The position numbers and the translations under genes were made by a program. DNA of 32,847 bases from Deltaproteobacteria bacterium (GTDB taxonomy: Bacteria; Desulfobacterota; Dissulfuribacteria; Dissulfuribacterales; JALVPX01), in contig JALVVK010000094.1 of NCBI GenBank assembly GCA_027023445.1, forward strand, positions 1-32,847, in the 5' to 3' direction. Positions 1 through 32,847 of this stretch are shown here, one piece after another (the stretch's first letter is position 1; each line of letters starts with the position of its first letter). Under the pieces are notes generated by a model that made no database searches, was not told the DNA's origin, and saw only the letters and a program-made list of their open reading frames with translations.

Positions 1-18
1 TTCATAACTACCCTCCCT
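1..18 (-). promoter_or_regulatory. Ribosome binding site and start codon of a minus-strand gene that leaves the window
   Basis: Read on the minus strand, a strong Shine-Dalgarno run AGGGAGGG (18-11) is followed after five bases by ATG at 5-3. This looks like the start of the next gene downstream of larE. Only one codon is inside the window, so no product can be named. The stretch 6-145 between it and larE shows no hairpin plus T-run terminator that I can see. Confidence 0.4.
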
Positions 19-145
19 GTTTTGTTATTTTACTCTATCATTATAAGTGTGTTGAACAAACATGCCCCGGTCAATGGCAACCAGACAAATCCAATTGATT
101 GACCTATCGGCATATTACATTTTTTCATTAACCCACGGATAAAAA

Positions 146-907
146 CTACTCCTTGAATTCCACATACTGAAATCCCAAACCGGAAAATCCGGACTTTATC
201 TCCGTCCACCTTGATTCCAAGAGACTCTTATCAGAATCCTCAACCTGAATCAAGGCCCCATACCTCATGTATCTGACCCTTATCTTTCCTGAAGCACCCA
301 GAATTTTGAGATATTTTTCCGCCATGTCAACCATGTGAAGCCTTTCCCTGGTAAGATTTATTCCGGTTGCTATCCTCGTGGCAAGACAGGACTGTGATGG
401 CCTGTTCCAGGCGGCAAGGCCCAGTTCCCTGCTTTTTTCTCTAACAGCATCCTTGGTATAACCACAACGGGCAAGGGGAATCTGCACGCCAAGCCCTTCT
501 ATGGCTCTGAGGCCCGGTCGGTGACTTTTCAAATCGTCCGCATTAGTTCCATCCAGCAGATGAAACGATCCCAGGCTCCTGCATTCCCTGATAAGGGCCG
601 AATACATGAAATGCTTGCACCAGTAACATCTGTCAGGAGAATTGGCCCTGATACGGTCAATTTCAAGCGGGTTCCAGCCTAATTCCATAACCCCGCATCC
701 AATACCATCAAGCGCCTTTATGGCCCAGTCTCTGTCATCTTCCGGAACCAGTTCAGAAACCATAAACACTGGCAGCGCCTCTGCCTCACAATAGCGACAG
801 GCGGCCCAGGAGATAAAACTACTGTCAACGCCGCCGGAAAAGGCTACGCACACTCTCCCCTTGAACGATTTCAATGAATCAATCAGGCAGGAATCGTCCG
901 GAGACAA
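146..907 (-). CDS. larE: LarE-type ATP-dependent sulfurtransferase (nickel pincer cofactor synthesis), three-cysteine form
   Basis: 253 residues, a normal LarE length. LarE adenylates and then thiolates the two carboxylates of P2CMN to give the pyridinium-bisthiocarboxylate that carries nickel in lactate racemase and related enzymes. The PP-loop SGGVDSS is at residues 24-30. A CYWC motif (94-97) and Cys174 in PSQSCLATR match the three-cysteine LarE subgroup, which is known to hold a 4Fe-4S cluster; the one-cysteine type is consumed as sulfur donor. The start is TTG at 907, supported by AAGGAG five bases upstream (minus strand). It lies downstream of hcyBio, from which the insertion at 921-1157 separates it. 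No larA or larC is in the window; larB is at 3688-4440. The family is clear, but the substrate could differ because LarE paralogs without lactate racemase are common. Confidence 0.88.
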   Translation of the reverse strand: MSPDDSCLIDSLKSFKGRVCVAFSGGVDSSFISWAACRYCEAEALPVFMVSELVPEDDRDWAIKALDGIGCGVMELGWNPLEIDRIRANSPDRCYWCKHFMYSALIRECRSLGSFHLLDGTNADDLKSHRPGLRAIEGLGVQIPLARCGYTKDAVREKSRELGLAAWNRPSQSCLATRIATGINLTRERLHMVDMAEKYLKILGASGKIRVRYMRYGALIQVEDSDKSLLESRWTEIKSGFSGLGFQYVEFKE

Positions 908-920
908 TAGGACTCCTTAT

Positions 921-1157
921 CCCAGGTTATGCAGCTCGCAAGTTTGCCGAAAATGCAAGGCAAGGACACACATACCTACTTGTCAACGCAGCTGATCCGG
1001 CAAACTTGCGAGCCCCTTGCGGCTTTAAGTGTCTGAGATATAACGCTGGAGAAAACCGCACCTTTTGGGTGAACGAAAAGCCTGGTAAAATTGTAGCTAA
1101 CCATTTAATTATTTTATTAAAATCTTTCTTTCAGGCATTTGAAGTGCATAATCTGGG
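921..1157. mobile_element. MITE-like element, 237 bp, with IS1380-like terminal inverted repeats and a 5-bp target duplication
   Basis: The left end CCCAGGTTATGCAGCTC (921-937) and the reverse complement of the right end, CCCAGATTATGCACTTC (1157-1141), match at 14 of 17 positions. CTTAT flanks both sides (916-920 and 1158-1162), as expected of a target duplication. The left terminus closely resembles CCCGAATTATGCAGCTC at 31953-31969, beside the IS1380-family transposase at the far end of the window. No transposase is encoded inside. Without the insert and one duplication, the hcyBio stop and larE start would be only 15 bases apart, so the element appears to have entered an operon. Confidence 0.7.
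934..1013. repeat. Perfect 16-bp inverted repeat inside the MITE
   Basis: GCTCGCAAGTTTGCCG at 934-949 pairs perfectly with CGGCAAACTTGCGAGC at 998-1013 around a 48-base loop. It begins at the inner edge of the left terminal repeat and could fold as a long hairpin in RNA or single-stranded DNA. No T-run follows on either strand, so it is not a standard terminator. Confidence 0.75.
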
Positions 1158-1164
1158 CTTATGG

Positions 1165-2331
1165 TTATGACGGCAAAAGCTTCTGAGGTTCGCCAAGCAG
1201 GAATCTGCCTGATTTAATCCACGCCTTAAGCTCCCCAGCTATCTCCCTGGCCCTAACATAGCTCGAAAGTGGGGCTGTAGGCACATCCCTTCCCTCCAGC
1301 TTTATGGAACCGCTTTTAAGCTGCGCATAGGTGACTTCAGCCAGAACTCCTGCCTTTCCTTTGGGATAGGCCTTTCCATAATCCACTACCTGAGTGACTA
1401 TGTCCTCGTCGCTGACACCTGTATAAAACGCAATTTCCTCGTTGAGTATGGGAATGGGCACGCCAATACCCACGGCCATGGAACAACCGTATCCCAGAAT
1501 ACTCACCCCCACAAGCCATCTTGGTGACATGCCTTTCAGGTCTCCCATAACCATGAGTGTGCCGGCCGCCTTCCTTGGCACTCCCCTTTCCGTTCTGGGC
1601 ACATCCGGATCATGCTGGGTGCCGGCACAGGCCACGTAGCCCTCACCGCCTCCGAGAAAAATCCGGGTGCCCACCCCTATGGTCATGTAATAAGGATCGT
1701 TGAACAGGGGACTTAACTGACCGGAAGTGCAGTAATTGGCGTTACCCAACCTGGGACGCAATGTCCCCATATAGGTATAAACCGTTTTGTCCGTAAGATT
1801 TACAGCGCAGTTATAGTTCTGACAGGCATTTCTTGGATTACACAATTGGGCAAAGGAAAGCTGTTCCAGCCTTATCTTTTTTTCAATATGCCGATTGGGA
1901 TAACAATGAGTCCCGTATGCATCCGCCGTAAGCACAACATCCTTTCCTGCCACCAGGTCCTGTATGACATGCCCCCCTCCGTAGAGAAATTCTCCTGGAT
2001 ATACCTTGTTCAGCGGATCATCAACCCTGGGCTCAGTAGCCCCTATATAGATATCCACGGCGGCAAGCCCGGCATAAGCGGGAACACCGTTTAGCCATAC
2101 CCTGCTTGCCTTTATACCCGGAACACTGTGGCCAAAATTAATAAACGCCCCTGATGAACACATGGGAGAAAAGGTACCTGTGGTCACCACATCCACCTCT
2201 CTGGCAGCGGCCACCCTGCCCTTCTCCCTTACGATTCCTATCATCTCTTCGGCAGTAACCACCACCGCCTTGCCCGAACGAATTCTGTCGTTTATCTCTT
2301 TAAAGGTTTTGTTAACCTGATAATCAGCCAT
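1165..2331 (-). CDS. DUF39/HcyBio homocysteine biosynthesis protein (aspartate semialdehyde sulfurtransferase family)
   Basis: 388 residues from ATG at 2331; a TTG six bases upstream (2337) is an alternative start. The family (MA1821 type) converts aspartate semialdehyde to homocysteine with sulfide in methanogens and many sulfate reducers. The two family cysteines are visible, Cys58 in TFSPMCSSGAF and Cys143 in AYGTHCYP. They are followed by the glycine-rich stretches around RIFLGGGEGYVACAGTQHDP and LMVMGDLKGMSPRWLVG that are typical of DUF39. The gene starts directly after the CBS-protein stop (TGA 2336-2334), so the two are translationally linked. Methanogen partners carry a ferredoxin/NIL domain; here the neighbour is a CBS protein. 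Assignment to the family is firm; the reaction is inferred from the family. Confidence 0.88.
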   Translation of the reverse strand: MADYQVNKTFKEINDRIRSGKAVVVTAEEMIGIVREKGRVAAAREVDVVTTGTFSPMCSSGAFINFGHSVPGIKASRVWLNGVPAYAGLAAVDIYIGATEPRVDDPLNKVYPGEFLYGGGHVIQDLVAGKDVVLTADAYGTHCYPNRHIEKKIRLEQLSFAQLCNPRNACQNYNCAVNLTDKTVYTYMGTLRPRLGNANYCTSGQLSPLFNDPYYMTIGVGTRIFLGGGEGYVACAGTQHDPDVPRTERGVPRKAAGTLMVMGDLKGMSPRWLVGVSILGYGCSMAVGIGVPIPILNEEIAFYTGVSDEDIVTQVVDYGKAYPKGKAGVLAEVTYAQLKSGSIKLEGRDVPTAPLSSYVRAREIAGELKAWIKSGRFLLGEPQKLLPS

Positions 2332-2333
2332 AT

Positions 2334-2936
2334 TCAATCCAACACGGAAACAATCTTATGCCCGTGGGCCTCCAATGCCTTGACGATAGGCATAAGATCT
2401 CCCTTCTCAAGCCTTATGTAGTGAACTTTCTTGCGAGACGACTGGGCCTCTACTCCCACACTGATCACCCTGCCTCCCAACTGCCGTATCAACCTCAATA
2501 TATCGTCCAGGGAATCTTTCTTGTCGGACAGAACAACATCCAGACGGGAGCTATCCTTCAAAAGGCCGAGCAACTCGATAAAAGCGGCCAGGATATCGGT
2601 TATGGTTAAAATGCCAACCAACCTTCTTTTTTCCAGGACGGGAAGCCCTCCGATCTTGTACCTGTAAATAAGCCTGGCTGCCGAATCAATGCTGGCATTA
2701 GGATCCACAGTTATAGGATTTACTATCATAACATCGGATATTATCAAACCCTCGGCCATGGCGGGCATAAAATACTGCCTGAGGTTGCTCTCAGTCACAA
2801 GACCCTGCATTCTGCCGTCTTCAACCACTGGCAGGTGCCTTATGGAATTTTTATGCATCAACTCCACAGCCTCATTAATAGAGGCGTATGGAGAAATTGT
2901 AATGAGGTTCCTGATCATCCAGTTTTTAACTTTCAC
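2334..2936 (-). CDS. Tandem CBS-domain protein with C-terminal ACT-like region
   Basis: About 200 residues. Two CBS motifs are evident: the first runs from MIRNLITISPYASINEAVEL to the stretch around VVEDGRMQGLVTESNL, the second from MIVNPITVDPNASIDSAARL to PVLEKRRLVGILTITDILAA. The last 70 residues (LDVVLSDKKDSLDDILRLI onward) look like an ACT-type regulatory fold. CBS pairs bind adenosine nucleotides or SAM, so a sensor role for the overlapping HcyBio gene is plausible. I place the start at GTG 2936, which gives MKVKNWMIRN and has GGAAGGG seven bases upstream; another GTG at 2993 would add 19 residues but has a poorly placed ribosome site. Confidence 0.8.
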   Translation of the reverse strand: MKVKNWMIRNLITISPYASINEAVELMHKNSIRHLPVVEDGRMQGLVTESNLRQYFMPAMAEGLIISDVMIVNPITVDPNASIDSAARLIYRYKIGGLPVLEKRRLVGILTITDILAAFIELLGLLKDSSRLDVVLSDKKDSLDDILRLIRQLGGRVISVGVEAQSSRKKVHYIRLEKGDLMPIVKALEAHGHKIVSVLD

Positions 2937-3052
2937 AATAAGCCCTTCCCATGAAAACCTTGCCGGATCTACCTTTTCTTCCCGTCGCTTCACCCCCTGC
3001 CGGCATCTTATGATACACCCATTCCCATTGCAAGCCCTGTTGTTTAATACAA

Positions 3053-3184
3053 AGGATTACCGCTCGCTGGCGCATCGCGAGGATTACCACTCACCTTTGG
3101 TGTGCTAGGATTATCGCTCATCCCGCATAGGCGGGACCTCGCTAGGATTACTGCTTATTGCGCCTGTGGCGTAACTCGCTCAGT
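3053..3184 (+). repeat. Left arm of a modular palindrome array (AGGATTA-hairpin units)
   Basis: Copies of AGGATTA begin at 3053, 3080, 3107 and 3144, and each is followed by a different short palindrome: CGCTGGCG, CACCTTTGGTG, CCCGCATAGGCGGG and GCGCCTGTGGCG. Units are 27-37 bp long and commonly carry CGCTC or CTCGCT at the edges. The array lies upstream of the CBS gene in a region of about 540 bp without a convincing gene. Open frames across it are by-products of the repeats. Confidence 0.8.
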
Positions 3185-3326
3185 TTATATCATATACAGG
3201 ACCCGTGAGGGGGCACTCCCGAACCATCTGGCACCCCTGATATGTCAAAAGCTACGAGTAATGTGTTTCAAGCAAATGACCCACCTGTCGGCAGGCAAAA
3301 AACAAGATTACTATTTGTGGGTGAAC

Positions 3327-3478
3327 GGTAATTCCAGTGAACCAAAGGTTCACGACAATCCTAACGAAGCCCGCCAAGGCGGAATGAGCGATAATCCTAA
3401 GGCGCGGCAGCGCCTGGTAATCATAGTGGACCGAAGGTCCAGGGTAATCCTATCGATGCGCCGGCGAGCGGTAATCCT
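3327..3478 (-). repeat. Right arm of the modular palindrome array, inverted orientation
   Basis: The same unit type occurs here as the reverse complement: TAATCCT or near variants occur at 3356, 3392, 3445 and 3472, with cores GAACCAAAGGTTC, CCGCCAAGGCGG, GGCGCGGCAGCGCC, GGACCGAAGGTCC and GCCGGCG. Read on the minus strand it opens with AGGATTACCGCTCGCCGGCGCATCG, nearly the opening of the left arm. The two arms enclose about 140 bp (3185-3326) with no gene that I can support. Confidence 0.8.
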
Positions 3479-3541
3479 GTTGACTCTATTCCCGAAATGA
3501 CTTAGTTTCCATGGCAAATTCAAACAGAGACAGGAGGATCC

Positions 3542-3646
3542 ATGGCAAAGCACAAAAAAATAGAACGGAAAAGGGAAATCGAACGCAGAAGGAGAAGAAG
3601 GGAAAAAAGGAAAAAGCTCCGCGCCAAGGGATTACTCAAAGATTAG
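3542..3646 (+). CDS. 34-residue highly basic protein, possibly DUF6800-like
   Basis: A short frame starting MAKHKKIERKREIERRRRRR and ending LRAKGLLKD. AGGAGG sits five to six bases before the ATG, a far better ribosome site than chance would give. More than half of the residues are Lys or Arg, and the chain should be one long charged helix. It resembles the tiny Arg/Lys-rich proteins annotated as DUF6800 in Desulfobacterota and Planctomycetes, from memory and without a search. Nucleic-acid or ribosome binding is a guess from charge alone. It converges with larB. Confidence 0.6.
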   Translation: MAKHKKIERKREIERRRRRREKRKKLRAKGLLKD

Positions 3647-3687
3647 ACAATACCTGATCTTGGACGGACTTAAAAAACACCCCCGGG

Positions 3688-4440
3688 TTATTCCCCTGTA
3701 CGGGAAATCATCGAGGCCATCACCGCAGCTCCAAAGCCATTATTAATATTTACCACGGCCACACCCGGAGCGCAGGAATTAAGCATGGCCAGCAGCGGGG
3801 CCAGGCCGCCGAAATTGGCGCCGTAGCCGGTATCGACCGGAACCGCTATCACGGGTACGCGAACCAGCCCGCCTATAAGGCTTGGCAACACCCCGTCCAT
3901 ACCTGCCACCGCAACAATGGCGCTGGCCCTGCGCAGTTCATCCACACGGCTTATCAGCCTGTGCACACCGGCAACGCCAACGTCGTACAGGCGTTCAAAG
4001 GCCTGTCCGGTCATCTTCAGCGTAACGCATGCCTCCTCGGCAACTGGTATATCCGAGGTGCCTCCTGTGACCACATAAACAACTGTATCGCAGACGCGGC
4101 CCCTGAACGGAGCACTGCTCAGGGTCCCGGCCACCTCATTATATAACATTCCGGGAACAGAATCAGTCACCGCGCGGGCCTGGTCAGCCGAAACCCTGGT
4201 TACAAGCACAGGCCCTCCCCTGCTGATCAGGGATTCGACGATCTTCACCAGTTGTGCCGTAGTCTTTCCAGGGCCGTAAACCACCTCGGGAAGGGATTGC
4301 CGCAGCGCCCGGTGGTGATCAAGACATGCCCATTCCATCTCCTCACATGGCAGATCCCTCAGGCTCTCCAGGGCGCTTTCAACAGAGGTGCGCCCCCGGC
4401 TTACTGACTCAAGCAGTTCTCTTATGCGGTCTTCGTACAT
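3688..4440 (-). CDS. larB: LarB, nickel pincer cofactor biosynthesis carboxylase/hydrolase
   Basis: 250 residues, the usual LarB length. LarB carboxylates the pyridinium ring of nicotinic acid adenine dinucleotide and releases AMP to give P2CMN, the substrate of LarE. The N-terminal helical stretch (SVESALESLRDLP) and the PurE-like domain are present, with TGGTSDIPVAEEA (125-137), AGMDGVLPSLIGGLV (179-193) and GYGANFGGLAPLLAMLNSCAPG (205-226). Cys223 corresponds to the cysteine that adds to the pyridinium ring in Lactobacillus LarB. The gene follows the 4465-5052 gene by 24 bases and is probably co-transcribed. It is separated from larE by about 2.8 kb but on the same strand. Confidence 0.92.
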   Translation of the reverse strand: MYEDRIRELLESVSRGRTSVESALESLRDLPCEEMEWACLDHHRALRQSLPEVVYGPGKTTAQLVKIVESLISRGGPVLVTRVSADQARAVTDSVPGMLYNEVAGTLSSAPFRGRVCDTVVYVVTGGTSDIPVAEEACVTLKMTGQAFERLYDVGVAGVHRLISRVDELRRASAIVAVAGMDGVLPSLIGGLVRVPVIAVPVDTGYGANFGGLAPLLAMLNSCAPGVAVVNINNGFGAAVMASMISRTGE

Positions 4441-4464
4441 GAAGGGCAGAAAACCGGCAGCCGG

Positions 4465-5052
4465 CTAAAGCTGCTCCAGGTAGGCCTTAAGGGGAGCCAA
4501 CTGCTGTTCAAACTGCTCTTTCAACTGTGAGTCCAGTTTCGACCATTCCTGCTGGAATTCCGGCAGGGCTTCCGGATCCAGCCCCCCCTCTGCTACCGCC
4601 ATGCCGTACTGCTGGGCCATTGCCTGCTGCACCCCGCCCATGCGCCCCTGCATCTGGGCCTTGATCTGCTCATAATAATGTTCCCTCGTCTGAAGATAGC
4701 CATCCAGAATTTCCTGGATCTTTGAAACCGCCTGGCTCGCTACGCTGCCTTTTATGGCAACCATACCGGACAGGGCCTTATTTATGGTTTTAAGCTGGTC
4801 TCTGTCCCTGGGCAGCACGACATTACGCATCAGGGTCTGGGTTACGCCCTTTAGCACACTACCAAGCTCGCCGGAAGAAAACTCCGACACCATTGCCTTA
4901 AGATCCTTTTCTTCCAGCGCGTTAAGATAGCTTGCAGCGGTTCTCCGTCCTTCATCAATCCATTTTTCCGTCTCTATCTCCTTCGCGTCTGCCTTGCCAA
5001 GACGATCCGCCTTTTCCATGGCGATTTCAAGGGCGCTACGAATTTCAGCCAT
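4465..5052 (-). CDS. Conserved helical protein of unknown function (DUF6657-like)
   Basis: 195 residues, almost entirely predicted helix, without signal peptide or membrane segment. It opens with AEIRSALEIAMEKADRLGKA and ends in a Gln/Glu-rich region (QQAMAQQYGMAVAEGG, LDSQLKEQFEQQLAPLKAYL). It resembles proteins I know as DUF6657 from sulfate reducers, but I cannot confirm this. The start is set at ATG 5052 because GGAGG lies 8-10 bases upstream; the earlier ATG at 5061 directly abuts the Shine-Dalgarno. larB follows 24 bases downstream, so a joint operon is likely, but no role in cofactor synthesis is known. Confidence 0.7.
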   Translation of the reverse strand: MAEIRSALEIAMEKADRLGKADAKEIETEKWIDEGRRTAASYLNALEEKDLKAMVSEFSSGELGSVLKGVTQTLMRNVVLPRDRDQLKTINKALSGMVAIKGSVASQAVSKIQEILDGYLQTREHYYEQIKAQMQGRMGGVQQAMAQQYGMAVAEGGLDPEALPEFQQEWSKLDSQLKEQFEQQLAPLKAYLEQL

Positions 5053-5245
5053 TTCAGCCATCCCTCCCTAATCTGGATATGATATATAACTTACTTCTCA
5101 AAATTAAATCCCCCCGACTCAGAAGAACATTTACAACCAAGGCCTTCATGTTATGAAAAGAATGGTTTATAAAAGAGATGTCCTGTTTTCCAGTGCCCGG
5201 CACCAGGGGCACGTCGCACGAATAACGGGGTTGACTATTCATGCC

Positions 5246-5260
5246 TGTTCAGCATGAACA
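5246..5260. promoter_or_regulatory. Palindrome TGTTCAGCATGAACA, possible operator
   Basis: A perfect 6-3-6 palindrome lies 60 bases before the start at 5321, just downstream of a TTGACT (5231-5236) that could be a -35 box. TTCATGC also occurs at 5238 and 5262, and TGAACA again at 5274. A regulator site for the phosphotransferase operon is possible; the -10 box is not convincing. Confidence 0.3.
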
Positions 5261-5320
5261 TTTCATGCATGTCTGAACAATAACCTCGCTCAATTAAGGA
5301 ATCAAGATCAGGAGGAATCA

Positions 5321-6898
5321 ATGTCAAATGAACCGGTGTGGATGAAGGCGCTTCTGAATCCATCCACATATGCTAACAGGCCTGGCAGGGTAGACCTTGT
5401 CCAGACACACATATCCTGGGTTTTTATCGCGGGAGACCAGGTATACAAGGTCAAAAAACCCGTTGACTTCGGTTTTCTGGACTTTACTTCCCTGGAAAAA
5501 AGAAAACACTTCTGCGAAGAGGAACTTCGTCTCAACCAGAGGCTGTGTCCGGAAATCTACCTTGAGGTGTTACCGATCACAAACAACCGTGGTGAGATCA
5601 GGATAGGGGACAGGGGCGAGATCATGGAATGGGCCCTGCGCATGAACAGGATGCCTGAAGAAGGGATGATGGGCAAACTCATTGAGAAAAATCTGATTGA
5701 TACCTCCATGATCGACCTTATAATCCAGCGTCTTATTCCATTCTACGAAAAGGCCTCAAGGGACAATTGGGTAAGAAACCTGGGTGGAATTGATATTGTA
5801 ACGCAAAACACAGAGGAAAACTTTGAACAAACCATCCCCTTTATTGATAAGGTCATAGAAAGGGATGTTTATGATAAAATCCGTGGATATACCAGGAATT
5901 TTATAAAAAAACAAAGAAATCTTTTCCTGTCCAGGGTAAGGGAGTCGAGAATAGTCGAAGGCCATGGAGACCTGTACTCAGCCAACATCTGCCTTGATTC
6001 TGATAACAGGGTTTATATCTTTGACTGCATAGAATTCAATGAACGATTCCGGTGCGGAGATGTGGCATCGGACGTGGCATTCCTGGCCATGGACCTTGAT
6101 TACCACGGGCTGCCGGCCCTCTCCCGCCATTTCACAACATCCATGGCCGCAGGCCTCAACGACCCTGATCTCGAACGTCTGATAAATTTCTACAAATGTT
6201 ACAGGGCATACGTGAGAGGTAAAATCGGCTGTTTCACATGGGCATCAGAGGGACTTGACCAGGAAATCAGGGAAAAATCCAGGGAACAGGCCAGTCGGTA
6301 CTTTCAGCTTGCCCTTAAATACGCAGGCGCCCAGGGCAATAATCTCCATCTGTACGTATTCTTCGGCCTGTCCGGCACTGGGAAATCCACTCTTTCACAG
6401 GCCTTCGCATCTTCGCGCAAGCTGTCTGTCTTCAACTCGGACAGGGTCAGGAAGGAAATGGTGGCAGGAATCAATGCGCGGGATACCCGTACAGAGCCTT
6501 TTGGACAGGGCATCTACTCTCCGGAGATGACAAAAAGGACATACAGGGCATTGTCGCGCCTTGCCGCCAGGGAACTTCTCACAGGCCATTCCGTTGTGCT
6601 TGACGCCACATATAGCAACAAAGAAGAAAGGCTTTCCCTCATGGAGCTTGCGAAAGATGCCGACGCGAATATCCATTTCATCCTGTGTACATGTCCCGAG
6701 CCCGTAATCAGGGAGCGTCTTTCCGCGAGAAAGCCTGGAGGCCAGGTATCAGATGCGGGATGGGATATTTATCTCAAACAAAAAGGGCATTTTCATCCGG
6801 CAGATCACCTGCCCGCAACCGCCCTTATTCAGGTTGATACAACGCGCCCACTGGATGAACTGGTCAGGGAAATCGGAGACCTTGAAGAAAATGCCTGA
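5321..6898 (+). CDS. Bifunctional aminoglycoside-phosphotransferase-like / P-loop kinase fusion protein
   Basis: 525 residues, the usual size for this COG2187-COG0645 fusion. The N-terminal part (about 1-330) is an APH-like kinase with the Brenner motif HGDLYSAN (215-222) and the metal-binding IFDCIEFNERFR. The C-terminal part (about 345-525) is a P-loop kinase with Walker A GLSGTGKST (349-357) and VVLDATYSNKEER. Despite the name, the fusion is a conserved housekeeping protein of unknown substrate and not a demonstrated resistance gene. It starts at an ATG with AGGAGG upstream and is the first gene of a plus-strand run reaching miaB. Its last 8 bases overlap the start of the DUF4911 gene. Confidence 0.85.
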   Translation: MSNEPVWMKALLNPSTYANRPGRVDLVQTHISWVFIAGDQVYKVKKPVDFGFLDFTSLEKRKHFCEEELRLNQRLCPEIYLEVLPITNNRGEIRIGDRGEIMEWALRMNRMPEEGMMGKLIEKNLIDTSMIDLIIQRLIPFYEKASRDNWVRNLGGIDIVTQNTEENFEQTIPFIDKVIERDVYDKIRGYTRNFIKKQRNLFLSRVRESRIVEGHGDLYSANICLDSDNRVYIFDCIEFNERFRCGDVASDVAFLAMDLDYHGLPALSRHFTTSMAAGLNDPDLERLINFYKCYRAYVRGKIGCFTWASEGLDQEIREKSREQASRYFQLALKYAGAQGNNLHLYVFFGLSGTGKSTLSQAFASSRKLSVFNSDRVRKEMVAGINARDTRTEPFGQGIYSPEMTKRTYRALSRLAARELLTGHSVVLDATYSNKEERLSLMELAKDADANIHFILCTCPEPVIRERLSARKPGGQVSDAGWDIYLKQKGHFHPADHLPATALIQVDTTRPLDELVREIGDLEENA

Positions 6899-7163
6899 TA
6901 AAAACAAACATTCAGGACATATTGGGGTTCCGGGAATGGAAAAAATCATATTTCAGATCCCACCATCAGGGGTTTATCTCCTCAAATTTCTCCTGGAGGG
7001 CTATGATAACATATTTTTTTTGAGTACCCTGAACAGGGATACCGGCACTGTCCGGGTGCTTGCCGCAAGGGGAGCACGCAGGGATCTCGGCCTCATCATC
7101 CGGGACTTCAGCCTCAGCATGGGCGTTGCCGACATCAGCTTGCCCACGTCCTTAAGCGGATAA
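6891..7163 (+). CDS. DUF4911 domain protein
   Basis: 90 residues. The core IPPSGVYLLKFLLEGYDNIFFLSTLNRDTG followed by a basic stretch matches DUF4911, a small domain of unknown function seen beside miaB in Desulfobacterota. The start is ATG 6891, which overlaps the end of the upstream kinase by 8 bases, consistent with translational coupling. No catalytic residues can be pointed out. Its stop at 7161 is in the same frame as the next partial gene, but that one has its own ribosome site. Confidence 0.65.
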   Translation: MPDKNKHSGHIGVPGMEKIIFQIPPSGVYLLKFLLEGYDNIFFLSTLNRDTGTVRVLAARGARRDLGLIIRDFSLSMGVADISLPTSLSG

Positions 7164-7203
7164 CAATACTGCCATAACCGGGAGGCATTCTCAGGAGGGA
7201 TTC

Positions 7204-7373
7204 GTGGCAAAATCGATTATGATATATCCAGGATGCGGGCCGGGCTCAATCGACTGTTAAGGCGCGACCTGGATTCTCCAGCGAAACTGGCAGATGAACT
7301 CAGGGAACCATATATTATCCTGGACCTTCACGCGTTTGAAAAAATGGCGATGTCAAGAAGGCCAAAAAATTAA
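7204..7373 (+). pseudogene. Small helical protein gene interrupted by an apparent one-base deletion in an A run
   Basis: AGGAGGG (7193-7199) sits five bases before GTG 7204. That frame stops after 18 codons, whereas the neighbouring frame is open to TAA at 7371 and encodes KIDYDISRMRAGLNRLLRR and so on. One extra A in the AAAA run at 7209-7212 would join the two into a 57-residue protein starting MAKIDYDISRM, with the start and ribosome site ideally placed. As given, only an internal ATG (7233, 46 residues) could be used. The helix-turn-helix pattern with PAKLADELREPYIILD faintly recalls Spo0E-like small proteins, but the signature is not met. Either a sequencing error or true decay. Confidence 0.5.
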
Positions 7374-7396
7374 GGCATGCAAACTAAGAGACAAAC

Positions 7397-7730
7397 ATGG
7401 CAAAAAATGGTCACTGGCCCCAGTTAGACCTCATCAACATATGGGAAAAGTCATCACCCCGCAGATGTCTCTGATTATCCATTTGGAGACCATGACATGG
7501 CCCTGGTTATGCTACAGGACACATGGGAGTTGTGGTCCAGGGGCCGAATCCACAATCAGGTCCAGGCGGCCAGGCACCTCATATGGGAGGCCCGAAGGGC
7601 ACTTGAAGAACCAAGAGATTCGATTACCTTGGAGGATAAAAAGGCATGGACGGACTATTATAACGCCATGGCCCGGGAACTTGTCACCTGTGCCCGCATG
7701 GACCATGCAACAGGAGCAGAAATCGAATAA
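7397..7730 (+). pseudogene. Conserved small protein of unknown function, apparent one-base insertion near codon 19
   Basis: From ATG 7397 the frame reads MAKNGHWPQLDLINIWEKS and then stops at 7472. The +1 frame continues HPADVSDYPFGDHDMALVML and onward to the stop at 7728. Removing one A from GGGAAAAG (7443-7450) joins them into about 110 residues that are Trp-rich and helical. The downstream part alone has an ATG at 7497 (77 residues). I do not recognise the family. It sits ten bases before miaB. The compensating need for indels here and in the gene before points to homopolymer sequencing errors as much as to decay. Confidence 0.55.
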
Positions 7731-7739
7731 GGTATCAGG

Positions 7740-9179
7740 ATGAAAGCCATTACCGCCTCTCCATATATTGAATCACCCCGGGGTCTCTCTTCCTCCAAAG
7801 GGAGGCTCTATATCGCCACCTTCGGGTGCCAGATGAACGAGTATGACTCCCAGCAGATGGCCCAGATCCTCAGCCGGGATTACCAACTTGCCACCAGGCC
7901 GGAGGACGCGGATGTCATCATTGTAAACACCTGTTCCATCAGAGAGAAGGCTGAAAACAAGGTCTACAGCCTGGTGGGCAGGTTCAGGCGTCTCAAGGAA
8001 GAAAAACCGGATCTCATAATCGGGATAGGCGGATGTGTAGCCCAGCAACAGGGAAAATCACTGTTTCAAAAGGCCCCTTACGTTGACATTGTCTTCGGGC
8101 CACAGGGCGTGGCTCATCTGCCCAATCTGTTAAGAGAAGCTAAAAAGGGGCGGAAACCGGTATGTTTCACCAGCCAGGACAGGGACTACAACATCCCCTT
8201 TGTAAACGCCCCCTTGCCTGAAAAAAATCCGACAAGGGCCTTTGTAACCATAATGCAGGGCTGCAATAATTTCTGCACCTATTGCGTGGTGCCCTACGTG
8301 AGGGGCCGGGAGGTAAGCAGACCGGCAGAGGACATCCTTTCGGAAATCAGGATGGTAATCCAGCAGGGAGTCAAAGAGATCACCCTTCTTGGTCAAAACG
8401 TAAATTCCTACGGCAAGGGCACATCCTCCCTGCCCTCTTTTGCCGAACTTCTGAAGGACTGCTCCCGGGTACCAGGTCTGGAACGGCTTCGTTTTACCAC
8501 AAGCCATCCCAAAGATCTTACCAGGGATGTGATGAAGTGCTTCCGGGACCTGCCCAATCTGTGCGAACACCTTCACCTGCCCGTTCAGTCCGGTTCAACC
8601 AGCGTTCTCAAGCACATGAACCGCCGCTACACCCGTGACGACTACCTCCGGCTGATAGATGAACTGCGGATGCTGTGTCCGGAAATCACCCTTACCACTG
8701 ACCTGATAGTCGGATTCCCGGGCGAAACAGAGAAAGATTTTCAGCAGACAATCAGCCTGCTTGAAAGGGTTCAATTTGACCAGATCTTTGCGTTCAAGTA
8801 TTCTCCAAGGCCTTTTACCAGGGCGGCCGGATTTTCCTCGCAGGTGCCGGAAGATGTAAAAAGCAGACGGCTCACAGAGGTTCTTGCCCTGCAAAACGAA
8901 ATCGGGCTCAGGCGGTATCAGAGTCTTGAGGGCAAAACAATGGAGGTCCTGGTGGAAGGTCCGAACAAGACGAGGCCGGATGAACTTATTGCAAGGACCA
9001 GAGGCAACCACGTGGTAAACATTCCAGGTCCGGACTCGTTGACAGGACATCTTGTGCAGGTCACTGTAGAGAAGGCGTGCTATCATTCCCTGAGGGGAAA
9101 ACTCACCTCAGAGGATGAATCTGACATGAGGGAAAAATATGGCATCGATTCCAATGTATGTACATGCGATAACCCTTGA
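7740..9179 (+). CDS. miaB: tRNA-2-methylthio-N6-dimethylallyladenosine synthase MiaB
   Basis: 479 residues. This radical SAM methylthiotransferase adds the 2-methylthio group to i6A37 of tRNAs. In order: an N-terminal UPF0004 domain starting at YIATFGCQMNEYDS with three cluster cysteines (Cys30, then those in VNTCSIREKA and IGGCVAQQ), the radical SAM motif CNNFCTYC (175-182) with VVPYVRGREVSRP, and a C-terminal TRAM domain (about 400-465). These features and the GCQMNxxDS signature separate MiaB from MtaB and RimO. The start is ATG 7740, preceded by TCAGG. The 3' end overlaps the next gene by 41 bases. Confidence 0.95.
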   Translation: MKAITASPYIESPRGLSSSKGRLYIATFGCQMNEYDSQQMAQILSRDYQLATRPEDADVIIVNTCSIREKAENKVYSLVGRFRRLKEEKPDLIIGIGGCVAQQQGKSLFQKAPYVDIVFGPQGVAHLPNLLREAKKGRKPVCFTSQDRDYNIPFVNAPLPEKNPTRAFVTIMQGCNNFCTYCVVPYVRGREVSRPAEDILSEIRMVIQQGVKEITLLGQNVNSYGKGTSSLPSFAELLKDCSRVPGLERLRFTTSHPKDLTRDVMKCFRDLPNLCEHLHLPVQSGSTSVLKHMNRRYTRDDYLRLIDELRMLCPEITLTTDLIVGFPGETEKDFQQTISLLERVQFDQIFAFKYSPRPFTRAAGFSSQVPEDVKSRRLTEVLALQNEIGLRRYQSLEGKTMEVLVEGPNKTRPDELIARTRGNHVVNIPGPDSLTGHLVQVTVEKACYHSLRGKLTSEDESDMREKYGIDSNVCTCDNP

Positions 9180-9639
9180 CCCGGAATCCAATTCCCCTAT
9201 CCTGATACTCAAGGAACTGGAAGGGGAGAGAACCCTTCCCATCTGGATCGGATTGCTCGAGGCCACGGCCATCGCCACAGAAATGGAAAAGATAGAATTC
9301 GTCAGGCCCATGACCCACGACCTGGCTGTCAACCTTCTGGCCTCACTGGATGTCCAGATACCCAGGATCGAGGTCTCCGCCCTTAAAGACAACACCTATT
9401 ATGCCTTTATCACCCTGAAACAGGGGGACAGGGTAGTCAAGGTGGATGCCAGGCCAAGTGACGCGGTTGCCATAGCCCTGAGAACGGACGCAGCCATTCT
9501 CGTGGACGAGGCCGTCCTGAGAAAGACCCGGCCCGTATCCCAGGTTAACCTGAGCAGGGAAAGCCTGTCGAATGAAAGGAGAAAATGGAAAGAGATACTG
9601 GAAGACCTGGACCCGGACTCATTCAAGTACAAGATATAA
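9139..9639 (+). CDS. DUF151 bifunctional nuclease-family protein
   Basis: 166 residues. The BFN/DUF151 core is visible from MYVHAITLDPESNSPILILK through LPIWIGLLEATAIATEM, RPMTHDLAVNLL and VDARPSDAVAIALRTDAAILV, with a C-terminal charged tail. Homologs have been reported to have nuclease activity, but the physiological role in bacteria is unclear. The start at ATG 9139 has GAGGG six bases upstream and lies inside miaB; ATG 9154 would shorten the overlap and is also possible. Confidence 0.87.
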   Translation: MASIPMYVHAITLDPESNSPILILKELEGERTLPIWIGLLEATAIATEMEKIEFVRPMTHDLAVNLLASLDVQIPRIEVSALKDNTYYAFITLKQGDRVVKVDARPSDAVAIALRTDAAILVDEAVLRKTRPVSQVNLSRESLSNERRKWKEILEDLDPDSFKYKI

Positions 9640-9657
9640 TGATACTTCCCAATATAA

Positions 9658-9685
9658 CCATGACCCATGAGCCATGAGCCATGAC
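9658..9685. repeat. Four tandem heptanucleotides CCATGAC/CCATGAG
   Basis: CCATGAC, CCATGAG, CCATGAG and CCATGAC follow without gaps between the DUF151 stop and the PHP-gene ribosome site. The unit is 7 bp, like the arrays in pseG, pseI and downstream of flagellin in this window. It lies in a 68-bp intergenic gap and leaves the AGGG ribosome site of the next gene intact. Confidence 0.85.
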
Positions 9686-9707
9686 CTGCAGCCTGTGAGG
9701 GCTTATC

Positions 9708-10373
9708 ATGTTGATGTTTGATCTGCATTGCCACAGCATTTTCAGTGACGGAGAACTCATACCATCCGAACTCGTCAGGAGGGTGGAGGTCATGGGATAC
9801 CAGGCAATTGCCATCACGGATCATGCCGACCACTCCAACCTCCACCACATTCTGGACGGAATCAAAGAGGCGGCCAAGGCGCTTAATCCTTATATGTCCA
9901 CAAAACTTATTCCCGGCATTGAGCTCACCCACGTGCCTCCAGAGCTGATCGCCCCTCTTGCCTCTGAGGCCAGACAGATGGGAGCGAAAATCATAGTCTG
10001 CCATGGAGAAACCGTGGCAGAACCTGTCAAGCCCGGCACAAACCAGGCCGCCCTGGAAGCAGACATAGATATCCTGGCCCATCCGGGATTCATAACGGCT
10101 GAGCAGGCAAAACTTGCTGCTGAAAGAGGAATATTCCTGGAAATTTCGGCCAGGAAAGGCCATTGCATCACTAATGGTCACGTTGCAAAACTGGCCCGGA
10201 CACATGGTGCGGCCATGATTATTGATTCGGATGGTCACGCTCCAGGGGATTTCATGACCCCGGAATACGCGCGCAAGGTCGGTATCGGCGCGGGGATTGA
10301 ACCTGATACAGTGGAAAAAATGTATTCACGAGCCTGGGAATGGCTGACAGAGATGGGAAAAACGGCGGCCTGA
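9708..10373 (+). CDS. PHP-domain phosphatase/phosphoesterase (histidinol-phosphatase-like)
   Basis: 221 residues. PHP metal-binding motifs appear in order: DLHCHSIFSDGE (5-16), AITDHADHSN, PGIELTH, IVCHGET, ILAHPGF and IDSDGHAPGD, which is the complete trinuclear set. Family members hydrolyse phosphomonoesters or cyclic phosphodiesters; histidinol phosphate is only one option and no his genes are near. The start is ATG 9708, six bases after AGGG. Its stop overlaps the start of the histidine kinase (TGATG), so the two are translationally coupled. Confidence 0.85.
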   Translation: MLMFDLHCHSIFSDGELIPSELVRRVEVMGYQAIAITDHADHSNLHHILDGIKEAAKALNPYMSTKLIPGIELTHVPPELIAPLASEARQMGAKIIVCHGETVAEPVKPGTNQAALEADIDILAHPGFITAEQAKLAAERGIFLEISARKGHCITNGHVAKLARTHGAAMIIDSDGHAPGDFMTPEYARKVGIGAGIEPDTVEKMYSRAWEWLTEMGKTAA

Positions 10374-11953
10374 TGACCTTACCCACCAGCACGGAAAACA
10401 GCGACAGAAAACAGCGCCTTGAACTGGATCCGCAGGAGACCAGGCAACTCAGCGATTCCATCATAGACATGGCGCATGTCATAATAATAGTTCTGGATCA
10501 TGCCGGCAGGATAGTTCGTTTTAACAGGACAGCGGAACATGTAACGGGATACACGGCAAAAGAGGTTCTTGGACAAAACATGTGGGACGTGATTGTTCCA
10601 CGAAAAGAAAAATTCAGGATTATCCAGGGCATCAGGAATCTCAGGCAATCAGGCCTTCCCATCCAGACCGAAGAGCTTCTCCTCACACGGGATAAACGCG
10701 AAAGACTTGCGTTGTGGAGTGCCAGAGGCATCCTGGATAAACACGGCAAAACAAAATGGATCGTGTGTACCGGCGTTGACATAACTGAACAAAAGGCCCT
10801 TGAAGACCAGATCCAGAAATCAGACAAGATGCGGGCCATGGGAGAGCTTGCCGTAGAGATAGCACACGATTTCAACAATATCCTTACCGGGATAAAAGGC
10901 CATATCCGTCTCCTCGAGATGAAGCTGGAGAAGGGAATTGGCAATGAGAACGACGTCAGGGCCTCGTTAGAAAAGGTCGCGGGCGCCACTCAGAGGGCCT
11001 CGGAGCTTGTAGGGCAGATTCTCAGATTTGTCAAAGGAATGCCCTCAAGGCAGGAGGATATAAACATAGATGATCTTGCAGAAGAAGTGATACAGATCCT
11101 GCAGCCCTCACTGAAAAAGGAAAACATCCGGGTGGAGATGCATAAAAACGGGCAGGCCCCGATAATCACAGGGGACGCGGGCAAACTTCAGCAGGTGATT
11201 CTGAACCTGATTGTAAACGCGATTCATGCCTGTTCCGATTCCGGTAGAGGTTCCATAATTATCCGCACCGGCACAAGGCCTTGCCTGAAGGGACGCTATG
11301 GCATGTGCGCCTTCCTTGAGGTGGAAGACACGGGATCGGGCATGGAAGCCAATGTAAAAAACAAAATTTTTGAGCCCTATTTTTCCACCAAGGACAAGAC
11401 CAGGGAGGGCACGGGCCTTGGCCTCTTCGTGGTATACAACATAGTAAGGTCCCATGGGGGCAAAATAAAGGTCTGGTCACGTCCTGGGAAAGGCTCCCGG
11501 TTCTCCCTTTATTTCCCGCTGGCTGAAAAAGAATATGAATCACCAGCCGAGATAAAACCAGTCCCCGATGAGGCAGCTCGCCCCCTTACCATCATGGCGG
11601 TAGACGGGCGTGAGGATCTGAGAGAGCTTCTTGCCGAGGGTCTGGAAATGCTTGGATACCGCTCCTTTACGGCCGGAACGGGGAAAAAGGCGCTTGCGCT
11701 TTATGAAAGACACAGAAAAGACATAGATCTTGTAATAATAGACAGATTTCTTCCTGATATGGACTGCAGGGATATTCTTCAGAGGATGAAGGATCTTGAG
11801 CCGGGCATAAACGCCATAATAATGGCAGGATATGTGCCAAATGAGGAGGAAATCAAATCAATGCCCGGGGTCATTGACATACTTTACAAGCCCTTTTCCT
11901 TTTTCGCGTTAAAATCTCTTCTTGCCATACATGCGGAAAAAAAAGAAATGTAA
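10373..11953 (+). CDS. Soluble hybrid histidine kinase (PAS-HisKA-HATPase-receiver)
   Basis: 526 residues from the ATG in TGATG; an upstream in-frame start at 10340 is less likely. Domains: PAS (about 20-145; IVRFNRTAEHVTGYTAKEVLG), HisKA with H-box ELAVEIAHDFNNILTGIKGH (His165), HATPase with N-box QQVILNLIVNAIHACSDSG, G1 VEDTGSGME and GTGLGLFVVYNIVRSHGG, then a receiver from about 405 with phospho-acceptor Asp457 (VIIDRFLPDMD) and the Lys in LYKPFS. The receiver's acidic pair is altered (AVDGRED where VDD is usual). There are no membrane segments, so it senses a cytoplasmic signal. No separate response regulator is adjacent. Confidence 0.88.
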   Translation: MTLPTSTENSDRKQRLELDPQETRQLSDSIIDMAHVIIIVLDHAGRIVRFNRTAEHVTGYTAKEVLGQNMWDVIVPRKEKFRIIQGIRNLRQSGLPIQTEELLLTRDKRERLALWSARGILDKHGKTKWIVCTGVDITEQKALEDQIQKSDKMRAMGELAVEIAHDFNNILTGIKGHIRLLEMKLEKGIGNENDVRASLEKVAGATQRASELVGQILRFVKGMPSRQEDINIDDLAEEVIQILQPSLKKENIRVEMHKNGQAPIITGDAGKLQQVILNLIVNAIHACSDSGRGSIIIRTGTRPCLKGRYGMCAFLEVEDTGSGMEANVKNKIFEPYFSTKDKTREGTGLGLFVVYNIVRSHGGKIKVWSRPGKGSRFSLYFPLAEKEYESPAEIKPVPDEAARPLTIMAVDGREDLRELLAEGLEMLGYRSFTAGTGKKALALYERHRKDIDLVIIDRFLPDMDCRDILQRMKDLEPGINAIIMAGYVPNEEEIKSMPGVIDILYKPFSFFALKSLLAIHAEKKEM

Positions 11954-11959
11954 CCTGAA

Positions 11960-13183
11960 ATGATACCGATTACCACGCACAAACCCGTTCCATCTGAGGA
12001 AATCTCCAACAGGATCAACCGGTTTCAATCCGAATTAAGGCATCACGGTATAGACCTTGCCCTTATCCGGCAGAACGCAGATCTTTACTATTTTACCGGC
12101 ACTGTCCAGGATGCTCACCTGCTGATCCCCAGCCAGGGACCACCCCTTTATCTTGTCTGGAGGGTGTTTGAACACGCGAGGCGCCAGACGCCCCTTGAGA
12201 ACGTCCGTCACCTTGCCGGCCTGAGCGCCCTGCCTTCCATTCTCAAAAAATGGGAATTGGACAGGCCTGCCACCCTTGGGCTTGAAATGGATGTCCTGCC
12301 GGCAGGGCTGTTTCTCTTTTATACAAACGAGATATGGCCAGGCGCAAAGACGGCGGATGTCACGCATCTTATCCGAAGGGTACGATCAATCAAGTCGCCC
12401 TGGGAAATTGAACAGATAAAACACGCATGTCTTAAGGTCAGAAAGGTTCTGGACCTGGTGCCTTCCATCCTTCGTCCCGGAATCCGGGAACTGGATCTTG
12501 CCGCCCGCATAGAATCAGAACTCAGGCGGTTTGGGCATCCGGGCTGTATCAGGATGAGAGGCTGGAACCAGGAACTTGGAATGGGACAGATACTCGCCGG
12601 GCCAGGCGCGGCTATGCCATCCTGGACAAACACACCGGCAGGCGGAACCGGGGTCAGCAACGCATTCAGCATGGGTGCGGGTACCTATGAAATCCAAAAA
12701 GGCGATCCGGTATCCATAGACCTTGGAGGATACCATAACGGCTACCTTTGCGATCAGACCCGGATTTTCTCAGTGGGCAAGCCTTCCCGCATCGTTGAAA
12801 AATCCTTTTCCGCGATCCTGGAGCTTCAGAAACTGGTGGAAAAAATGCTGGTTCCAGGGGCCGTTTGCCAGGATATATATGAGGCTGCACAGCAAGAGAT
12901 GAGAGTTGCGGGCCTTGATAAATGGTTCATGGGCAGGGAGCCGGATAAGGTAAGTTTTATTGGCCACGGCCTTGGGACAGAGATAGACGAATACCCTTTT
13001 ATCGCCAGGAAAAACCGCATGTCCCTCAAACCGGGCATGGTGGTGGCTGTGGAGCCTAAGCTCCTCATCCCTGAGGTAGGCCTTGTGGGCATAGAGGATA
13101 CCTACCTGGTCACCCGGGGGAAACCGGAAAGGCTGACACTCGGGGAGCAGAGGCTGGAGATCGTTGACCCGCCTGGAAAATAG
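11960..13183 (+). CDS. M24-family metallopeptidase (Xaa-Pro dipeptidase/aminopeptidase P type)
   Basis: 407 residues: an N-terminal creatinase-like domain (about 10-160) and a pita-bread catalytic domain. All five metal ligands are visible: Asp254 (SIDLGGYHNG), Asp265 (LCDQTRIF), His336 (FIGHGLGTEIDE), Glu365 (AVEPKLLIP) and Glu379 (GIEDTYLV). It should be a cytoplasmic dinuclear metal peptidase acting on X-Pro bonds; substrate preference cannot be read from the sequence. It starts six bases after the kinase stop, so it is probably co-transcribed. The gap 13184-13420 to flagellin holds AT-rich sequence but no sigma-28 box that I would defend. Confidence 0.88.
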   Translation: MIPITTHKPVPSEEISNRINRFQSELRHHGIDLALIRQNADLYYFTGTVQDAHLLIPSQGPPLYLVWRVFEHARRQTPLENVRHLAGLSALPSILKKWELDRPATLGLEMDVLPAGLFLFYTNEIWPGAKTADVTHLIRRVRSIKSPWEIEQIKHACLKVRKVLDLVPSILRPGIRELDLAARIESELRRFGHPGCIRMRGWNQELGMGQILAGPGAAMPSWTNTPAGGTGVSNAFSMGAGTYEIQKGDPVSIDLGGYHNGYLCDQTRIFSVGKPSRIVEKSFSAILELQKLVEKMLVPGAVCQDIYEAAQQEMRVAGLDKWFMGREPDKVSFIGHGLGTEIDEYPFIARKNRMSLKPGMVVAVEPKLLIPEVGLVGIEDTYLVTRGKPERLTLGEQRLEIVDPPGK

Positions 13184-13420
13184 GCATTTCTTGCCCACGA
13201 ACATGGCAAAATTCTCATGCCAGTATCCTGAAATATCACCTTCACGTCTTTTGACCCATCCAGACATAACAAAATAAAAAAGTAATTATTTCAAAAAATT
13301 ATTTATAAATTGCCTTGCGAAACAATACACGTAACCCACATCGGGCACGAAAATTGAGGTGATGGGTGGAAACCAGATAAAAATTAAGGGACCTGTTTCT
13401 AAAATCAAGGAGGATAACCC

Positions 13421-15853
13421 ATGGCCTTAAAAATTAATACTAATATCTCCTCACTAACGGCCCAGGCAAACCTGAGAAAGACCGATCAAAGGCTCAGTAA
13501 ATCCCTTGAAAGACTTTCCAGCGGTCTTCGAATCAACAAGGCGGCTGACGACGCATCCGGCATGTCCATTGCCAACGTCATGAAGGCCCAGGCGCTTGGC
13601 CTGGGACAGGCCATAAGAAATGCCAACGACGGCATCAGCATTATTCAAATCGCTGACGGCGCCCTTGAAGAGGCTATTAATATTGTAAACACGGTAAAAA
13701 CCAAGGCCATCCAGGCAGCCCAGGACGGCCAGACACTGGAATCAAGAAATGCCATTCAGGCCGACATCAACAAGCTGCTCACCGAGTTGGATGATATTGC
13801 CAAAACCACGTCCTTTAATGGCATGAAGCTTCTGTCCGGCAATTTCTTCAACAAAAAGTTTCAGGTTGGCGCCTTTACAGGGCAGACAGCGGAAATCAGC
13901 GTTGGTTCCACTGAATCCAGCAAAATCGGCCACCTTGTTACCGGTGAACTCCACCTGAGCAACTCATCAGGCGGAAAGGTGGAATTAAGCATATACAGCA
14001 ACCAAAAAAATATGCATGTCGATATAAATTCAGTGGACCTTAAATATGACAACTCCGCTGCTCATGGCATGGGAGCCCTTGCTGACGCCATAAACAGGGT
14101 TTCGGATGACACAGGCATAAGCGCACAGGCTATTGTGGAAAGCAAAAGCGCCTCCCCTGTCAAGGCGGGCACCACCAGCTCGGATTTCGCCATAAACGGC
14201 GTTACCATAGGCAAACTTCAGGTACTGGATAACGATGCGGACGAATCGCTTGTAAAGGCAATTAACGCAAAAACGGCTCAACATGGAGTAACGGCAAGCC
14301 TTGACGGTGCAGGCCACCTCACCCTGGCTTCAACAGATGGCAGGGCCATAAAGGTTTCAGGAGGCTATGCCGACGTACTGCCAGGCAGCAACATGTCCAC
14401 CTTTGGATACATTAACCTGTACCAGACAAGCTCAAATGAAATCCAGATCACTGACAAGGCGGGCGGCGCGGCGATAGCGACCACGGATAATGTCACCCTA
14501 AACAGTACCCCTGCCACAACAACTATAGACTCAACCCTTGCCGCTGGGAGCGTACTGACCAGCGGCTCGGTTATCTCGGCAGGAAGCAGCGTTGGATTTA
14601 CCCTTAACAGCACCTATAACGATGATGACATGACTACCACCCTTGACAGCACTATCAAGGCAGGCTCCACACTTGGAGCCGGCAGTGTAATCGAAAGGAG
14701 CTCGGTGCTGGGAGGAACCGCCAACCTGAGCAGCTCGGATGTCACCACAACGACTCAAAGCCTTTTAAAGGCGGGAACCCAATTAAATTCAGGGACGATT
14801 CTTGAGAAAGGGACTGCAATCACGACCGCCATCCAGACCGCCCAGGGGACCATAGCGGCGGGCACTGTACTGAGCCAGAACGCCACGCTTAACGCGGACG
14901 TAACACTTCAGGCGGACATGATAGCCCTTGGCGGAAGCGTGATTGACAGCGCCTCTGTTATAGCGGCAGGTTCATACCTTGGGGCCAATGCCACTCTTGG
15001 CCAGGACATGAACGTAAATGACCAAATGGTGCTCAAGGCAGGATCCATAATAGACAGTAGTTCCAGCCTGGTCGCCGGGTCCACGATTGGCGCCACTTTC
15101 ACCACCGAGACCACAAACGCAACTCTTACCACATCAATGAACCTGAAATCAGGGTCCGTAATGGCATCAGGATCATCTCTCGCGTCAGGATCAACCATAG
15201 GTGGAAATATTACAACAAGCGGAGCCGATACACTGAACGCGGACATGACCATTGCCGCGGGCTCCACCCTGGCAGATGGAACCAAGCTGGGTAAAGGCAC
15301 TGTGCTTACAAATGACATGACCCTGTCCGATGACGGCGGCACCACCACATTTACCGTGGCCGCGGGCACGGTCCTTGAGCGTCAATATACCACAAGCGGC
15401 ACCAATTACCTTGAAAACGCCATGACCCTTAAATACAACTCAAGCAGCGACAGTAACAGCGTCATCGCGAGCGGGTCTGTCCTTGCGGCAAACAACGGAG
15501 GGGTCTCAGGCATTGCCATGGAAAATCTGAAGAAATACAGCCTTGCGGACATTGATGTCACCAGTGGATCAGGCGCACAGACCGGCATATCCATAGCGGA
15601 CGCCGCGCTCAGGAATCTGAATTCAGTCCGATCTGAACTCGGTTCAGTTCAAAACCAGCTCACAAGCACCATAGCCAACCTGACCGTAACCCAGGTAAAC
15701 GTCACCGCCGCGGAATCACAGATCAGGGACGTGGATTTCGCAGAGGAATCCGCTAACTTCAGCAAGATGCAGGTCCTGATGCAGGCAGGAACCTTTGCCC
15801 TTGCCCAAGCCAACGCAAGCCTGCAGAATGTGTTGAAATTATTACAAGCATAA
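13421..15853 (+). CDS. fliC: Large flagellin with a beta-helix-like hypervariable domain
   Basis: 810 residues, well above the common 270-500. The conserved ends are intact: N-terminal D0/D1 (ALKINTNISSLTAQANLRKT to about residue 165, with LSSGLRINKAADDASGMSIA) and the C-terminal D1/D0 (about 715-810, with QIRDVDFAEESANFSKMQVL and ending NVLKLLQA). A flagellin-IN motif (DFAINGVTIG, about 247-310) follows the N-terminal domain. About 370-690 is built from imperfect hexads (see the repeat entry). AAGGAGG stands before the ATG. Ser and Thr are abundant in the variable region, which would offer O-glycosylation sites for the nonulosonic acid made by the next operon. Only one flagellin gene is in the window. 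Confidence 0.95.
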   Translation: MALKINTNISSLTAQANLRKTDQRLSKSLERLSSGLRINKAADDASGMSIANVMKAQALGLGQAIRNANDGISIIQIADGALEEAINIVNTVKTKAIQAAQDGQTLESRNAIQADINKLLTELDDIAKTTSFNGMKLLSGNFFNKKFQVGAFTGQTAEISVGSTESSKIGHLVTGELHLSNSSGGKVELSIYSNQKNMHVDINSVDLKYDNSAAHGMGALADAINRVSDDTGISAQAIVESKSASPVKAGTTSSDFAINGVTIGKLQVLDNDADESLVKAINAKTAQHGVTASLDGAGHLTLASTDGRAIKVSGGYADVLPGSNMSTFGYINLYQTSSNEIQITDKAGGAAIATTDNVTLNSTPATTTIDSTLAAGSVLTSGSVISAGSSVGFTLNSTYNDDDMTTTLDSTIKAGSTLGAGSVIERSSVLGGTANLSSSDVTTTTQSLLKAGTQLNSGTILEKGTAITTAIQTAQGTIAAGTVLSQNATLNADVTLQADMIALGGSVIDSASVIAAGSYLGANATLGQDMNVNDQMVLKAGSIIDSSSSLVAGSTIGATFTTETTNATLTTSMNLKSGSVMASGSSLASGSTIGGNITTSGADTLNADMTIAAGSTLADGTKLGKGTVLTNDMTLSDDGGTTTFTVAAGTVLERQYTTSGTNYLENAMTLKYNSSSDSNSVIASGSVLAANNGGVSGIAMENLKKYSLADIDVTSGSGAQTGISIADAALRNLNSVRSELGSVQNQLTSTIANLTVTQVNVTAAESQIRDVDFAEESANFSKMQVLMQAGTFALAQANASLQNVLKLLQA
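14530..15495 (+). repeat. Hexapeptide-like repeat region inside flagellin
   Basis: The translated region repeats the six-residue pattern [LIV]-x-x-G-[ST]-x, for example LAAGSV-LTSGSV-ISAGSS, LKAGTQ-LNSGTI-LEKGTA, IAAGTV-LSQNAT-LNADVT, LKSGSV-MASGSS-LASGST and IAAGST-LADGTK-LGKGTV. Blocks of three to five hexads are separated by 12-20 residue linkers rich in Thr, Asp and Asn, giving about eight blocks. The pattern resembles left-handed beta-helix hexads as in acyltransferases, but the fold is inferred only from periodicity. Confidence 0.7.
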
Positions 15854-15870
15854 ACAGGAATCCCTCTGCC

Positions 15871-15910
15871 GGCCCGCCCCGCCTGGACACGGCAAGCGGG
15901 CCTTTTCTTT
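15871..15910 (+). terminator. Rho-independent terminator after flagellin
   Basis: The stem arms GGCCCGC (15871-15877) and GCGGGCC (15896-15902) are followed by TTTTCTTT. It begins 17 bases after the flagellin stop codon and should separate flagellin transcription from the nonulosonic-acid operon. Confidence 0.8.
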
Positions 15911-15967
15911 CCGCAGCAACTCCGGCCAGGCGCAAGCGAAGCCATAATCCCAGCCTCTAAGCATGAA

Positions 15968-16002
15968 AATGTTGAATGATAAATGGTAAATTTTAAATTG
16001 AG
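15968..16002 (+). repeat. Five tandem AATNNTA-type heptanucleotides
   Basis: AATGTTG, AATGATA, AATGGTA, AATTTTA and AATTGAG are consecutive. Together with the inverted copy at 16056-16083 it forms an AT-rich inverted pair in the 583-bp gap between flagellin and the MerR-PseB gene. Confidence 0.75.
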
Positions 16003-16055
16003 GCAAACAAATTTTTATTAAATTCGCAAAGATATAATAACTTAGCACCTTAATT

Positions 16056-16083
16056 TAACATTCAGAATTTACCATTTAACATT
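16056..16083 (-). repeat. Inverted partner array of four heptanucleotides
   Basis: On the minus strand this reads AATGTTA, AATGGTA, AATTCTG, AATGTTA, the same heptad family as 15968-16002 in opposite orientation. The pair could fold into a long imperfect hairpin with a loop of about 53 bases. Confidence 0.75.
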
Positions 16084-16119
16084 GTATTTTCAATGCACCC
16101 CTATGGACATTTTGTTTTT

Positions 16120-16149
16120 TGTCCATGTATGTCCTTGTGTGTCCATGAC
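16120..16149 (+). repeat. Three 10-bp tandem repeats TGTCCATGTA
   Basis: TGTCCATGTA, TGTCCTTGTG and TGTCCATGAC are consecutive. An inverted ATGGACA at 16103-16109 pairs with the first copy. The function is unknown; the repeat may be a regulator site or only a simple repeat. Confidence 0.55.
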
Positions 16150-16215
16150 TAACCCCAAAATGCATTTTCAGATAGAAAATCTGACATCGTCGTGTGTCAA
16201 AAATCCGGTCACGCG

Positions 16216-16233
16216 CTGGCATTAATCCGGCAA
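16216..16233 (+). promoter_or_regulatory. Candidate sigma-54 promoter upstream of the MerR-PseB operon
   Basis: CTGGCATTAATCCGGCAA has GG (16218-16219) and GC (16230-16231) separated by exactly ten bases, as in the -24/-12 consensus TGGCAC-N5-TTGCA, with two mismatches in the -12 half. Flagellar genes often use sigma-54, which makes it plausible, but no activator site was identified and the match could be chance. Confidence 0.35.
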
Positions 16234-16372
16234 TAATATCACTCTACACTGAATAATCTGCCTGGATACCGTTTTAACCCTCATAAAGACCCCTTGAAAC
16301 ACAAACCATTATTCAGAATAAAAAACAGCAGGTTAACTAATACCACGACTTTTTCCCGGAAGACGCCCCGTA

Positions 16373-16394
16373 AGGCGCGTTTACTGGCGCGCCT
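16373..16394. promoter_or_regulatory. GC-rich dyad AGGCGCG-N8-CGCGCCT, possible MerR operator
   Basis: A perfect 7-bp dyad with 8-bp spacing is centred 53 bases before the proposed start of the gene that carries a MerR-type DNA-binding domain. MerR proteins bind short dyads in promoter spacers, so autoregulation is a reasonable guess. It could instead be a leader hairpin. Confidence 0.35.
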
Positions 16395-16436
16395 ATTGCA
16401 AAGTTGAAGTTAAACTTGAACTTGCAGAACCTGAAC

Positions 16437-17675
16437 ATGAAAAAACAGGAATATTATTCCATCGGAAATATAGGCCAGAGGCTGGGGATTCCTCCCTCCA
16501 CCATCAGGTACTGGGAAAACGTATTCCAGGATCTCTGGAAACCTGAACGATCAAAGGGAGGGCAACGTCGTTATTCAAAGACGGATATAGATTTTCTACA
16601 AAAAATAATCCGCCTTTCACGTGAAAGGACTCTTGAATCGGTGAAATCCATTCTGAAACAGGAAAAGCTACAGGCTGAAGCCGAAACTGCGTTTGACTGG
16701 TCCGGCAAGGTCGTTCTGGTTACAGGCGGCACAGGGTCTTTCGGCACGGCCTTTATTTCAAGGCTGCTCAAGGAACATGATCCGGAAGCGGTGCGCATAT
16801 ACAGCAGGGATGAACTGAAGCAGTATCAACTCCATCAGAAGCTCAGGGATCCCCGCCTGCGTTTCCTTATCGGGGACGTAAGGGACCGAGAACGCCTGAT
16901 AAAGGCAACTCTTGGCGTGGATGTTATTGTGCACGCGGCTGCCATGAAGCAGGTGCCTGCGTGCGAGTATAACCCCTTCGAGGCGATCAAGACCAACGTC
17001 CTGGGTGCAAAGAACGTAATAGACGCGGCCTTGATCAACAAAGTCCCCAAGGTAATCGCCCTTAGCACGGACAAGGCGGTAAACCCTGCAAACCTCTACG
17101 GCGCCACAAAACTCTGCTCTGACAAAATGTTTATTCACGCCAATGTTTACAGTGGAAAAAGGCCGTCGCGGTTCGCCTGTGTGCGTTACGGCAACGTGCT
17201 CGCGTCCCGCGGCAGCGTTATCCCCCTGTTTCTTGAACAGCGAAAGACAGGATCGGTTACCATCACAGATCCCAAGATGACCCGCTTCTGGCTGACCCTA
17301 AGGGAGGCCACAACCCTGGTCATGAAGGCCCTGGCTTTCATGCAGGGAGGAGAAATCTTTGTTCCCAGGATTCCGAGCATGCGCCTTGTCGATCTTGCCA
17401 CTGCCATTGCACCGGAATGCAGGCAGAAGGTGGTAGGCATACGACCGGGTGAAAAGATCCATGAGGTTCTGATAAGCGAGGAGGAGGGACGCTACACCTA
17501 TCACAGGGACGGTATTTTCATGGTCCTGCCACATGAAAAGCAACATATCAGCGGAAATCACAATGGCTGGAAACAGGTACCCGGACATTTTATTTACGCA
17601 AGCAACACAAACGACCGCTGGCTCTCCAGTGAGGATTTGCGGTCACTCCTGGAAAGAGAGGGGATCTTAAACTGA
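16437..17675 (+). CDS. pseB: Fusion of a MerR-type DNA-binding domain with UDP-GlcNAc 4,6-dehydratase (PseB-like)
   Basis: 412 residues. Residues 4-75 are a winged helix of MerR type (YYSIGNIGQRLGIPPSTIRY, then KGGQRRYSKTDIDFLQKI). From about 85 an SDR of the inverting UDP-GlcNAc 4,6-dehydratase family follows: VTGGTGSFG (95-103), YSRDELKQYQ, GDVRDRERL, HAAAMKQVPACEYNP, STDKA with Asp212/Lys213, Tyr221-x3-Lys225, and RPGEKIHEVLI. PseB makes the 4-keto-6-deoxy-L-arabino sugar that starts pseudaminic acid synthesis. Normal PseB is about 330 residues and has no DNA-binding domain. ATG 16437 is chosen; in-frame TTG codons upstream (from 16404) lack a ribosome site. pseC overlaps the stop (TGATG). 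Confidence 0.9.
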   Translation: MKKQEYYSIGNIGQRLGIPPSTIRYWENVFQDLWKPERSKGGQRRYSKTDIDFLQKIIRLSRERTLESVKSILKQEKLQAEAETAFDWSGKVVLVTGGTGSFGTAFISRLLKEHDPEAVRIYSRDELKQYQLHQKLRDPRLRFLIGDVRDRERLIKATLGVDVIVHAAAMKQVPACEYNPFEAIKTNVLGAKNVIDAALINKVPKVIALSTDKAVNPANLYGATKLCSDKMFIHANVYSGKRPSRFACVRYGNVLASRGSVIPLFLEQRKTGSVTITDPKMTRFWLTLREATTLVMKALAFMQGGEIFVPRIPSMRLVDLATAIAPECRQKVVGIRPGEKIHEVLISEEEGRYTYHRDGIFMVLPHEKQHISGNHNGWKQVPGHFIYASNTNDRWLSSEDLRSLLEREGILN

Positions 17676-18850
17676 TGTTGCCCTACTCTCGCCAGACCAT
17701 CTATCCTGAAGATATAGATGCGGTCGTCAGGGTGCTCAAATCCGACTGGCTTACCCAGGGACCGGCAGTCCATGATTTTGAGACGGCCCTGTGCCAGTTA
17801 ACAGGCGCCCGGCACGCCGTAGCCGTTGCGAACGGTACCGCAGCCCTGTACCTGGCATGCAGGGCGCTTGATCTGTCTCCGGCTGACAAAGGGATTACGT
17901 CCCCGATGTCCTTCGCGGCATCGGCAAGCTGCATGGTTCTTGCCGGCGCAGGGGTGGATTTTGTGGATATAGAGGCGGACACGCTGTGCATGGACCCCGG
18001 GGCACTGCGGGCATATTGCGAGCAAAAACAACCGCCCGCCGTGGTCATCCCGATTGATTTCGCGGGGATATCCGCGAGACTCCCAGAGATATGGAAGCTC
18101 TCACGAAAATTCGGGTTCAAGGTGATCGAGGATGCGGCCCATGCCATCGGATCTTCATACTGTTATGACGGGGAGCGTTTCAATTGCGGGCAGTGCGCGC
18201 ACAGCGATCTCGCAACATTTTCCTTTCATCCGGTCAAGAACATAACCTGCGCCGAAGGGGGCGCGGTAACCACAAACGATCCGGAACTTGCGGAACGTGT
18301 AAGGCATCTTGCCAACCACGGGGTGGAAAAAGATGCCTCACGCTTTCAGACCCGGATCCCCGGAAGGATATGGCCATATGAGGTCCAGGACATATCCTTT
18401 AATTTCAGATTGAGCGACCTGCATGCGGCCCTTGGCAAAAGTCAGCTCTCAAGGCTCGAAAAATTTAAGGCAAAAAGGGCCGGGCTTGCGCGCATTTATT
18501 CTGAACGGCTCTCAGCGCTTGAGCAGGCCGGGCTTCTGAGGTTGCCGGTTCTCCCCGAATCATGCGATCCATGCCTGCATCTGTTTGTTATACGAACAGG
18601 GCCGGAAACGAAAATAACGAGGCAGGAACTGTTTGAAAGACTCATGGAGAAGGGCATAAGGTGCCAGGTGCATTACTGGCCCATTCATCTCCATCCCCTT
18701 TTCAGAAAAAAGTACGGGTTCAAGGAGGACGATTTTCCCGTGGCGGAAGAGGCTGCATCCCACTGCCTCAGCATCCCGCTTTTCCCGCAGATGTCAAAAG
18801 AAGACGCTATTTTTGTGGCAGACACACTGACCGAGATCCTAAAGGAATAA
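17675..18850 (+). CDS. pseC: PseC-like PLP-dependent 4-aminotransferase
   Basis: 391 residues, DegT/DnrJ/EryC1 family. It should transfer an amino group to C4 of the PseB product to give UDP-4-amino-4,6-dideoxy-AltNAc. Visible features: YSRQTIYPEDIDAVVRVLKS, DWLTQGPAVHDFE, VANGTAALYLACRAL, the PLP stretch VIEDAAHAIGSSY, the Schiff-base Lys188 in FSFHPVKNITCAEGG, and the substrate loop FNFRLSDLHAALGKSQL. The start overlaps the pseB stop by one base (TGATG), which is firm evidence for one operon. Names rest on the pairing with PseB; the aminotransferase family alone would not prove specificity. Confidence 0.88.
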   Translation: MLPYSRQTIYPEDIDAVVRVLKSDWLTQGPAVHDFETALCQLTGARHAVAVANGTAALYLACRALDLSPADKGITSPMSFAASASCMVLAGAGVDFVDIEADTLCMDPGALRAYCEQKQPPAVVIPIDFAGISARLPEIWKLSRKFGFKVIEDAAHAIGSSYCYDGERFNCGQCAHSDLATFSFHPVKNITCAEGGAVTTNDPELAERVRHLANHGVEKDASRFQTRIPGRIWPYEVQDISFNFRLSDLHAALGKSQLSRLEKFKAKRAGLARIYSERLSALEQAGLLRLPVLPESCDPCLHLFVIRTGPETKITRQELFERLMEKGIRCQVHYWPIHLHPLFRKKYGFKEDDFPVAEEAASHCLSIPLFPQMSKEDAIFVADTLTEILKE

Positions 18851-18871
18851 AAAAGACGAACGTAAGACGAT

Positions 18872-20635
18872 ATGGGCAAGGGAAACGAGACATATAAAAC
18901 CAGGCGCGAAAAGGCCGTTGCCTTCATAGTGGCACGTCTTGGTTCCTCCCGCCTGCCAGCCAAACAGTTCAGGAATATCGGGGACAGAACCCTTATCGAC
19001 TGGATTTTTGACGAGCTGAGAAAATGCGGGCAGCTCGATGAAATCGTTCTTGCCACCGTGGCCGAACCGACCAATGAGCCGCTAAGGGACTGGTGCGTGA
19101 GCAAGGGGATTGCCTGCTACTGGTATGAGGGTGAAACCGATCATGTCACCACAAGGCTGAGGAAGGCCGCAGAGGAATTCGGCGCGGACATCTGCGTGCT
19201 GGTAAGCGGTGACTGCCCGCTCATCTATGCCCCTGCCATTGACCGCCTGATCAGTGAACTTCGTCTTCATCCCGATGCGGATCTGATCAGGGTCAAGAAA
19301 GATGAGGCGGGAACCGCCGCCGCCCTTCAGGGAATCGGGGTTGCGCGAAGGCGCGCCTGGCAGCGTGCCGATGATCTGTCAGACCGGCCGGAGCTGAAAG
19401 AACACCAATTCCCCGTGATCGGTCAGCGGCCCGATCTGTTCCGGGCACATGAATGCGGGCTTGATGACGGCCTCTACCACTGGACCCCTCACAGGCTGTC
19501 CGTTGACACATGGGCAGACCTGGAATTCATGAATGCCGTCTATCATGCCCTTAAATCCGAGGGCAAACCGTTTTCACTGCCCTATGCCCTTGATGTCATG
19601 AAAAGGAATCCCCGTCTTCTTGAAATCAACAGGCATGTACACCAGATGGGCGTGGGAGAGAAACGGAAAAACGTGCTGATGATCGTGGATGCGGGCAACG
19701 GCTTTGGCTACGGCCACCTGATGCGAAGCCGTGAATTAGCCCTTCAGATCATAGAGCGTCTTGGATGGCCGGTGACCTTTCTCGTGAATGACGACAGGGC
19801 CAGGAAAATACTGGAACAAGTCGGCATAAGGAGTATGGATGATATTATAGGTCATGGATCATGGATCATGGGTCATGGGGCTGGGACGAAAAATGTGCCG
19901 GCAGACCAGCACGTTGGACAACTCATTGATTCCTTTGACCTGGTCATGCTGGACATCTATTGCCAGCGCCAGCTTGAGCCAGGGTGGAGGAAAAAACTGC
20001 CTCCGGGCTGCAAGGTGATGGTGCTGGACCGCCTGGAAGAGTGGGCAGAAGAGGCGGACCTGATAGTCATCCCCGGGGTGACGTACAACGAGGCCACGGC
20101 TTTTTCCGGAACACCAGGTCCGAAAATCCTGTTGGGGGCAGACTACATAATTCTACGCAGAGAGATCCGACGGCTTCAGGGACGAGATATTCCCAGGGAC
20201 CTGGATGCGCTGGCATATCTTCACCTGCCGGAACAGCGGGACGTTGTGGAAGGACTGGCCAGACAGAACGGCTATAAGGTTTATGTAGTGCATGGATTTG
20301 AGGATAATTTCTCCGGTCTCCTTTCCCGGAGCCGCCTGTTTATCAGCGGATTCGGCTACTCCTTTTACGAGGCGCTTGCCTTGGGCGCATGGCCCGTAAC
20401 CTGGCCTCTTTCAGATTTTCACAGGGCTGACGCCCGGAAATTCTACGCCCGCCTGGGTCTTGATCCATTAATAGTAACTAATGCGGATGAAGTTAAGGAC
20501 GTAATAAAGTCTGTCAGAAATACTCAAAGCTCAAGGCTCAAGGCTCAAGGCGAAAAAGAGGCCTTACAGATTCAGGATGGGACTCCGCGTATAGTCGCGG
20601 AGATGGCCTCAATGTTTAACACCCAAGGACATTGA
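18872..20635 (+). CDS. Fusion of SpsF-like cytidylyltransferase with PseG-like UDP-sugar hydrolase
   Basis: 587 residues. Residues 8-250 are a nucleotidyltransferase of the SpsF/COG1861 kind (VAFIVARLGSSRLPAKQFRN, LVSGDCPLI, RLSVDTWADLEFM), in the position where PseF would activate the sugar with CMP. From about 262 a GT-B-like PseG domain starts, VLMIVDAGNGFGYGHLMRSR, with catalytic-type His282, and later SGFGYSFYEALALGAWPVTW. PseG removes UDP from the bis-acetylated intermediate. Two heptanucleotide arrays are in the PseG half and encode low-complexity inserts (IGHGSWIMGHGAG and QSSRLKAQGEK). The two activities act at different steps, so this is a pathway fusion and not a channelled pair. 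Confidence 0.8.
   Translation: MGKGNETYKTRREKAVAFIVARLGSSRLPAKQFRNIGDRTLIDWIFDELRKCGQLDEIVLATVAEPTNEPLRDWCVSKGIACYWYEGETDHVTTRLRKAAEEFGADICVLVSGDCPLIYAPAIDRLISELRLHPDADLIRVKKDEAGTAAALQGIGVARRRAWQRADDLSDRPELKEHQFPVIGQRPDLFRAHECGLDDGLYHWTPHRLSVDTWADLEFMNAVYHALKSEGKPFSLPYALDVMKRNPRLLEINRHVHQMGVGEKRKNVLMIVDAGNGFGYGHLMRSRELALQIIERLGWPVTFLVNDDRARKILEQVGIRSMDDIIGHGSWIMGHGAGTKNVPADQHVGQLIDSFDLVMLDIYCQRQLEPGWRKKLPPGCKVMVLDRLEEWAEEADLIVIPGVTYNEATAFSGTPGPKILLGADYIILRREIRRLQGRDIPRDLDALAYLHLPEQRDVVEGLARQNGYKVYVVHGFEDNFSGLLSRSRLFISGFGYSFYEALALGAWPVTWPLSDFHRADARKFYARLGLDPLIVTNADEVKDVIKSVRNTQSSRLKAQGEKEALQIQDGTPRIVAEMASMFNTQGH
19850..19877 (+). repeat. Four tandem heptanucleotides in pseG coding sequence
   Basis: GGTCATG, GATCATG, GATCATG and GGTCATG are consecutive. 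The array encodes the Gly/His/Met-rich insert between MDDI and GTKNV. Gain or loss of one unit would shift the reading frame. Confidence 0.9.
20522..20549 (+). repeat. Four tandem heptanucleotides near the 3' end of pseG
   Basis: ACTCAAA, GCTCAAG, GCTCAAG and GCTCAAG are consecutive, followed by the partial unit GCGAAAA. The repeat codes for a short polar insert about 30 residues before the C-terminus. A slip here would change only the tail. Confidence 0.9.
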
Positions 20636-20643
20636 AGGTGTAA

Positions 20644-21558
20644 ATGCAAGGCGGACAGTGCACGGCAATCAAATTTGTGGCAGAGGTAGCCAGCAACCAC
20701 AACCGCGATCTTGAACGCTGTTTCCGGTTCATAGATACGGCAGCGGAGATCGGATGTGATGCGGTAAAATTTCAGCTTTTCAGGGTGGAAAAGCTCTTTG
20801 CCCCTGAGATACTGGAACGGAGCGAGGAACACAGGCGAAGGAAAAACTGGGAGCTACCAGTGGAATTCCTGCCCAAACTCCATAAGAGATGCATGGACGC
20901 GGGCATCCAATTCGCGTGCACGCCTTTTTACCTGGAGGCGGTAGATGAACTGATGCCCTATGTCAGTTTTTACAAAATCGCCTCCTACGAATTGTTATGG
21001 AAGGATCTTCTTACCGCCTGCGCACAAACCGGGAAGCCGGTGGCCCTTTCAACCGGCATGGCCACACTGGAGGAAATACGTGAGGCAGTAGATACGCTAC
21101 ACGGGGCAGGCTGTACCGACCTTACGCTTTTACACTGTGTGAGCGCCTATCCTACCCCGGTTAACGAATGCAACCTGGCTGCCATTGAAGCCTTACGAAA
21201 CAAATTCAAAATTCAAAATTCAAAACTCAAAATTAGATTTGGCTGGTCGGACCACAGCGTGACCCCGGCGGTTATATACAGGGCGGTTCACCGCTGGCAG
21301 GCGGAGCTGGTTGAATTCCATATGGATCTCGAGGGCAAAGGTGAAGAGTTCAGCGCGGGTCATTGCTGGCTGCCCCGGAAAATCGGAGAGGTAATCCAGT
21401 CGATCAGGCAGGGATTCAATGCTGATGGCAATGGTTCCAAAAAGGTAAGCGAAGCAGAGGCGGCGGACAGGGAATGGCGAGCCGATCCAGGGGACGGATT
21501 GAGGCCCATGAAGGAACTAAGGAGCAGTGAAAACAAAAAGCTGGCAAAACCATATTAG
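20644..21558 (+). CDS. pseI: PseI/NeuB-family nonulosonic acid synthase without SAF domain
   Basis: 304 residues. A NeuB-type TIM barrel: KFVAEVASNHNRDLERCFRF, AAEIGCDAVKFQLF, CTPFYLEAVDEL, YKIASYELLWKDLL, GKPVALSTGMATLEEI, LLHCVSAYPTPVNECNL and FGWSDHS. It should condense a hexose with phosphoenolpyruvate to the nine-carbon acid. Typical PseI/NeuB proteins (about 340-350) end in an antifreeze-like SAF domain; here the chain ends shortly after DREWRADPGDGLRPMKELR, a tail I recall from natural SAF-less homologs, so it is probably complete. A heptamer array inserts FKIQNSKLKI between the NK and RFGWSDHS. The ribosome site is GAAGG. PseH is missing from the operon. Confidence 0.82.
   Translation: MQGGQCTAIKFVAEVASNHNRDLERCFRFIDTAAEIGCDAVKFQLFRVEKLFAPEILERSEEHRRRKNWELPVEFLPKLHKRCMDAGIQFACTPFYLEAVDELMPYVSFYKIASYELLWKDLLTACAQTGKPVALSTGMATLEEIREAVDTLHGAGCTDLTLLHCVSAYPTPVNECNLAAIEALRNKFKIQNSKLKIRFGWSDHSVTPAVIYRAVHRWQAELVEFHMDLEGKGEEFSAGHCWLPRKIGEVIQSIRQGFNADGNGSKKVSEAEAADREWRADPGDGLRPMKELRSSENKKLAKPY
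21203..21230 (+). repeat. Four tandem heptanucleotides in pseI coding sequence
   Basis: AATTCAA three times, then AACTCAA, inside the barrel-coding part of the gene. It is A/T-rich, unlike the GC-balanced surroundings, and adds about ten Lys/Asn/Ile-rich residues relative to the family pattern. One unit more or less would frameshift the synthase. Confidence 0.92.
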
Positions 21559-21639
21559 AAACAATCTACATGAAAAAATACTATTTAAAGAACAAACCCC
21601 TATACATAGATCGATGATGAACAACGGGGAATATTAACG

Positions 21640-21968
21640 ATGTTTAAAGTTTATGTTGAATAGCGTGTGTGTCCAGTGTGTAAAAGTGCAAAATCAGAAC
21701 TTATACATGAAAGTCCAGATTATAATTTTTTTGTAAACAATAAGGTTTTTCAGGTTCCGCTGTATTACAGAACCTGAAGGATTGATTGATTCCAATACAA
21801 CTCTTCATGGGAGTGAGATGCTATGTTATACGGTGTATTCTCCAGATAATCTTAAAAACCTACACTACGATTACTCTGATATCTTCAGCCCGTGCTAAAG
21901 GTGAAATTTACAGAACCCTGCTGGCCGAGGGTATATGCGTGGAACGGATCATTCGTATTTACGATTGA
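21640..21968 (+). pseudogene. Decayed gene remnant, probably a zinc-finger class I methyltransferase with internal deletion
   Basis: From ATG 21640 the frame reads MFKVYVE, a stop, then RVCPVCKSAKSELIHESPDY and so on to YYRT before another stop. This looks like the N-terminal CxxC part of sugar C-methyltransferases. After about 20 bases another frame gives LHGSEMLCYTVYSPDNLKNL and, after a further shift, AKGEIYRTLLAEGICVERII ending RIYD, typical of the C-terminal Rossmann part of such proteins. The stops, frameshifts and lost centre argue for an old pseudogene. The 417-bp stretch 21559-21975 contains nothing else I can support. Confidence 0.5.
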
Positions 21969-21975
21969 GGTTATT

Positions 21976-22707
21976 ATGCCGGATTTAAAGGACAATGACA
22001 ACATCCGGCGGGTAACGGAGACCAGTGACAAGGTCAGTTTCTATCTGCATGAAGTAAAACACCGCCTGCTGGAACAGTTTGTCAGGGATGCAGATGTGCT
22101 GGATGTGGGGTGCGGGTCAGGTTTTGGTCTAAAAAAACTTTCGCATGTCTACAAAAGCGGTGTGGGCATAGATTACAATCAGAATGCGGTGGATTATGCC
22201 AACAGTCAGAATGTTCCCAATACAAAATATTTATGCATGGATGTACGGGACTTTCATATTGAAAACAGGAAGTTTGATGTAATTTATTCCATGGATGTTA
22301 TCGAACACCTGGATAATGTGGATGGTTATCTGGATTCAATTCGTAAACACCTGCGTCCGGGCGGACGCTTCATCTGCGCAACTCCCAATATCAAGTTTAC
22401 TAAAAACACCAATCCGGAGCATGTTTTTGAATATACAGTTGATGAATTTCGCGAAAAAATAGAGGAATTCTTCACTATCGAAGAGTATTACGGCCAGGAA
22501 AAAAATGATAAGTCGGCCCTTTTGCGTTTTCTGTGGAGTATAGACCTCCTGGGTATCCGTAAAAAAGTACCCGCCTCCTGGGCACGGATGACCCGGCGTA
22601 TTTTTGGTATTCCTTTGTACCATGAACTATCAGAGAAGCATTATCCACTGACAAAAAATTATAGCAAGGCCTATGCCTTATTGATTATAGCTCGCCATAA
22701 AGATTAA
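21976..22707 (+). CDS. Class I SAM-dependent methyltransferase
   Basis: 243 residues. SAM-binding motif I is VLDVGCGSGFGLKKL, followed by GVGIDYNQNAVDYA (motif II acidic residue), DVRDFHIENRKFDVIYSMDV with IEHLDN, and the LRPGGRFICATPN strand. The Methyltransf_11/UbiG-like fold fits small-molecule or sugar methylation; the substrate is unknown. The start is ATG 21976, five bases after GAGG; longer in-frame readings upstream run through the pseudogene. It is the first intact gene of the island and ends one base before asnB, so co-transcription is likely. Arginine codons are mostly CGN, unlike the flagellar side. Confidence 0.82.
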   Translation: MPDLKDNDNIRRVTETSDKVSFYLHEVKHRLLEQFVRDADVLDVGCGSGFGLKKLSHVYKSGVGIDYNQNAVDYANSQNVPNTKYLCMDVRDFHIENRKFDVIYSMDVIEHLDNVDGYLDSIRKHLRPGGRFICATPNIKFTKNTNPEHVFEYTVDEFREKIEEFFTIEEYYGQEKNDKSALLRFLWSIDLLGIRKKVPASWARMTRRIFGIPLYHELSEKHYPLTKNYSKAYALLIIARHKD

Positions 22708-22708
22708 T

Positions 22709-24409
22709 ATGTGCGGAATCAATGTAGTCATTTCAAACCGTTATGATATTGAAAAAACGCTTTTGCGCATGAATCAAACATTGGTGCATCGCGGCCCCGA
22801 TGCAGAGGGTTTGTGGTATGCAGACGGCATTGGTCTGGGGTTTCGCCGTTTGAGTATTATCGATCTTAACGAGGAAGGCGGGCAACCGCATTTTAATGAA
22901 GACAAAACGGTTATAAGTATATGCAATGGTGAGTTGTACAACTATAAGGCTTTACGCAGTGAATTGCAGAAAAAAGGTCACCGTTTTTATTCGCAAAATG
23001 ATACGGAGTTGATCCCTCATCTATACGAAGAATATGGCGCGGATTTTGTGCAGCTTCTGAATGGCATGTTTGCTATTGCAGTACATGATCTGCGTCGGAA
23101 TATAACACTGGTTTATCGTGACCGTCTGGGAATCAAACCGGTATTTTATACCAGTGAAGATGACACAATAATCGTATCGTCCGAGATAAAAGCAATTCGT
23201 TCAGTAAAAGAATCGAAGGTGCGCCGAGAGCTGGTGTCTGACTATCTTGTTTATGAGTATATACCAGGAGCCAATACGGCCTGGGAAGGTATCTGCAAAC
23301 TTCCGCAGGGTCACTATATGAGTGTGCAGCCGGGCGGTGTGGATATTGTTCCATACTGGAAACCGAATTTTTCACCGGCCGGCAGTAATTATCCCGCAGA
23401 TGGTGCCCGACTGGAGTCTTTGTTCGCTGATTCTGTGCGCCTGCGGATGCAGAGTGATGTTCCGGTAGGAATATTGTTCAGCGGCGGTCTCGATAGCTCA
23501 CTGGTCAGTTATTATGCGCAGCAGGCAGCCGGTGACGCTAATGAAATACTCTGCTTTCATGCCCGTATGCCGGGCGAAAAATCCGAAGCACATTATGCCC
23601 GCGAGTTTGCCGGATTTATCGGGGCGGAATATGTGGAAATTCCGGTGGAGCTGGATGAATTTTACAAGCACCTCGACATCTGCCTGAATTTTATGGATGA
23701 ACCTATTGGTGACAGTGCCATGATAACCAACTATCTGATCAACCAGAAGGCGTCTGAGTTTGTGAAAGTCATGCTTTCAGGCACAGGCGGTGACGAGCTT
23801 TTCGGCGGATACGGACGCTATGTCAGAGGTGTGCGGTCTCCTGCCTCAGATTTTTATAAACAGATGTGTTATTTTTCTCTGGAGGAAGTAAAACAGCTGA
23901 CAAGAGCTTCCTCCCGGCCCGAACAGTTTCTGCAAAATCTGGTGGACGAAAATATTGAGGACAAAGCCAATCGCCTGATGTGGATAGACGTGCGCTCTTA
24001 TCTGGTGGATCAGCTGCTGGCAATTGCCGATCGTATGTCTATGGCTCATTCACTGGAATTACGGCAGCCTTTTCTGGATCACCGGGTGGTAGAACATGCC
24101 ATGTCACTTCCAGCGGATCATAAGATGCCGGACCAGGGTAAAAAAATTTTGAAAGATCTCCTGCGAAAGGTTTACAGAGAGGAATATGTATCGCGGCCCA
24201 AGCAGGGTTTTGGTGTACCTCTGCAAAAATGGATGGAACGGCAGAAGGATAATGTGCTGAATTATATCCTGAAGCAAAGTTCCCTGTGTGAGTTTTATGA
24301 TATGGACAGAGACGCCCTGAAAAATATGCTGACACAGAAGCATCCTCTGCAGAAAAACCGTTTATGGAATGTGTATGTTCTGGCCCGCTGGACAGATCAA
24401 GTGATATAG
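22709..24409 (+). CDS. Asparagine synthase-type glutamine amidotransferase (AsnB family)
   Basis: 566 residues. The mature N-terminal Cys2 nucleophile (MCGINVVI), RGPDAEG and the GATase II domain cover about 1-200; the synthetase PP-loop SGGLDSS is at 258-264, with SGTGGDELFGGYGRY and LELRQPFLDHRVVEHAM after it. It uses glutamine ammonia and ATP to amidate an adenylated carboxylate. In glycan loci such proteins usually modify a sugar carboxylate or an attached amino acid and do not make free asparagine; which of these applies is inferred from context only. The next gene starts one base after the stop. Confidence 0.88.
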   Translation: MCGINVVISNRYDIEKTLLRMNQTLVHRGPDAEGLWYADGIGLGFRRLSIIDLNEEGGQPHFNEDKTVISICNGELYNYKALRSELQKKGHRFYSQNDTELIPHLYEEYGADFVQLLNGMFAIAVHDLRRNITLVYRDRLGIKPVFYTSEDDTIIVSSEIKAIRSVKESKVRRELVSDYLVYEYIPGANTAWEGICKLPQGHYMSVQPGGVDIVPYWKPNFSPAGSNYPADGARLESLFADSVRLRMQSDVPVGILFSGGLDSSLVSYYAQQAAGDANEILCFHARMPGEKSEAHYAREFAGFIGAEYVEIPVELDEFYKHLDICLNFMDEPIGDSAMITNYLINQKASEFVKVMLSGTGGDELFGGYGRYVRGVRSPASDFYKQMCYFSLEEVKQLTRASSRPEQFLQNLVDENIEDKANRLMWIDVRSYLVDQLLAIADRMSMAHSLELRQPFLDHRVVEHAMSLPADHKMPDQGKKILKDLLRKVYREEYVSRPKQGFGVPLQKWMERQKDNVLNYILKQSSLCEFYDMDRDALKNMLTQKHPLQKNRLWNVYVLARWTDQVI

Positions 24410-24410
24410 T

Positions 24411-25316
24411 ATGGGTGAACTGCCTCTTGTTTCAGTAATCATTCCCACGGCCAATCGTTACGAAGATCTATCGGAAACGCTGTATTATCTGCGCAAGCAA
24501 TTATACCGCAACCTGGAAATTATAGTAGTTGACAATAACTCAAGGGATGATACTCCCCGGCTGTGCCGCGAAGAATACCCCGAGGTCAGGTATATTCGCC
24601 TTGCCAGGAATATGTTTAATGTGCCCTCCCGCAATATTGCAATTGCCAATGCCACGGGCAAATATATTTTCTGTATTGATGATGATTCTTTTCCTGGAGT
24701 TGTGTCTCTGGAACGTGCCGTAAAGCGCATGGAAGAGAATGCAGGCATCGGGATTGTGAGTTTCGGGGTCAAAAACTATGCCCGTTTTTTTAATGCGGAC
24801 AGTTACATGGATGAAGTGCCTGCGGAAGAGGAAGCAGAAAGCCGGGAAGTACGGGGCTGGTCGGGCTGCGGCGGTCTGCTGCGTAAAGAACATTTTGATA
24901 GGTACGGATACTGGGAAGAAACCGGCAGCCGGAGCATGTACGAAATCACCAGCTGTATCAGGGCCTGGAATGAGGGAACCTCGGTTATGTTTTTCAGCGA
25001 TGTCTATGTGTACCATAAGGTATCGCAGAAAGGCGATGCCGCAAAGGTAAGAGTGAGCCGGCGCGGAATGCTGGAAGCTTCAGCAGCCCTGGGCCAGTTT
25101 ATCGTACAGTATTACCCGGCACGTTCCGCTATCAGACATTATATGGAATGGGTATATCAGAATATCCGTGCAATGGTTGAACGACGCACTCTGGCATTTT
25201 TGGCTCCTCTGTTTAGCGTGGCTTGGCGTCTGCCGGTTCTTTTAAAGGATCGAAAGAATTTTCCGCAGGAAGTCATGAATAAGGCCCGAATTACATACAA
25301 CTTTAAAGGGAAATAA
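24411..25316 (+). CDS. Family 2 glycosyltransferase
   Basis: 301 residues. The GT-A fold starts at LVSVIIPTANRYEDLSETLY; VVDNNSRDDTPRL is the nucleotide-binding acidic turn and FCIDDDSFPG carries the DXD-type metal site. GWSGCGGLLRKEHFDRYGYW fits the acceptor-side loop. A hydrophobic stretch near residue 265 (LAFLAPLFSVAWRLPVLL) may be membrane-associated. No signal peptide. Donor and acceptor cannot be read from the sequence. It sits between the amidotransferase and the GT9-like gene with one-base gaps. Confidence 0.88.
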   Translation: MGELPLVSVIIPTANRYEDLSETLYYLRKQLYRNLEIIVVDNNSRDDTPRLCREEYPEVRYIRLARNMFNVPSRNIAIANATGKYIFCIDDDSFPGVVSLERAVKRMEENAGIGIVSFGVKNYARFFNADSYMDEVPAEEEAESREVRGWSGCGGLLRKEHFDRYGYWEETGSRSMYEITSCIRAWNEGTSVMFFSDVYVYHKVSQKGDAAKVRVSRRGMLEASAALGQFIVQYYPARSAIRHYMEWVYQNIRAMVERRTLAFLAPLFSVAWRLPVLLKDRKNFPQEVMNKARITYNFKGK

Positions 25317-25317
25317 T

Positions 25318-25830
25318 ATGCAGGCGGGGGAAGTAAAAAAAGTTTTGATTATCCGGACCATTCAGGCCGATTTGCTGGGAGATCTGCTGGCCCGCTGGAA
25401 GGAATATTATCCGGAAGCTTCTTTTGATATCCTGACACATGCTTCGCAGGCCAACATATCCTATTATGAAACGCTTTTCTCCAATATATACATCTATGAA
25501 GCGAATTCAGATTTTGCCTGGAGCAGGCTTTCGGATGAATTAAAACAGGAACTGTCGGGATGCTATGATGTAATTCTGTTTGCGCATAAGTGGGATTCGA
25601 TAGCTGGCTTTGCCAATGTGATAGACTTGGCTCGCAGGCTGTCTCCTGTACAGATTGCCCATTCGAATTCAGCAGGAGAGGTTAAAGTTCTCAAAGGGAA
25701 TCAGCAGTTGAAACTTGCTGCTGAAAATGTGTTCAGCGTACTTTTCCTGATTATCTTTGGGCTTCCTGCTCTTCTGTTATCCGGAATATCACTGGGACGC
25801 TTCTTTTATTTATCCAGAAGGAAAATGTGA
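25318..25830 (+). CDS. Short GT9-like N-terminal domain with a C-terminal membrane segment
   Basis: 170 residues. The opening VKKVLIIRTIQADLLGDLLARWKEYYPEA resembles the N-terminal Rossmann domain of heptosyltransferase-like (GT9) proteins, and CYDVILFAHKWDSIAGFANVI could be the end of that half. The donor-binding C-terminal domain is missing; instead a hydrophobic helix (VFSVLFLIIFGLPALLLSGI) followed by LSRRKM ends the protein. It may be a membrane-anchored partner protein, because the frame is intact and joined to its neighbours by one-base gap and overlap. I do not recognise the exact family. Confidence 0.55.
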   Translation: MQAGEVKKVLIIRTIQADLLGDLLARWKEYYPEASFDILTHASQANISYYETLFSNIYIYEANSDFAWSRLSDELKQELSGCYDVILFAHKWDSIAGFANVIDLARRLSPVQIAHSNSAGEVKVLKGNQQLKLAAENVFSVLFLIIFGLPALLLSGISLGRFFYLSRRKM

Positions 25831-28088
25831 TGATACTGATTCTGGCTGGCGGTAACAGCCAATATTCACTTGTGCATGCCCTGAAAAAGCAGGGCTATGA
25901 TATTGCTGTTGTCGATAAAAACCCTGATGCCCCCTGCTTTGCCTTGGCTGATGAGGTTCTGCTGCACAGCACATGGGATGCTCTGGGAATTTTCAGCCTG
26001 CTCGAAGAAAAAAATCTTTCTGCAAAGATTACAGGAATAGCCGTTAAATCATCCGGCATGCCGGTTTTAACGGCATCGGCCTTATCGGAATGGCTTCATA
26101 TCCCTTTTGTGAGTGAAGCGAATGCCCGCAGTCTGACGGATAAAAAGGAGTTCCTGCAAAAAGCGGCACAGAGCGGTATTCCCGTGGCAAAACTGTTTGA
26201 TGATGAGACGAAAGTAGATCTTCCCTGTGTGGTGAAGCCAGCACTTTCCCATATCAGTAAAAAAGGCATAACTCTGGTCAGGGATAGAGAATCTCTGTAT
26301 GCCGCAATTGAAGTGGCCCGGACGTACAGTGTAAATGGAAAAATCAATATTGAAGAATATCTGGAGGGACCAGACTATTCGGTAATTTATCTGAATGAAC
26401 AGCCGGCGGTGCTGTTGGAACAGGTTTCTGAAGGCCCCCCCGATTTTCTGTCCAAAGGTTTTGTATACCGTCCGGAGAATCAGGATTTTGCGGAAATTAC
26501 TCCCCTGGTGAAAAAACTGATTCATGCCTTTTCTGTCAAGAACTCCCTGATTCAACTGGACCTGAAAAAACACAGGGGGCAATACTATATAATAGAAGTT
26601 CACCTGGATTTTGGCGGTGACTTTATTTTTGATATTCTGCTGGATGAGGTTTTCAAAGAAAATGTGCAGCAATCCGGCCATTCCTTTTTAGGTATTACTG
26701 CCGACGCTCTGCTCCACCGGAAGTCTCTGCCAGACCTGCGATATAATTCCGCAGCGCTACGTCTGCAGATGGTATATACACACGATCTCAAAGTAATGAG
26801 TACGGAGCAGAAGAAGACGCTGGTATACACCGGGGATTATAAAATGAATCCGCAGCAGGTTTTTCTGGTCGGCCACCGCATTTACGAGATTCCTGCACGA
26901 AAAGAAAGTGCGGTGCTTATTCTGGGTGGAAGTATTTTGCAGCAGCGGGTGATTGAATGGGCCGGTGAATCATTTGCTAAGGTCATTGTCAGTGATCAGA
27001 ACCCGGACTCACCGGGTATGCAGAATGCGGATTACCGGATATGCCGTAATGCCCGGGACAGCAACGGGATTCTTCTTGATCTGCAGAATATGGATGCCTA
27101 TGCATCGCTGGATATAAAAGGGGTGTATTGCGGGAGCGATTTCGGACTATCTTCCGTTGCCGCCCTGCAGGCGGCACTGGGAATTTCGGCCAATAGTGCG
27201 CAGAGTATTCGTAACGGTCTCAGTAAAACAATACAGCACCGGATTTTTGCACAGCGGGGTATAAATGTCCCGCAGCAGAAGGTCTACCATTCATTCAGCA
27301 GTGAAATTCATGAACTTGATTTTCCGCAGGTGATTAAGCCAGCTGACTCATCCGGATCATGCGGGGTGGAGATTTTATATTCACCAGAAGGAATCAGAGA
27401 AAAATTCCGTGCTGCTCAGGAACTGTCCTCCACCGGTGAGGTTATTTTCGAGGAGTATATAGAAGGCACGCACCATGATGTAAATTTGTTTTTGACAGAA
27501 GATTCTTATGTACCCTGCGGTGTGCTGGACCGTTATTTTTCGGCACCGCCTTATTGTGTCCCGGTAGGAGCTCTGGCTCCATCACGTCTGCCTGCCCAAA
27601 GACAGCAGGAGCTGTATGACACCCTGTATAATGCTGCTCGGGCCATAGGTTTGCAGACAGGTCCGGTAAAAGCGGACTATATCCTCAAAGGAAATAAAAA
27701 TTATCTGCTCGAAGTCACTCCCCGCTTTCATGGCGATATTTCCACCTCCTTTATGCTGCCGGAAGCCACGGAATTTGCACCGCCACGTCAACTTTTTGCC
27801 TACTGGAATGGCAGTGATTATGTGAATAATCCGGAATTCAATTATGTTGGCCTTCGTGTTATTGCTGGAAGAGAAGGAGTATTCAACGGGGTGGCTAATG
27901 AAGAGGAACTTGGGCAAATGCCGGGTGTGCGGCATGTGATAATACGGCGTGTTCCGGGCAGTCGTATAAAAGCCATGAAGGATAATCGTAATTTGATCGG
28001 TTTTCTTGTGGGAGTCGGAAATACGATAGAAGAATTGAATGAAAATCTGGAAAGGGCTTTGCAGAAAGTAGATGTGCAATATGAATAA
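25830..28088 (+). CDS. Tandem double ATP-grasp protein
   Basis: 752 residues. Two complete pre-ATP-grasp plus ATP-grasp modules: module 1 about 1-350 (ILILAGGNSQYSLVHALKKQ, CVVKPALSHISKKGITLV, YYIIEVHLDFGGDF) and module 2 about 355-752 (AVLILGGSILQQRVIEWAGE, QVIKPADSSGSCGVEILY, NYLLEVTPRFHGDIS). Module 1 lacks the usual Ser/Gly-rich loop and both modules replace the common IEVN asparagine (EVH, EVT), so one may be regulatory or degenerate. ATP-grasp enzymes form acyl-phosphates and join carboxylates to amines; carbamoyl phosphate synthase has a similar tandem layout but its sequence differs. ATG 25830 overlaps the previous stop (TGATG). Confidence 0.8.
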   Translation: MILILAGGNSQYSLVHALKKQGYDIAVVDKNPDAPCFALADEVLLHSTWDALGIFSLLEEKNLSAKITGIAVKSSGMPVLTASALSEWLHIPFVSEANARSLTDKKEFLQKAAQSGIPVAKLFDDETKVDLPCVVKPALSHISKKGITLVRDRESLYAAIEVARTYSVNGKINIEEYLEGPDYSVIYLNEQPAVLLEQVSEGPPDFLSKGFVYRPENQDFAEITPLVKKLIHAFSVKNSLIQLDLKKHRGQYYIIEVHLDFGGDFIFDILLDEVFKENVQQSGHSFLGITADALLHRKSLPDLRYNSAALRLQMVYTHDLKVMSTEQKKTLVYTGDYKMNPQQVFLVGHRIYEIPARKESAVLILGGSILQQRVIEWAGESFAKVIVSDQNPDSPGMQNADYRICRNARDSNGILLDLQNMDAYASLDIKGVYCGSDFGLSSVAALQAALGISANSAQSIRNGLSKTIQHRIFAQRGINVPQQKVYHSFSSEIHELDFPQVIKPADSSGSCGVEILYSPEGIREKFRAAQELSSTGEVIFEEYIEGTHHDVNLFLTEDSYVPCGVLDRYFSAPPYCVPVGALAPSRLPAQRQQELYDTLYNAARAIGLQTGPVKADYILKGNKNYLLEVTPRFHGDISTSFMLPEATEFAPPRQLFAYWNGSDYVNNPEFNYVGLRVIAGREGVFNGVANEEELGQMPGVRHVIIRRVPGSRIKAMKDNRNLIGFLVGVGNTIEELNENLERALQKVDVQYE

Positions 28089-28860
28089 AAAAGCAGAGGA
28101 ACAGGGTTCCGGTGAACAGAAGGTCGCGCTGGTTACCGGTGGAACAAAGGGTATAGGACTGGCTATAGTCCATGAGCTGATGTCTGCGAATTATATTGTT
28201 TATGCTACTTGGAGTCATAGTGAAGAATCAGCAAAACAAGCGGAGCATGAGCTGGGCCTGAGTTTTGCCAACCGGGAATTTCATCTGCTGCGTTGCGATG
28301 TTTCCCAGAAAGAGGAAAATGTATCGCTGATTGAAAAAATATATGCAGAGCATAACCGCCTAAATGTGCTGGTAAACAATGCCGGAGTGCTAAAGCAGCA
28401 AGATATTTTTCAGCTAAGTGAAGAAGACTGGGATACCACCTTTGGAGTAAATCTAAAAGGTCCTTTCTTCCTATTACAGCTGGTGATGCCCCGGATGAAG
28501 AAACAGGGTGGAGGCACAGTGGTGAATATTGTTTCCATAGGGGGGCAGACCGGAGGCTCTAAGGCTCCGGACTATGCGGCATCCAAAGCGGCTCTTATCT
28601 GCCTTACCCAGTCGATGGCTCGTCATGGTGCAAAGATGAATATTCGGGTAAATGCGGTTTCGCCAGGATGGATTGATACAGGAATTTTCTCACCGGAGCA
28701 GGCAAAAAAAATTAAAGAAGAAGCGAAGGTTCAGGTTCCTCTGGGACGCATGGGTACTCCCCGCGAAGTTGCCCATGCTGTCGGATTTCTAATATCTCCC
28801 AAAGCATCATATATAACCGGTCACATTTTAAATGTGAACGGTGGATTGCATATGGGGTAG
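28081..28860 (+). CDS. Short-chain dehydrogenase/reductase
   Basis: 259 residues from ATG 28081; an ATG at 28072 would add three. Classical SDR: VALVTGGTKGIGLAIVHEL (cofactor), VLVNNAGVLKQ, catalytic Ser in VVNIVSIGG, Tyr and Lys in YAASKAALIC, and the C-terminal YITGHILNVNGG. It resembles FabG-like 3-oxoacyl reductases, but many sugar-pathway reductases share this pattern and the neighbours argue for a keto-sugar. It overlaps the ATP-grasp gene by 8 bases and is followed by the DXS-like gene after 8 bases. Confidence 0.88.
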   Translation: MNKKAEEQGSGEQKVALVTGGTKGIGLAIVHELMSANYIVYATWSHSEESAKQAEHELGLSFANREFHLLRCDVSQKEENVSLIEKIYAEHNRLNVLVNNAGVLKQQDIFQLSEEDWDTTFGVNLKGPFFLLQLVMPRMKKQGGGTVVNIVSIGGQTGGSKAPDYAASKAALICLTQSMARHGAKMNIRVNAVSPGWIDTGIFSPEQAKKIKEEAKVQVPLGRMGTPREVAHAVGFLISPKASYITGHILNVNGGLHMG

Positions 28861-28868
28861 GAGAATTC

Positions 28869-30638
28869 ATGAATTATTTATTACTGGACAGGATTAAAGA
28901 TCCCCGTGATGTGCAGGCCTTGGCGATTGAGCGACTTCCAGAGCTGGCTGCCGAAATTCGCAGCTTTTTAATTGAATCCATTTCCCGTACTGGCGGGCAC
29001 ATTGGCGCAAACCTGGGAGTGGTGGAGCTGACTATTGCTTTACACTATGTTTTTGGGGCTCAGGAACAGATTATTTTTGATACTGGCCATCAAGGGTATA
29101 CACATAAGCTGCTTACCGGTCGTAAAGAATTATTTGCCAGTCTGAATCAGCCGGGTGGTATGTCCCGTTTTCTTGACCGTCGCGAAAGCAGCTATGACAC
29201 TATTGACGCTTCACATGCTGGTACGGCCATATCGATTGCCAGTGGTTTGGCTCAGGCCCATAAACTAAATGGCGACGATCACTGCGTAGTAGCTTTAGTG
29301 GGTGATGGAGCACTGGTTGAAGGCATGTCGCTGGAAGGTCTGAATTTTGCCACAGCATCTGATATTCCTCTGTTGATAGTCATCAATGATAACGGTATGG
29401 CTATTCCCCCCAATGTAGGGGGCATAAGTAAATTATTCAGTGGCAAAGACTCACTAAAAAAATCCCGGTACTTTTTTGAAGGCCTGGGTTTTCAGTATTA
29501 TGGAGTGCAGGATGGTCATGACCTGAATGCATTGGTGAACACTTTTAAGCAGGCCCGCCGCGCAGTACGCCAGGGAGCTGTTGTTGTTCATACAAAAACC
29601 GAAAAAGGTCGTGGCCTAGATCTGGCCAAAAAACATCCTTATAAACTGCATTTTTCCATGCCTTTTGATCCGAAAAGTGGTGCTGGTATTTCACCCCTTC
29701 CGGCGGGTACAACCTATGGTGCAGTAGCCGGAGCTAAGATGCATGAACTAATGGCAAAGGATAAGGATATGGTTATTCTTACTCCTTCCACTCCCTATGC
29801 TTCTTTTCTGGATGCCTGTTTTGCAGATTATCCGGAGCGGACTATTGATGTGGGCATGGCTGAACAGCATGCCATAGGAATGGCCTGCGGCTTGGCCCTG
29901 GAAGGTAAAAAGCCTTTTGTCTGCTTTCAATCCACCTTCATGCAGAGAGCCTTTGATCAGCTGATCCATGATGCAGCATATATGGATCTACCGATAACTG
30001 TTATGGCGGTGCGTTCAGGATTTGCCGGCCTGGACAGTTCTACCCATCATGGTATTTATGATTTCAGTTATTTGAAAGCCATTCCCAATCTGGAAATCTT
30101 TTATCCGGGCAGTACCCGAGATCTGAAAGATATGATAGATTTTCGCCTGCAGAATGCTGACCATCCGATGGCGATACTCTATCCCTATGAAGAGGTGAGT
30201 GCATATGATTCCTTATTAGTGGATTCTTTCACTGACCTGCAAAATCCTCAAATTGTGCATAAAGGGAAAGATGGGCTTATCCTTTTTCCCGGGAATTGTG
30301 TGGACACTGCTGTAGAATTACAGGCGTTACTTGCGTCTGCAGGGCAGCACTATGCTTCCGCCAATATCCGTCATCTGCGTCCCCTGCCGGTGGATTGGCT
30401 GAAAGAACAGATGCAGCAATATTACCGTATTGTTGTGCTGGAAGAAAATATATTAGATGGTGGTTTGGGCAGTGATGTGGCCGCGTTGGCGGCAGACCTG
30501 GAATTGCCGGTACAGATCTTACGGAGTGGAATACCCACATCCTTTGTTCCGGCCGGTAACAAACGAGAGCTGATGGAAAAAACCGGTATTGATGCGCTGA
30601 GCATTTTTCATAAAATGCAGGAGCGCTGGGGTTTGTAA
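28869..30638 (+). CDS. DXS-like thiamine-diphosphate carboligase/transketolase
   Basis: 589 residues, with the three-domain order of 1-deoxy-D-xylulose-5-phosphate synthase (about 620). Landmarks: LLDRIKDPRDVQALAIERLP, TGGHIGANLGVVELTIALHY, GHQGYTHKLLTGR, ThDP motif VGDGALVEGMSLEGLN to INDNGM, the catalytic Glu in DVGMAEQHAIGMA, and a C-terminal domain with NILDGGLGSDV. Canonical DXS residues differ: WDVGHQAYPHK becomes FDTGHQGYTHK and the GTGHSST motif becomes DASHAGT. With no isoprenoid genes nearby it is more likely a paralog that joins a two-carbon unit to a sugar aldehyde or ketose. GGAG precedes the ATG. Confidence 0.82.
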   Translation: MNYLLLDRIKDPRDVQALAIERLPELAAEIRSFLIESISRTGGHIGANLGVVELTIALHYVFGAQEQIIFDTGHQGYTHKLLTGRKELFASLNQPGGMSRFLDRRESSYDTIDASHAGTAISIASGLAQAHKLNGDDHCVVALVGDGALVEGMSLEGLNFATASDIPLLIVINDNGMAIPPNVGGISKLFSGKDSLKKSRYFFEGLGFQYYGVQDGHDLNALVNTFKQARRAVRQGAVVVHTKTEKGRGLDLAKKHPYKLHFSMPFDPKSGAGISPLPAGTTYGAVAGAKMHELMAKDKDMVILTPSTPYASFLDACFADYPERTIDVGMAEQHAIGMACGLALEGKKPFVCFQSTFMQRAFDQLIHDAAYMDLPITVMAVRSGFAGLDSSTHHGIYDFSYLKAIPNLEIFYPGSTRDLKDMIDFRLQNADHPMAILYPYEEVSAYDSLLVDSFTDLQNPQIVHKGKDGLILFPGNCVDTAVELQALLASAGQHYASANIRHLRPLPVDWLKEQMQQYYRIVVLEENILDGGLGSDVAALAADLELPVQILRSGIPTSFVPAGNKRELMEKTGIDALSIFHKMQERWGL

Positions 30639-31891
30639 TGCAGGGGAAAGCGGTTCTGATATTAGGTGCGGGCAGGGATCAACTATTTATGATCCGCACT
30701 GCCAAAGAAATGGGTTTGTTGACCGTGGCAGTGGATGGTAACCCTTCTGCTCCGGGGTTGTCTGAAGCGGATTATGCTGAGCCCATAAACTTCAGTCATA
30801 TTGGTGAAGTGAAAGCCTATGTCCGATGTTTGCTGGATAAAGGAATACCTCTGTCTGGTGTATGTACGATGGGTAGTGATATACCTAACCTACTTGCGGA
30901 AGTGGCTGAAGAATTTGGTTGGTCCGGACCATCACGCGAAACTGGCTATCTGACTACCGACAAGTTTGCCATGAAAGAGTGCTTACGCAAAGCAGGTATT
31001 CCCGTTCCGGATTATTGCATAGTACAAAGAAAAGAAGACGTCCTCAGGCAATGGAAAGAATGGGGTGCGCAAAAAGTCGTACTGAAACCTACAGACAGAG
31101 CAGGATCCCGCGGTGTGAGCATTCTGGCTTCTACAGACGAAATTGCCGATGCATGGAAAAATGCAGCGGACAACTCCCTGAATGGGCGGATTTTACTGGA
31201 ACGCTATATTGAAGGTCCGCAAATCAGCACTGAATCTATTCTTTATGATGATTTTTCAGCAACGCCCGGATTTGCAGACCGCGTGTACGAAGATATGGAG
31301 GTTTTCTGGCCGCAGGTTATGGAAAACGGCGGCTGGGTACCGTCCCGGGAAAATGCAGATGTGCAGAAAAAAATTTCAGAACTCGTTGAAAGAGCAGCCC
31401 GGGCTCTGGGTATAAGCAGAGGTCCTGCGAAAGGGGATGTGGTTCTTTCGGAGCAGGGACCGATGATTATTGAAATTGCCGCGCGTCTGAGTGGCGGTGA
31501 TTTTTGCGAGTCACTGGTTCCACTGGGAACCGGGGTGAATTATGTAAAAGAAGTTCTGCGTATCGCCACGGGCGAAAAACCGGATCCGGCGGCTCTGCGG
31601 CCTCGATGGAATAAAGCTGTCGCCAACCGCTATTTCTTTTTACCGCCCGGCAGATTGGATGGTATCAGGGGAGTCGGGGAGGCACAAGCGCAGGATTATA
31701 TCCATAAATTTGAACTGTACTATAAAAAAGGCGAGATCATTCCGCCTATTCAGAACCACGGGCAGAGAGTGGGAGTCTTTGTACTGGTTGCGGATGACCG
31801 TATACAGGCTCAGGCAAAAGTGGATTATATTTATAATCAGGTGGAATTTAAAATGGACGGCAGCTGGCGAAAAGGTTTTTTAAAAAGATGA
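30638..31891 (+). CDS. ATP-grasp ligase
   Basis: 417 residues. The pre-ATP-grasp Rossmann start is AVLILGAGRDQLFMIRTAKE; the ATP-binding loop is VVLKPTDRAGSRGVSIL, then ILLERYIEGPQISTESI, and the metal-binding strand MIIEIAARLSGGDF, with Ala where Asn is common. The C-terminal domain (LRPRWNKAVANRYFFLPPG onward) is of the kind seen after PurK/biotin-carboxylase-like grasps. It likely forms a peptide or amide bond on a sugar intermediate or an amino acid; the substrate is unknown. Its ATG shares a base with the previous stop (TAATG), and it is the last gene of the operon. Confidence 0.82.
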   Translation: MQGKAVLILGAGRDQLFMIRTAKEMGLLTVAVDGNPSAPGLSEADYAEPINFSHIGEVKAYVRCLLDKGIPLSGVCTMGSDIPNLLAEVAEEFGWSGPSRETGYLTTDKFAMKECLRKAGIPVPDYCIVQRKEDVLRQWKEWGAQKVVLKPTDRAGSRGVSILASTDEIADAWKNAADNSLNGRILLERYIEGPQISTESILYDDFSATPGFADRVYEDMEVFWPQVMENGGWVPSRENADVQKKISELVERAARALGISRGPAKGDVVLSEQGPMIIEIAARLSGGDFCESLVPLGTGVNYVKEVLRIATGEKPDPAALRPRWNKAVANRYFFLPPGRLDGIRGVGEAQAQDYIHKFELYYKKGEIIPPIQNHGQRVGVFVLVADDRIQAQAKVDYIYNQVEFKMDGSWRKGFLKR

Positions 31892-31952
31892 AAACTCTAA
31901 CGGACGACAAAAAGCCACGCGCCAGATGAAGAAATCACAGACTGAACTTTAT

Positions 31953-32847
31953 CCCGAATTATGCAGCTCAAGGCATAGGGGATCTATTATGACATGATTT
32001 TTAATGTTCGTGGCACGAATTTGCATCAAGGCTTCTTTTGGGGATGGCCCGGGGATAAAAATCAGCGAATCAAGCGCCCTGGTGAATTCCTCCTTGTGAG
32101 GCTACTTCATCAGGTTGTAGGCCAGCATGACCAACTCGAAATAGAGTCTGGCTCCTGCCCAATGCCTCGTAATACTCTTGTCCAGGCCGAATCCGTAGAA
32201 GCCCTCCTTGATAAAGTTCTCGCAGCAGGCACGCTTGTTGTAAACCCGCCAGACATCCTCGCCAGGAGCCTTGCTGTTGGTGGCAATCACCTGATAATTA
32301 TAAAGATCCTCCTGAACGCTCAGAAGCTTGAGCTCCTTGCGGGGCTTTTCTCCCTTTCGAACCAGCTCCCGAATCACCACCAGGCGCATGTCCTTGAGGG
32401 AGGGAAACGGCAGACTCAACTCACCCACAGCAAAACCCTCGCCAAACTCCCTCCAGTTGCCGATACTGAGGATCATTCTTTGGAGCCATACCTGCTGGGG
32501 TACCACTACATAGAACTCGATCTTGCGCGTCATCAGCCAGCGCAGGAATTCGACCTTGAAAAACCCGCTGTCTGCCCGAAGCCTCTTTGCCTTGTTCTCC
32601 GGCAACTTTTTCATTATGGACTGGAGAAAGTCCTGAGCCTTGTAACCACTGGTGCGATTGCCAGGACGAAAGACTCCTCCGATATAGTCCCTTGTCTCCC
32701 CGATAAAGCACATAAGGGGATGGTAGCTGGACCTGCCAGGTTTCTTGGGATTGTAACCCCTCTTGGCCCTGTGCTGCCTGCCAAAGACCGGTATGACGTG
32801 GGAGTCCAGGTCCAGGGTGATGGCATTCATGTCACGAAATCCCCTGC
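31953..32847 (-). mobile_element. IS1380-family insertion sequence, 3' end (other end outside window)
   Basis: The terminal repeat CCCGAATTATGCAGCTC lies at 31953-31969, with TTTAT just outside (31948-31952). The transposase begins 150 bases further in. The left terminus of the MITE at 921 shares the same bases except for two or three, so one transposase may have mobilised both. The region 31892-31952 between the ATP-grasp stop and this end holds no gene. Confidence 0.75.
32102..32847 (-). CDS. IS1380-family DDE transposase, N-terminal part outside the window
   Basis: About 248 C-terminal residues are visible, reading RGFRDMNAITLDLDSHV at the edge. Catalytic residues: Asp in TLDLDSHV, Asp in RLRADSGFF, Glu in CCENFIKEGF. 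Also GRQHRAKRGYNPKKPGRSSY and HWAGARLYFELVMLAYNLMK, both typical of IS1380. Full-length members are about 430 residues, so roughly 180 are missing only because of the window end, not from truncation that can be seen. The visible frame is intact to the TAG at 32102, so the element may be active. Confidence 0.9.
   Translation of the reverse strand, partial: RGFRDMNAITLDLDSHVIPVFGRQHRAKRGYNPKKPGRSSYHPLMCFIGETRDYIGGVFRPGNRTSGYKAQDFLQSIMKKLPENKAKRLRADSGFFKVEFLRWLMTRKIEFYVVVPQQVWLQRMILSIGNWREFGEGFAVGELSLPFPSLKDMRLVVIRELVRKGEKPRKELKLLSVQEDLYNYQVIATNSKAPGEDVWRVYNKRACCENFIKEGFYGFGLDKSITRHWAGARLYFELVMLAYNLMK

Follow-up and report, generated by a model that had tools for sequence, protein, structure and literature searches.

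A 32,847-nt stretch of DNA from a Deltaproteobacteria bacterium (contig JALVVK010000094.1; hereafter the window) probably carries a pseudaminic-acid flagellin island of the sfm kind, in which a carboligase and an SDR reductase would make a polyhydroxy acid for an ATP-grasp ligase to join to pseudaminic acid through an amide bond. The reading is based on the gene content, the conserved gene order, the common descent of the core proteins, the loss of substrate residues and the lack of a recognized PseH. The preliminary description of this DNA regarded the combination as no known pathway; however, sfmABCDE of Shewanella oneidensis has the same gene classes (PMC3765264).

Gene content of the island

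Eight tightly packed ORFs on the + strand (21976-31891) make up the latter half of an island for flagellin glycosylation. Their joining by overlaps or tiny gaps, as described previously, was confirmed: read from the methyltransferase gene through to the final ATP-grasp gene, the intergenic gaps are 1, 1, 1, -4, -17, 8 and -1 nt. Genes for a flagellin, PseB, PseC, a CMP-transferase/PseG-like protein and a short NeuB lie 5' of the block. The features are as follows:

13421..15853, +, flagellin 1 (810 aa; Flagellin_N/C), flanking the island upstream
16404..17675, +, PseB whose ORF also encodes an N-terminal MerR/HspR-like helix-turn-helix (TIGR03589, MerR_1)
17675..18850, +, PseC aminotransferase (TIGR03588)
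18872..20635, +, CMP-sugar cytidylyltransferase (CTP_transf_3, residues 17-164) with a probably PseG-like C-terminal half
20644..21558, +, short NeuB, SfmA-like (304 aa; PF03102 only)
21976..22707, +, class-I SAM methyltransferase, candidate for O-methylation (Methyltransf_11/23)
22709..24409, +, AsnB-type glutamine amidotransferase (Cys2, SGGLDSS motif)
24411..25316, +, GT2 glycosyltransferase (PF00535)
25318..25830, +, 170-aa protein with a predicted long C-terminal helix (no Pfam match)
25827..28088, +, double ATP-grasp, type 1 (about residues 1-357) fused to type 2
28072..28860, +, SDR reductase in the SfmC position (49-50% identical to S. insulae and S. waksmanii)
28869..30638, +, DXS-like thiamine-diphosphate carboligase (Arg478 and Tyr392 lost)
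30638..31891, +, type-3 ATP-grasp ligase with LAL_C2 in the SfmE position (53-54% identical to Shewanella)
32102..32830, -, IS1380 transposase at the contig end

Pfam or NCBIfam models support the class-I methyltransferase, AsnB-type, GT2, two-unit ATP-grasp, SDR, DXS-family and single ATP-grasp assignments. The 170-aa ORF matched nothing in Pfam at a threshold as loose as E<=5, and the pLDDT of its model is 51 overall and about 80 in the C-terminal helix. Thus, where amide-forming enzymes and several glycosyltransferases had been proposed, the former stand and, within the block, only GT2 is supported among the latter. The methyltransferase ORF has an ATG at 21976 and a possible GTG opening at 21892; a promoter scan found no more sites than in shuffled sequences. 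The final 127 bp of the window (contig C94) are identical to the start of contig C9, which encodes GH57-like and GT9-like proteins, a sulfotransferase, Maf, flagellin 2, FliD and FliS.

All sugar-nucleotide genes that were observed belong to the route from UDP-GlcNAc to pseudaminic acid, and they give no support to the branched or deoxy-ketose nucleotide sugar suggested earlier. PseB and PseC passed the equivalog cut-offs (TIGR03589, 461.8 bits vs 407.75; TIGR03588, 439.3 bits vs 423.5), and PseH was not found in the genome (142 contigs, 99% complete), the best match scoring 22.8 bits against a cut-off of 93.1. The C-terminal half of the 18872..20635 protein, for which no Pfam match to PseG was obtained, is probably PseG-like, as judged from 24-30% matches of this protein to two-part proteins of related loci. 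Pfam detected no SAF domain in the short NeuB, such as PseI carries at its C-terminus, and its score against the PseI model is 162 bits (cut-off, 340). It is 61-67% identical to the short NeuBs of Shewanella and one same-phylum locus, and we propose it as a candidate pseudaminic acid synthase.

The ATP-binding Lys and the E-x-x-x-R motif are present in ATP-grasp types 2 (EVTPRFHGD) and 3, and type 1 of both the window and Shewanella has EVHxDxxGD, with Asp for Arg. A search for the double ATP-grasp across the order gave only generic ATP-grasp matches; therefore, the locus is not common to close relatives. LAL_C2 and D-Ala ligase-like matches occur among the ATP-grasp units. LAL_C2 ligases are known to join amino acids, and given this role an amino-acid substituent is possible. 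AsnB is full-length and of the glutamine-dependent type (TIGR01536 above cut-off). A role for it in the glycan is tentative, since none of the related loci examined showed an AsnB and the genome has no other Asn_synthase gene; GT2 and the 170-aa protein are likewise only putative members of the glycan pathway.

The DXS-like clade and its genomic context

The carboligase resembles canonical DXS in family (DXP_synthase_N, E=5e-82), in its catalytic His and Glu and in its cofactor-side residues, and it passed the NCBIfam dxs cut-offs. In the tree, it forms one group (support 100/99) with proteins of three Shewanella and of the G251 genome. Alignment revealed that the clade retains H49, H80, H299, E370, R398, R420, D427 and H431, which include the cofactor and catalytic residues of DXP synthase (H49, H299, E370, R398, H431), and that Y392Q, R475L and R478Y are common to all five members. 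D-GAP binding is known to involve R478 and R420 (PMC11908136), and the former is Tyr throughout the clade (5/5). Unlike canonical DXS, moreover, the protein lacks about 40-50 residues after its N-terminal part and sits in a flagellin locus; a canonical DXS is encoded elsewhere in the genome (contig C111). Since the dxs cut-offs are passed despite the lost D-GAP-binding arginine, the clade is probably misannotated as dxs. DXS matches in plasmids and phages were all <40% identical and were set aside. We found no literature uniting DXS with flagellin and pseudaminic acid.

All five clade members adjoin SDR and ATP-grasp genes in nonulosonate loci, and the trees of DXS and of type-3 ATP-grasp have an identical branching order. 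The closest relatives that we found for the DXS-like protein occur in the same kind of locus, next to the same SDR and ATP-grasp types; this differs from homologs scattered over unrelated loci, the arrangement that had been named as refuting a shared pathway. Two Shewanella carry the whole core (three ATP-grasp units, SDR and DXS-like enzyme) together with short NeuB and Maf; a third Shewanella and genomes of the same phylum have a smaller core of carboligase, SDR, ATP-grasp and GH57-like. The thiamine enzyme, SDR, ATP-grasp and GH57-like genes share a stretch with short NeuB in 4/4 other same-phylum genomes that have short NeuB on a usable contig; the same set, plus Maf, lies near short NeuB in 3/3 Shewanella. 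This conservation of gene order in Shewanella, and partly in same-phylum genomes, is far beyond chance. Of the gene set grouped together earlier, the DXS-like, SDR and ATP-grasp genes were recovered and AsnB was not.

The flagellar loci of S. insulae, S. waksmanii and S. carassii likewise contain short NeuB (61-63% identical), the DXS-like enzyme (48-50%), type-3 ATP-grasp (53-54%), GH57-like, Maf and PseB/PseC. The first two also have ATP-grasp types 1 and 2, here as adjacent separate genes, and an SDR (49-50%), whereas S. carassii has a pyruvyl-transferase-like gene in place of types 1 and 2 and a different SDR. AsnB, GT2 and the 170-aa protein are absent from the Shewanella loci. SDR and ATP-grasp stay constant while the C-C enzyme changes among DXS-like, split transketolase, FSA-like aldolase (G098) and IlvB-type (MR-1); in G318, SDR and ATP-grasp are present and the C-C enzyme is not beside them.

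Relation to sfm and a candidate pathway

In S. oneidensis MR-1, sfmABCDE is needed for flagellin modification, which the mutants lose (PMC3765264). The MR-1 flagellin glycan is a mono-N-acetyl Pse-like sugar of 274 Da with one free amine, and its outer group of 236-264 Da is reported as N-free (C9H16O7/C10H18O7/C11H20O7) with O-methyl. Read as an amide residue, C9H16O7 means an acid C9H18O8, a saturated hexahydroxy acid; a glycosidic residue of equal formula may be an alternative.

Compared by the gene descriptions in PMC3765264 and not by sequences, both loci combine a short NeuB, a thiamine-dependent enzyme, SDR, methyltransferase and ATP-grasp. Both genomes have PseB/PseC, Maf and no clear PseH in connection with flagellin modification, although in MR-1 PseB/PseC lie elsewhere and Maf next door. 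The sfm operon differs in having one ATP-grasp rather than three units and neither AsnB nor GT2. Because the thiamine enzyme here is DXS-like and SfmB is annotated as IlvB-type, the island is an sfm-like variant and not the sfm operon proper; the SfmB product may also differ from that of the DXS-like enzyme.

In the candidate pathway, PseB and PseC would produce the 4-amino sugar nucleotide, the PseG-like/CMP-transferase protein and short NeuB would complete the CMP-nonulosonate, and Maf would transfer this sugar onto flagellin. The DXS-like enzyme would take a two-carbon unit from pyruvate and couple it to an aldehyde that bears a carboxylate; the SDR would reduce the resulting ketone, and the methyltransferase may O-methylate the hydroxy acid. 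The type-3 ligase would then form the amide, such that the acid acylates the amine left free (N7 in the completed sugar) in place of the PseH acetyl, and the type 1+2 fusion may make or attach a further amide-linked piece. The donor, the acceptor, the step order and the site of amide formation are what we infer from these data. DXS and transketolase products have no carboxylate unless the acceptor brings one, and the carboxylate-bearing acceptor named here is a candidate.

The earlier interpretation is supported in part. Its flagellin glycan with amide-linked groups is supported: the pseudaminic set and a flagellin gene adjoin the block, and relatives lie near Maf and flagellin genes. LPS as the carrier found no support. 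The acylated nonulosonate of Treponema denticola is a similar case; the Geobacillus flagellin island paper mentions neither carboligase nor ATP-grasp.

More generally, we regard as evenly balanced the proposal that flagellar nonulosonic acids have a "custom N-acyl" system, in which an exchangeable C-C enzyme and SDR build a tailored hydroxy acid that is attached to the sugar by an ATP-grasp ligase instead of an acyl-CoA transferase. If so, the DXS-like clade would represent a new enzyme activity, a carboligase for sugar-acid synthesis. The module links sfm, which is required by experiment and whose chemistry is unexplained, to a conserved gene set of Shewanella and the distant group of the window genome, and it gives a testable reaction order.

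Alternative readings

Decoration with amino acids or peptides, which the LAL_C2 ATP-grasp and AsnB would attach and amidate while the DXS-like enzyme and SDR make an unusual side chain or other small group, appears rather unlikely to us. It would account for the LAL_C2 and D-Ala ligase-like matches and for the many amide-forming enzymes (three ATP-grasp units and AsnB). The accessible text on C. difficile type B flagellin (PMC5207245, PMC5207246) also describes an ATP-grasp gene in the locus and an amide-linked taurine/Ala/Gly peptidylamido cap; however, the glycan base is GlcNAc-Rha-Rha-Fuc3N without pseudaminic acid, and that text mentions no carboligase. Against such decoration, the MR-1 outer group, made by a locus that shares the SDR and ATP-grasp classes, is reported as N-free, and AsnB was not seen in the related loci. 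A branched sugar as in yersiniose, with the carboligase supplying a two-carbon branch on a keto sugar and the SDR reducing it, is improbable. Carboligase beside reductase is indeed the known logic of branched sugars, but only the UDP-GlcNAc-to-Pse genes were seen, the ATP-grasp and carboligase trees share one history, and the familiar branched-sugar carboligases are, to our knowledge, never DXS-like.

We likewise give little credence to the idea that the short NeuB, instead of making pseudaminic acid, supplies the acyl chain by way of a 3-deoxy-2-keto acid. Although this NeuB tracks the module and is without SAF, and a reduced ulosonate could yield a saturated polyhydroxy acid, the window genome, the three Shewanella, G216, G261, G375 and G199 would then lack a Pse synthase, because the short NeuB is the single strong NeuB-family match in each. 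Finally, it is highly improbable that the DXS-like protein is a second ordinary DXP synthase placed here by chance, with AsnB as the cell's asparagine synthetase. The dxs cut-offs agree with its first half, against which stand the clade-wide loss of Arg478 and Tyr392, the SDR and ATP-grasp neighbors of every clade member and the canonical DXS of the genome. These observations leave the AsnB half standing, with which the sole Asn_synthase of the genome is consistent.

Gene content of the block and comparison with sfm

The eight ORFs listed in the preliminary description (21976-31891, + strand) were confirmed as a single-strand block with intergenic gaps of 1, 1, 1, -4, -17, 8 and -1 nt. Family scans assigned a methyltransferase, an AsnB-type amidotransferase (N-terminal Cys and SGGLDSS motif both present), a GT2, a two-unit ATP-grasp protein (types 1 and 2), an SDR, a DXS-family enzyme and a single ATP-grasp protein with LAL_C2 (type 3); the family search returned no match for the 170-aa ORF.

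This locus is of the same kind as the sfm operon of Shewanella oneidensis MR-1. As reported for that operon (PMC3765264), sfmABCDE encode a short NeuB, an IlvB-type enzyme, an SDR, a methyltransferase and an ATP-grasp protein, and the set is required for flagellin modification, with sfmE having the weakest effect. Unlike in sfm, the carboligase slot is filled here by a DXS-like enzyme; a double ATP-grasp fusion and extra genes are further differences.

Flanking genes and the contig end

Upstream are genes for flagellin, PseB, PseC, a CMP-transferase/PseG-like protein and a short NeuB. Third-position GC is lower in the block (0.42-0.50) than in the pseudaminic acid (Pse) genes among them (0.58-0.61), which suggests, short of proof, that the block was acquired separately. 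Two proteins, one of the upstream flank and one of contig C9, were recorded as follows:

Window 16404-17675: PseB and a MerR/HspR-like DNA-binding domain in one ORF
L083 (locus on contig C9, same genome) 746-2821: GH57-like protein, ~650-700 aa here and in relatives

Among the PseBs aligned here, those of related loci match the window ORF only from residue ~93-99 onward; the fusion therefore seems to be a peculiarity of this genome. Downstream of the block, the contig ends at an IS1380 transposase. The last 127 bases of the window are the first 127 of C9, but they also lie at the end of contig C101, which leaves a window-C9 join likely rather than proven. The join is favoured by the GH57-like gene that starts C9, since a gene of this type comes directly or nearly so after the last ATP-grasp of ten related loci (L059-L063, L065, L076, and the Shewanella loci L048-L050 with one methyltransferase between). 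Next on C9 are a GT9-like protein, a sulfotransferase, Maf (PF01973, weak PseD match), a TPR protein, a second flagellin, FliD and FliS. The sulfotransferase gene (L083 5143-5964) is flanked by the GT9-like gene and by Maf, and sulfation of the flagellar glycan is possible. In the GH57-like proteins, whose gene is 3' of an ATP-grasp in nearly all module loci, EQ and DAE motifs are invariant and could be the catalytic pair.

Related loci and the carboligase position

The short NeuB (window 20644-21558; L048, L049, L050, L065) has no SAF domain, carries an invariant DRxWRADPxDGLRP motif at its end and is the sole strong NeuB match in several genomes. Five further same-phylum genomes carry it; in all four on usable contigs (G216, G251, G261, G375), a thiamine enzyme, SDR, ATP-grasp and GH57-like gene share the stretch, the 3-kb contig of the fifth (G199) being uninformative on neighbours. 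The thiamine enzyme is DXS-like in G251 and a split transketolase in the other three. An FSA/transaldolase-like protein occupies this position in G098, and no enzyme was found there in G318. In L063, a fructose-6-phosphate aldolase-like protein (8065-8769) in the thiamine enzyme's place directly precedes SDR, ATP-grasp, GH57-like, Maf and flagellin genes. Two split-transketolase loci (G188, L061 3519-4907; G216, L060 12384-13808) encode a B12-binding radical SAM protein, Pfam-confirmed for L061 and beginning alike in L060, which is possibly a C-methylation step. The view of an exchangeable carboligase slot, drawn from a small sample of relatives (five DXS-like members, ten related loci), was absent from the literature searched, which covered few subscription titles.

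In a single scan of the genome collection, the DXS-like protein matched three Shewanella at 48-49% and had eight other hits at 29-38%; among 395 same-phylum genomes, only G251 gave another DXS-like match below 1e-120. Common to all three Shewanella loci (S. insulae, S. carassii, S. waksmanii) are Maf, short NeuB, SDR, DXS-like, type-3 ATP-grasp, methyltransferase, GH57-like, CMP-transferase, PseC and PseB; two have ATP-grasp types 1 and 2 as adjacent separate genes. The five DXS-like proteins fall into a single group (100/99), and the branching of G251, the window, S. waksmanii, and S. insulae with S. carassii is identical in the DXS-like and type-3 ATP-grasp trees. Window and Shewanella ATP-grasps pair off by type in the latter tree, a pairing to be read with caution for types 1 and 2, whose branches are long; the fusion of types 1 and 2 in the window suggests that these two act together. 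The type-1 unit of the window (within 25827-28088), as in Shewanella, has Asp for the usual Arg (EVHxDxxGD), and thus may be altered or non-catalytic. SDR identity tracks neighbour genes in the three sets compared: 49-50% for the window against S. insulae and S. waksmanii (each of the three carrying types 1 and 2), 61% for S. carassii against G251 (both with a pyruvyl-transferase-like gene instead), and 52-65% among split-transketolase loci.

Proposed chemistry and the DXS-like active site

PMC3765264 describes the MR-1 flagellin glycan as a mono-N-acetyl pseudaminic-type residue, C11H18N2O6, that bears a moiety of C9H16O7, C10H18O7 or C11H20O7. This moiety is O-methylated and believed to lack nitrogen. 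Orthologs of PseH, PseG, PseI and PseF are not clear in MR-1. Our mass recalculation agrees (mono-N-acetyl Pse 274.116; C9H16O7 236.090). If amide-linked, C9H16O7 corresponds to an acid C9H18O8 with the carboxyl as sole unsaturation, which fits reduction of a keto group by the SDR. Since no PseH was recognised in the window's genome either, the simplest reading of this composition is that the module would install a tailored acyl group at N7 in place of the acetyl, a proposal not found in the consulted part of the sfm paper.

By E. coli DXS numbering, the DXS-like clade keeps H49, H80, D152, N181, H299, E370, R398, R420, D427 and H431, changes Y392 to Q, R475 to L and R478 to Y, and lacks a stretch following the N-terminal part. 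Judged from these residues, the enzyme appears to have a changed acceptor and not to be dead. R478 and R420 have been named important for D-GAP binding (PMC11908136), and Y392 and R478 are retained in this genome's canonical DXS as well as in the three other DXS proteins compared.
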